Of a stretch of 64,000 nt of DNA, positions 1 through 64,000 are shown piece by piece. The stretch's first letter is position 1; each line of letters opens with the position of its first letter. The stretch spans positions 22,529,133 to 22,593,132 of the forward strand of contig NC_089274.1 in assembly GCF_963678975.1 (NCBI RefSeq), written 5' to 3'. This DNA comes from Dysidea avara (Eukaryota; Porifera; Demospongiae; Dictyoceratida; Dysideidae). The notes below the pieces were generated by a model. That model worked only from the letters and a program-made list of their open reading frames with translations. It was not told the origin of the DNA and did no database searches. The translations under genes and the position numbers were made by a program.

Positions 1-649
1 AATCCATCAAAATGCCCATCTCACCAGTTGTCATCAGTTTTAGGAAGTTTTACAAGTCAAACATGCTGGTTTACCTCTGCATCCTTGCTGGACCATTCAA
101 TCACCTTCGTGTGTGTAGGCACCTTTCTTCAGTCTCTTGAAAATGTCAGAGCACGCCAATTTGGCGCAACCACCAATACCAGTTAATGCTCATTTTGTTT
201 CATTGGTTCCAAGCAAAAATGACAGGAAAACCAGCAGAAATGTAATAGAGCGAAAATAGAGTTAGTCTAACTCTAAATATTGTACTCTACAGGTTTATAC
301 AAATGATTACCGAAATGAAAATTCCGATTATCAAAAACCACAATCGAAATTTCCATTCGTGTAGAGTTCCGAAGGGTGGATATTTAAAGCTAGACTAACT
401 TCAGTTGGGTTATGTAATATTTCTGCTGGATTTTCGTGGAATCAATGAAACAAAATAAGCAGTAAGTGGTGTTGATGGTTGCGCCCAAGTGGCGTGCTCT
501 GACATTTTCAAGAAACTGAAGAAAGGTGCCTACACACACGAAGGTGATTGAAATGTCCAGTAAAGATTTAGAGAGGCAAACCAGCATGTTTGACTTGTAA
601 AACTTCCTAAAACTGATGACAAATGGTGAGATGGGCATTTTGATGGATT
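1..649. repeat. Hairpin repeat (MITE-like), cut by the window edge
   Basis: Bases 1 to about 290 are repeated in inverted orientation at about 361-649, with a loop of roughly 70 bp. For example, the first nine bases reappear as their reverse complement at 641-649. The arms differ by scattered substitutions and small indels, so this is an old non-autonomous inverted-repeat element. The outer end of the left arm may continue beyond the window. Confidence 0.8.
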
Positions 650-1010
650 TTGGCCTCGATAAGAGAGCCGCCAGTGCCACCCTATGGACGAATATAACTA
701 AACAAGGATGCAGCATGACTTTAGAGAGGCAAAGCATCACGTTTGATGTGCAAAATTTCTTTAACGCACTGTAAATTGGTCGATATCTGCAAAATTCGTG
801 GATATCGGCTTTGGCGGTTTTTGAGGTCGCTAGAAGAGCTGCCAGACCAACCCTATGATTGAAAGCTACTGGCTATGGGTCTAGTAAGCTTTTGAGAAGT
901 AAACTAGCACATCTGGCTAGCAAAGGTTCCCGTCAGTGAATAAAATCGGCATTTTTGACGAATTTTTGACAGCCGTCGAGCTCAGCCAGATGGCAAACAA
1001 TTTTGGAATT
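558..1010. repeat. Diverged tandem repeat, about 150-180 bp unit
   Basis: Segments starting near 569, 721 and 890 share an order of blocks: a start like tttagagaggcaaa, then a block like gtttgacttgtaaaa, then a block like gaagagctgccag. Units 1 and 2 are clearly related and unit 3 is weak. The right arm of the preceding hairpin overlaps unit 1. No intact reading frame runs through it. Confidence 0.45.
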
Positions 1011-1800
1011 CCATGATATTTGGTGTGGTAGTAGTTGGACCCATGCCAGACCAGTTTGACCTGGGAGGGTTACTTTGGCATCGCTACTGTGTGCTTCAGT
1101 GGCATCGAAACTTTTTTCGAGTCCGAAATTTCATTTTCGCGATGCTGCGGCTGGAAATCGCTCCAGACAATGCAGCCACTGATGGTTTTAGTTTAGAGTA
1201 CAGTTAGTAAGAAAGGTTGAGAGTGCATATTATAGCTTTATAAGACATTTACTTGAAGATATAGCAAAAAATCTCGTAATTTGTAAGCATATTCGCCGAT
1301 TTTCACGACAAGACGTTAATGAAAAATAACACTAATCTGGCATTTTCTAAGTGGTACCTAACCTAGCATTTGTGGGTGGTTTGGTAGCTGATTCTCGGAG
1401 GTCGAAATTTCACGTTGCGGACCCTACATATGGTATGTACCATACGCATATGGTACAGAACAGAACTAGTAACTCACGTGATTACGGACTGTTTAATTTA
1501 TAGATTTGATTGTGGGTAATTTCAAGCTTGTGTATAGCGTTGCACCACGGGATTAGTAAAGGGACTGACTGTGGTAAGTATTTAGTTCATTAACTTAATT
1601 GTACAATTATATACTATGAATATGATTTAGCTGTATAGATGCTTAAGTCAACTCACTAGACTATAGCTACTTCCTGTAATTCGCTAGGGCTTCATCTTCA
1701 GTTATGATTATGCCGGATGATTATAATTATGATAATTGGAAGGCAGCAAAATGCTGATTACATCCAATGAAAAAAAAAAATAAAAATGGTTTGGGGATAT

Positions 1801-3460
1801 TTACAGATAACTAGCTAGAGTGTGTGCATTTGTTACAAAGTCTTTGTGATAGCATAAGGAGGGTAGATTGTTCCATTCTTTAATAGTTATGTAAAAATAA
1901 TTCATTTGGCATTTGGTGGTGTTGGCTGCTGGCAGTATGAGTCTGAGTGGGTGGTATTGTCTTGTGCTGGTGGATTGTGGAAGAAAGTAATTGGGTATTT
2001 GTAATGCTGGCTCTTGCTGGTGAGTAATTCTGTGAAATAAAGATAATCTAGATGCTTTACGTCTCTGTTCCAGTATGGTCCAATTAAGATTGTCTAGCAT
2101 TGTTGCTACACTACTCTGAAAACTGTAATCTGACTACACCCACCTTGCTGCTCGCCTCTGAACCATTTCAAGTTTGTAAATAGTCTGTTGATGTGGATCC
2201 CAAACTTGAGTGGCATATTCAAGAATTGGTCGCACAAGTGTTGTGTAAGCGTCTGATTTTACCTTACTGTTACATTTACTTAGATTTCTTTTTATAAAAT
2301 TCAACATCCTGGTGGCTTTGTTTGTAATGTTATTAATGTGAGGTGCCCATGAGAGTGAATTGTCTAGAAGTATCCCTAAATACTTGTATGTGTTACTGGA
2401 TTTGATGGTCTGGTTGTTTAAAGTATAGTTATTTATGAGAGGTAGATGACGTCTCGTAAATCTCAGTAAGACACATTTGTTGATATTAAACTTCATCTGC
2501 CACCTCTGTGCCCATCTAGAAATTTCATCAATATCTTTCTGCAACAGAACCACATCATCTTCATTACTAATTGTTCGGTAGACAACACAATCATCCGCAA
2601 AAAGTCGAATAGATGACAAGATGTTACTGTTAATATCGTTTATATATAGTAAGAACATAAGGGGCCCTAATACAGTACCTTGTGGGACACCAGAAATAAC
2701 TGAAACAAAATCAGATTCGTTACCATTCACCAGTACTCTTTGTGTTCGTTTTGTCAGCCATTCAGAAATCCAGCAATGTATCCTGTCGTCAATTCCATAA
2801 TATTGCAATTTCTTAAGCAGGCATTGGTGGGGTACAGTGTCGAAGCCTTAGCGAAATCTAAGAAGAGTACATCAACTTGTTTGTGGCTATCTATACTATT
2901 AGCTAATTCTTTGATAATGGTAAGCAGCTGGGTGGTGCATGAGTGTCCTGATCTGAATCCATGTTGGAAAGAGTTAAGTATGTTATTCTTCTCTAGGTGT
3001 GACATTATAGAGTGGTAAATTATGTGTTCCATCACCTAGAACATACAGATGTCAGTGAGATGGATCTATAATTTACTGGCATGGATCGATCCCCTTTCTT
3101 ATAAACAGGTACGATATTAGCTTGGAGCCAGTCACTAGGAAGGACCCCTTCGTTAAATGATTGGGTGAATATAATTTGTAATATTGGGGAGATTTCTGCA
3201 GCACATAATTTGAGAATACGTGTAGGGATAGTATCTGGACCAGCAGATTTACTGGGATCCAGTTTTTCCAATATACATTCAATACCATGAGTAGAGAAAT
3301 TGATATCTTGGATTTTGGGAAACTGGTTGGAGCGTAAAGTAGGAATATGAGCATTTTTGTGTGTAAAAACAGATTAAAATTGTTGGTTTAGTGCCTTTGC
3401 TTTGTCTGCAGGAGAAGTAAATATTTCATCATTAACACGAAGAGTATTGATGTCTGTATG
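1801..3460 (-). mobile_element. 5'-truncated non-LTR (LINE, CR1/jockey-like) retrotransposon, broken reverse transcriptase
   Basis: Reading the minus strand from about 3450 to 1801, successive frames encode a LINE reverse transcriptase. First comes the fingers block KSAGPDTIPTRIL (3271-3032), then the QHGFRSGHSCTTQL block (3035-2754), then the palm with GVPQGTVLGPLMF and the catalytic box FADD (2808-2134), and finally a C-terminal region (2100-1801). The frame changes near 3030, near 2830-2750 and near 2110, and there is an in-frame stop near 3380, so the protein is not made. No endonuclease domain precedes the reverse transcriptase, which fits the usual 5' truncation of LINE copies. Clade assignment to CR1/jockey is by general resemblance only. 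No poly-A tail or target duplication was found. Confidence 0.85.
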
Positions 3461-5755
3461 ATCACATCAGTTACCCGGGCTAATTCTTCAATTAGCAGGG
3501 CTTAAGCCTGGGTGTGGCTACATCTCTGCTCTTCAGTGCTGACTAACCCAGAGATCCATAATGTGCCGGTGGGCTTGGTAATGGTACATGCGTTTTTGGA
3601 GGGTGACCATGGTTTATTTTTCACATGAACGTTTAGAGCAAATCATCTGGAAACACTGACCTGCTTCATGATAACATACTGATTGTGGGTTTATATATAG
3701 CCGGGAAGGAGAAGTTGTACCGTATAGCCAAAATATTTCAAGGGAGTCCTCCTAGTACATTTTGGGATTGTTTGCAAATCCACAAAAAATTAAACATTAG
3801 GTAACTGCTCAACTTTGGCAAAACTTGAAACTGACCTATAACTAATTTATACGAAAATGTTGTGTAGCATGGTGATTATAATGTATAGCTAAATTAAATT
3901 CAATTTCTGCAATTCAGTGAACAATGTGACTGCATCATTTTATGCTCCGGCATAGCTAATTAGCTAGCTATTATAGCTACACAAATTTACTAGTGCAGAG
4001 AAACTCATTATGCAGCATGGCAAGTGTTTTTTGAAAGTACTTTACACATAATTATACATGACCATGTTAACATAATGCCACATCGGTGACATCACCAATT
4101 TGGTTTTTCAATGTTTATTCAGACACATCCACACTTGTAATAATTATTATTGCATGTATAATCAAAATCATTTGATTGCTTTGCTCCTGGGATGCATGTA
4201 GACCATGCAACATACATATGCATGTAGCACAGCACTGATAACAGTTTTACAATTCTCCACATCAGGAAGGCAAATACTTATTACGATTAATGCACCACAA
4301 TAAAGATTTAGCATAAACCAGGGGCTAAAAGGGGGGCTAGTTGTGGCCAAAAAGCTAGTTGTAAAATGCACTACAGAAAAGTACAAACTCAAAGTTAAGT
4401 GTTGTACATCTTGACTCTTTTACAATTTACTACAGGGAAGTACCTCAAGATCCAATCTTGAGATAGTCTTTTCAATAATTTTCCATTTCATGGTCTACTT
4501 TTTGATTAAAAATTGCCTTATAAGGCCATGAAAAGTTGATTATATGTTTCTGGTTCCCTTCCTGGTCATTTTTTTGCTGAATGAATTGCACAATCACCAT
4601 ACAATAATTTATAACATTTGAAAAGTTTTCGTGTCTTCTAAACACTTTTTATTACAAAGATGCACTAACTTTATACATCAACTTTGTTTTCCCCTATAGC
4701 CTGCTAATTTCATGTATTGCTACATATGTCAAATGTAGTGTAGTAAATGTACCACATCAAAAAAAAAAAAAAGCCTGGTCAATTTTGGGGAATAGGTAGG
4801 ACCAGAAACATATAATTAACTTTGCACGGCCTAATCTTAATTTTCTTTCAATATTAATGTAATTGCCTTAAAACAAGGCTTGCATGCATGTACATAACTA
4901 TACATATAGTTCTTATTTAAATTTTGACCCTTCAGCTTGCTATTTTCTTACATCATTTCCAGATCTCAATCATTTCTCTAAAATTGCTTCCAGATTCAAC
5001 CTTGGTACATGCACTTACATTTCAAAAATTCTGAGAGTATGCCCCAGACTCCACTATATATAGTTAGTCAAAAATCCCTAGTTTTCCTCTTTTTCACACA
5101 AGCCCTCCTTACTTTAACTGTTTGAACATGGCAATGTACAGCACAAAAAGCACTTACTTCATACACTATATGTGTACCCCCCAGTCTCAGGTTATAGGTA
5201 GTTGTAAAAAATAGTTTTTTTAGCCACTGGCATAAATAAACATCACCAAAATGCATAAACTGCAGTATCTGAGTGTGATAGTTTTAAAGGCCACAGTTAT
5301 GAGAGATGTTTTTTTTCTCACTCAGCCATTATATTTATTTCCAACATGGTTCTTATGTAACCACATTTATGGATGCATTTATGTACAGTATAAGACCACC
5401 AAGCGAACTATGTTGGGAAAAGTGCTTCAGAAGTTTCTCTGCGTGTACAGGACAGTCTGGCTGCAGAGGACTCTCATATACAGGTAGTTAAGTGAGGACT
5501 TGCCAATGTGTGATTATAGAATAAAAACATCCAAGAATTACATTTTACAAGTACCCATTGACATTCCCTTCTGTAGAAATGGACTTCACCACTTTGCAGC
5601 ATGCAGTATTTTTGCTCCCAAATTAGTTTCTGATTTCAAATCTTGGTAATCAAAAATACACAAGTATGATGTGTTGGTACTAAGATCATACCTTTTTTAT
5701 AGTAACTATCATGGTATTAATAAAGGATGTTAAAAATTTAAAGATACATATATTT
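3461..5755. other. Non-coding stretch 3' of the TAB1-like gene
   Basis: I see no convincing gene here. The short frames lack recognisable domains or splice logic. There is an A-run at 4759-4771. A minus-strand AATAAA (tttatt on plus, 5334-5339) lies about 420 bp past the TAB1-like stop codon and could be its polyadenylation signal, but this is weak. Confidence 0.4.
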
Positions 5756-6107
5756 TCAGTGAAACTTGTAAATTAACAAGGTCATGTCATCTCTTTTCCG
5801 ATTGGCTATTGCGATTTCAGAATGAGGATCTTGACAAGCTGATTTCTGAAACAAGTCATGCTGAATGTGACGAATTTTTTTCAGAATTTCCATGGCTGTA
5901 CTATTGTTGTTAAATCCATTCCTTTCTACATGCTGATCAATTATACCAACCAATATGTCATTTCCAGTATTACTAGATAATCCTGCTACTGCTTCTACTG
6001 TCTTGTATACTCCATCAGACATCAGGATGAGGTATTTGAAGAATGGATCACCAACTGGAACTGACATGACATGAGGTACTGCAAGTCCTGGTTCACAAGT
6101 AGCATGG
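5756..6107 (-). CDS. TAB1: TAB1-like gene, exon 3 (C-terminal part of PP2C fold)
   Basis: The acceptor is ttatatcatag|cc on the minus strand. The first base completes the codon split with exon 2 (W in the read-through becomes C). The exon encodes residues 343-459: [13 protein letters not shown], the metal-site motif SDG, and the last PP2C motif RDDMTLL, followed by TGA at 5758-5756. No good donor lies before the stop that would allow an extra tail exon. Confidence 0.88.
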
Positions 6108-9100
6108 CTATGATATAAGATTAAAAGAAGAAAATATTATTATTATTTATATCACAAACAGTAATACACCCACACAACACTACTACCATATGAACATCAT
6201 TTATACAAGTAGAATTTTAAGTTGGATTAGGCCTGGATCAAAGGATAAAAAAAGTAGTGAAACAAGGGAATAGCTAAAAAGTAGTGAAACAAGAGAGGTT
6301 ACCTACCGTATAGCTCCAAATTTTCGTGGTCTTAAATTTTCGTGGTCTTAAATTTTCGTGAGCGATGGAATATAATTTGACAAATATAAAATTTCGTGAT
6401 AAAATTTTCGTGAATGCAGCAACATTTCGTGAACGAATAATTCTTGTGGGTGCTACTCAAAGGTTGCTGGTAAGATTCTGTGAGGGAGTTATCAGCAATT
6501 GTGCTATGAATATGATTTAAGTAACCATTATACAGACAGCTGGCTGCTATGCCATAGCTACATGCGTGTAGGTCACGAATCACCACGGGACGATCACGAC
6601 ACCAGAATCCATTTCAGTGCCATTTTCAATAAGTGTGTGAGATACTGAACATATCAATCAGTGCTATAGCTATACGAGGATGGATGATGCTAGCCTTGCA
6701 GTGGTAACATACGAGTATAATTCGAAAATTCGAGGTTACCATGTATATCAAGAAGTATGGACACCTTTTCTTGGTGAAACTCTGCCATGCTCGCCAGAAG
6801 ATGGAAACTCACACGACCCATTCTGTGTGAAAGTAACCAAAAGAGATGTTGGAACTGTTGGACATCTGCCAATAACAATAAGCTCTTCATGCTCAGTGTT
6901 TTTGCAGATGGGAGGAGCAATCTCTTGTAGAGTTACTGGAAGCAGATGCTATTCTCGAGATTTAAACCAAGGTGGGTTGGAGATACCGTGTGTATTGGTG
7001 TTTCAGGGTAGCAACTGTCTTGTCTCTAAAGCAAAGAAAATGTTGCAGCTATGTGAGCAAAAACCAAATAATATAAAAGCTACTACTGCACAAGACACAC
7101 CAAAGGAAGCCTTAAAAGATGGGGAAGATCTCCCAGGAAATCCAGCCAAAAAAATTAAAGTTGAAGAGGAGGAAAGTACATCGAGATGTGACCATAATAA
7201 TGAAGATGTTTGGCTGCATCACAAAATCCGACTGTCTTTAGAAGATAGAAATGCCGTGTCCAATGGACGACAGTTAAACGACAAGCACATAAGTTTTGCT
7301 CAGATTATTTTGAAGGAGAAATTTCCAGACATTACAGGCTTACAGTTAACATTGCTACAAACTAAATTCAAACTTGACATTCGTACACCATTGGTTCAAA
7401 TTCTGCATGTCCATGGTAATCACTGGATAACATTTTCTAATCTACAGTGTGAGGCTGGGAAGATTTTAATTTATGATTCCATATTCAACACAGTTGATTC
7501 TCAAGTAAGGCAGCTGGTTGAAAATATTTGTGGTTCAGATATCAATACCAGCATCCATGGTAAAATGCCAAAGCAAGCTGGGACCACAGATTGTGGTGCC
7601 TTTGCTATTGCTACTGCTACCTCACTTCTACATGGAATAAATCCTAGTGAATACACACAATCACTGATACGATCTCATTTAATCCAGTGTTTTGAAAATC
7701 TTGATTTAACACCATTTCCTTAAGTTAAATATGTACTACAAATAATATTAATTATTGTACTATTACTGTTGTAACCATACATTTATGTGATGTTTTAATA
7801 ATATACAAAGCTACTTGTTAAGAATGTCTAAAATTCCAACATGCCTAAAGCCATTGACAACAATCTCAGGTCTAGACTTGAGGTAATCGTACAACTCAAT
7901 CATCCATCTTGCTCCTACAGGTTTCACAATGCTTAACCTGAGATCCACAGGTTGTAGTCGTCTGCTCAAAGGGCCACTTCCGAGCTGCTCAGTTATTTTG
8001 GCAGCATACCATTCATTAAACTTTGCACGAAGGAAGTCCTTAGCTGGTTTATTAACGCTGACATCTAGAGGCTGCAACGTATCCGTACAGTTGGGTGGCA
8101 CAATTACATAAAAGATGTTATTGGCTTTTAGTAATGACAGCACCCTATCGGTAACTTGACCACTGAATTCATCGAAGATAACCAATGAAGGGTAGGTTGG
8201 TGGGAGTTTCAAAGTTGTCTTCTTTTCTTGTAAATAAGGAAAAATGATTTTGCTGATATATTCCACCATTGTATCCTCGTTGCACCAGTGGTTGTGTGTT
8301 GCTGTGATGTGCCATTTCGGTGGAAATGAGACAGAAGGAAGGCACTTCGTTGTTGTTCCTTTGTAAACAAGTTGAACAGGAAGAAAATCTCCTGTTAAAC
8401 TCCCAGCAAAAACTGCAGTTATCTGCCTCTTATCGTTAATGCCAGCAATCTCTACCCTTTTTGATCCCTCCTTCTCCATCGTCCATTCTGACACTGGGAT
8501 GTATTTAATCCCTGTCCGGTCCCAGTTTATTATTAGATCATAAGGTATCTCTGCCATTTCCACAACTGCCTTGATGTCAAGCAGGAACTGGTATCTTACT
8601 TCTTCAAAATTCTTCACAACCAACTTGGACTTTGTTGTTGCCTTCCGCTTAACAAAGTTCATTTTCCCCAAGAAATAATTTGCTCAACTTTTCTTCAAGG
8701 CGATGTGACCACCATTGCATTCTAATGACATCGGCTCTCGATGCTGCACTATTCCAGTTCCTGCAGCTATTACAATGGAGGTGTTGACAACCCCTCCAGC
8801 TTCTCTTATGGTCCAGATATATAAACGTAAATCCTTGCTTAGCTTGTCACTTAACATTGCTGGCCTACCCCTCTTCTTTTTTCAAGTTCGTCAATGGAAA
8901 TTATCTCGTTAGTTTCTTTTCTGTGCGATTCAGTAGTTCTGATGATCTCCTTTTTCCAGTCATTTACTGTACTCCACTTTAACTCTGGATGCTTTGTGGC
9001 AAAATGCTTGATAGCTGTCGCTGTGCCGTGTTGGACGGCATAATTACCAATGGCAGCTCTCTCTTTGTCAGTATAAAAGGCATAACTCCCTCGCTTTCCA

Positions 9101-12100
9101 ATGCCTGATGGATGGCAGCGAGAATCATCACTAACAAACTTTTGCACCGCGTTATTTGCTGCCTGAATTGTAGACGATGGCACAAGCTTCGACAGTGGTC
9201 CATCCGGACTGGGCAGGACTGCGGCCACAGCATTGGAATACGAGGTGGCAGATGAATTTGAAGACTTTGGCTTAAAATACTTGTAAAGAGACATCACTTC
9301 CGTTTGAACACTGACTCTCTAATAGCTATTGTAAAAATTAAAATTTCGTGAATAATATTTTCGTGATCACATGCAAATTCACGAAAATCACGAAAATTTG
9401 AGACCACGAAAATTTGGAGCTATACGGTATACCTGCAGATATACTAATGGATATTTAATTCCTATACTGCAGTCTATAACCATAGGAATGTGTATTTTAC
9501 GCCAGCTGAACATAGTGAATTAGGTTGAAAATAGCCTCCTTTCGGTTTTGATGGATATGCATGTGCTATCACGTACGTAATTGGCAACTGGTATAAAAGG
9601 CATGATGTGTGAAGATCATCAATTCCAAGCTGCGTTTTCTTGTAGACAGGCTACTTCTATGAGGCAACAGAGTAGAAGCTAGATGCACTAATCAGAACGG
9701 TCTCAACCATTGCACACCAGCAGAAAGACACCCAGAGAGACCTGGATGAGAAGTTTAAGAAGCTCAAGGAGGATGTGGTGGCCTCCCAAGAGGACACAAA
9801 GGAGTGAGCTCTTAAATGGGCGAAGCAAGACCGCCCACTGGAGAAGCAGTACCTGTTTAATGCTGAAGTCGGGGACAGAATTGAGTCGATGGTGAAGAAG
9901 ATCAAGAAGATCAGCACCCCAACAGAGAAAGATGCCAAAGTGGCCCAGGAGGCTCTCAACGAGCTTCATGAAGGTATCGAGACACTGGCTGAGTAACAGA
10001 AGCATATCTGCATAGCAGATCAATTTAAGAATAGCTGGAGGGCAGTAGCAGCTTACAGGGCTGGGGGGGCCAGGGGACAGCGAAGAGGACACTAAAAAGA
10101 TCAAGCCAGCTGATAAAGACGTGGATCATGAAGTAACACGTGATGAGAGAGACCCTACCAGAGAGGCAGAAGAAGTCCCAACCTCTGCAGCCACCACCTA
10201 GCTACCAGCATTATGGTCCACAGTGGCTCCAGCCAGGGCCACCACCACCAGCGCCGCCGCCACCACTAACGTTTCAACCATCCCCTTCAAGGCAGCAGTT
10301 TGTGAGCAATAGGCTACCTGGCCCATGTTTCAACTGTTACCAGTTCGGCCACTATAGGACAAATTGCCCTAGGTTGGGAAGGCCACAGTATCCTTTGATC
10401 AATGATGCATGTGTCAATACTGTTGTATGTGGTAATCCTATGTGTAAGGGCAGTACCATTTCATCACATTTGGTGAATGATACTAATGTATGTGTTGATG
10501 CTATGTGTAAGGGTACTATTTTCTTGTCACATAATGACAGAATTGTTGGGTATGTTAATGTTGATAAGTCTCTCAGTATGATGGCATGCCAGGGTGTTAG
10601 TGTTGATAAGTCTCAAAGTAATAAGGACTGCCAGGTTACTTATGAGGCTTCTAGTGTTGACAACCCCACCAAAAGGAATAATTCTTCCTATCACTGCACA
10701 GAGGGCCAGGGTAGTGTTGATGAGTCACAGTGTGACACTGCATGCAGTCAGGTTGTTTTAGTATCCCTAGTGTGCATGAATCAGTTGATCGTACAGTAAG
10801 AGGCAATTCTAATACACTTTCTCCTACATCAGGTGATGCTATAGGGAGAGCAGGGGATAACAGGGCTGCTAGGTATAAGAAAGTATCAGGCCATGGTGAC
10901 CAGGGGAAAACAAAAATTTACAGGGAGATACCCAATAAACCCATCAGGGACACAGTAGTAATTCAAGGGGTAACCATGAGGAACAGGTAACCCAACTCGG
11001 AGACCAGAGCCATTCAGACATAGGGCCTAATTGCCAACCGATAACAGTGTTTTGGGGGGTAGAGCAAGGGGAGTCCCAACAGCAAGTAGGCGATGTCCAG
11101 GGTAGGCCTAGAAAGTGCCTGAATTTTTGGGAGGAAACATTGGACCCAGCACCATGGATCAGCAGCTGTATCTCAGAGGGGTACAAGCTTCCCCTTCAGG
11201 CAATACCTAATATAGTAGGCCTAACCAGCAATCTGCATTGGACAACAAAGAGCTATACAGGAGCTAGTTGCATAGCAAGGGTTTTTGAGTCCCCACGTAG
11301 TTGAAGTCCTCTGTTTGTAGTAACGAATAGCACTGGGAAATTACAGCTGGTACTGAACTTGCAATACTTGAATCAGTTCCTTTGGTTGGACACATTTAAA
11401 TAAGAGGACATGAGGACGACAATGCTAATGTTCCAGAAAAATGATTATGTGTTTTCCTTTGATCTCAAAAGTGGCTACCACCACATAAATATATATATAT
11501 ATATATAGCCTCAAAGGCATTATCTGGGTTTCAGCTGGGAAATACACGGAATAACTCAGTATTATGTATTTGCAGTGTTACCATTTGGCCTAGCATCAGC
11601 TTGTTATGCTTTTACACCATCCCAACAGACCTCATGGCTTGGATTTGATCTGGACCTGGAGTAAGGGGTAATATCTGTCCCGGAGGGAAAGATTGCTGCC
11701 CTGAAGTCACAGTTGGGCCAAGTGGTGTCAGCAAACCATGTGAAGGCCTGTCAGTTGGCTAGTATTATAGGCAAGATAATTGCTATGTTCCTGGCAGTAG
11801 GCCCTGTCAGTTGACTGATGACGCAGGAGCATGTACTTCTTATTGAACAACCGGCAATACTGGTGTAATAGGATTAATTATGTTATTGATGTATGCGTAA
11901 TCTTGTATCTGGTGATCCACACGTGACCTCCTTCTGTCGTCCATGTGCTTGAGTTGTAAGTGTGATCTTTTGTTGTAGTGGTTGAAACCCGGGACAATGG
12001 CAACAGGAACTATGATCTGTTTACCAGAGCCTTTGGAAGATGGAAACGCTAAGTCATGGTTCAGGTGATTCAATGTGTGCGCCGCAGCCAATGAGTGGGA

Positions 12101-15100
12101 CACGGCCAAGAAACTAGTGAGACTGCCTACGTTACTCAGGGGACATGCTTGGGCCATTTACGAGTCTTTGGGAGAGGCTGACAACGCATCGTATGAAGCT
12201 CTCAAGAAGGCCATAATCAGCAGACTCAATCCTGACACTGATGAAGATCGTCTCACAGCCCGCGAGCAGCTAACACACAGACGTCTTCGAGAAGGAATCG
12301 AAAGCCTAGATGAACTTGCTTGAGATATAGAAACGCTGTTAGATCGATCATCCCCTGGACTTCCTGCAGAGATCCGTGACTCAGAGCTGAGATTCCATTT
12401 AATGAGCGTCCTACCTGAGAAAGTCGCTCTTCAGTTGAAGTTGTTACCCAAGGGAACATATGCACAGACAATTGCTAAGGCTAGAGAAGTCATCCTGATA
12501 TATCAGAGGGCAGACACAAACACAACTCACCCTGTAAGCCATGTGAAAGAAGCTGAAGAGTCAAGCCAACTAGACAAAATGGAGGAAACCCTGAAAGTGA
12601 TGACAGAGCAGTTGGCAGCATTAAGTGTCAACAAGGCAAGCCCCTGCACCAAACGTTGTTTTAAGTGTGGAAAGGTGGGCCACATAGCCAACAACTGTCG
12701 TTCAAGGAGTGAGCTGATCTGCTATAATTGTGGAAAAAGGGGACATAGCTATCAGAATTGTTGGAGTCAGGGAAATGGCAGGGGGGGTGTCCTGAACCAT
12801 CGAGCAGGGGGCACTACCTAGATTTACATAATGCTCAACCCGTTGTACACGTTCCTGCACTTGCACACAACAATTACACTGTTTTTACACATGGACACTT
12901 GAACAGAAACCCACTTACTATACTGTTAGATTCAGGAGCATCATGCTCAGTCCTCAGCAAAGATCACTTGTCACCACCAAACATCAAGCCAATTTCCCGC
13001 ACCAAATTAGTGAATGCTGATGGGAGGAACATCACACCCTGTGGCATAACTAATGTAACTGTAACTCTGGGACCATTTTATACTGAACATTCCTTCATTG
13101 TTGTTGATCACCTGTCTGTACCAGCCATACTGGGATGTGATTTTCTGAGAGAACATGGATTTGTGCTCAACTTCAAATCCAGTACATTCCACAGAGCAGA
13201 TTCTCCACATCATGCACTGCCATTAGAACTGACAGAGCTGAAATCATGTGGTGCAGTTACCATTGATGATGACTGTCCCCAGGCCATTCCTGTAAAGTGC
13301 GCTGATAAGAATTGTATTCAGTTTGAGATGCCTACAGATGTTCACCCTGAACTGGAAGCAGTCATACAAGAATTTAAGGAGCTATTCTCCAAACAGCTGG
13401 GACAAACAATGTGACAAGGCATGTCATAGATACTGGAGAGGCAACACCAATCAAAGTTCCACCTCGACAGATCCCCTTTCACTATACAGAATGGGTACAC
13501 GCCCAGCTAGAAGACATGGCCAAGGAAGGCATTATTCGCCCGAGCACAAGCCCATGGTGTGCCCCAGCTGTATATGTGCCTAAGAGCTCTGGGGAGGTAA
13601 GAATATGTGTGGATTTTGTAAAACTCAACCAGGTGACTAAGAAGGACTCCTATCCAGTGCCACGACCAGAGGGCCCTCAACAACGACTGGCCGGGAAGAA
13701 AGTGTTCTCCAAATTGGACCTGCGGAGTGCCTACTAGCAATTCCCAGTGGACAAACAATCAATTGAGAAGACAGCCTTTTGTCCTGGACCAGGCTATGGT
13801 CTCTGGGAGTTCACTGTTATGCCATATGGGCTGACTGGGGCCACACAGACATGTCAGAGAGCCTTGGATCACACTCTAAAAACATGTAAGGATTGTGTTG
13901 ACAATTATGTTGACGACCTCATAGTGTTTTCAGATGACATGACTTCACACATCAGTGATCTTTGCCGAGTGTTGCAGAAATTGAAGGCAACAGGTTTCAC
14001 ACTCCGTGGATCAAAGTGTTTTTTTTGGCAATGCAAAAGCTATACATTTGGGTTTTGAGTACTCTTCTGCAGGTGTGACACCCTCCCCAGAGAAGACAAA
14101 GGTTATACGAGATTGGCCAACACCTTCCTGCAGCAAGGATGTGAGATCTTTTCTTGGCCTGGTGAATTTTTTCAGGAGATTCATTCCCCACTTTGCTGAT
14201 GTAGCTCACCCATTGACCTCCTTGACCTCCTTGACAAGCAAGACTACCCAGTTTGTTTGGGAATCTGAGCAACAGGCTGCATTAGTAGCCTTGAAGCAAG
14301 CCTTACTGACACAGCCATTGCTAGACTACCCAAAAAGAGATGACCAGTTTGTGCTAGCCACAGATGCTTCTGAGATTGGCCTAGGAGCAATCTTGTCCAC
14401 TCAATGAGGCACTGTTGTTGAGTATGCCAGCCGCACCCTCAACAAGGCTGAAGGGAATTACTCAACAACCGAGAAAGAATGCTTGGCCATTGTTTGGGCT
14501 GTCCACAAATTTCGTCATTATCTAATTGGAGCACATTTTTTTACTGGAGACTGATCACAAACCTCTTGAATGGCTGGAAACCACTAAGAAGGCAAGCAAA
14601 TCACGCTCTCAGCGGTTGAAACGATGGTCACTAGAGTTGCGTGCCTTTCAATTTTCTATAGTACACCGACCTGGTGCAGACAACCCACATGCAGATGCAC
14701 TGTCAAGGCATCCCCTACAAGTTGTGACTGTAGAAAGCTCTTTAGACCATTTTGCCATTTCCCAGGCCCAGAGATCAGATCCGGGTTTGTCCCAATTAAT
14801 CAGCCAACTGGAGGCCAACCAACCACCACAAGTTTCTGGCAACTGGAGAAAGTTCCCTCTTCGTCAGTACCTTCAATTGTGGCAACAATTGTTTCTCCAA
14901 GATTCAGTCCTCTACCGCAAGATGAGACATCACTCAGCTGCAGAGGAAAAGTTGTTTATTGTGGCTCCTGCCACTCTCCACAAGAAATTCCTTCACATGG
15001 CTCACGATGCTGCTGGCCATCAAGGAACTGACAAGACCCTAGCCAGACTATTAGACTTCACTTATTGGGTTGGAATTGTCAAAGATGCAAGCCACTATTA

Positions 15101-18100
15101 ATATATTGCACCAACTGTATAACTTGTCAGATGGTGAAGGCCCCAGCAAGACCACCAGCTCCCCTACAACCGATTGTGACCAGCAGACCCTGGGAATTGG
15201 TAGCGGTGGATATCCTCAAAGTCCCCATGTCAAGTAGAGGGAATCAGTATTTGCTTGTGGCACAAGATTATTTCTCCAAGTGGCCCTTTGCAATTGCACT
15301 ACCTGATCAAAAAGCAGCTACCATTGTAACAGCACTTCGAGATCAAGTTTTCACCATGGTTGGACCTCCTCAAAGATTACACTCGGACCAGGGAAGAAAC
15401 TTTAAGAGCCACACCCTGTCTGAGTTATGCAAGGCATTTGGGGTAGAGAAATCCCGTACAACACCCTACCATCCGATGGGAGATGGACTAGTTGAGAGGA
15501 TGAATCGCTCCTTGCTTAACTTATTGAGAACACTGATGGAGAGGCAACTCAACTGGGAAGACCATTTGCAGCTTCTTCTCTTTGCATACCGAACCTCTCA
15601 GCATTCAACAACAAGACCGTCACCTTATGAAGTGTTATTTGGACGAAATCCTCCCCTGCTCCAGTTACCCTTACCACCCACCTCAGTATTCCCTGATCCA
15701 GGTGATTACAGCTGTCACCTTCAGCGGAAGCTCATGGAGATGTGGGAAATGGTTGAGGCCGATACAACCAAATCTGCAGAGGCACAGCAGAGCAACTACG
15801 CTGGACAGAAGAAAGTGACATTCGCTGTAGGACAAAGAGTGTTCCTAGATAATCCAACAAGAGGAAAGCTGGATCCCCACTGGACTGGTCCATGGAACAT
15901 CATCAGTATCAAAGGACCTCTCACATTAGAATTACAGATGGGATCCACAAAGCGCATAGTACATGTGAACCGAGTAAGACCAATGTTAACTGGTGAAGCT
16001 GACAATTCCTCCCCTTGTGAGAACTGGTCACCTCCTTTATTTACACACTATGAGAATCCAGTCCCGACCCAAGACAATCAGACCACTCATAATACTGAGC
16101 CAGTTTCACATTCTCAAGACAATGGAAATTCACTCCAAACCCATCGCATAGTGACTAGAAGTGGACGAGTTATTAGACCTCCAGACTATTATGGAGTATC
16201 AGGAAACTTTTAACATTGTTGCACACATACTCAAATTGTAAGTACTGCTCATACTTTAGTTTGAAGGGGGAGGTGTATAATAGGATTAATTATGTTATTG
16301 ATGTATGCGTAATCTTGTATCTGGTGATCCACACGTGACCTCCCTCTGTCGTCCATGTGCTTGAGTTGTAAGTGTGATCTTTTGTTGTACTTGTTCTTGA
16401 GTTATTACACTGGTGTCAGGCTCTCACTCTAAGCACAGAAGCATTAGTGGAATTGCACTTTTGGTTGGAACAAATTGATGGTATCAATGGCTGCACAGTC
16501 CCTCAGCATTGAGAGTGGTTTACTCCAACGTGAGTGATACAGGCTATGGGGGGGGGTTCTCAGTGGAACATGGGTGCTATGTTGCTCATGGCGCATGGTC
16601 AGCAGATGAGAGAGCAAGAAGCTCTACATGAAAGGAAGTAAGAGCTGTGTGGATGGTACTGGAATCTGTAATACCCATTGCAAGCTTCAAAATGAAAGGA
16701 TATGATGGTTTTTGGATTATCAGAATGTTGTTAGAATACTGGATGTAGGGAGTAAGAACCCACCCTTACAAGAAGAAGCCCTTGCAATTTTTGCCCCTGC
16801 ATCACGGAACCTGATTCGCATTGACCCAAGAGGGGATCCCACGTACACAGAACCAGCAAACTGATTACTTAAGTTGTGTCCAGGATAGGGACAACTGGGC
16901 TCTGCAGCTTTGATATTTCAGGAGATTAATCAGGCGTGGGGGCCACATACGATAGATAGATTTGCAGACCACTAGAATACAAAGTTTCCACAATTCAACT
17001 CCAGGTATTGGTGTCCTAGTAGAGAAGCAGAAGATGTTTTTACTTCTGACTGGGGGTAAGACATTAACTGGGTCTGCCCTCTCCATACCTTGTCCCAAGG
17101 GTGATTTGCCATGCACAGTACGCAGGCCAAAGGAACCTTGATTGTGCCATACTGGTTATCAGCCCCATTTTGGCCTATGATTTATCCAGATGGGAGCAAT
17201 GTAGATAAGTTTGTTAGGACCTGTAGAGTGATTAGCAAAGGACAATGGCCAATCATGCCTGGAAAATCAGATTATACTTTCCCAGTGTGTGATCTATTAG
17301 TGGTTCAATTTGATTTTGTCACAAGCTAACTAAGTGTATAAGTAGGTATTAGCTATGGCTAATTCCAGAATGTTTTTGTTGTGGTTAACTGGTATGTTAA
17401 TAATGGAATGTTTTGTTGCGGCTAAGTGTGTACTAGGATTAAGTGAACAGCCTGGAATGTTTTTATTGTGGTTAAGTGTGCACTATATAGGAATAAGTGA
17501 CTAGTCTAATAGTACTGGGAGATTGATATTGTGACTAAGAGTGTACTAGGATTAAGTGAAGTCTGTTAGTACTGGAATGTTTTCATAGTGGCTAAGTGTG
17601 TACTAGGCTTAAGTGACCAGTCTGTTAGCACTGGAATGTGCTTTTTGTCAATTATGAAGGGCAATGATAATAGAATGCAACTCGATTCACAGACATGTTG
17701 GTATCTCACGTATGTAGCTTGTACTCTTTTTCTTTTTGTAGACATGTTTGTTACAGAAATGTGGACCACTTTGGAGGGCTTAGAGGATCCTGAGCTTAAA
17801 AGGCTAGCTGCATATCTACTAGCAACAGTGTTGCGATGCAAAGCTACTTCAACAACTAAGAAGTATGCTGGTACATACCATAGTTGGAGAGAATGGGCGT
17901 CAAAACATAAATTACCAGTTTTCTCTGCCAACAAGGGCATGTAGCATTGTAATTGCGGTATCTGGCCGAGACCAAGTGCTCAAAATCAGTAGTAGAAGAA
18001 GTGGTTTATACGCTGGCATGGGCAGTGGCATACTTAATAGCAGGAGTTCCATCCCCTACAGATTCCCCATTAGTCCATGCAACCCTAGGGGGCCTTATTA

Positions 18101-21100
18101 GCTTAAGAGAGAGTTGGCCAAGCCGGTGATAAAGAAGTCACCATTCACAGCACAGATGCTGGATGCCATAGCGCAAGATGCTAAGAAGAATACACTAGCT
18201 AGCTTAAGGCTTGGTGCAGCTTGTCTCCTGTCCTTTGTAGGTTTTCTCAGATTCAATGAACTAGCCAATATCAGTGTTTGTGACCTCACGATTGGGGATG
18301 AGTTCTTGACCTTGAGAATCCCATGAAACAAGACGGACCAGTTGAGACGGGGAGATGAGGTTCTAATAGCAAGGTCTAGTTTAGATACTTACCCAGTAGC
18401 CATGCTGGAGGCTTATATGCAGAAGGGAGACATTCAATCTGGCAGCAGCTGGAAACTGTTTCGTGCCAGTTAGTGGCAAAGCTTTGAGCTATTGGCGGGT
18501 TGTCCCACACTAGAATGGCAGAGCTGTTGAATGAAAAGCTGCAGGAGCTAGGTTTTCCTATGAAAGAGTTTAGCCTCCACAGCCTGAGATCAGGAGGAGT
18601 CACAACAGCAGCAAATGCAGGGATGCCGGATAGGCTTTTCATGAGCATGGGCGATGGAAGTCCGAAAATGCAAGACGGTTATATCGAGGACTCCTTGGAA
18701 CAAAGGCTGTTGGTGGCAAGGAAGTTAGGAATTTAACTGTATCCTGGTTGAATTACGTAGGCTGTATAGATAGATGTATATGCTGGCAGGGGGATTTGGT
18801 ATGTGTGTAATCTATACGTTATGGTATTTTGGATTTATGTGTATTTGGGATTTATGTGTATTGTGCTATTTGCAGCATCTTGAGTGTGATAATTGGCTGT
18901 AAGTAATGATATTTACCAGCAGTGTTTTGGGGGTCTACCATAAAAGCAGAAAATTTGACGGGAGCAATACTTGGCGAATTGAACAACTTGTCTATATGAT
19001 GTTTTTTTTAAATTTGATGGTCCCTCTTGCTCACAGGGGCCCACACTAATCATGCACAGACTGTATTAAAAATTTCAAATGACTCGTTAAAGCCCAAGCA
19101 ATAGTCATGGCAGCTCAAGTGATAACTTCGAGTATTATAGCTGCATCCAAGGCAGAGACCATGAGTGATGTAGCTACAGTAGCTATCTGGCATGGGATGC
19201 ATCAGCAGGAGTAGGAGAATGTGCCTCTCGAGTGCAAGTACGCAGCTACAGACCTATAGCACTGCAGGTCTAGAATAGTTATACCGTCACTATTCCAGAC
19301 CTTCAGTGCTATAGTTAGGATATTGTTTGCGTGCTGGTTGTAATACCTACAATAATGAGTACAAGTACGCAGCTACAGACCTATAAGGGATATTGTGATA
19401 GCGGTTGGGTTGGGTGAAGGTTTTAAAATAAGGAAGGAGTAAATGTTCATTAGTATATCTGCAGGTATAGAGATAACCTCTCCTGTTTCACTACCTTTTA
19501 GCTATTCCCTTGTTTCACTACTTTTATTCCTTTGATCCCACTGTATGAGCAGAAATTAGACAGGAAATTAATTAAAGTTGGCAAATTTTCACTGAAATTG
19601 TCAAATTTAAATCCGGCTAGCTAAAGAGATCGAAAACATGAAGAAGCTTATTCTGAACAAGATCTAGCCAACATTGAAAGATATCCTATTTCTAGCTACT
19701 AAGCATGGTCCAACCTGGTCTCACAGCTGCAGCCAGAGATTTTTCGTATGCAGGCCAGAGGCACTCGAGAGGCACATTCTCCTACTCCTGCTGATGCATC
19801 CCATGCCAGATAGCTACTGTAGCTACATCACTCATGGTCTCTGCCTTGGATGCAGCTATAATACTCGAAGTTATCACTTGAGCTGCCATGACTATTACAT
19901 GGGCTTTAACGAGTCATCTGAAATTTTTAATACAGTCTGTGCATGATTAGTGTGGGCCCCTGTGAGCAAGAGGGACCATCAAATTTAAAAAAAAAACATC
20001 AAATAGACAAGTTGTTCAATTCGCCAAATATTGCTCCCGTCAAATTTTCTGCTTTTATGGTAGACCCCCAAAACATTGATCATACACAGAAATATTATAC
20101 GCAACAAAAAATAATACAGTAATGGAAGAATCTTTAAGTATCTAATGTTGAATCAAGCACTAATATTTACAAAATCACTGATATTGATTCTTAAAGTTTG
20201 GTCTGCCTACCTTTGCCAGTCAACCAGACCAAAGTTGAAGGGCTACGATTTCCATTTTGGCAACAAAATAAACTCACTCATGGCATGTGCCTTTTGCACC
20301 TTGCCTTTACCAGTCACCCCCATCTTCTCATCATCACCTTCTTCAAGTAAGAAAACCCTATCTATGCACTAATTTTGTAGCAACACTTTCCTTACAGGCA
20401 CATACATAGAATATAGACACATTGTCAGCACTCCTCTCAGGAATTTATTGTGTAGGATAGTTAAACCCACAACCCAGTTGTTGCAAACAGAGAGATCGAG
20501 ATAAGCAGTCATCCTAATACAATAGTGTCAGGGTAGAACTAGATTGTAAAACTAACTCTTCCTCAGTTCTGTAATTTCAGGTTACGCCCGCAAACAAGCA
20601 TTACAAAGTATTTTGTAAATAACATGTGTAAGGAACTTTTCATCATACAGTATGGTAGTACTGTATAGTAGGGATCATGGAATTTTGGATTTTCTTGCCC
20701 TTCAATATCACCCAAAAAACAGCCTCACTTTTCCTTCAAAACAGTATGGCAGTACTGGTTAAGTATAACCAGAGCCAAAAATGCCTTCAAAGTGATCCCA
20801 AACCAGTTTATATGGAATTTTTAAAAATTTCTATTTAACTGGATTTTCTACTATTGTAACTGATACTAAGCATAACTCGGCTATGGTTAACACTATGGAC
20901 TTGATTTGTTCACTGCTCAACATAACTTTGACCAAAGATGTGTTTTTGTGCTATCAGCGAAAAGACACAAAGTAAGTCCACAAGGCATGCATTGTAAATA
21001 CAAAAGGCACCTATCTGACTGAAAAAATGACACGTGACAGTGAAAAATCCAGCCTTTAGCCTTAGCTGTTACGCTTGTTTGAGGGTCATCAGTCAGTCAG

Positions 21101-24100
21101 TAGAAAATGCAAGGTGTAACACTACATGCACTTACAATAAATAACTTGTATTTATGCAGATTCCTTACCAGATCACATCCACATCTTTGTAACCTCCCTT
21201 TATTGAGTAGTCTCCAATACTCCTAGTGTTCTCCTGGGTACCCAGTCTACCTGTCCTCTTTAGCTGCTCTGGATCTAATCCAATGGCAGCAAGTCGCTGT
21301 ATCTCCTGCTCATTTTCAACACCATGATCTTCACTAAGTTGTTTGACATTAAGAGCACCACTACTTGCTTGACATGCCAGAATAGCCCTTGAGTCTCCAA
21401 GATTAGCCACATATAACCTCTTCTCTGTTAAGATTGCTACAACAGCAGTACATCCTCCAGAAATGTGTTTTTCTAATTCCTGCAAACGAGCAACTTGAGT
21501 TGGAAATGTCATTTGTGCTTGGTAAGACTTCATGCCCTATAAAATACAACATTTATAATAACATCATCATAATAAATCTTCTTGCAAACCTAAAGAATAT
21601 CTCTATTTGGTTAGAAAATTAGTACTTAAGCACTTATTAAGATCATACAATCCACATTTACCTGCCCACATGATATATTTAACATCAAGAGATGGCAGTC
21701 GAATGTGAAATCAATGTACTTTTGCTGTCAAGTACATTTATATGGGTACATAAATATGGTGTGTGCATCATTGTCCCTACTTGAAAAGAAAATTGTTTGC
21801 ACAATACAGTGTATGTGACCGTCTAGCAAAAACCCGACTTGTTCACACAACTTCCGAATTTCTTTCTTCTTAGCATTATCTGCATTATCCAAGGAATGAA
21901 ATGGATCACCAAAGTTTCAGCCTTCTGTGGTGAGTAATTTTGGAATTATAGCTCTAGACAGTAAGATAATCGATTTGTACAGCAACTATACTGACTTCAA
22001 AGGGAAAGACAATGTGTATAAATTCCATATAGCACTGCTACAGGAATGCATTAATGAGAAACGAAGGTAGTATATCAAAAATATACTCCCTAGGAGGGAG
22101 TCCGTTTCTTGTTAATGCATTCCTAATCACTACTAGGAGGGAGCATCAAAAGTATACTCCCTCTGGGAGGGATATGTTTTTGATATACTACCTCCATTTT
22201 TCATTAATACATTCCAGGCATTCTCAGAATTATCAGACTGATTTGACTGTATCTCCTCTGCTCTAACTGGATCAACTGTGGGTGATGTGTATGTAAAGCT
22301 GAGCCAGAGTTAACTTGTGGACTTGGAGAAGACAGTTTGTTGCTTTACTATGATGACGAGGTTATTACTACACTTAGAGACCTGAGGTGAGTAGTATTGT
22401 TTTAGTAAGAACTTTTAGTTTTAGTTATAGTAATTTTTCTTAATTCCTTTTAGTTATTGATTTAGTTATGGTTATATTCTCTGCATTATTTTATAGTTAT
22501 AGTTTTAGTTAAAAATGGGAAAATCTTTTAGTTATAGTTATAGTAACATTTCTAAAAATGTTTTAGTTTTAGTTATAGTTTTAGTAATCTTTTCCAGTTC
22601 TTTTTAGTTTTAGATTTAGTTTTGGTAAAATGTTCTGTTGTATTTTGGTTATAGATTTAGTTTTAGTTATAACACGGATATACTTTTAGTTATAGTTTTA
22701 GTTTACTAATACATATTTGTCCTACTAAAAGTACTTTTAGTTTTAGATATAGCTAACTAAACCACCATCAGGTCACAAACTATAGCATATATTGATGTTT
22801 GGATGCTGTATACAGCAGTACAGTTTCATTCTGTGCTTCGTTTCACCTATATAGTACATATGTGAACTTATACGTGCAGTAGTCTGAGCAACACAGTGTT
22901 GTTTTAGTAAAGAGTTTTAGTTATAGTAATCCTTCTTAATTCATTTTAGTTATAGATTTAGTTATGGTTATATTGTCTCTGTTGTTTTAGTTTTAGTTAT
23001 AGTTTTAGTTGTGCATAAGAAAATCTTTTGGTTTTAGTTATAGTTTTAGTTATTTTTCTTAATTCTTTTTAGTTTTAGATTTAGTAAATTATTCTGTTGT
23101 TTTTTTAGTTATAGATTTAGTTTTAGTTATAATATGGATTTACTGTTAGTTATAGTTTTAGTTAACTAATACACTAATACATATTTGCCTTACTAAAAGT
23201 ACTTTTAGTTTTAGTAGTAACTAAAACAACACTAGAGGTAAGGTTTCTAAATGACATTTAGAGACCTAGTGTCACATGATGTGGTTATTGTCACTACTTC
23301 AAAGTGATGAATGTCAATGATTTAACTAGTGGCTGTACTGTTGAGTTGTTGAGTGATTTGAGCGCCTCCATCAGCCATACCAGCACTATACAAACTCAAT
23401 TGTAGCTGCACTGATAATGAGCCAGCTCCTCGATGTACATCCATAAACTACCTATTTAATAGTTGGCTAGTTTTCAAGCTCCTCTAGCGTGTCTGTTATT
23501 CACTACAGCATGCTATCACAAACCATACACGCTTCAGCCTATCCATGCATGGCAGCAGTTACAATCCTTGTTGACATCAGTGCTCAATATAAGGTGTCTT
23601 ACTTGGTCTGTCAAAATGACAGACCAACATGCAACATGGTCAGCCACTGGTACGTACGTAATAGTAACCAGTTTATATACACAATGTTTTTTTTTAAATA
23701 CTTGGTAGGACATAATGTCAGACCATTTTTAATTTGGTCGGTCATTGTGACTTTTGGGTCGGAAAATGACAGATGACAGACTGTTATTTTGAGCTCAGTG
23801 ATCCCTACTCAAATATAAAATCTCTTCATTGGTGAACATACATACAGCATCAAAGGAAAGAATGGTGCCGGTCAAATTTAACATGTGCCCCGATTATCAA
23901 TTACTGGAAAGCAATTGCTGACATTTTGCTTCATTTCCATACAGCATTACAAAGTGCAAGAAGCGTCCCTGGAATCAATCCAGCTACTACGGAAATTGTT
24001 ACAAATAAATGCACGCTCGACTATTAATTAATCGGAAGCAAACAGCTATTCCACTTCTTTTTCAGGCATTTTTTTCGTTAAGCATTACAAACAAACAAAA

Positions 24101-27100
24101 ATATGAGACAGGGCTTCTGCAATCAATCCACTCACTACAGAAATTATGGACAATTCTCGTAACAGCCAGCTTGTACTGAAGCCACCACATGTTACCACAA
24201 ATCAATAGCTTCCTTCAAGGCAGTGGAGAAAGAAATAGGACACAAAGGAAGCCCATGATGCATGCACTGTAGCTGCTGTGGTTGGTGAAAAGGCACATCT
24301 CAGGAGTGACGTCGAAGAGTAAAGAAATCAAGCCTGTAGTGTTGTCCATAGTTGAGTTAAGCTTGACTAAAGGCATCAGTTAATCAGAAGAAAATTCTGT
24401 TAAATAGAAAATTCTTAGAATTCCACAGAAACTTGTTGGAAAGGTTTGTGGTCACTTTGAAGGCTTTACACTGTATGTGCTTAACCAATACTGTCAAGCT
24501 GTTTTGGAGGTTGTTTCTTGGATGAAAAAACCTAAACCTCCATGATCCCTACTATACAGTACAATGGCAGATCCAGGATGGGGGCATTTGGGGTAAATTC
24601 CCCCTCCCCTCACCTGTGGAGCCAGCCATGCTTCTGATTAAAATACTAAACTTTATGTTATAGTAAGACACTCCAAACTAGCATCTTCGAAGTATAAACG
24701 TCTGAGGAGGAGGTGTTAAAATGATGCAATGAAAACTGAGGTGGAGTCAAGGTTTTTACTGCATCATTCTAACACAGACTCCGACGATGTTTATACTTTG
24801 AAGATGCTAGTTTGGAGTGTCTTACTGTTTTAGAAAATGGTCTACCAGCAATGAAAAAGACATTGTATATGCCTCGCGCTATTGCTAGTGACGGTGTCAT
24901 GTACAACGCTGCATGGGAAGGCTAATTTACTTTCCTCTCAATGCTTAGTCACTGAAACGGCACTTTTATTGGTGATACATACTGCTATCAATAAGAATTG
25001 CATCAGTTTGAGTAAGAGAAATGAAAGTGAAAGTGGAAAAAGACAGCTAGAAAAATTATTGCCGGTATAATGGTGCTGGCTTGTCGTGTGGTTTCAGGCA
25101 TGTCACGCGGCAACACAGCCCATTTTCTAGGAAAGTGAGACACCCATACCTGCCTTGGCACTCCAGTTAACCCTCCCGCACTGGAATAGGGTGAAGAACA
25201 TGCTGGTTTGGCTATTGTTTTGTTGACAACAAATCAAGCCATGATTTCAGTGGTTAACAATAAATTCTTGGTGTGGGTAACTAACTAATGTGGTTAGCCA
25301 CGAGTCCCTTAGTACTAAGAGACTTGTGGTGGAGTCTCTTCGTGAATAAGAAACTTCTATTCTAGCTTTTATTACAAATTCACCTGAAACCAAATCAAAC
25401 TAGTCGTTAACTGTGAAATTGTCACCTAGCACCTTCGTGCATACTAAGCACCTCTAAAAATAATTATCATGTTGTTGTTGTTTAAGACATTCAGAGCCTT
25501 TTAAACAGCTTTTAAGACTTCATAACCCATCTTGCAAAGGCCAAAATGGCAAAAATCAACAGTGAGACACTAAAGAGGTGATTATTTGCTGACTCAAAAA
25601 TGCAGCAACTAACAGGCTCTCCCCAATCACCTACAACTTAGCCTATTTGTACCCCTCCCCTTGCCAGCTCTTGGATCCACTCCTGTAGTACTACTGAACT
25701 GTATGATAATACTAGTACAGCAAAAGGGTAGCATTCAGCTTATATTACACCATTGCATGCAAAATTAATTCAGTTTTTTTTAAAACACCCAAAGCCTAAA
25801 TATCAACTTATGGAATTCAAAGGCTTGAAACACTTGCAATTAATTCTATGAAACCTTAAACAATATTCAATGTAATTTACTACTGATCATTTCCTTCTTG
25901 AAGCCTGTTCATAAATTCTCAGAGGAGGGCAGACATGATTTAAGCGCTGCTAAAATATATTATACAAATGGTTCGTTTATAACGTGCTGAAGAACACTAA
26001 GCTTACGACAGGAGTTACCACACAATGTTTATTGCTGCTCCATATGGCATACATAGGGCTGAGGTAATCACGATATACATGACATTGTAAATATCGCCAT
26101 AAACCACAGGGTTTTAAAAAAACCAAACATACCATCTTAAAACTTACACTAAACCCAATTCGATTAACCAGTAAACTCCATTCAACCCCACCATTTGCTA
26201 GATTTGTATTGGGTCTATTGAGGCTCACGTGAAATACCAGATGGAACCATGCAATTAAAGTTACATAGCGTGTCCGCCCTCCTCTGATAAACTCTTAAGA
26301 TAGTGTAAACTTACGCATCTTGAATGATTAAAAAAAATGTATTTAAGAGATGTCTAATTGCTATGGGCTTGATTTTTTCATATTTGGATGTTGCTTAGGT
26401 CCAACATATTCCCATAGGGTAGAACCAGTACAAGTCACCATTGTTCTCTGAGCAGTACAACTCACCACATTGTTTTAGGAGCAAGTTCATTCTGTGGAGA
26501 TGGTGATAAGTAATCCCCTCCCCCCTCCCTCTTACAGTTCCACCAAATCCCAGCCAAACCACTAGCTGGAAGGCTGGCACATCACCTGCAGAATAAACCA
26601 GGACAGGTACAGTACCGCTCAAATTCAACGTCATCTCGTGAGAGTACCAGCAATTAAAAACTTGCTAATTAAAAGGCGTGGCAGCTGTTTCGTTCACAAG
26701 TATTTATCCCAAACAAAACAGGATGAACACTCATGAGCGAAACAGCTGCCACACCCTTTAATTAGCAAGTTTTTTTTAATTGCTCGCACTCTCACAAGAC
26801 AACGTTGCATTTGAGCAGTACCGTAGGTTATGAACACCATGAGACTTCTTGACTAAAACATAACTCTGCACAATCCCTGATAAGAGATCACAGTGCTCTT
26901 GCATAAACAATAGCCATAGAGAATTCTATTCTAGAAAGATATGTGGAAGAGGGACAACATTCACAAGATAATCCACAATATGAAAGGCATATTGTAGCCA
27001 GGAAAATCAAATGACTAGCCAAGGTTAACCAAAAGGACATCTACTTCACAATACCATACACCTGAAGTGAGTTTAAAAGGAAAGTTAAAAAATTCCAACA

Positions 27101-29531
27101 GAGAATTTATCAGTTCACATGTCTTACATGGTCAGATCTGGAACGCAGAATGCACATCAATTAGGGGTGAGTAATATCGAGAAATTCAATATTTTACTGA
27201 TATTGATATGCAAAAATGATATCAAGATACACTGTAACAAGCACAATGTGTTATAGTTGCTGTTACCTTGGCAACATCTTGTACAGATAAAACATCATGG
27301 ATACAGCTCAGGCATACAATACTATAGCTACTATGAAATAAATCAGTATTCTTGGAATTTGAAACAGGCAGTTCAGTTGATATGCACTAGTTATGAGCTA
27401 TTCAAGAGACATAGTAGTTATCGTAGCAATCGTAGACATAGTAGCAATATTAGTAGTTATCGAGATAACGTGCCAAAAAAAATAATCAATATTTGTTTTT
27501 GACGATATCGCCCATCCCTAACATCAATTTTATTGAGCTAATATTGAGAATGCTAATAGACTGCCCAAGATGAATGCTACCAGGGGTAGAGATAACAGTT
27601 GGGCTGAAGCAACGTCTTATAGCAACAACAAAAAATCAAGTCCACAGCTTTAGCCCTTTTTAGTTATGCTTGTCTGAAGGCATATTTGTAGCAATCTATC
27701 AGAAACATTTCAAGTTGCACGAAGGGGTTGTTTAACCTTGATACTATATAACTCCAAACATCATTTTGTACACTTTCATAAAAATTTTCCATGCTTAGGC
27801 TTCCATAGTGTTTTCTAATTAATGCTGAACATCTCTACTGCAACTACATATTAAGAGGTTACTTGCATGTTGTCAAACATCTCTGCCAGATGTAAGATTT
27901 AAACTGGATACCTCAACAGTGTATTAAATGGTCTAATGTACAAATTTGATCAATTTGTGATATGCACTCCAGATGAACAGTATAAACACTGTCTGATTAT
28001 AACAAAAATGTACGTATAGCCACCTGTGCCATATGTTAGTTAGCTCACTAAATTGAAATGTCCTACCTTGGATCGATGCTTTTAACACCTATTAACCATT
28101 TAAAATCATTTAAAGCAATAGCATGTAGAGAACGGCATTTTTCATCAATGTTTTAGGCTTATTTTCATCATTTTGCTCTCAAATTCCTCAACCAAGAATC
28201 CAGCACCATCATATCATGATTAGGGATGTGTTGCCACCAACCATGCCACACCCATGGTCAAGTCACAACACACTCTACCATACCCCACACATGGGAATGA
28301 TGTCAACACACTCTACCATACCCCACATGTGGGAATGATGTCTACAACTTAAACATGCAGTGCAACATGCAGTGCATCACACCCACTTTCAAACTAAGCA
28401 TCTCCATAAATCCCATAAACAAGTATAAGAGTTCATGGATACAACATGTACATGGAGTCATGTAGATGATAAGTAAGACTTCTGGTCAGATACTGTATAC
28501 AACCAATTACTACATTAAACAACTAAAAGCACCTTCAGCTATTAAGAGTGAATGGGTGTCTATTCAAAATTCAATGAATTGGTTTACGGTACATGTAGAT
28601 ATACAATTTTTTCCGTTCTGATGTGGATCTATCAATTTACACATTTATAGAACATTCGCTGTCATTTGGTACAATATTGAGGCAACCAGTATAAGGTGCT
28701 CAGTATGGCCATGGGAAAGATGATGGAAAAGGAATATGTGTGAGGCTAGTTTGGCTATGCTGTTTTATTGTTTCTAGCTAGCAGTTTCATTGTATGGGTC
28801 TGTCAGAATTTAATAAGTCTATTTACCATCCTTACAAATAAAAGCACAATTATACATTATGCAACACTTACTGGTGGAATTTGTAATTGAATCCGTCTTT
28901 TTTCAGCAATGTAATGATTAATATCTTTAAAAAAATCTGCATCAGTAACCCTGATGAATTCCACTAGCGCCGATTCCATCACATTCTGCTGGTCTGTTTT
29001 TGAAATCTCAACCCAACTACGTGTGTCAAACACTCTTGTTTTTAAATATTTGCTTGTAAATCTTACTGCATTTTGTCCATCATGGCCATCAAACACACAA
29101 AGACATAGATTATATGGATTAGGGTGAATTAAGAAATCATCTTCATTCTCATGTTCCTTAATGGATGCTGCATCTAGTACATAGCGCTCATTATGTAAAG
29201 TAGCCACACTAATGTTTCTTTTATCTGGTATGTGGCCATTGCCTAAAGACATTGGAGGTGTTCTTGCAGTCAAGCCCAATCTAGACCTTGACCTTGGAAC
29301 CTCAGTTTCTGTAAATTGCTGACTTTCCATAGAACCTGCAGTATGTTGACTACTTTGTGGTACTGATGCATTAAGTGATGGTGGGCTTGATTTAGAATAA
29401 TCATTTAATTGTAAACCTTCAGGCAAATTTGTATCTGGCCAATTTGTCCTTACACTTTGCCAATGAACTGGTTGGCGATCAGATGGATAACTGCTGTAGC
29501 CAGTTGTATAAACCGCATCAGTAGCCATCAT
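5756..29531 (-). CDS. TAB1: TAB1-like PP2C-family protein (three exons, 459 aa)
   Basis: TAB1 is the TAK1-binding protein of the TGF-beta, IL-1 and stress signalling complex. In vertebrates it is a PP2C-fold pseudophosphatase. Coding exons are 29531-28872, 21536-21169 and 6107-5756. Donors are GTAAGT and GTAAGG, acceptors end in TAG, and phases 0 and 2 join without a break to give 459 residues. The start is the first ATG after an in-frame TAG. Residues 1-100 are low-complexity; the PP2C fold spans about 105-457. TAB1 affinity is clearest at LEKHISGG (241-248), [14 protein letters not shown] (328-341) and LMSDGVYK (371-378). Unlike human TAB1, it keeps PP2C acidic residues: EDD (130-132), DGHDG (148-152), GDSR (267-270), SDG (373-375) and DD (449-450). 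It ends directly after the PP2C domain, so the C-terminal TAK1-binding segment of vertebrate TAB1 is absent. Both introns are packed with mobile elements. A PP2C relative other than a TAB1 orthologue is possible. Confidence 0.87.
6680..7723 (+). CDS. HIRAN-domain and Ulp1/SENP-like (C48) cysteine protease, transposon passenger, 347 aa
   Basis: This is one uninterrupted reading frame. Residues 15-110 resemble a HIRAN-type DNA-end-binding domain: [11 protein letters not shown], then [11 protein letters not shown], then GTVGHLP and a [13 protein letters not shown] block. Residues 130-175 are a charged linker with a basic patch ([11 protein letters not shown]), possibly a nuclear signal. Residues 195-345 match the Ulp1-like protease fold, with a plausible triad of H248 (GNHW), D266 (YDS) and C305 (TDCGAFA), plus Q299 for the oxyanion hole. 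From family knowledge, such enzymes cleave SUMO or related modifiers, and HIRAN domains bind DNA 3' ends. The gene lies wholly inside the pogo element, tail to tail with the transposase, and is intact while the transposase is broken. Calling it a cargo gene of this element is an inference; the domain calls are from motif recognition. Confidence 0.8.
   Translation: MDDASLAVVTYEYNSKIRGYHVYQEVWTPFLGETLPCSPEDGNSHDPFCVKVTKRDVGTVGHLPITISSSCSVFLQMGGAISCRVTGSRCYSRDLNQGGLEIPCVLVFQGSNCLVSKAKKMLQLCEQKPNNIKATTAQDTPKEALKDGEDLPGNPAKKIKVEEEESTSRCDHNNEDVWLHHKIRLSLEDRNAVSNGRQLNDKHISFAQIILKEKFPDITGLQLTLLQTKFKLDIRTPLVQILHVHGNHWITFSNLQCEAGKILIYDSIFNTVDSQVRQLVENICGSDINTSIHGKMPKQAGTTDCGAFAIATATSLLHGINPSEYTQSLIRSHLIQCFENLDLTPFP
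7811..9297 (-). pseudogene. pogo/Tigger-type DDE transposase, degraded
   Basis: The N-terminal part (9297-8851) has a helix-turn-helix-like region (residues about 70-130: [17 protein letters not shown] ... [11 protein letters not shown]), as in pogo DNA-binding domains. The catalytic part (8671-7811) is the DDE_1 family: first D in [10 protein letters not shown], second in VIFDEFSGQ, third in [13 protein letters not shown]. All three acidic residues are present. One frameshift near 8865, in a run of G, and an in-frame TGA near 8690 separate the two parts, so this copy is inactive unless the indel is an assembly error. Confidence 0.87.
9592..9599 (+). promoter_or_regulatory. TATA-like box upstream of the DIRS gag
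   Basis: TATAAAAG lies about 60 bp before the first gag-frame sequence and within the element. It is a plausible core promoter. There is no supporting initiator evidence. Confidence 0.35.
10140..10799 (+). pseudogene. DIRS element gag-like protein, zinc-knuckle part
   Basis: The 219-codon frame starts with a Pro/Gln-rich stretch (residues about 10-60), followed by a single CCHC zinc knuckle [14 protein letters not shown] (residues about 63-76), typical of retrotransposon gag proteins that bind RNA. The remainder has internal repeats around VDKSLS/VDKSQS/VDESQ. Upstream, 9657-10139 holds a coiled-coil-like, lysine/glutamate-rich region in broken frames that probably belongs to the same protein. 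The frame stops at 10799 and shifts onward to 10990. Confidence 0.6.
11325..11860 (+). pseudogene. DIRS reverse transcriptase, N-terminal part
   Basis: The translation gives [15 protein letters not shown], a stop, then [20 protein letters not shown] and [10 protein letters not shown], which match the start of the DIRS-type reverse transcriptase. A TA microsatellite at 11488-11507 breaks the frame, and further stops follow. The catalytic YxDD region is not recognisable before the LTR element begins at 11864, so it is probably lost or badly decayed. Confidence 0.65.
11864..11976 (+). repeat. 5' LTR, truncated at its 3' end
   Basis: It matches the first ~113 bp of the 3' LTR at 16274 with very few differences; the 3' copy carries two extra bases near its start and a t-to-c change near position 75. 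The terminal ttgttcttgagttattaca block is missing here. Confidence 0.85.
11997..12820 (+). pseudogene. Ty3/gypsy Gag with two zinc knuckles
   Basis: The frame opens at the ATG at 11997 and encodes a capsid-like region followed by two CCHC knuckles, [14 protein letters not shown] and [14 protein letters not shown] (about 12655-12765), that bind RNA during packaging. Stops interrupt it near 12066 and near 12321. It overlaps the start of the pol frame at 12758. Confidence 0.85.
12758..16213 (+). pseudogene. Ty3/gypsy Pol (protease, RT, RNase H, integrase), disrupted
   Basis: Domains in order: an aspartic protease with LLDSGAS (about 12925), reverse transcriptase with the catalytic YVDD box (about 13905) and the [12 protein letters not shown] block, RNase H with [11 protein letters not shown] (about 14360) and the TDHKPLEW block, then integrase with a zinc-binding N-terminus (about 14990-15130) and a DDE core starting at VAVDILKV (about 15200), with the second D in HSDQGRNF. 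A chromatin-type or linker tail ends at 16213. Stops lie at 13411, 13735, 14405 and 15100, and frame changes near 13410, 14030 and 14545 separate the pieces. These breaks show an inactive copy. Confidence 0.9.
16274..16409 (+). repeat. 3' LTR, 136 bp
   Basis: It begins TGTATAATAGG after a polypurine tract and ends TTACA before the CTGG target duplication. It is unusually short for an LTR. Confidence 0.88.
16414..17329 (+). pseudogene. DIRS RNase H and connection region
   Basis: Directly after the LTR element the DIRS pol resumes: [20 protein letters not shown], then a [11 protein letters not shown]-like RNase H active-site block with a GAWSADER motif. Frame shifts and stops occur throughout. 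The last piece (17111-17329) contains [20 protein letters not shown], a block typical of the end of DIRS pol, before the recombinase. Confidence 0.65.
17340..17640 (+). repeat. Minisatellite, about 60-70 bp unit, 4-5 copies
   Basis: Repeated blocks of gtggctaagtgtgtactagg-like sequence, followed by attaagtga, gtctgttagtactgg and aatgtttt, recur at about 17375, 17425, 17475, 17545 and 17590. It separates DIRS RNase H from the recombinase, and no coding frame spans it. Confidence 0.7.
17744..18736 (+). pseudogene. DIRS-type tyrosine recombinase, disrupted
   Basis: The N-terminal SAM-like core-binding part (17744-17943) reads [19 protein letters not shown]. The catalytic part has the first Arg in [10 protein letters not shown] (about 18240), the HxxR box in [10 protein letters not shown] (about 18575) and the nucleophile Tyr in MQDGYIEDS (about 18680). 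The catalytic residues seen are intact, but stops and frame changes occur between 17943 and 18110, at 18326 and near 18470. Recombinases of this type integrate circular cDNA of DIRS elements without a target duplication. Confidence 0.82.
18923..20075. repeat. Large palindrome with ~313 bp arms
   Basis: Arms 18923-19235 and 19761-20075 are nearly identical inverted copies; the outer end reads tgttttgggggtctaccata. The loop (~525 bp) contains the right copy of the 19448-19539 repeat and a direct repeat of caagtacgcagctacagacc at about 19225 and 19362. Transcribed as intron RNA of the TAB1-like gene it would fold into a long hairpin. Confidence 0.85.
19448..19539 (-). repeat. Right copy of the inverted repeat seen at 6235-9455
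   Basis: The reverse complement aligns across its length with the split copy at 6235-6303 plus 9428-9455: gggatcaaaggaataaaagt at one end and tacctgcagatatactaatg at the other. Confidence 0.7.
20640..21110 (+). repeat. Dispersed repeat, about 470 bp
   Basis: Shared with an inverted copy at about 24210-24570 and a partial copy at about 45370-45600. Landmarks are tatagtagggatcatgg, cagtatggcagtactggtta and, toward the far end, gacacaaagtaagtcc. It lies in TAB1-like intron 2 and no coding is evident. Confidence 0.6.
21169..21536 (-). CDS. TAB1: TAB1-like gene, exon 2 (central PP2C fold)
   Basis: The acceptor is gtattttatag|ggc, phase 0 from exon 1, and the donor is tg|gtaagg, phase 2. It encodes residues 221-342: [33 protein letters not shown] and the [15 protein letters not shown] strand that is characteristic of TAB1. 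GDSR, with its Asp, is the canonical PP2C form. Confidence 0.9.
22043..22215. repeat. Palindromic MITE, 173 bp
   Basis: The arms begin ggaatgcattaatgagaaac and end in the matching ttttcattaatacattcc. Both contain gtagtatatcaaaaatatac and ctccct blocks. Intron 1 of the TAB1-like gene. Confidence 0.8.
22393..22768. repeat. MITE with internal ttttagttatag array, copy 1
   Basis: Ends AGTATTGTTTTAGT and ACTAAACCACCAT form imperfect inverted termini. The interior is a degenerate array of 6 and 12 bp units such as ttttagttatag. Confidence 0.7.
22895..23233. repeat. MITE with internal ttttagttatag array, copy 2
   Basis: The termini AGTGTTGTTTTAGT and ACTAAAACAACACT are a perfect inverted pair. The interior is the same ttttagtt/atag array as copy 1, which lies 130 bp upstream in the same orientation. 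Confidence 0.8.
24210..24570 (-). repeat. Inverted copy of the 20640-21110 dispersed repeat
   Basis: Reads back the same landmarks in reverse complement: catgatccctactata at 24540-24556, caatactgtcaag at about 24487, and rearranged pieces toward 24230. Confidence 0.5.
24663..24825. repeat. Palindromic MITE, 163 bp
   Basis: The arms begin gtaagacactccaaactagc and end gctagtttggagtgtcttac. The pairing continues through catcttcgaagtataaac, leaving a short loop. Confidence 0.85.
25920..26286. mobile_element. Non-autonomous element with CAGAGGAGG termini, copy 1
   Basis: Terminal inverted repeats cagaggagggcagaca and tgtccgccctcctctg. The interior right half (ttgaggctcacgtgaaatacc, then gcaattaaag) is shared with a second copy at 41888-42418. 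Confidence 0.75.
26612..26821. repeat. Palindromic MITE, 210 bp
   Basis: The arms start gtaccgctcaaattcaacg and pair through ggcgtggcagctgtttcg with a central loop near 26700. The two arms differ at a few positions. Confidence 0.85.
27162..27520. mobile_element. hAT-type non-autonomous element, 359 bp
   Basis: The termini TAGGGGTGAGTAATATCG and CGATATCGCCCATCCCTA form an inverted repeat. Both sides carry the perfect 8 bp duplication ACATCAAT (27154-27161 and 27521-27528). An 8 bp duplication and a TAGGGRTG-type end fit the hAT superfamily. No transposase is inside; the interior has short gtagttatcg-like repeats. Confidence 0.85.
28266..28342. repeat. Two-copy tandem repeat, 38 bp unit
   Basis: The unit caacacactctaccatacc plus ccacacatgggaatgatgt appears twice in a row with two changes. 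Confidence 0.8.
28872..29531 (-). CDS. TAB1: TAB1-like gene, exon 1 (N-terminus and start of PP2C fold)
   Basis: ATG at 29531 follows an in-frame TAG. The exon ends ccaccag|gtaagt with phase 0, at residue 220. Residues 1-100 are rich in Ser, Pro and Thr with an SRSR patch; 105-220 begin the PP2C fold with EDD (130-132) and DGHDG (148-152). An [13 protein letters not shown] segment precedes the first motif. Confidence 0.88.
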
Positions 29532-29808
29532 AACTGTCCACTAGGTCCCAGTCACAGTAAATCAATGCAATGATTTCTTTGTAACTTTTTGAAACATCAC
29601 AGTACGACTTGAACGAGGGCTTGAACTTGCCTGATCTCTCCGTGAGATTCTCACTCACGACGACACGCCTCTAGCTTCCTTTTAATTCAAAAGGGGACAG
29701 CCCTTCTTTCCACCACAACTATATTGTAGACCACACCGGTTGATTCAAATGTACGGCGACAAGACAGCGTAAGTAATGACCGAGATAAATTTCTGATTAT
29801 TCCGTAGG
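29532..29808. promoter_or_regulatory. Shared 277 bp region between divergent TAB1-like and LYRM1 start codons
   Basis: The two start codons face away from each other across 277 bp, so this stretch must contain both 5' leaders and probably both promoters. It is less AT-rich than its surroundings and no clear TATA box was seen. A bidirectional promoter is an inference from the spacing. Confidence 0.6.
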
Positions 29809-32800
29809 ATGACAAGGCTGCGCCAGGAAGTTTTGCGTTTATACGGTCAGATTATACGAATATCACGGACTTGGGAAAGTGTCAACGCCGCCAACTCCGA
29901 AACAGAAAGACTTTACATCAAAAATGAAGCTAGGAGGTTGTTTAGCCTTAATAAGCATGTGAGTGATTATGAAATGTTGCCATCATAGATATTTTTAGCA
30001 TGTACCAAATTCTGTTTATTCAAGCTCATTGTATTACTAAGGCAACTATCTTGCTTGCCTCAATGGTAGCTATACCAGTGAAGGTTATCTATGTTGCCAT
30101 AGTGCACCGTGTTTGTATGGCTGATATCACATGTCACTTACTATGTGGTGTCAGCACAGTCTCGCCCCAGACCACGATGCGGTTTAGGGCAGCATACATG
30201 ATATCAGCAGTTAGTCAGACCGCTTTTTCTCCCACGGCGTTTATCGATTAGAAATTATAAGCGCCTGCTCAAAAAGGGGTCTAGTCTGGTTAGAATTGCT
30301 GAGTCGTTCTTGACACCTCCAGGGTGGCAGAGGTGTTGAATGGCCATGTCATCTCTAAGCGCCTCTACATCGTTTTTCACTGGGGATGGCCAGCAAGCTA
30401 TGATGTGCATTCTGCTTAAAGCCTCCAAATTGTCCCTCGAACGCGGAAAAGTTAAAAAAGTTATTTGGAGGCAACTCTGAGAAAGAACAGAGGATGTTAA
30501 ACTGGTTGCTTTTGAGCAGAGGTAAGACATGTTTCTTCAGGCTGTTCGGGTCATTATCAGAGTAATAACACACAGGAATTCCATCTTCTATTTTCAAAAA
30601 TGATGCATGCCTTTGCATATTTTGCCAAAGGCTTTTGAAGTCAATAGACAGGCTTCAGCAAGAATTGACTACTGTTATGTTTAAAGCAGAATCCACTCTT
30701 CAAAAGTTCTGCCTAGCATGTGAGTTGCACAGATGTCTATAACTGATATTTAATATGACTGGATGAACTGTTTTACCATTTGGCATCAATCAATCACAAC
30801 CAATTGATGGTGCTCAGCCAACTGTTAATTTGACTGCTTTTACTCAACTTCATGTTGCATTTCAGCCATCCAATAGTTTCAACAATGTTCCACTACCATC
30901 TTCAGAAGGAACAGTGGAAGCAGCAACAGATGGTTCTTTGGTAGCTGCAGATAAGGATGCAAATGGTAAACTTGGTACACCGTCTGCTAAGGTATGGGGA
31001 AATCTCAAGAATACATGTGTGCATGCACACATGTGAAAGTAGTTTTACTTATCTGTTATATGATTTGTTGTGCCAATTATAAAGTAATAGGCATGTTCTT
31101 AGTAACTGTGTTTATCCTTTATTAACATTATCACAGTGGCCCTTTCCTCACACATGTGTTGTCCTAATGTGTTTTGTTATAGTTGGTAGTGGATTATCCA
31201 TGTGGAAAGGAAAAAACGTTTGAACTGACACCAAACAGGAAGAGGCCCATTATGTCATTGGGAAGACGAAACTACACAGCAGCTGCCAATGGGTTTACCC
31301 AAGCAGAATGCTTATCAGAGCGTATACTTGATTCTGTTACACTTCCAAGTCCGACATGAAATGGAATATATATGCTCTGAACGATACAACTCTATCTTGC
31401 ATAATCCATCACCTAAGAAGATTCAGGAATTTAACTGGAGTGACATTTGTACTGAATTGCAAGCAGCTGTGCCAACACTTTTTATGCTGCTTAGTGGCTT
31501 TCTTCCAAAGGCTGACCAGAGGTTTCTTGCATTGGTTATATGCATGTTACTGAAGAAACGCTGCAAATTCATGTCCCTAGTGCAGACTGTGATGTCCACA
31601 CTCTAATATGGACAATCTGCTAAGAAGCAGGTAATTCATGAATTGAATTATTTCAGTGCTTGTTTTATTCTTTTAGATCTACAACTACTTACAGCCATTT
31701 ATGCTGTGCATGTCAGCATCAATGCTGCAGCCAATAATTGATGGTGTAGTTAAGAATTACAATGCAGATGTATTTCTTTGGGAAGATGATTTGAAGGAGC
31801 ATTTTGAGGTTCATTTAAAGTGTTATAAGAATACATATAAACGAATTTTATTTGATAGCTAAGATTTGACATAGGTTTAATGCCTATCCTCCCTCTGGAG
31901 ATTGATGATGATGACGTCGCAGGTGAAGACAATCATGAAGACGATGATTATTCAGATGTGGAGAGTTGCTACAGTAATACATCACTGGACTCACCCAATT
32001 GGGAGCCCATGGAAACTGATGAAAGTGATGTCATAACATCTGAAGGTTACCAATTTTCATTGACTATACTCATGGTAGTTTGTTTTGTACAGTGAGCACT
32101 TCTGAACCACCCATCAATAGTGAACCTTCTGTGGCACCTGAAGTTATTGCTCAAGGTTTAGTGAGAGCTGATACTACAACAGCCACTGTAACAGCAGGTT
32201 TGATTTTTTCTTACAAATTTATAGCTTTGGGATTTTTCCTTGCTGTGCATAGATGCAAATCAAACCATCAGTACAACACAGAAAGGTCAAGAGTCAGCAG
32301 CATTGAATTGTTGAGGATTTGTCCTAGTTGGGGATAATCTTGACAAAAACTTTCGTCCAAGCCATCAAAGGGAAGATAGACAGACCAAATCTCTTCACAT
32401 TTTTCATTCATATGCTGTGAAAAATTGTGTGGATGGATCCTCCCTATCTGATAAACTGGCTTCAGCAGTGATTTCACCTGAGCTGTTTTTATTGACCAGA
32501 AGTGATATTTCAAAAATTTTAGAGGAGTTTAAAGTATTAATATCAAGGTAAATAATATACTTATATTTTGATGTATTCTTGCTATGATTTTTACAGGGTT
32601 TTAGTGCAGAATGTGAAGAGATTTAGTAACCAGATGAAGAAAGTTACTTGGCATATTCCTTCAAAACATCAGAAAGAAATGGCTGCAAAGTCTGTAGTGG
32701 TAAGTATTGCTATTAATGTTATTGCTAATAATGAGCATATATTTATAGGTCCCGTTAGGTGTGGAGTTCAAGAATGAAGCATACATTGTTGACATGTCTC

Positions 32801-35800
32801 AAATTATGAAAAGTTTTAACAAGTACGTACCAGTGGAGGAATCTGTTACTACGATTAATGTGAATGGACGTGAACATACCTATGACAGCTCTCGGTTGTA
32901 CCAATTGCTATTTTTTCGTGACCAGCTTACAGTTGCTAGAGCTCGGGGAACGGCAGTGCTAAGAGAGCCAGAGAAGAAGCGATTAGAAAGACTCGCAGGA
33001 TTTGTACCTACCATAGCCAATTGGCATGCTAGGATATGCCTGGTGCAGGTATGTCTGTACTACCAGTCATTTTATACTTTTACCATTTAGGTGATTTGGG
33101 GGAGGTTTTTTAGTAATAAATCACATGAGAGAGGTACACTAAACCAGCTCAAGCACTTGGTTAACCAAACTGCTGTTGGGGCTAATCCGAAGAACAACAT
33201 GAAACCTACTGAAGATTTTCTTACTGTTGTCATGTGCGCCCATAAAGCAACAGCAGCCAAGCAGCTAGAGACAGCTAGAAATACAATTGAAGACTGCAAT
33301 GCAGTTGCTGGGTAGATTGTAAGCTATTTTGTCAATATCATGCCATCTGATGGAACACAGCCTTCACCTGTAAATGACAGCAGGTTTAACTATGTTACTG
33401 ATCTGCTTACAATGTGCCTTGTATGGCATGGCTTTCACGATGCAGTGAGAGAGGGGGATGGTGACAGGATTGTCCTGTACTGGAAGCTGCTGCTACCTGT
33501 GTTTCAACAACAAGGTCGCTATAACTATGCAGGTCGCTATAACTATGCAAAAGAAGCATTCTTGCTTTTGGCACAGACTTTGTACCTGTCTGAACGTAAG
33601 GCCACCGAGTTAAAGTGGAATCACACTGTAAACACCAGTGGAAGGACTGGGTGGTGTAATATTTTGTGTGACCTCCATATGGAACACTTGAATGGGACTC
33701 TGAAGTCCATGTTACATAATATGGGATCCAATACAAAAGATTCTTCTGTAGACAGGGCAGCCAAGTCGTCATTAGGGGTGGTATCACAAATTTGTAAAAT
33801 ATTTGAAGCTGAAAATGGTATAGCGGTTGCAAAACCCTTCTCATCTTACCCTTCCTTTACAAAAGATTTGGAAAAGATGACTGCTGTTCTCATTGATGAA
33901 AAGGTGTTCAGCAAACAAGTGGGACATAGAATAAAGATGTATAATAAACAACCATTTCTCACATCCCTAAAGTGGGAGAAAATCAGTGAGTGGGTTAAAA
34001 GTAAAATATTGAAACTTGAAATTTTGTTATTTAATGCCATGTAAGTTATGTTTCACAAATTATTACACTGTTGACATCCACATAAAGAACTACAAAGGTC
34101 ATAAAATCGACAGCCAGTTATACACTGCTTGTCTTTGCTAAACAAAAAAAAATTTAAATAATAAATACCTACGACAATAACCAGTGTTTGCTGCATAATC
34201 CTAAAGTATAGCATCAGCTGGAATTCCATTTCTTCCGGCTCTCCCTGTTTGTTGCACCAGATCCTCCAGTGTCGGTGGTAGTCCCCAATTAATTACTCGG
34301 GAAATGTCTGGAATGTTAACTCCCATCCCAAATGCACTGCTGGCAATTACCACCCTGAGAATGGAATCCATCTTACTGAATTCATCGATAATCGATTCCT
34401 TATGTTCATTACTTGATACTGCTGTAAACGATGTCAAAAGTCTCAGTTCAACAATGTGTTCAAATCCTGGAGGTTCAGATATCTCATGGCCAAGTTTGAC
34501 TTTTACCATGGAAAATACTTCAACACATTCTATGAGCGATTGGCAAAAAATCACAGTCTTTGGTGTGTTTACACGACTAGAGATAAGTTCACTGGCAATG
34601 GTAGTTGTGAACTCTTCTAGAGTTATAGATGGCTTTACAATGTGTTTAATGTTTGATCTATCCAAATTAAAGCCAACCATAATGGTGGCCAGCTGCCTCT
34701 TCACTGTGGCAACAGACTGCTCAGTGGCTGTAGCAGTAAGTGCCATTACATTGACAGATTTAGGCACCAAGCTTCTTAGAGATCCTATTTTGAAGAAAGC
34801 TTTCCGAAATTTTTCACCCCTGCACATAAAAAATTGATATTAAGAGTCAATCACACCTTGTTCTTACCACATCTGAACACAATGAGCTTCGTGCCACTAG
34901 TCTCTGCTGGTAGTTGCTTATCTGCAACATATCACGAAACCTTCGATTGTTTAAGATATTCTCTGGGCTTATATACACTAATTGTACTTCCCCTTAAAGT
35001 ACTCTCTTTACAGCAGTGTTATCACCTTGTGCTTTCCCAACAAATTCTACTGAAACTCCAGTAGATGCAAAGTTCTTTTGGTCCACCATCAAAGCAATTA
35101 ATGGTGTAATGACAACAACAATGCTACCAGCACAACCTTCGTTAACATTAAACAACATATTTAGACACATTGCACAAAAACTTCAAGAAACTTACCAACC
35201 ATAAAATCAAACAGTAATGGTAGAATAGCATAAATCACTGATTTGCCATACCCAGTTGGAAAAATACCAAACACATCTTTGCCTTTAACAAATGCTCGAA
35301 TAGCTTCCTCCTTTACATTAACAGAAAACATTGAACAATGCGAGGAACAAAGAACGACACTTTTATACCTGTTTCGGCTTTAACAGAGCAAGGTCCATAG
35401 TCGTCAATGTACATGACAATGCATCCTGAAAACTCAGACGAGTTCGAGGATGAATTTCATGTTGCTCTGGTGAAGGTTCAGGTGAAGCATCCATACCAAG
35501 ATCCATACTCTCCATAGTGAAAAAGCGATGTAGAGGCGCTTAGAGATGATGTGGCCATTCAACACCTCCGCCACTCTGGAGGTGTCAAGAACGACTCAGC
35601 AATTCTAACCAGACCAGACCTTTTTTCGAGCAGGCGCTTATAATTTCTAATCGATAAGCGCTGTGGGAGGAAAAGCGGTCTGGCCACGCGAGACTAATCA
35701 GCAGTTACTTCATGGGTACCTATTCATAGTGTCATGATTATTTGTATATTTTGGTGTGATAAGGCATGTTATTTCCACAGATAACAGATGAGGATGACAT

Positions 35801-38000
35801 ACAAAAATGTTTGGATGAAGCTAATGCTCGTGTTGAACTAGGTTTGTTCTAGCTAATGCAGAATGGTAAATGGTGGAAAAGTTTGGAAATCAACCCAGTG
35901 CCACCATCTATTGTTGAAAGAATAAAAACAGGCCCAAACCTAATCCATGCCATAACCCGCATTGCCTTGAATTACTGAGCATAAGTCGCCTGGAAATTAT
36001 CGGCATCGGAATCTGTAAGGTATATAGACTACAGAGTATATAGAAACTACCCAGTAACACTGGGCTGTTGTGCCTTCTAAAACATTTCTTACAATTGTTT
36101 TCATTTAAACGCTTTACAAGCTATGCTGGCTAACCAAGAAGTTGCACAAAAATTAATTTTGTATTGGAAACCAGTATGCTTTTGCATCTAACCTGACTCT
36201 CTCAAATGATCTTTGTATAACTTCTGTGAAATGGAGTTACCAAGGATCGTATGTCCCGCAAAAAAAATTCACAAAGAACCAACAAGGCACCAGAGAGATG
36301 AATTTGCACAATCTACCGATAATTGGTCAATCACTGGAGTATGGGGGTGCCGATAATTGGTACACAATAGGCTTTGCTGCAATTTAACTTATAACACAAT
36401 GTTCACTCATGTGAGCTAATTAAAATGCGCTAAGAGACTAAGGTTTTCTCTATTGAATACTTCAAACCAGAATGTTCATACATCATTGCAGTGAAGAATT
36501 ATAATCACTTGAAGAAATGATGCCAATAATTGACAACTTATAGTATGGCCTAGACATTTATTTCTGTCAAACAACTTTTTATCCCAGATACTAAATGAAA
36601 TATGAGCTGGAATTTATGTACAACACCAGAATCCACATAACAGTATTCATTGGAATCAATTTCATAACATTCTCATAGCTATGAAGATGTAGCTAGCAGA
36701 TCTCATTTTGCTTAATCATGGCAACTTGTGAATTTTATAAACTAAAATATAACCTATGCAGTTAATTCAAACTTTTGTTTCATTTGTGACATTATCGTAG
36801 TGAGGATTAATGAGTATCGAGATATCGGTATGCCATTGGAGCGTTCACCCTTCTAAAAGATCATTCAATTCTCCGGAAAGTGATTTCAACCTAAATGATC
36901 ATGACATGGCAGATGTGCCTTAATTTCCTCTGATTTTCCTTCTACTATATACTTGCTATTTCATGCACTTTCCAAATCTGGTCCAGAATCTGTGGTATCT
37001 ATACGTGTCATGGGTTATTATGCCATTTTTTACATGGCCCAGAACACCTAATGCATATTGTATGGGTAAATATGTTATACTGGATCGATTTATGCCATTT
37101 GGTGCAACAAAATTTACGTGATTTGGGCTTCTTCTAGCACCATCATGGCCATCATGGTGGCAGTGTGTTGCTGTATACACTCAGTAAACTATCTGAGGTA
37201 GGCGTGGTGGTACATGGCAACAAGTTCTTTTAAAATAGTTTTTTAGTAGCAAATGTATTATTGTACATGCCTGTACCTGCTGGTGATTTTGTCATGAACA
37301 AATGTCATACATCTTGGTGTTGTATATTTCATAGATCCCAAGGTTTATTCAAAGCCTGGCATTTACTTCTTTTGTAATGCTGTATACCTCCAGATGACTT
37401 AGGAGTTTATATGGGACCAGTTGTAAGTACTATATACACTCAGTATGTATGATTTGGTTGTAGTATATCAAAAATTAGCCCTGGCTTTAGCATGATTGAG
37501 ACAGAATTTAGATAATACACAAGTTTTAACTGAACTATATTTTCAATATAACACCAGAATAAAAGCACACCTCAGGACTTTCTATACAAGCACTTCATTC
37601 ATGTCTCAACCTATACCTGCAGTCTCAGTGAAACTGAGTGATGTATTAGTAACATAACTGTACCTAGTGACTTGTGAAGCTATCCATTGTTGGTGTACTA
37701 CTGCCTCTCATTAAGTGCTTGCTTCAGCACACTTCACATTGCCAAACTTTTCTTCCTGACACTTGCCATTTCTTGTGTTGCAACCTAAAAGATGACTCAT
37801 TGTGTGTTCTCCCTCAGCTATCCACTACAGGAACCCCTACCCACGACCAGTAAGTGCTGTGTCTGTTGTGTTGGTTACTGAGGAATTGTGCATAGGTACA
37901 TGTTGCTCCAGCGTTTGTGCCTGCCAGCAAGAGGAAGAAGGTTCAGTCTCGCAGGAGTGAACAGTCCAAACCAGTGTACATGCATTCACAAAATAAATAG
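29809..38000 (+). CDS. LYRM1: LYR motif-containing protein 1 (four exons, 115 aa)
   Basis: LYRM1 belongs to the small mitochondrial LYR-motif (Complex1_LYR) family that binds acyl carrier protein and assists Fe-S or respiratory assembly. Exons are 29809-29958, 35781-35841, 37818-37849 and 37896-38000. Phases 0, 1 and 0 join cleanly. Residues 1-50 hold RQEVLRLYGQIIRISRTW, with the L-Y-G form of the LYR motif, and KNEARRLFSLNKH. Exon 2 gives TDEDDIQKCLDEANARVEL, exon 3 gives IHYRNPYPRP, and exon 4 ends SKPVYMHSQNK. Each block aligns with vertebrate LYRM1 in order, and length is close to the human protein (about 122 aa). The start is the first ATG after an in-frame TGA. Intron 1 (5.8 kb) holds a transposon. 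The exon 2 donor (GTTTGT) is weak, and exon 3 is a 32 bp microexon. Confidence 0.9.
30782..34044 (+). pseudogene. DUF6589-like transposon protein (probable transposase), multi-exon and partly decayed
   Basis: Pieces in order: 30782-31036 (unstructured, Ser/Thr/Asn-rich), 31184-31356 (CGKEKTFELTPNRKRPIMSLG), 31362-31606 (NPSPKKIQEFNWSDICTELQ, then LVICMLLKKRCKFMSLVQ), 31679-31860 (YNYLQPFMLCMSASMLQPII), 32585-32700, 32750-33048 (FFRDQLTVARARGTAVLREP), 33091-33315 (WGRFFSNKSHERGTLNQLKH) and 33340-34044 (LHMEHLNGTLKSMLHNMGSN). GT/AG junctions join several pieces, for example at 31628/31678 and 33047/33090. A frameshift near 31358 and stops near 31605 and 33313 indicate decay. The DQLTVARARG and HMEHLN blocks are what I associate with DUF6589; this is from recall. 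It is likely the element's transposase by exclusion. Confidence 0.6.
34201..35515 (-). pseudogene. RecQ-like superfamily 2 helicase of the transposon, decayed
   Basis: Exon a runs 35515-35369 (start MESMDLGMD, donor cag|gtataa) and exon b 35310-35196 with a Walker A motif PTGYGKS. A third block (about 35165-34870) reads VVVITPLIALMVDQKNF and VQLVYISPENILNNRRF with an in-frame stop between. The last block (34827-34201) has motif III ALTATAT and motifs V-VI RVVIASSAFGMGVNIPD and QQTGRAGRNG. The DEAH motif expected after NYQQRLVA is not readable; the sequence there gives RSSLCSDVV. A stop follows DAIL at 34203. The zinc-binding RecQ C-terminus is absent. It lies tail to tail with the DUF6589-like gene. 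Confidence 0.78.
35842..37817 (+). other. LYRM1 intron 2
   Basis: Bounded by the exon 2 donor (gtttgt) and the ccctcag acceptor before exon 3. Apart from short AT-rich frames I see no gene or clear repeat in it. Confidence 0.5.
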
Positions 38001-38442
38001 TACCATCACATCATCATTGTATAACTGTCACTATCAAGTTTCAATGTATGCCCTTTGCTTAATGGAAAAGGTGTTGCAAAAATTTATTTGCTCCACTCCT
38101 TTTCAAGCTCATTACCCATGTGGGTACTTGTATGATTTACTGATCAATGGTATAATTCAACTAGTTAAAATACAAGAATAGAGGTTGCTGAAAAAAACAA
38201 AAGAAGCAAGAGCCGAATAAGTCCACATGTTGTTCTAGAACGATGGAGCATGTCAAAGCATATCACATTGGACAAGTAGAAAAGCTTAAAAGAGGGTATG
38301 CTGAGATTACTGCTACACAATAATCTCAATGGCTTGCTAGGACATAATAGTAGCTGACTAGCTGCCTTTACCATGCATGTCTATAAAATACAGTATTCAT
38401 TTCTACTGGAGCAAACACAGTACTTATACATTCCTGACTTAT

Positions 38443-38495
38443 AGATCTGTTAAGTCCAAATAGAGATCTGTTGAGTCCAAATAGAGATCTGTATG
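38443..38495. repeat. Short tandem repeat, 23 bp unit
   Basis: Two and a half copies of tagatctgttaagtccaaa, with a g/a change between copies. Confidence 0.75.
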
Positions 38496-38656
38496 TGGTT
38501 TTACTATATTAAAAGTTATACATAGTTCGTGTACTTTTTATGAATCCATTTATGCATGAGAAATTGTGCATAACATGATAATCATTACTAAACAAAGGTG
38601 CCTGTGGTGCTTGATGAAGTTACACAGTATACTACACACGTTCATCATCAACCACA

Positions 38657-38769
38657 ATACTCACTACTTTTGTGTAGTGACGTTCATTACTAATTTTGTA
38701 GTGAAGGTCACTACAGAGCCACTACAAAATTAGTAGTGAACGTTGCTACACAAAAAAAAAGTGAGTACT
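38657..38769. repeat. Palindromic MITE, 113 bp
   Basis: The arms atactcactacttttgtgt and the matching acacaaaaaaaaagtgagta enclose a loop near 38710. Pairing continues through actaattttgtagtg. Confidence 0.8.
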
Positions 38770-38786
38770 GTACGGGGCGGAAATTA

Positions 38787-39328
38787 CAGTGAAACCTCAT
38801 TAATAGGGCCACCTATGGGACCCATGATAAGTGGCCCTATTACTGAGGTGGCCCTATTACCGAAACCCTCATTAATGCGGCCATAAAACAAACTGGTCTT
38901 ATTATTGAGGTTTTCAACAAATATATTACGAAGCTTTCAACAAACCAGCCACCACATATTTACAATTGATCACTGTGTAGATTTTATCACAGAGAAAGGT
39001 AGGAATATAGCTACACTGTACCAGCATGACATAATGGTTGGAAAGTATACTGCTGGAATAATAGGTACAGCTTTTCAGTAGTGAAAATATGCACTTAAGA
39101 GGAGCAACTTTTGCAGTAATACCTTCACTGCCTGGTCAGCTGGCCTCTCTACTGAGAGAACATTGTATTAGTTTTACCAGTTTGGTCCTGTAGTATGTGG
39201 CCACTGGCCTTAATAATGAGGTGGCCCTATTAATAAAAATTAAATACATGTAATAATAATGGAAAATGTATTTGGACTTGCTGGACCTGGCCACTATAGT
39301 GAGGTGGCCACTAAGTGAGGTTTCACTG
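38787..39328. mobile_element. mariner/pogo-type MITE, 542 bp
   Basis: The termini CAGTGAAACCTC and GAGGTTTCACTG are flanked by TA on both sides (38785-38786 and 39329-39330). The interior has several copies of gaggtggccctatta, and no transposase. Related ends occur at 58338-58504. Confidence 0.85.
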
Positions 39329-39647
39329 TAGTAGTGAAATTCACAATGCCGCTGTGGTCATCGTGCAAGTGTGTACTTTTGGGTTCTGGTAGCAAACGTG
39401 CAGCTCTGATAAGTTAAGCAGGCAGTAGGTAGCGACACTATTGCTCTGGTAATATACATGCATACAGTTAAAATGATAGGGTTTCCATAGAGCATGCCAA
39501 TTGTGTATCACATTTTCTTGTTAAATGGCTGTACTTAGGGGATTTGACAACTTACTTTCCCTATAATGCACTTAACAATGTCATGCCCCACCCCCGGGTA
39601 GCCCCAGGGGTGGGGCAAGTGTAGATGTCGAATCCCGAGTTAATAGG

Positions 39648-39830
39648 TAGTTTGGCGGCGTCCGCCCTTCGCATGTAGTGAGATGGGGCGGGCGCCGCCA
39701 GACTAGTTGGTAGGTGCATAAATACTACCACTTTTTCTCGGCACGGCGCTTATCATGCTATCGATAAGCGCCGTGCTGAGGTCTGGCCACGCTAAACCAT
39801 AGATAATCTATGGCTAGACTAATAAATACT
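39648..39830. repeat. GC-rich nested hairpins
   Basis: One hairpin pairs tttggcggcgtccgccc with gggcgggcgccgccaga at 39650-39705. A second pairs ggcacggcgcttatc with gataagcgccgtgct near 39752-39780, and is followed by ggtctggccacgc. The second hairpin and tail resemble the terminal repeat of the 30211-35697 transposon, so this may be a short deletion derivative of that family. Confidence 0.65.
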
Positions 39831-40161
39831 CTGCTTCAAATTTCTACTCCCCTCCAGGCTCCTGGCTATGTTCTTGATAGTTCTTCCAAATTAACTGTAA
39901 TTGCACATCAGCATTATACCCCTGGAGGGTCCTGCTGATTAACAATAAATAATAATATATAATAATAACTTCCAACTTTCTAAGGTGGTGAGTTCTCTTA
40001 AGTGTTACGTTATAAAGGAAACAGACAGGCGTGAAGACGTAATGGATCGGGTCAATCCGGAAATTAAGATGTGTACAGTATGACTGCATTATGTCTCGCG
40101 TGAGAGTATGCATAAAAATCCCCAGCGCGCAATCTTTTCATAGAGTCGTAGGCTATACAAG

Positions 40162-43100
40162 ATGTATTTCCAGCTACTTCATCTGCTGTTGGTATCTTGG
40201 TTAACCAGTGTCGTATGTCAAGGTAAGTTGCTTCAGTCACGTCTGTATTAAAACTCGATCAAACATATAGTTATTTTAACTTTTCTATAGATTTTAGTTG
40301 CATAGCTCCCAAGCCTCTTTTGGAAGGAAGGCGACGGTTTGATGGTGTTGTATTCAGAACTAGAAATTACAGAAGTGGTTATCCAGCTACAGAGGCAAGA
40401 ATTAGTGGTGGTGGGTGGTGTTCTGGCCAGCAAGGAGAAAACGTCTTTGATGATCCTTTCCTAGAGGTTGACTTTGGTGATCAAGATGTCATATTTGATT
40501 CAGTGGCAACTCAAGGATTCTCCATAACATTATTCACAACTGTCTTTACAGAACGCTACCAAATTGAAATCGCAGGACAAGGTAGACATTTTCAACACAT
40601 AGCTACCCCAACAAACTCCACTTACCAAAATCCTGCTGTGAGTTAAAAAAAAAATGTCAATGGCATCTCATGTCTGCACATGTAGGTGTTCCCACTTGGT
40701 GAGAGAATTGTTAGTGATTCAAAACATAAGGAGACTCTGCCCAGATCATTTGTTGGTCACTTGTTAAGGATCAACCCATATGAGTGGAACAATGAAGATA
40801 ATGCTTGTACTAAGCTGGAGGTTTATGGATGTCCTCTGCTAGGTAGCATGTGATTAATTATGTTATGTTGAGGTTATGTTTGACCTGTGATATAATCAAC
40901 TTATCATTCAACAGTTTTCCCAATTTGGTTGTTATATCACATGTTCATATAGTGTGTCTGTGTGTGATTTAATGTATAGTAGGTGCCAAACAATGACCTC
41001 CTTAGTTTTTTTATAATAAGATATTGTATGTATGGTTTGTGGTGTTGCCAAACACTTGAATCAGACTATTAACACATTAATATATAAACCCTTATCAGCA
41101 AATCTGTTTTCTGCAATGTAGCTACTTAAATATGTATTAATTTGAGCAAGGGCACAGTCACAATGGCACAGGTGTTTGTATAGACTATAATTTGATATTT
41201 TGGCATTATTGTATTACAGAGTGTCACACAGAGAGTCGGTTAACCGCTACTCCAGGAGTGAACAGTGTTATGATAGGCAGTTCACAAATGTCTCATGGTA
41301 GCCTCTTCAACTTTGACGACACTGAAGTATTCTATTGTGCACCCACCAACCAGGGTAAACCTACCATTACCATCAGGTTCCGCACATCGGTGCTGCTAAC
41401 AGAGATTGGTATACATGGAAATGATAGATTTATTTTTAGCGACCACCATGTGACAAGATTCTCTTTGTCATATGAAAATGATGGTAACTTTACCGAATAC
41501 ATTCGTCAAACTGGAGTAACGGTATAAACATGGTTATTGAATATTGATGCATGTTGATGTTTGCTCTTTTTGCAGATGTTTAATGTTGCAGATCACGATC
41601 AACATTTCTTCGGACTCTGGCCTCCTATCAATACTACCAGTATTAAGTTTACCATTAATGGTTGGAACGGTGAACCTTGTCTGAGTCTGTTGCTGCTAGG
41701 CTGTGGTGCAGATAATGGTAACGAATTTGTGGCTAAATGTGTTTCATAGTAATATACTACATCATGTGCTTCCTGCATGTGTCAGTTACCAGTATTTATC
41801 ACGATAAGGCTATGAGCTATTTCCTGTTATGTATAGAGGTAGTAGTTTGTGTTCCTATTATATAATGAATGCAGGCATGTACTATGCCAGAGGAGGTTGG
41901 ACATGTTCATGTGAGCTGTACATTTTCATTGGAAAATCTTCATTTCAAGACAATTTTATTAAAACTATAGTGCATTTGAAAGCCTAAATCTAACAGCGTA
42001 ATAAACCCCAGTCAACCCCACTGATTAAGCTGGTAAAGAAGCCAGAGTTTAAAGCGCCAATAAAACAAATTACTCAAAATCTGTTTCATTGAGGAGGGTA
42101 ATACAGCGATCTCAGTATAACTCAGTGAAGGATCGTTGTTTCATTATAGAAAACGTATGTGATAAGTCTGGTGAAGTTGTATGCATCAAATTGCAATTTA
42201 TTAATTCATCCCAAAATCTAGAGTGCTTTTAGAAAACAAAGTACATTGCCTTGAAGTTTACGTGAAGGACAATCTGAATATCTAACGAATCCCAGTGAAC
42301 CCCATTGTTTTTTAGTTTAGTATTGCGACTATTGAGGGTCACGTGAAACACCAAACAAAAGAATGCAATTAAGAGCAATATATTTAAATAGTGCTTAAAG
42401 CGCGTCCAACCTCCTCTGGCCACAAGTCTTTCTGGATATTCTGGCCACAAGTCTTTCTGGATATTCTAGTAAGTTCGATATAAGTGTTGATTGAGTGAAT
42501 TAACACTTCAGGAGGTGGTGACTTTGACTAGTCACTTGAAAGTTAGTGTATGCAAGCCAAAGTATATTAACACCTTTCCTGTTAATTCAAGGGAAGCCTG
42601 TGGACTTGTGGCTGTCATTTTTGATGGCCCATACTGGAGTTAGATGCTATTATTTATTTAGATGCTCTCTCTTATCAAACAGTACTGTAGTACCGTTTAA
42701 GTAGGGATTGCAGTGAAACTTTCGCTTGCCACCCAAAATTCCGCCTTTAAAATTACCCTAGAGACATTTTACGTGACCAAAATCACCTTTATGGAATAGT
42801 ACTAGTCCATATAATACATAAAACAGCATCAAATGCAACAAAACACTTACAGGTGGCCAGATATAAAACTTTTAAAAATCGCTAAAACTCGAATTTTAGC
42901 CTCACTGCCTCACTCACTGACCACAGTCGCAAGGCTGGAGGCCAAACGAAGCAGCGCATGGCCACCATTTTATGCCACAATAACAAACTCACCAGTGGGA
43001 TGTGCCTTTTGGGGTTCCGACGAGTGTAGGTCCTTTGCGCCTTGTCTGGCTGCTTGTCTTCTTCATGCATACAACGAAACCATATCGAGGCATTAATTTT

Positions 43101-46100
43101 CCGCTTCAACACTTTTTTTAAGCAGCATAATAGACGCCACAAGATTATTTAAGAGGCTTAGACTGTGCTATGCTACTGTACAGGAGGTACTGGTACTAGA
43201 TAGCTACCTGTATCTTTGCGATAGGTCACAAGATCAAATAATAATCACGTCCATTCTTTATTCTACGCATTATGAATCTATCGATTGAATCCATGATGAC
43301 GCACCCCTTTTATGCTAGGTGATGGAATAGCTAGTCAGTAACCACACACCTTCAAGTTGGAAGGCTGACTAATAATTGATCGAAGTCACGATGACCATGC
43401 CCAATTTGGGCAAGTGCACATCTTTGCAGACTGACTCGAGATACTCTAATACAGCAGTCACCCTAATAGAACAGTCACATGTTTATAGCTAGCTGTACGC
43501 TTTAAGAAAAAATTTGTATATTAAAAATTAAAAATGAAGTAGGGATCCAAGTGGTAAAAAGTAGTGAAACAAGAGATGAATGATAGTAGTTATTACAGCA
43601 TAGCTCGGTGGGAAATCCCTATTTTGGCATTGGACACAAAATAATTGCTATACCATGCCAAAGTAGGAATTTCCCACCGAGCTATGCTGTAATAGCTACT
43701 ATCGTTCATCTCTTGTTTCACAACTTTTTACCGCTTGGATCCCTACTTCATTTTAAATTTATAATTTTTAATATACTAGTATTATTCCTTCTTTGTGTCC
43801 CATTTCTTCTCATAGTGCAAGGTGTCGATTTGCGGTAGTGTGTGATGGCTTCCCTATATGTTTGTAACAGAATTTGTACTTTTAGATTGATTACAGAATA
43901 TCGTTCTTTGTTTCAATACTATGTAACGGGCTGAACATAGCTGAAAACAAAGCATATCTGCAAGTGTAGGCAACTTTCCTTGTTTCACTACTTTTTGTAT
44001 CTGCAATCCCTAGGTAATTGAACCTTGTATTGTACTTGTATGAATAGGTGTTTTTTAAATTTATTTTTTATTCATTTGTGATCATAGCTGCTTCCATGTC
44101 AATTTTTGATACAACATATTGTATGGCTGATTCTTGTGTTTATTTAAATAACGAGTGTTAAACTGTGAAAATGACTAGTATTTAAGGATAGTACAAACTT
44201 TTCAAGTATTGTCTTGATAAACATTGTAAAAACTATCAGACAGTCACAGTAAACATGATGGAGTTTCTAAATGCAATGTCTTGTTTTATTTTGGGAAGAC
44301 TGGATCAACTGAAGAAGGTCATAAACGTACGTAGGAATTTTGAAAAGGGGTTTCCACTACAGCTAAGTGACTATTACATTAGGAGTAGTTTATATTGCAT
44401 CAACATTGTTGGTCAGAACAACGCTATAAGTGTTGCTATCATGTGAAAAACTATTACTTAACTAAGATAAAGATTTAAAATGTGTCCTGCTCCAGATTCT
44501 GGATTCTGGATTCTGGAAATCTGATGTCTCATTCTCAATGTTTCAGTAGTTAAGTGTGTGTAAACTTTAAAGGAATTCCTGAAACCCCCCGCATACTCCC
44601 CTGATAAATACATCTCTTTAATTAATTAACCCATTGCCAGCTGAATTCCTGGCGATTACTAGTTGAATCACCAAATTGCATCATATTACCCTTACCATAC
44701 ACAGAACTACTTAGTAATCATACATCTAAATCCTCGCTGTGAAATAGGGAACTCAATTGTGTTGTTTTTACTAACTGCAATGAAGTTATTACTCAGCAAA
44801 GTCTAAACATTGGTAAAAACCAGCCCAAACCCCAAACAAACAACGGAATCCTAACTAACTATCTACAAAGGTGCCTTACACTCCAAAGAACTATTCTATA
44901 CCGTTTACTTACAGTGCGATCCATTCCACAGCTGGTTTCTTCGTGATTTGTTCCATTTTTGCTGTTGCGCATGCGTATCTGCACCTGTGACCACCATGCC
45001 ATGTCTGGGATAAATCAACCGATTGCTGACTTTACCTGTCTCCATCGATGTGTAACACTTTATTATTAACAACTTGTTTTCAACTCAAGGAAAGATTTAA
45101 TTTGCCTATTATGAAAGGTTACACTTTATGCTATTACATAACAAATGCGCACTAGTCCGGGAAGGATCCTGTTATCCCAGAAACGGGACCCCTATGGGTG
45201 TGTCCACTTTAGCACTAGCACATCAGTTTATAGCGAAGCTAGATTTTATTTTCATTCGTGATTTATAATGCCATGCCACCGTATGGCGGCTACCACCATT
45301 AATGGGTTAATGGTACATATATCTCTTTAATATCTCATACCTCTTGTATGAGATATTATCATCGTACAGTACAATAGTATTATATAGTAGGGACAACGAA
45401 GGTGTGGGTGTGGCCCATGATAGAATATCACTCAAAAACCTGCCTCAATCTCCCCTCATGACGACATGACAGTATTGGTTGGGTAAGATCTATCTCAAAA
45501 GTGCTTTCATATTGACTTGAAACATTTTTGTCAAGTTGCTACAGAGTTACAAAAAAATCTAATGTAATTTTCTACTGCCTGCCTACCTGATGCATTCAGG
45601 CAAGCGTAATGGAAAAGACCCTACTTCTTTCACAGAAATGCTTCGGATTCACTTAAGAAGAAACCTTTGGCATATTGATAGCCATACAATACGTGCAAAT
45701 AGTTGTGATATTGTCTTACTTTTATCCTTCCATATACTGTACTATAGTGGCTATAGCACAGTATGGCTTTGATCTCCGGGCATGCACATTTCACGGTGTT
45801 ATTGTACCAACATATTGGAATACACGTGCAGGTACAGTTCAGTGAGGTGTTCTCCGTTGTAGACGAGATGTCACCTGCCACATCAATCAATCAACCAGGA
45901 AATGGACTTGCTTGTGAAATGGTATGTACAAAGTGTATCTGACTATTGTTCTAGGTGAGTTAGTCTGGCAAATAAGTCGACAGCTATAATATATACCAGA
46001 TCTTGGTGCCATTGGTATGTATCAGTATAGTAGGTGCAGCTGGAATGTAAGTTGACAGCCCTTGTGCTTTAATGTATATAATTATTAGATTCATGATTGC

Positions 46101-48789
46101 TGCAGATCATGATCTCACTCATGAATATGAGAATTGTAGTTATTGGTTTACATATGTGACGGTAGCTAGCATTTTAAAAAGTTCACAAACAAGTAAAAGA
46201 AAGAATTAGGAAGTTTCAACTAGAGTAGGGACAATGTAGTACCGCTGCAATAAAAATTACTGAAACAAGCTAAATCAGGGTAGTACATATGTAGCTTGTT
46301 TCAGTAATTTTTATTGCAACGGTACTGCATTGTCCCTACTCTAATTTAAATTCCTAATTACTATGAACAGTAAGTGACTATTATTTAAATGTTGATAGTT
46401 TATCCTATCTCAACTGAAACACTAGCAATTCATTGAACATTTGGTAATCTAAGAAACTAATCAAGTGATTGGAGTTTTTGTTAGCATACCATCAAACAGT
46501 ACTGTCCAGAGGTAACATTACGCTCGGGAACAGTTGACACTCGTTTAGCCAATTTTCAACTTGCGATTTCTTTGGCATGTGTGCTAACTACATAACTCAC
46601 CATGTGTAGCCATGACACACGAGCTCCTTCGGGTGGCTGTTCTAGTAACCACGTGATTTCGTACACATGACACACGAGCTCCCTCGGGTGGCTGCTCCAG
46701 TAACCACGTGCCTCCATACATACTGTATTCCAGTCATGCGTCGTGTTGAGTCGTGGCCTGGATTTGAGCACTCGCGAGGGATTGTAACATTAGTTCTGGG
46801 CGGTACTGTACATGCAAACAGTGGTATGGTTATACTTTTAAAAACCTTTCTCCTTCCTTCCCACCTATAAAAAGATATACCACTCTTTGCATATTAACAA
46901 TCTAATTAGTATAATCATTGACAATCAAATTACTAATTAGATTACTAATATTATATTGTATGCAAAGAGTGGTATGGTTGCAAGCAAGCCCCGTACAAAT
47001 ATTATGAACTCTTGTTGCAAGGTTTCAGGAAAAACTCCCTTGACTGTTATAGATAGTGTAACCAAGTGTAAATGCGTTGCCCTATTAGAGTGTATATCGT
47101 ATTCTGAGCACCATGCAGCTCCCGTACAAGAGTTTGAATACTGTATATTACATAGTACATATTGTGTGTTGATAACTGTAAGTATACATCAAATCTTTGT
47201 TGTAGTGGTGGATCACAGTGTTGCAATAGATAACACAACGGCTAATGCTGGACTAGTAGATGATGTATCGGTGACACTGACCACAACAGAACTGGTTACA
47301 ACTACACATATGGCTACACAATTGGTCACAATTACACAAACAGTAGCCAGTACTGTTCTGGTGACTGTTACTGCTAATGTAAGCTCCTCCCCATTAACAA
47401 TGCAGAATTCGTCTTCAACAATGAACCCCTCTCCCATGCAAACCAGTTCTGCTTCAAGTTCTTGTTCATCAAAGGAGAAAGACAACACACCAATATATGT
47501 TACTGTTGTGATAGTGGTAGTTGGTTTGCTGGTAGCAGTGATTCTTGTCATTGTGGGAGTGATTCTTTGCCATTACCAGCAGCAGAAAGTATCATCTGTC
47601 AGATCAAAGAGTCCTATTATTGCAGCATATAAGAGTGCCGATAGTGGAAGTATTGTTGTGGAGGTTTCTAATGATCTCTATGGAAGAGAGCCAGGATCTC
47701 AGTAAGTGATTTTCTTAAGACACATTTATTATGCTGCATTTATAATTTTTCTATGAATGATGTCTGCTTTTATATTTCTGGCCTTATATGGTATTATGTA
47801 ATATTGCATGATTATTGCATCACTCAATTGTTTGCATGGCTTCTAATGAATTATAACTAGACTGTAAGGAATCCATAGACAACATCCAAATCATTGGCCA
47901 TTTTTATACTATATTTGGCTCAAGACTACACCTCAGTGCTATGTTTTCCATAATGCACGAGCATACGAGGTGCTTTAACTTTAATGTACGAATTCGGAGT
48001 TGCAATTAACCATTTATACAGTTTATCACAACAAACTAGTGCACACTCGTGATTAGCCTCAGAAGGTTAATTTGTAGCCATTAATGCTGAGTTATCACAC
48101 GATTTGTGATCCATCATACCCAGAATTCACTTAGTAGTGGGACAGGAGGACGAGGAGAATGGCCAAGGAATGGTGTACGTAAGTAATGGACAGTTTGTAC
48201 AGCTATCTGATCGTTGTTCATGAGTGTGGCCATCAATGCAACAAAGTTGAAGGCGTCAATGTCAAACAGCCACTGAATCTAACTTACAATGATGGACAGT
48301 TTAGTGAACAATATAAGACTGAATGGCATAACTATTGTAGTGGAATTACAAACATTTGTGGGTGTAGCCATTAATTTGTTTAATTGCTATGGTAACGTTG
48401 TTGACAACTTTGTTAGTGTGGTCATTCCTGTGGGTCGTGCTTCACATTCACACAAAGTGTGCTTTATTGCCATGAAAAAGAAAATAAGTACACTTTGATG
48501 GAAAATATAGCACACTTAAGCACAATATGGAATATTGATAAAGCACACTTTTCCGCTTTGAACTTAGATGGTATCATACGTTATTGGATTATGAAAGTTA
48601 TTACACATATCTTGCTGTAGGGCGAGTCCTAATGAAGACAGGAAAGATGACAACTCACAGGTACAAATTTATGAAGAAATAACAAAGCAACATGGGGAAA
48701 TGGAGAGTGCAATTAACCCACAATATGGAGAAACTATCAAGCCAACTACTAAAAATAATGAAACTGTCTATTCCTATGCTGTCCCCTAA
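40162..48789 (+). CDS. Receptor-like type I membrane protein with two F5/8C (discoidin) domains, copy A (557 aa)
   Basis: Seven exons: 40162-40222, 40291-40637, 40686-40842, 41220-41521, 41576-41717, 47206-47701 and 48621-48789. Splice sites and phases agree throughout. Residues 1-20 are a signal peptide (MYFQLLHLLLVSWLTSVVCQ). F5/8C domain 1 runs C24-C185 (GGGWCSGQQGEN, FLEVDFGDQDV, then CTKLEVYGC) and domain 2 runs C190-C332 (TRFSLSYENDGNF, then CLSLLLLGC). A Thr/Ser-rich stalk spans 337-432 and one membrane helix about 433-458 (IYVTVVIVVVGLLVAVILVI). The tail is about 100 residues, with NDLYGR (Y495), IYEEI (Y519), NPQYGE (Y537) and VYSYAVP. F5/8C domains bind lipids, glycans or collagen-like ligands; YEEI is the classic Src-family SH2 target once phosphorylated. 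There is no kinase domain. Intron 5 (5.5 kb) is full of repeats. Function is inferred from architecture only; it is not a recognised named family. Confidence 0.85.
41888..42418. mobile_element. Non-autonomous element with CAGAGGAGG termini, copy 2
   Basis: Termini cagaggaggttggaca and gcgtccaacctcctctg. Longer than copy 1 at 25920-26286 but shares the ttgagggtcacgtgaaacacc and gcaattaag blocks. It sits in intron 5 of the copy A receptor gene. Confidence 0.75.
42945..43075. repeat. Dispersed repeat shared with 20225-20345
   Basis: Both sites carry a ccattttatgccacaataa or ccattttggcaacaaaataa block, then aactcac, then atgtgccttttg and gccttg. The similarity is partial. Confidence 0.45.
43517..43775. 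repeat. Palindromic MITE, about 259 bp
   Basis: The arms tatattaaaaattaaaaatg plus aagtagggatccaagtggta pair with the right side ending tttttaatata. Inner arms include gtagtgaaacaagag and cccaccgagctatgctgtaa. Confidence 0.85.
46204..46359. repeat. Palindromic MITE, about 156 bp
   Basis: Long arms agagtagggacaatgtagta and taatttttattgcaacggt pair around a loop near 46275, containing actgaaacaagct on both sides. Confidence 0.85.
46611..46710. repeat. Two-copy tandem repeat, 55 bp unit
   Basis: catgacacacgagctccttc plus gggtggctgttctagtaacc plus acgtg occurs at 46611 and again at 46666 with a few changes. Confidence 0.85.
46877..46975. repeat. Palindromic MITE, 99 bp
   Basis: ataccactctttgcatatta and the inverted tatgcaaagagtggtat close an AT-rich stem containing aatctaattagta. 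It ends 230 bp before exon 6 of the copy A receptor. Confidence 0.75.
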
Positions 48790-51240
48790 TATGTACTTCC
48801 TGATATATGTATTGTGTGCTTGTTATGTACCCAACCAACATGTGCTAGAATATACATTGTATTACTATAATGGAAGTATTGATAGCTGCATGGATGTGAT
48901 GTCACATAATTCAGGAACGGACAGAGTAAAGGTGGAGTGCCATGCTGCTAGTGTAGCAGTGGTCATACCACTGCTACATGGAAACCAACTTCAGCATGTA
49001 CCCCTGAAACCATAAACAAAGTTAATGCAGTTGTCTGCAAACTCAAAGATGTGGAGGATTGTTAAATCTCCACAAGTCGTCAGGGTTGAAGGTATCACCT
49101 GGTATATACACAGTATGCAGCAGCTTGTCTGATAGATTTGCATCCTTTTGCATTGGTTGCTTATTGCATGTGATTTCTTTTGAAATGACAGCTGCATCTC
49201 ATCATGAAAGAAATATTATGTGCAGCAACGAAACACTGGTGGTATATTTAGACAAATCTATAACTAGCTATGTGGTTAATAAATCTGGTTACTGATTAGC
49301 ATGTGCATTGAAAACAAATGTAGCTCTTGCTAGCACATCAGTACATGTGGTTCATAATGATGTGCACTACAGAATTTATAGGCTATATGATGGCTGGTAT
49401 CATACATGGAGCAAAAATTGTATGGAGCATATATGCTTGTGCTTAATGACAAACAACCTATAATTAATAAAGAAGCCAAGTTGTGAAGTAATATGTATAG
49501 GTTCACTAACAGTATTTTGGGGAGAATCAGGGTGATTGGGTGAAAATTTAAGCTACGATACTGTAGCTAGCTACTAGTTCACAACCATATAAGCAGTTGA
49601 AATAGTTGCCAGATTAGTTACTCTGTGTCATGAGTGTTGATTTTTGTGATCGGGTAAAGCATGCAGATCTTATGGTTGGTAGTGTTTTATGCATGAGTAG
49701 TGCTCATAAACACAATTCTAATATAGTATGTTGATGTGCTGAATACAGAGACAAATTTTACACTAGCAGTCTTGGGTGAATATCTTCCAAGAATAATGGG
49801 CTACCTGAGATTAAATATTATAGCATTTTTATGGTTGTAAGGTCATTCTCCAAAACAAGTTTGTAAAATCACAATTAAATCTGATGGTATTTCTTCTGGT
49901 TGTGCGTGTGCATGCTATTTTGAAGGCAAAATTAATTGTGCTAATGTAAAAAAACCTCCCATCAATTTTTGATAATGTACCTTAGGAGTTTAGACCACCT
50001 GATACTAAATCTTCAGGAGAGCATTTTAAGATTGTGTATGCATTTTTAACCCTATAAACTGCCTGAGATTAAATGTGCATGATGGAAATTTGACAGTTTG
50101 GTGTGCCACTATAAGAAACAAGCTTACTGAAGCTTAATACATAGTGTAGTTATTGCTCACATTTTTATGGGGTGGAAGCTCCCCCCCCCCCTAACAGCCT
50201 TAGAATATGCACCGTTTACTAGCTAATACGCATGCAGTAGCTATAGCTATATCAAACTTACCCAACTGATTAACTACTCAGTTTTCAAAAGAAAACTGCA
50301 AATGTTTCTAATCTTACAATTTCCAGCCTATACCAAAATCAGTGAGATAAAAACTGCATTACCTTCCTTGCTATTATTAAGTCTTTGTCCATATCCATTG
50401 CTTTTGATTGCATGCATGCATGCATGACCTATATTTTTCAGGAGCTTATGAGCCACCTTTGGCGGCTCGTAATCTCCTGATTTTATAACTGCTCACTGAG
50501 ACCTCTGAAGAGAGTATGATGCACTGGGCCACCGGCACAGATCAAACAATCTATACTTAGTTACTGAATGTTGCTAGACTGCTATAGTCTTTGCATTTAG
50601 CTACATGCTGGGGTAGACTGATAACATCCTGAAGCTGTCTTGTTTATTGTATAAGTTCATGCACTTATTTGCCATTGGGTGTAGCTTCATCTTAGTTTAT
50701 TTGGAAATCCATGCACAGCAGTGTCGTTGCCTTTACCACTACATGCACTGTATATGGGAACAGGTGTTAGCTTGTGCATGCGTTTTCATCACCGTTTTTC
50801 TAAGGTACAGCTATAACTTTCTACCCAAATTATGCATAGCAAAAGTTCACACAATCTACACAGTAGTTGCCTGTACAAAATCATTGCTGCTAGTTCACTT
50901 TTGATCATATGTACACCTCTACAATGTTATAGGAACTGTTGACAGGTGTTGATAAGGTGTCAAGAAGGTCAAGGATTTGTTCTGAGAAACCTTAAATTTG
51001 ACTTATATGGTAGCAGTGATTTTTGATTTTTCAGTATTGTAACTATACATACTCTCCCCCATACAAATATTATTAACTTTTGTAGTTAAATATATTATTA
51101 TAGCTCTTCTAAAAAAATAATTCCCCAACTTTGACATAATTAACTAAGTGGTTTATAGTATGCAGTTTTGACATGTGTTCACGAGATCAGTTCAGTGCCG
51201 CTCTCTAAGCCACTGTTAGGGCTGTGCCTAGACTAAAGGA
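48790..51240. other. Intergenic region between the two receptor genes
   Basis: No gene recognised. It contains the 3' untranslated region of copy A, a C-run at 50180-50190, and a small hairpin (caggagcttatgagccacc with ggcggctcgtaatctcctg, 50439-50480). It presumably also holds the copy B promoter. Confidence 0.4.
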
Positions 51241-54200
51241 ATGAACGGGATACTTCACTGTTGGATTGTTGGAGTACTGTTCGTCAACAGTGTTTGTGAA
51301 GGTGAAAGGCGGTAGTACTGCGATAATTATGTCATTGTGCGTCTTTGTTCATTTAGCTGCCGATCGTTGTTATTCGCCTACTACTCTCCTGGAGGGAAAG
51401 CGAAGAATAGTTGGCGTTGTACTAAGGGCTAATAGTGAACAAAGCAACTACCTCGCCTCTGAAGTGAGATATGATGATGATGGCTGGTGCTCTGCTGAAC
51501 TTGGAGGAGACATTTTTTATCCTTACCTGGAGGTGGAGTTTGGCCAAGATGTGTTATTTCATGCAGTGGTGACTAAAGGGTTTAGCATAGAATTTTTATC
51601 AAATGTATTTTTGGAGCAATACCAAATAGAAATAGCTGGAAAAGATGAACACTTCCGATACGTAGCCGTATCAAATAACATGACAAACTCCACTGTGCCA
51701 CCACCTGCAGTATGTAGCTGAGGAATGCATTGTTAGAAAGAGTTACATTATTTTCTTACAGGTGTATCCTTTGGACCAGGAGAGAATTACTAGTCTTAAG
51801 TCTTACACACAGCTTTTGACATATCCAATCTATGGTCAAACATTTAGACTAATCCCATACAAGTGGAACAATTATGACTACGCCTGCACAAAGCTAGAGA
51901 TAGTTGGATGTCCATCAAGTGGTAAAGTATACACTAGAATAGAGACACATCGATATAAGCACCGGATATATACCCATCTCAACAGTGTGGGTTGTATAGG
52001 TACAAGGATGCTTATTTATGGCAGCTTATCTGCAAAGTAGAGATGGATCAATTTTACTACATTCAAGTACTACTTAATTTGCTATTTACTACACTTAACT
52101 ATGTCAAATATATTGCTTTGTTTATTTAACTGATGTACACTGGCATATGGCATTGTAACTATTGGCACTAATAGGCTTTGCATAATAAACACATCTTATT
52201 AGGTAATGAGGTTAGTCATTTTAATGCTTACAGAGTGCAAGGTAGAAAGGAACTTGGGTGAGGATGATGGTGTTGTGGTCACAATGGATGGATCAGTGGT
52301 ACGTCACGAGGACCTGTTTGACTTTGATGATGGACAGTCATTTTGCTTACCCAGTGGTGAGGACCACCCCAATATCACCATCACATTTCCTTCAGTAGTG
52401 TTAATAATGGAATTTGGTATACATGGCTTTGATAACACTTTTCCATTTTCTGATGCATTTGTAACAAGCTATACATTATCCTATTTACAAGATGGTCATT
52501 TTGTTGACTACGTCAATGATCTTGGAACAACAGTAAGTTTTTGTCTTAAACTAACCAGGCTGTTATATTTTATAATAGGTTTTCACTGTGTCAGATGTTG
52601 ATAAACATTTCTATGGGCTATGGCCTCCGATCAAAACTAGTATGCTAAAATTCATTGCTAACAAATGGAGTAGTCGTCCTTGCTTAAATCTGTTGGTGGA
52701 GGGATGTAGTGGTAGTGATGGTATGTGATACTTGTATTACTTAATTGCGCGTAACATGTTGTTCTTGTAGTCGTAGAGCACCTAATCAACCCTACTGCAG
52801 GCTTGGTTGACAACACAGTGGAAACAGTGACAATGACCAAGACAATATTTATGACTATGAGTAGCACTGCAATCCCTAGCCCCACCTCCACTTCAACACA
52901 CATCGACCTCTCCAATCAGACTTCAACACACACCAGCCTCTCCACTCAGACTTCAGTACAGACAAGCCTCCTTACCCACACTCCAACACAGACCAGCCAT
53001 CATTCGTGTGATAGTGATGATGATGATGATGATACTGCAATATTTGTGTCAATTGCTGTGGTGGTGGTGGGTATACTAGTGACAACTATTATTGTAGTGG
53101 TGGGTGTGATTTTGTGTCGTCATGATCGTAGAAATAAGAACGACATGGGATCAACAGATCCTTTGATACCAACGAAAAATTATGGAAGTGTTATACACAC
53201 TACTAGTGTTGGAGCAGAGAATGACCTTTATGGTCGGCCAGAATTTCAGTAAGTAAAACTTAATGTATTTAGTGAACACTTACTGAAAAGGGTGCATGGT
53301 TGCTCTTTATAATTGTGTTAGTGGCTATATGGGGATTTGACCTTAGTTTTACTATTTGTTATTTGCTTCATGTAATACTGAACAGGTACAACATAGCACT
53401 TAAACGTGTGTCGTTACAGTAACAGCGGTCATGAGAAAACATCTCTCTATAATATATACATGTGTTTTTGTTTTTAAATGTCCCACATAACAATAACACC
53501 ACATCTTTCTAACTCCATACACTAATCATTCATCAGCTGGAAATTTTGCACAAAGAAGGCCCAAACTCCCAAGAATAATTGTTAGAATCCATTTACTTGA
53601 AGAGATTGAATGATTGTCTGTTAAAAAATTACAGGATAAAATGGTATCCCTTTGTGAAAGTAGCCTTTTGAAAGTTCAAACCTCAGAAATCCCTACAAGA
53701 ATTTAAGCATGTTGTAGCTACGTATAGCACTGTTATGGCATGTCACTCATGGCAGGTCGGACATACATCATCAAGCATCTCATGATTTCAAAGAAAACTT
53801 TAACCCATTGAAGCTTAACACTTCGGTATCAATCCAACGCACTGATTATATATCTTGGCTTTCAGAGCTCTCCTTTCAACCATAGCAAGTGCTATATTAT
53901 GTATACTCCTCATAACGGTGACTAGAATTACACTGTCAAAACTTTACCTGGGAGCATTTGTTATTCCCAAAATCATTGCTTGAATGTGGAAAAAGGGTCT
54001 TACATGTATTTTCTCAGTAGTCATCTAGTGCAGCATTATCCATAATATAATTTATTGTTAGTTGATGGTGAAGCTATTTTGAGCAGTTCTGATTGTACGA
54101 AAGACCTAAGCAATCATAAGCAATTCTTCATCCAAAGTGCAGGGGAAAGTGGTGTGGCTGTATGAGACTAAGTGGGAGTGGTGCTATAATAAAGTAGCCA

Positions 54201-56516
54201 ATTGTGTAATTTCAATAACACTTCAAGAAACAACTGCCTCAGTAGTTAAACAAGCACAAAAATGTAAAGAAAGAGATACTCTAATACAGTGGCCTGGGTG
54301 ACTGTAATATTAGTGTTAGGGTAAATCATTGCTTTACTCAACCTTGTGTGCATGGTTATATGACACTAACAATGTTTTATTACATGATATTGTACTTTGC
54401 GTGGGAGGATCAAAGCGATGCCATGTATCATATTGTCCATACAGTACTAATCAACTGCATAACTGTACTGTATGGGTCATACAGTACAGTTATGCAGCTA
54501 ATTGGGCAAATACAGCACACTTGGGAAAATACAGTACAGTTATGCGGAGAATTTATTTAAGGAATATTACATAAACAACACACTGTAAATCGCTAAAACC
54601 AGCCAAACTAATCCTATGAGTTTGTTCTACAGCTAGGAATAGATTGTATAAACACTTACTGATCGTCTGATCACGAAGCTTTTTAAACACAACTCCACTA
54701 AGACAGCACGATTGATCACATGCGTGACTTTGTAAATCACTAAAACTAGCCAAACTAATCCTATTAGTTCATTCTACGACTAGAAATAGATTAGTTAAAC
54801 ACTTACTGATATCCTGATCACCGAAAATCGCAGCGGTTTGAGTACTAGAGAAAATCGCTCTGAGCCAGACGACCAGGAAGTACAATATAACAGTTAAAGC
54901 ACCACCTATGCTTGTGTGTATGAAAAATACAGCACTCAGGGGTGTCTCGAGGCAAATACAGCACTTGGCTTTGCCTCGTGCTGTATTAGCCTCTCAACAC
55001 GCCCCCTCATACTGTATTTTCCATACACACGCATGGTGGTGCTTTAACTAGAACTAAAATTCATGGAAATGTTTCATTGTGCCAGTGTAATAGACAAATT
55101 TCACAGTAAGGCTTTTTAATGTATCATAATAACTGTTACCCCTAGCAACCTAAATTTTGCATAACATGTAGGTGACAATATCTAAAGTAACTTCTCCAAA
55201 TTTTAAAAGGATAGCATATATGTTTCAGATATGACAGCTTGAAGTTTGTAGTTTTTCCATAGATATCCATGTGAGGGGGCAACAGTTGCCCCTTCTGAGC
55301 AATCACTTAATTGAGGGATTTCAACATGTGCAAAAAACATTCAAAAAGTTATATCTCAATTTTTTACATAATTTGTAGGTGTGAATGTCACAATTATCTT
55401 TCCAATTTTTAAATGGATAGTGTATATAGGTCATAAGATGATGTTTTTGAATCCCATGATTTATGTGATTGCCCAGAAGGGGCAACTGTTGCCCCTCTCA
55501 ATGACAATGTATGGGAAATTACAACTTCAAAATGTGATATCTCATGACTTATGTATGCTATCCTTTTAAAATTTGTAGAGGTGACTTTAGACATTGACAC
55601 TTACAAATAATGTAAAAGTTAGGTTGCTAGGGGCAATGGTTGATTTTTTTCATTATTATAAAATTTGTCTATTGGTATATCCCCAACGGACAAAAGGATT
55701 TCAAGAATAAATTACTTTACTCAACCTTTTATACAACACTAACGATGTTTTAATGCAAGTAAAAATATTATTCTAGATCCTTTTAACTTACAAAATTATG
55801 CTGGCATAATTGGTGGATCCAAAAGGATTACAAGATAGTAGCACCAATTTCCAGTGCCGTATTTGGTCTGTAGGTATGCACAAATCTGCTGTCTGAAAGG
55901 CTAATGTGGAGCCACTCCCACTAATTACAACAAACCAGCTTTCATGAGCTATGCCCACTTATTGGAATTGTATGATATTGTCTGTAGGTATATGCCGAGT
56001 AATGATTTTAATTTATCAGTAAGGTGTGTTCACTTATAGGGAACATGTGTTACTGTCTAATAAGCTTAGTGACTATGTGGAACCATGCCAACTGACTGAT
56101 CATTATTATAAAACCTATACCTGTTAGTTAGTATATAGTTACCCATTCACTTTACTTGAAATATTAGTGGAACATCTAGAATGTATCTATTTGCACATCC
56201 CTTGCATGGTTTTATTAATCCAGGTCACATCTGGGTCAAATCCGGGTCCCCAGTTTTAACTCTGCATGACACAAGTCAATCAGATTAGTAACTGCAACAT
56301 GTATTCATGGTAAATATTTTGTATAATAATTATTTTTATTTTCTTATCAGGACAGCTGAGAATGATGATGATGATGATGATGTATATGAGGAACTGCCAC
56401 AAGACAACAATGGTCTTGACAATAAAGCGTATGGATCATCTATGCCAAGAAATGGCCAGTCTGTCAACGATAATGATGATGATTATGATGTGATCTATTC
56501 CCAACCTCGTCCATAA
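51241..56516 (+). CDS. Receptor-like type I membrane protein with two F5/8C (discoidin) domains, copy B (552 aa)
   Basis: Seven exons: 51241-51301, 51357-51709, 51762-51921, 52234-52532, 52579-52720, 52771-53248 and 56351-56516. Phases are identical to copy A, and exons 1 (61 nt) and 5 (142 nt) have identical lengths. Residues 1-20 are a signal peptide (MNGILHCWIVGVLFVNSVCE). F5/8C domain 1 is C25-C188 (DDDGWCSAELGGD, then CTKLEIVGC) and domain 2 is C193-C334 (DKHFYGLWPP, then CLNLLVEGC). The stalk at 379-414 is built of degenerate 8-10 residue repeats such as TQTSVQTSLL, then an acidic SDDDDDD run. The membrane helix is about 427-453. The tail has NDLYGR (Y491), DDDDDDVYEEL (Y510), NKAYGSS (Y525) and DDYDVIYSQP. 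The gene lies 2.4 kb downstream of copy A in the same direction. Architecture suggests an adhesion or recognition receptor signalling through SH2 proteins; the ligand is unknown. Confidence 0.86.
54584..54821. repeat. Two-copy tandem repeat, 147 bp offset
   Basis: tgtaaatcgctaaaaccagc plus caaactaatcctatgag at 54584 recurs at 54731, and both continue to aaacacttactgat and ctgatcac. In intron 6 of copy B. Confidence 0.8.
54892..55049. repeat. MITE with agttaaagcaccacc termini, copy 1
   Basis: agttaaagcaccacctatgc pairs with gcatggtggtgctttaact. The interior has aatacagcac repeats and tgtctcgaggcaaatacag. A second copy is at 62698-62844, and the similarity extends about 70 bp further upstream. 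Confidence 0.85.
55086..55676. repeat. Palindromic element, about 590 bp
   Basis: The arms start taatagacaaatttcacag and end aaatttgtctattg. Inner pairs include cccctagcaacctaa with ttaggttgctagggg, and gggcaacagttgcccc with ggggcaactgttgcccc, which is itself palindromic. In intron 6 of copy B. Confidence 0.8.
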
Positions 56517-57491
56517 TGACCACTACTGTAATCTAACACATCTACACAACACCCTTACAACCCATGAGTAACAACATTCAGACAAAAGATATACCAATCT
56601 GTGTATTAAACATGCAATTGGTTGCATAGTGCAATCAAATTTCTCTGTAGTGCTTCATGTAGACCTTTTTTTAAAAAAAAGATTTCAACGTTGGCCTTCC
56701 ACAATGCTAACATTTCTTTTGATTTGCATGGTTAATTGATATAGATTGTTTTGATGTTGGTTGCAGTGTAACAAATTATTGAGAAGTGAATCGAGCTTTT
56801 CTAAGTACCAAGACAGCTTTTTTTCTGCTGGAGCAGGGAACCACTTCATATGCATGCAATATTTGGGCGAGGATACTGTTATTCTCCAAAACCTCAAAAA
56901 TAAATTTTCCTCCTGAGTGATCATTTATGTTTGGCATGTAGTAGTGGATCTAGGTTGGTTTCAGTAGTTCAGCAATATGTGTGTATACACATTATTGCTA
57001 ATCACCAGCAACACTTACCAGTGCATGCCTTGTAGTTCTTGACTGCTACTTTTGAAACACTCTAATAAAGCAATCGACTACCAACTTGTTTTAATATTAT
57101 GAATTGCTATCCCAATTAGGGAGGAACCTAGCTATAGCTGCAAGAAAGCTGAAAATCTGTAGACAGTCTTATGGGCCAGTCACACATATGGCCTCTACAT
57201 TTAAAACACTCATAATATACATCATATTATATATAGCTAATGGTTGTCAGTATGGGAACTCCAAGAAACCAGAGAGCCTGTATAGCAGTCAGAATCTTGA
57301 CAACTGGATTCAAAGTACATCAATGGTTAGTAAAATCCATTTTGGTGACCTTTTGTCACGTGACGGTGACGTGCCATTGAGCTACTGATTGTGTAGTACG
57401 TTTATATACTCGTTTACATTGCTGTGGCCATAAAACGAAACACTGCTATACACCTATGGTGTGTTGTGGTACACTACTCTGTGCTCAGCTG
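56517..57491. other. Downstream of copy B
   Basis: 3' flank with AT-rich sequence; no coding exon recognised. The 94-codon frame at 57104-57388 has no family resemblance or splice support. Confidence 0.35.
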
Positions 57492-57567
57492 ATGAACGGA
57501 CTGGGAACACTTCACCTTTGAACTATTGGAATATTGTTCACCACAGTCACAAGCAACGTTTGTAAAG
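57492..57567 (+). pseudogene. Possible relic of a third receptor signal-peptide exon
   Basis: The sequence starts atgaacgga, as copy B starts atgaacggg, and continues with cttcac, attggaatattgttc and aacgtttgtaaag, paralleling copy B's cttcac, gttggagtactgttc and agtgtttgtgaag. An in-frame TGA follows codon 9, and the donor GT is gone. No further exons of a third copy were found; the large inverted repeat begins 130 bp on. Confidence 0.3.
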
Positions 57568-57694
57568 ACATAAGTAAACCATAACCACTCAGTTATCAAG
57601 TGTATACGTTCTATACATATGCGTATTTTGTACCATAGGCGTATGGTACATACCATATGCGTATACGCGTATGGTACGGAAAATCGTACCATCT

Positions 57695-58905
57695 TATCGT
57701 TTTGTTCACCCATGTTGAGTCCATAAGCGCCTCAGGTGCTTTTATAAAAATAATCAGATATTAATGTGCGCCTATAAAGATCGATAAATACGAGACACAC
57801 AGACACAAGCTTGGACACAAAAGAGAAGATGTATTCAACTTTCAGGATGTGAGGTACGTTTCTTTTTTGTACGAAACGTGTACTACACGGTAATTTACCC
57901 TGGGGGCATTATTTAAATATACTCTATACTGTGACAGACCCTTTGTAGTCATGGTTTAACTTGCACAATCTGCCTTGGCTTATACAGGTGTGATCAACTT
58001 AGAGGCTTGGCTAAGGGAAGTGTTGTAATGTCTGAGTTTGGCATAATAGAGCAGGCAATGATTCTTAAGGTCATCACTTTAATTTTATATGTACATATGT
58101 CACATATTGGTGATTCCAATTGATGTGCTGCAAGATGAGTTTTTGGAGATACAATGTAGGGTTGGAACGAATGTACAGATAAATCCTCCGAAACTCTTGA
58201 AAATGTTACCAAAGCTTTGTTACAAATGTCATGTCAACAATTAATGCACACAGCTGATGGTTATTAGGGGTACTGTACACTGTAGTACAAACTCGTACAC
58301 TTCATTATAGCTCCAGTACAACCATTGTTTAAACATACAGTGGAACCTGTTAATCAGAACACTTGAAAATGAGTACACCTGTATAACCTGGATGCATGGT
58401 AATGGTCTCAAAATGTCCGTTTGCATGCAATCTGACTTGGAAAATCAGGACACCTTGATAATCTGGACACTTTTGTTCGGTATTAATACACAGGGGTTTC
58501 ACTGTATAACTAACCAAAAAATATGTAAATGGCAGCTCCCACAAGGACTGACTATACTTGTGCAACTGGTTTAACTTGTTAGTATCCATGGTAACGAAGC
58601 TTTGGTGCGGTAAAGCAGTATCCAAAAGTTATTGTCTTAACCCTAATACAAAGTAGTCAGGATAAATTACCTGCAGCATTCTAACATTTGCGCTAGTCTT
58701 TTAAGGAGGTAAATAGTTGTTGGAAGTCTTCCAATTTCCCTAAGCAGTCTCTGTGGTGTGTGTGGCCACAGCACTTTTTTTCTTTGCCATTGAGTTGGGT
58801 AGTATCTGGTACAGTTCAAACCTCATACACACTTGCATTCGTACACTACTCAGCTTATATTATTGTGTAATAGAAAGCAATATGATGAGCAGCAGTCACT
58901 GAGAG
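57695..58905. repeat. Left arm of a 6.1 kb inverted repeat pair
   Basis: From tatcgttttgttcaccc onward this matches the reverse complement of 63097-63827, sharing ttgagtccataagcgcctca, gtacgaaacgtgtact, gcaggcaatgattcttaagg, gttggaagtcttccaatt and cagcttatatta. About 480 bp at 58160-58640, including a MITE, is extra in this arm. It begins with aagcgcctcaggtgctt, itself palindromic. Confidence 0.85.
58338..58504. mobile_element. mariner/pogo-type MITE, 167 bp
   Basis: Termini CAGTGGAACC and GGTTTCACTG with TA on each side (58336-58337 and 58505-58506). It is inserted in the left arm of the large inverted repeat and absent from the right arm, so it arrived later. A related end lies at 59898. 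Confidence 0.8.
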
Positions 58906-59625
58906 TAAGAATAATTTGTTGTTTTTTTCTCCCATGAAACAAGCATGAGTTATGTACATTTGATTACGTTGCGGTATAACATAACTTTATCATTGCTGTT
59001 TCTAAGCTTCTTGCTTAATAGCGTTGATGTATACAACTGTACCTTGATGAATGCCCCAGTTCATGGTGAATAGAATGACACAAGTCCCAACTCGCCTATT
59101 GTACTCAAGACTTGTGATCGATTAAACAAAGTGCCTGTAAATTTCTGTACAAGTCGATTGTTTTGCCCTTCTTGATGTCTATTGCTACAACTCCGAAATT
59201 ACTTACCGGATAATGCTGAAACTAACAGCCCATTGGTTTTCCAACTAAAAAAGTCAGAAATTCAAGAAAATGCAGACAAGTCAATTTTTTGCTCAGCAGG
59301 TCACTTATTGTCTACTATCCTCCAAGATTAAAATATGCTAGGAGCTGATTATAATAATTCCATTCCCTAATGTTTTTGCACTAACTTATGTAAACTATCT
59401 GTATGTTGTAATGCTATATATGGTAATGCTATATATGGTACTGTAGCACCATAAACAATTATTACTTTTGAAAGAAGTATTAAAGAAATGCTGGCTAAAA
59501 ATGTGCTGGGTGTTACCTTAATTAAATACAGTTGGCATGCATTGAATGAACCTCACTAATAGGGCCATGTGGCTAGGGATATATTATGGCCTCAGCAATG
59601 GAGCAGTATGTCCCATACACATTAA

Positions 59626-59809
59626 CGTATGCAAGGAAATTTTGATGTCAGAAAAATTTGATGAATCGACAAATTCATATGTTTATAAGCACCTTTAAAA
59701 GTACAGGTTTTGTCTACAATTTCTTGATTTTCGTCAATATTTTATTCGTCAAATCTGCTGAAGTGTGAATTCGTCAAATTTTTCTTACATCAAAATTTCC
59801 TTGCATACG
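59626..59809. repeat. Palindromic MITE, 184 bp
   Basis: cgtatgcaaggaaattttga pairs with tcaaaatttccttgcatacg, and aaaaatttgatgaat pairs with attcgtcaaattttt. Confidence 0.85.
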
Positions 59810-60163
59810 GTAGCTATGTTCGGAGGTGGCCACTATATCAAAGTAGTCTTATTAAACACATGGCTTCTAAGTGAGGTGTTATGAAGTATAAGCAACTACA
59901 GTGGAACCTCTCTAAAAGGACCTCCGTATAAAGGGCACTGAACATTCAGTCTCTTGATAGTGTACAGTTTTAGAATGTCCCTTTACAAGCCTCTACCAAT
60001 ACAATCATACCCCTGAAAACACAACTCCCAATATAGTTTCCACACAGGGATTATTCACCACCAGATCCCCATAATAAAATGTGCCTATTGGAAGCTAAGC
60101 ATTGTAGATATCTAGATACATAATATTATTTATTTCATCATTGCAGATGGATTTTGTACTTAC

Positions 60164-60271
60164 AACCATAATACCATCTACTTGGAACCAGGGATGACGT
60201 CTTTCGTTTGTAATAATTGCATACTGAAACTTCCACAGATGTCCCTGCTCTGAGTCACCAGGTAGGGATGA
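60164..60271 (-). CDS. Candidate exon of an unrecognised gene (36 codons)
   Basis: An exact 36-codon open frame lies between an acceptor ctaacacag|tca and a donor gtt|gtaagt on the minus strand. It encodes SSLPGDSEQGHLWKFQYAII and ends HPWFQVDGIMV, a composition that looks coding rather than random. I do not recognise the family, and the neighbouring exons were not established. Confidence 0.35.
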
Positions 60272-60833
60272 CTGTGTTAGCACAGTAGCCAAAGACTTTG
60301 CTTTGTGTGTGTGTGTGCGATATTTATGTGATATGATAGTGTACAGTAGTTGTGTCCACATTAGGTCTTGTGTAACATGTGACCTGTACTGAACTCAAGA
60401 CTTTTATTACTTAATCATGTTGTAGTTATTAGGTTTTGTATGACATCATTAATGGTTACCACTTGTATATATAGTATCTATTAGTTAGTTGTCATGTGGT
60501 TGTGTTATCAGTTTTATTTGTTACTATTAAAAGTTATTATTGCATGTGATAAGTCAAGGGACTGGTTAACTTCAAGTTGCCAGGTGTCAATAGCAGACAC
60601 TACCATATGACACATACACAGACTATAACTACTGGACCTCAATGAGTCAACCTAATTTATGAACAGGTTACTGTGATCAAGTCTATAATTATGCAGAAGT
60701 TACAAATGAAGCAGCTCACACTTCATGTTATATAATAATGCTTACAATTCCCATTAAATATTTCTCTAGATCTACACAGGAAGTGTCTTGATGATCACCA
60801 TAAGGTCTGTACATAATATACCGCTTACAGGAT

Positions 60834-61008
60834 ATGCATGTTATCTACTGATAATCCAGCTTTCTTTGTACTGCAACTGGTCCTTTCGAGTTGTAGCTTT
60901 TTTGTTTTCCCTATAAAGTTTTTGAGCCCAGCTTCATGTACCACACACAGTACATGGTGTCCATTAGCAAGAACCTTCATACACTTGAAATCATCTTTAA
61001 CACTTTGC
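60834..61008 (-). CDS. Candidate exon of an unrecognised gene (about 58 codons)
   Basis: An open minus-strand frame includes KDDFKCMKVLANGHHVLCVV and ends LSVDNMHIL at a good donor (cct|gtaagc). The acceptor (acttgcaaag) is weak. It could belong to the same gene as the exon at 60164-60271, but their order and phase are untested. Family not recognised. Confidence 0.3.
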
Positions 61009-62697
61009 AAGTAACTCAGTTTAGTTTAGTGCTTACTCCATACCCTATGGTCTATGATATAAGTTATGTCCATGTGTAGGTAACATCTTCTGTGTAAGCC
61101 GGACCAGAAAGGAATTAAGAACAACAATCGTGTAACCATCAAAATAATAATGTATCTCACAATAATTGTATAAAGAAATGATGTAACTAAAACAACTAAA
61201 CTTCATCCCTCAGTAAAGTGTACCTAAATACAATTTCATAAATGTACTCTTGGGAGGAGGAGCCGTCTGTCTGCTAGCATCATTACTGCTCACGGCTGTG
61301 TCACTTCATCCAGTGGTCATGTATAGGCTATGGAGTAGAGTGTATAATAGAGTAGTGGTCACATGGCAGCATGTTTATAATAATGTGTGAATATCATATG
61401 TGCCTTGTGGCGCTTATGATCATGAGCTCCTGATACAGTGAAACCTGAACACATGCATAATCGACATTGTTTCCTAATAAGACTTTGTAAGCTAACCATC
61501 CTGACATTTTTTGAGCTTTAATTGATCTAGTGTGTGGTATTCATAAAATTAGGGTGAGAGATTTCACTGTGCAAGTTGCCCTTTGTAATGTTTTGGCGAT
61601 AGTCAGACTTACTGAGTGTTACTAAACTGGGAATGGAGTGTAATATTGCCCACTCACTAACTATATTCACACCATTATAATGACCTGTACTATGACCCTG
61701 TACTCACCCTATCACTCACATCAACTTCACGATGAATCTGTGTAGTTTACCAGAGTGAAGGTCAGCTAACATCATACTGCGAACAATATATGTACACATA
61801 CAATAATGTAACTGCATCATAACTGGCAAAGCCATTTTTCATTAGCAAACACATGCTGTTACAAACAGCCATACTGTACAACCAAACACTTGAGACACAA
61901 AACAGATAATGTGTTTGAAACTGTCAATAGTAATTGATGGTAAAATCCTAATTTTGATGAAATAAAACAGAATACTATAAACTAATTAATTTTGCAGTAT
62001 GTACGTGAAGACAGTTCCGTACAATGGTGACACCACTGAGGATAATACTCCTTATAGATCCACTAGGGAGAAGGAATTTCACTATTTTTACAAGTAACAA
62101 TAATGATCAACATGTCATATAGAAGTACTCATGTCAAAGTACATTAAAATTTCACAAATCAAACTCCACAGCCTTCGTGATGTTATTTTCAGGTAACAAA
62201 TGTATCACATGAGCTGGCTAACATGGATCTTGTGACCTTAATTTCAATACCAACATTCTAAACAATATCTGAGCACTTGCAGTATTTATTTCAGCATTAA
62301 AAGTAATTTTCTTTTGGAACATGAGGTTCATGTTTGACGACCTGAATGAAGAACAAAAAGTGTATCGTTCAAGTTGAGTATGTAACTAATCAAATCATTA
62401 TTTTCTTGTCTTCAGACTAGTTTGTTAATTTACTGAAGGCTGGCAAAAGTAATTTCTGCCAGACCCTCAACACATTTACTTTCATACATACTGCACTGTA
62501 TGTGGACTTAGTTCGTAGTCCCTTGTATGTTGTGCTGTAAAGCCTATAATAATAATAATAATGTTCTCAGCACATTAGAGGGTATACTGTACGTACGTAT
62601 ACATGCACACATGAACACCGCTGTTTACATTGCTGATCACCAAAAATTGAAACGATTAGGGCATACGCTCCAAGCAAGAACAGGAAGTACAAGTATA
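61009..62697. other. Non-coding stretch inside the large inverted repeat
   Basis: AT-rich sequence with short (taa)n-type runs near 62555. No gene or clear element was recognised. Confidence 0.4.
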
Positions 62698-62844
62698 ATT
62701 TAAAGTACCACATATGCTTGTATGTACAAAAAATACAGCACTTGAGTGTGTCTCGAGGCAAATACAGCGCTCGATTTTGCCTCATCTCTTGACATGTCCC
62801 CTTATGCTGTATTTTCCGTACCCACATGTAGCACTGCTTTAACT
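62698..62844. repeat. MITE with agttaaagcaccacc-type termini, copy 2
   Basis: Shares aaaaaatacagcactt, gtgtctcgaggcaaataca and atgctgtattttccgtac with copy 1 at 54892-55049. The termini are more diverged here. Confidence 0.75.
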
Positions 62845-63096
62845 GTAACACCCACTCACGATATCCTCAAAGCATGCAGCATTTATAGCCCATGTGTTTA
62901 AACTCTATTGTAACAAAACTGCAACAACAAAAATACAACATTCAGCTAACCTGTCTATCACTAAAGAACTTATAACCAATTCAATAAATTCCAAATGCAA
63001 CTTTTAGCATAGATTATAATTATGATATACATACTACATGCTTTTAGTCACATTAATTTGTAAATACATATGCATGCTTGTAATTAGAAACACAAA

Positions 63097-63827
63097 TGGC
63101 TGCTGTTCATCACATTCCTTTCTACTACACACTAATATAAGCTGAGTAGTGTACGAATACAAGAGTGCATGAGGTTTGAACTGTACCAGATACTACTCAA
63201 CTTAATGACAAAGAGAAAAAGGCTTCACATACCACGGAGGCTGCTTAGGGCAATTGGAAGACTTCCAACTACCATTTATGGTTTAGCACCCTCCACAAAG
63301 ACACACGCAAAAGTTAGAATACTGCAGGTAATTTATCCTCTAACTACTTTGTATCTCCAAATACTCATCTTGTGGCACATCAATTGGAATCACCCAGAGT
63401 GCGGTGTATGTATATAGCTAGCATGATAACATTAAAGTGTGTACGTGCCATTGATGACCTTAAGAATCATTGCCTGCTCTATTGTGCCAAACTCATAGAC
63501 ATTACAACACTTCTTTTACCCAAACCTCTAAGTTGACCACACCTGTAAGCCAAGGCATATTGTGCAAGTTAAACTATGACTTTAATTCCTGTCACAGCAT
63601 TCAAATAATGCACCCAGGGTAAAGTACCGTGCAGTACACGTTTCGTACAAAAAAAAGTAACATACCTCACATCCTGAGAGTTGAGTATATCTTCTCTCTT
63701 GTGTCCAAGCTTGTGCCTGTGTGTCTCGTAATATCGATCTTCATAGGCGCACTGTAATCTCTGATTAATTATTTTTATAAAAGCGCCTGAGGCGCTTATG
63801 GACTCAACGTGGGTGAACAAAACGATA
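63097..63827. repeat. Right arm of the 6.1 kb inverted repeat pair
   Basis: Reverse-complement match to 57695-58905 with scattered substitutions and without the 480 bp insertion. The small plus-strand frame at 63169-63417 lies in this arm and is broken in the left arm, so it is unlikely to be a gene. Confidence 0.85.
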
Positions 63828-64000
63828 GCCCTGAGTATAGGCTATAGCTAACCTGCTTTGTATATAATATCAAGCAGAAGGTTTTTACATTGTCGTACCT
63901 ATTGACTATGCCGGATGGCACTCTGCTTTCATTTCTTTTTGGGGAAGGGGCCCGGCTAGTCCGGCTCTTAGCAGTTTCTGTAATTCAGTCAAGATCGAGC

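What the first reader, a model, noticed from the sequence alone, without database searches (positions are those of the whole stretch)
40162..56516. Tandem pair of undescribed discoidin-domain receptors with SH2-type tyrosine motifs
Both genes encode signal peptide, two F5/8C domains, Thr/Ser stalk, one membrane helix and a tail with YEEI or YEEL. The layout recalls discoidin-domain receptors or neuropilins but has no kinase or CUB domains. The tail motifs suggest coupling to Src-family or other SH2 proteins after phosphorylation. Clustered, duplicated surface receptors are candidates for adhesion or self/non-self recognition.
Basis: partly seen in the sequence, partly recalled or inferred. Interest (0 to 1): 0.8.

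Follow-up and report, generated by a model that had tools for sequence, protein, structure and literature searches.

The report
Clustered discoidin receptors with tyrosine tails
An animal genome carries a cluster of related, apparently unnamed cell-surface receptors that pair coagulation-factor-type (discoidin) domains outside the cell with tyrosine signalling motifs inside; the two genes noticed are part of a larger family, two of whose members carry a motif that resembles those of immune receptors.

Summary
The window holds two seven-exon genes, 40162-48789 and 51241-56516, with identical intron phases. Each encodes a signal peptide, two F5/8C domains, an S/T-rich stalk, one membrane helix and a tail with YEEI or YEEL. 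They are not an isolated pair. A degraded third copy and two larger opposite-strand genes with four F5/8C domains each lie within 70 kb, beyond the window. Four more F5/8C places of the family lie 2.15-2.4 Mb away on the same contig; two were read further. NDLY recurs in 5 of 5 short-type membrane exons read. The large genes carry paired Yxx[IL] motifs, one a strict ITAM pattern. The genome encodes an SHP-2-like phosphatase and a Src-type kinase. There is no kinase, CUB or LCCL match in the window genes. Best reading: recognition/adhesion receptors without a kinase that recruit SH2/PTB proteins, working like DCBLD1/2 but with a different ectodomain. Self/non-self recognition stays open: dN/dS between paralogues is below 1 where computable, and no polymorphism, transcript or ligand data exist. 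That the organism is a sponge was not tested.

The parts
40162..40222 (+). gene 1 exon 1, signal peptide MYFQLLHLLLVSWLTSVVCQ
   Evidence: GTAAGT donor, phase 1; hydrophobic N-terminus read by eye, no signal-peptide program was run
40291..40637 (+). gene 1 exon 2, F5/8C alpha domain first part
40686..40842 (+). gene 1 exon 3, F5/8C alpha domain second part
41220..41521 (+). gene 1 exon 4, F5/8C beta domain first part
41576..41717 (+). gene 1 exon 5, F5/8C beta domain second part
47206..47701 (+). gene 1 exon 6: S/T-rich stalk, membrane helix (47493-47570), juxtamembrane NDLYG (47670-47684)
48621..48789 (+). gene 1 exon 7: tail with YEEI (48670-48681), NPQY (48715-48726), C-terminal YAVP (48775-48786), stop
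51241..51301 (+). gene 2 exon 1, signal peptide MNGILHCWIVGVLFVNSVCE
   Evidence: chosen among candidates, same length and phase as gene 1 exon 1
51357..51709 (+). gene 2 exon 2, F5/8C alpha domain first part
51762..51921 (+). gene 2 exon 3, F5/8C alpha domain second part
52234..52532 (+). gene 2 exon 4, F5/8C beta domain first part
52579..52720 (+). gene 2 exon 5, F5/8C beta domain second part
52771..53248 (+). gene 2 exon 6: S/T-rich stalk, membrane helix (53040-53117), juxtamembrane NDLYG (53220-53234)
56351..56516 (+). gene 2 exon 7: tail with YEEL (56385-56396), C-terminal YSQP (56496-56507), stop

Best explanation
The two genes are members of a clustered family of type I cell-surface receptors. 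Each ectodomain is built from an alpha-beta pair of F5/8C domains (the larger genes have two pairs) on an S/T-rich, probably glycosylated stalk, with one membrane helix and no catalytic domain found. The proposed mechanism is that ligand or cell-cell contact clusters the receptors, Src-type kinases phosphorylate tail tyrosines, and SH2 and PTB proteins dock: Src-type SH2 on YEE[IL] (preference recalled), Crk-type SH2 on the C-terminal YxxP, PTB proteins on NPxY (recalled), and a tandem-SH2 protein (SHP-2 or a Syk-like kinase) on the paired Yxx[IL] motifs of the two large genes. Shown here: gene structure, domains, family, clustering, motif recurrence, and presence in the genome of a Src-type kinase and an SHP-2-like phosphatase. 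Inferred: phosphorylation, binding partners, ligand and biological role.
For: Gene models with matching intron phases. F5/8C matches in 12 of 12 domains tested of the four gene models, 8 of 12 over the curated cut-off when cut out singly. L035 and L036 at C3:24.97 and 24.85 Mb show the same domain order, and splice sites of the same phases are available at the junctions examined. NDLY recurs in 5 of 5 short-type membrane exons read (genes 1 and 2, degraded gene 3, L035, L036); NPxYG is in gene 1 and L035. The long-type tails share [ED]NPMYE, a paired Yxx[IL]/YxKL and TYE[VD]L, with an excess of Yxx[ILV] over shuffles (P about 0.001 each), a strict ITAM pattern in gene B (in 0.43% of shuffles), a loose one in gene A (2.9%) and one ITIM-consensus match in gene A, LPYFEV, for which no chance control was run. 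dN/dS below 1 in all regions where computable. 133 exon-level SH2 matches in the genome, 0 of 14 control genomes; an SHP-2 relative at 7.5e-179 and a Src relative at 6e-154. Precedent: DCBLD1/2 YxxP tails bind CRKL SH2 after Fyn/Abl phosphorylation (PMC6029619, passages).
Against: No transcript, protein or phosphorylation data. Counts of aligned tyrosines alone are not beyond what realigned shuffles give (3 or more pairs in 586 of 2000 for genes 1 and 2; 4 or more in 172 of 2000 for A and B), although the alignment scores beat 2000 of 2000 shuffles in both cases. At least one YxxP occurs in 36% of shuffled gene 1 tails, and two or more in 5.6% of shuffled gene 2 tails. Genes 1 and 2 have no ITAM pattern. 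The tail of L036 was not found in the 9 kb read, and the stalk and last junctions of L035 are unresolved. Tails of A and B were not scanned against Pfam.
Confidence: 0.6

Rival explanations
1. Self/non-self or immune recognition locus: the cluster encodes receptors whose ectodomains differ among individuals and whose ITAM-like and SHP-2-docking tails drive fusion or rejection.
For: Clustered, duplicated, mixed orientation with a degraded copy. Segmental homogenisation between genes A and B (dS 0.15 and 0.10 in domains 3 and 4 against 0.97-1.62 in the other six regions; two blocks of 91% DNA identity that include the introns inside them). ITAM pattern in B, a loose one and an ITIM-consensus match in A, SHP-2-like phosphatase. 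A review describes ITAM/ITIM motifs and signalling in Hydractinia and Botryllus allorecognition and no shared candidate proteins among sponges, cnidarians and ascidians (PMC12065747, passages).
Against: dN/dS is below 1 in every region where it could be computed, lowest in the outer domains of A/B (0.13-0.18). No polymorphism data. The main text of the A. queenslandica graft transcriptome paper holds none of the terms coagulation factor, discoidin, immunoglobulin, scavenger or tyrosine kinase (PMC5450542, term search). The species is unverified.
Confidence: 0.15
2. Cell-matrix or cell-cell adhesion molecules whose tyrosine motifs mainly serve endocytic sorting (YxxPhi to AP-2, NPxY to clathrin adaptors) rather than kinase signalling.
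For: YxxPhi motifs in 5 of 5 tails tabulated and NPxY in 4 of 5 (the L035 tail is partial). The reading of these as sorting signals is recalled, not tested.
Against: YEE[IL] and the ITAM spacing are not needed for sorting; several spaced tyrosines in acidic or polar tails look like docking sites (inference).
Confidence: 0.18
3. True discoidin-domain receptors, or a kinase-less derivative of DDR, that bind collagen.
For: DDR2 discoidin domains match the alpha and beta profiles (2.4e-11 and 2.8e-5); for beta, DDR2 is level with single neuropilin-2 (1.6e-5) and factor V (3.9e-5) domains.
Against: For alpha, single-domain chains of CASPR2 (1.8e-19), lactadherin (7.4e-17), neuropilin-2 (1.2e-16) and factor V (2.6e-16) match better. 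No kinase domain match. The confidence was raised from 0.05 to 0.08 after rechecking single-domain rather than multi-domain E-values.
Confidence: 0.08

Closest known systems
DCBLD1/DCBLD2 (ESDN)
   Same: Single-pass receptors with an F5/8C domain, and a tail carrying tyrosine motifs that SH2 proteins bind after Src/Abl-type phosphorylation (PMC6029619, passages); both window genes end in or next to a YxxP
   Different: No CUB or LCCL domain matched; two or four F5/8C domains; one or two YxxP instead of seven or eight; extra YEE[IL], NPxY and NDLY motifs
Neuropilin-1/2
   Same: Tandem F5/8C pair (b1b2; two-domain chains match alpha at about 3e-31, a single b1 domain at 1.2e-16), single membrane helix (neuropilin's recalled)
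   Different: No CUB domain matched; tyrosine-rich tail instead of a short PDZ-binding tail (neuropilin tail recalled)
Discoidin-domain receptors DDR1/DDR2
   Same: F5/8C ectodomain, membrane helix
   Different: No kinase domain matched; weaker alpha match, level beta match
CASPR2, lactadherin, coagulation factors V/VIII
   Same: Closest single-domain profile matches for alpha (1.8e-19, 7.4e-17, 2.6e-16); CASPR2 is also the best hit of gene 1 alone (5.2e-7)
   Different: Other architectures: secreted, or with laminin-G/EGF domains (recalled); no such domains matched here
ITAM-bearing immune receptors and Hydractinia/Botryllus allorecognition receptors
   Same: Gene B has YxxI-x8-YxxL, gene A YxxL-x11-YxxL; clustered receptor genes
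   Different: F5/8C ectodomains rather than Ig-like ones (recalled); no functional or polymorphism evidence

Membership tests
F5/8C (discoidin) domain proteins | Significant match to the F5_F8_type_C profile | tested here: met
   PF00754 in 12 of 12 domains of four gene models, E 1.7e-9 to 4.6e-4; 8 of 12 above the curated cut-off when cut out singly; whole genes 1 and 2 above it
Discoidin-domain receptor (DDR) | Intracellular tyrosine kinase domain | tested here: not met
   No kinase family listed for either window protein at E up to 10 (filters drop most matches above 0.1)
Discoidin-domain receptor (DDR) | Collagen binding | not testable with these tools
   No binding data
Neuropilin | CUB domains before the F5/8C pair | tested here: not met
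   No CUB match listed
DCBLD1/2 | CUB and LCCL domains | tested here: not met
   Neither listed
DCBLD1/2 | Multiple YxxP tail motifs | tested here: inconclusive
   Gene 1 one, gene 2 two YxxP; reached in 36% and 5.6% of shuffles
ITAM receptor | Yxx[IL] x6-8 Yxx[IL] in the tail | tested here: inconclusive
   Met strictly by gene B, loosely (x11) by gene A, not by genes 1 and 2
ITAM receptor | Docks a tandem-SH2 kinase (Syk family) when phosphorylated | not testable with these tools
   No binding assay; a Syk-type gene was not sought here; a Syk-family kinase of Amphimedon is used as outgroup in PMC9601881 (passages)
Allorecognition locus | Extreme polymorphism co-segregating with fusion/rejection | not tested
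   Only one assembly is held

The most novel reading that the evidence does not exclude
C3:22.57-22.64 Mb (with related genes at 24.79-24.97 Mb) is a receptor complex for self/non-self or microbe recognition in an early-branching animal: alpha-beta F5/8C ectodomains reshuffled by conversion and read out through ITAM-like and SHP-2-docking tails, that is, immune-type tyrosine signalling on a discoidin instead of an immunoglobulin ectodomain.
Probability: 0.13. Interest if true: 0.88.

Novelty: new variant of a known kind. Interest (0 to 1): 0.62.

Why it matters
If the tails work as proposed, this animal couples factor V/neuropilin-type ectodomains to Src/SHP-2/Crk-type phosphotyrosine signalling without a receptor kinase, in a duplicating gene family. 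A recent review calls the mechanisms of invertebrate allorecognition a mystery, with no candidate proteins shared among sponges, cnidarians and ascidians (PMC12065747, passages). If the species is a sponge, a mapped cluster with ITAM-like members gives a concrete locus to resequence across fusing and rejecting individuals.

Tried and rejected
True DDR identity was judged unlikely: no kinase match and a weaker alpha profile match, though the beta match is level with neuropilin. 'Tandem pair only' was rejected by the neighbourhood search. Strong statistics from tyrosine counts were rejected after the realigned-shuffle control. Diversifying selection was looked for by NG86 between paralogues and not found; dS is saturated in two of six regions of genes 1/2 and high elsewhere, and paralogues are not alleles, so this is a weak test. 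Signal exons for genes A and B were sought and not settled. A TMEM154 match to the stalk and helix of gene 2 (5.2e-5, 23.6 bits, under the cut-off of 30.3) was taken as compositional and not pursued. tRNA and Rfam scans of the window found nothing. Literature: the listings of full-text searches (20 of 63 shown; 8 of 8; 15 of 112; 12 of 185; 2 of 2; 12 of 12) show no title or abstract start that names such a family; searches returned nothing, probably because 'F5/8' cannot be typed.

Genome search was busy in most tries. Answered calls are 19, 44, 100 and 116, and they score only the best candidates. A planned search with an L036 query did not complete, nor was the stalk/tail query. So the family size is a lower bound, and its restriction to C3 is not established.
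Full report
What is there. The window lies at G000:C3:22529133-22593132 in a 550.8 Mb, 108-contig genome. On the plus strand, gene 1 (40162-48789) and gene 2 (51241-56516) each have seven coding exons, GT-AG introns and phases 1-0-1-0-1-2. They encode 557 and 552 aa: signal peptide (by eye), F5/8C alpha domain, F5/8C beta domain, S/T/P-rich stalk (43 and 44% S/T/P), membrane helix and a tail of 99 and 98 residues. Identity between the two is 51% and 50% in the domains, 62% in the helix, 37% in the stalk and 31% in the tail. Pfam finds F5_F8_type_C in each protein and lists no kinase, CUB or LCCL. Cut out singly, three of the four domains pass the curated cut-off and the fourth has E=8.2e-6.

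More than a pair. I fetched the flanks of the window within C3:22479133-22688000 and searched the whole stretch with both proteins. In the 90 kb before gene 1 no match is better than E=0.8. Downstream lie a third plus-strand copy with an in-frame stop and frame breaks, and two minus-strand genes, A (C3:22639035-22630173) and B (C3:22623511-22612045). With the phase of an unsettled signal exon assumed, their exons join into open frames of 974 and 951 residues. Each has four F5/8C domains (8 of 8 match, 5 of 8 above the cut-off), an S/T-rich linker after the second domain, a membrane helix and a tail. Their phases, 1 (assumed)-0-1-0-1 then 1-0-1-0-1-2-2, show the alpha-beta cassette used twice. 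B's membrane-exon donor is weak (AAA|GTATTG). Whole-genome searches with the gene 1 ectodomain and with domains 1-2 of gene B gave 14 and 13 exon matches, all on C3, with 20 and 22 candidates scored. They added places at 24.79, 24.85, 24.87 and 24.97 Mb. Two of these were read further: L036 and L035 show alpha then beta domains and a membrane exon, and sites of the same phases are available at the junctions examined. The 24.79 Mb copy (L033) is 97.3% identical to the 24.85 Mb copy over 3.2 kb, so it is a recent duplicate or an assembly duplicate. The 24.87 Mb copy (L049) is more distant; its membrane exon was not read. The PF00754 family search (20 candidates scored) found five matches; one is gene A, and the other four, on C8, C9 (two) and C10, were not analysed. 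The two on C9 look laminin-like by eye from EGF-type repeats.

Tails. NDLY sits just inside the membrane in 5 of 5 short-type genes whose membrane exon was read (genes 1 and 2, degraded gene 3, L035, L036), and in neither A nor B. NPxYG is in gene 1 and L035, and [ED]NPMYE in both A and B. YEE[IL] is in genes 1 and 2. A YxxP lies at the C-terminus of both: YAVP and YSQP. Gene B has YARI-x8-YNKL, a strict ITAM pattern (0.43% of shuffles). Gene A has YSKL-x11-YQKL (2.9% of shuffles for the loose pattern) and one ITIM-consensus match, LPYFEV (no control run). Yxx[ILV] counts are in excess in A (5) and B (4), P about 0.001 each, marginal in gene 2 (3, P 0.02) and not in gene 1 (1, P 0.71). Against over-reading: when shuffled tails are realigned, as many tyrosine pairs as observed occur in 586 of 2000 trials for genes 1 and 2 and in 172 of 2000 for A and B. 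Only the alignment score is beyond 2000 of 2000 shuffles in each case. With the alignment held fixed and tyrosines placed at random, the observed pairs are reached in 227 of 100,000 and 17 of 200,000 trials, but that control favours the alignment it was made on.

Evolution. Between A and B, synonymous divergence is 0.15 and 0.10 in domains 3 and 4 but 0.97-1.62 in the other six regions. Two blocks of 696 and 540 bases, each with the intron inside it, are 91% identical; the long intron between the blocks gave one further match, 148 bases at 72%. This is a recent conversion or segmental exchange. dN/dS is 0.13-0.57 in A/B and 0.27-0.54 in the four of six regions computable in genes 1/2, which suggests average purifying selection. 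There is no sign of diversifying selection between paralogues, which does not speak to alleles.

Relatives. Gene 1 alone matches CASPR2's discoidin domain best among solved structures (5.2e-7). Profiles of the alpha (8 rows) and beta (6 rows) domains match two-domain chains of factor V, with neuropilin and factor VIII near, at the lowest E-values (alpha 1.2e-35 for factor V), but those chains count two domains. Among single-domain chains alpha prefers CASPR2 (1.8e-19), lactadherin, neuropilin-2 and factor V (7e-17 to 3e-16) over DDR2 (2.4e-11). For beta, neuropilin-2 (1.6e-5), DDR2 (2.8e-5) and factor V (3.9e-5) are level, and retinoschisin is slightly ahead (3.1e-6). Mechanistically the nearest known receptors are DCBLD1/2, whose YxxP tails bind the CRKL SH2 domain after Fyn or Abl phosphorylation (PMC6029619, passages). 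Crk-type SH2 specificity for YxxP predates animals, and a Crk orthologue is reported in Amphimedon (PMC5043372, passages). Sources disagree on two relevant kinases. One places DDR in bilaterians and Syk in vertebrates (PMC8662651, passages). Another reports DDR orthologues in sponges and ctenophores (PMC6485061, passages), and another uses a Syk-family kinase of Amphimedon as outgroup (PMC9601881, passages).

Signalling partners. The genome gives 133 exon-level SH2 matches from 150 candidates scored of 173, and none in 14 control genomes. One uninterrupted 598-aa frame has two SH2 domains and a phosphatase domain and is closest to SHP-2/PTPN11 (7.5e-179). One uninterrupted 395-aa frame with SH2 and kinase is closest to Src (6e-154). 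Fourteen SH2 matches lie on C13:16.66-17.59 Mb, each in an open frame of 388-426 aa; only one was read. Crk, Syk and PTB genes were not sought.

Mechanism proposed. Contact or ligand clusters the receptors; Src-type kinases phosphorylate the tail; SH2 proteins dock on YEE[IL], YxxP and the paired Yxx[IL] motifs, and PTB proteins on NPxY. The large genes would act as ITAM-like or SHP-2-docking receptors. Gene structure, family, motif recurrence and two partner genes are shown; phosphorylation, binding, ligand and role are inferred.

Novelty. No named family with this architecture appeared in the listings of the paper searches (three of the six listings were partial, and 39 and 60 returned nothing, probably because of how 'F5/8' is written). 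I rate it a new variant of a known kind. The self/non-self reading remains possible but untested.

Noticed in passing
window 28860-29540 (-) and 21168-21536 (-): The first frame matches TAB1 structures (best 2.4e-4; no convincing Pfam match); the second carries a PP2C domain at 5.1e-24. Probably exons of one TAB1-like gene.
   Followed up: partly
window 10137-16210 (+): LTR-retrotransposon-like stretch: zinc-knuckle and RT-like frames by eye (the RT-like piece tested had no Pfam match), integrase core rve 1.3e-17.
   Followed up: no
window 2137-2847 (-) and 7814-8683 (-): Reverse transcriptase fragment (RVT_1, 2.2e-20) and a DDE_1 transposase fragment (1.9e-11).
   Followed up: no
window 32749-34041 (+) and 34204-34839 (-): DUF6589 fragments next to a helicase C-terminal domain in opposite orientation, perhaps a mobile element.
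   Followed up: no
window 6641-7720 (+): Ulp1-like C48 peptidase reading frame (1.2e-5).
   Followed up: no
window 43520-43765 and 46214-46350: Inverted repeats (arms 111 nt at 93% and 62 nt at 92%) inside gene 1's 5.5 kb fifth intron, perhaps small mobile elements that enlarged it.
   Followed up: no
G000:C13:16.66-17.59 Mb: Fourteen SH2 matches, each in an open frame of 388-426 aa; the one read (L051) is a Src-type SH2-kinase frame without introns, suggesting a tandem expansion of Src-like kinases.
   Followed up: partly
L050:420-2216 (-): SHP-2-like tandem-SH2 phosphatase in one uninterrupted frame of 598 aa.
   Followed up: yes
L035:8524-8957: Long array of a short tandem repeat, read as MQRPV or SDAAA depending on frame.
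   Followed up: no
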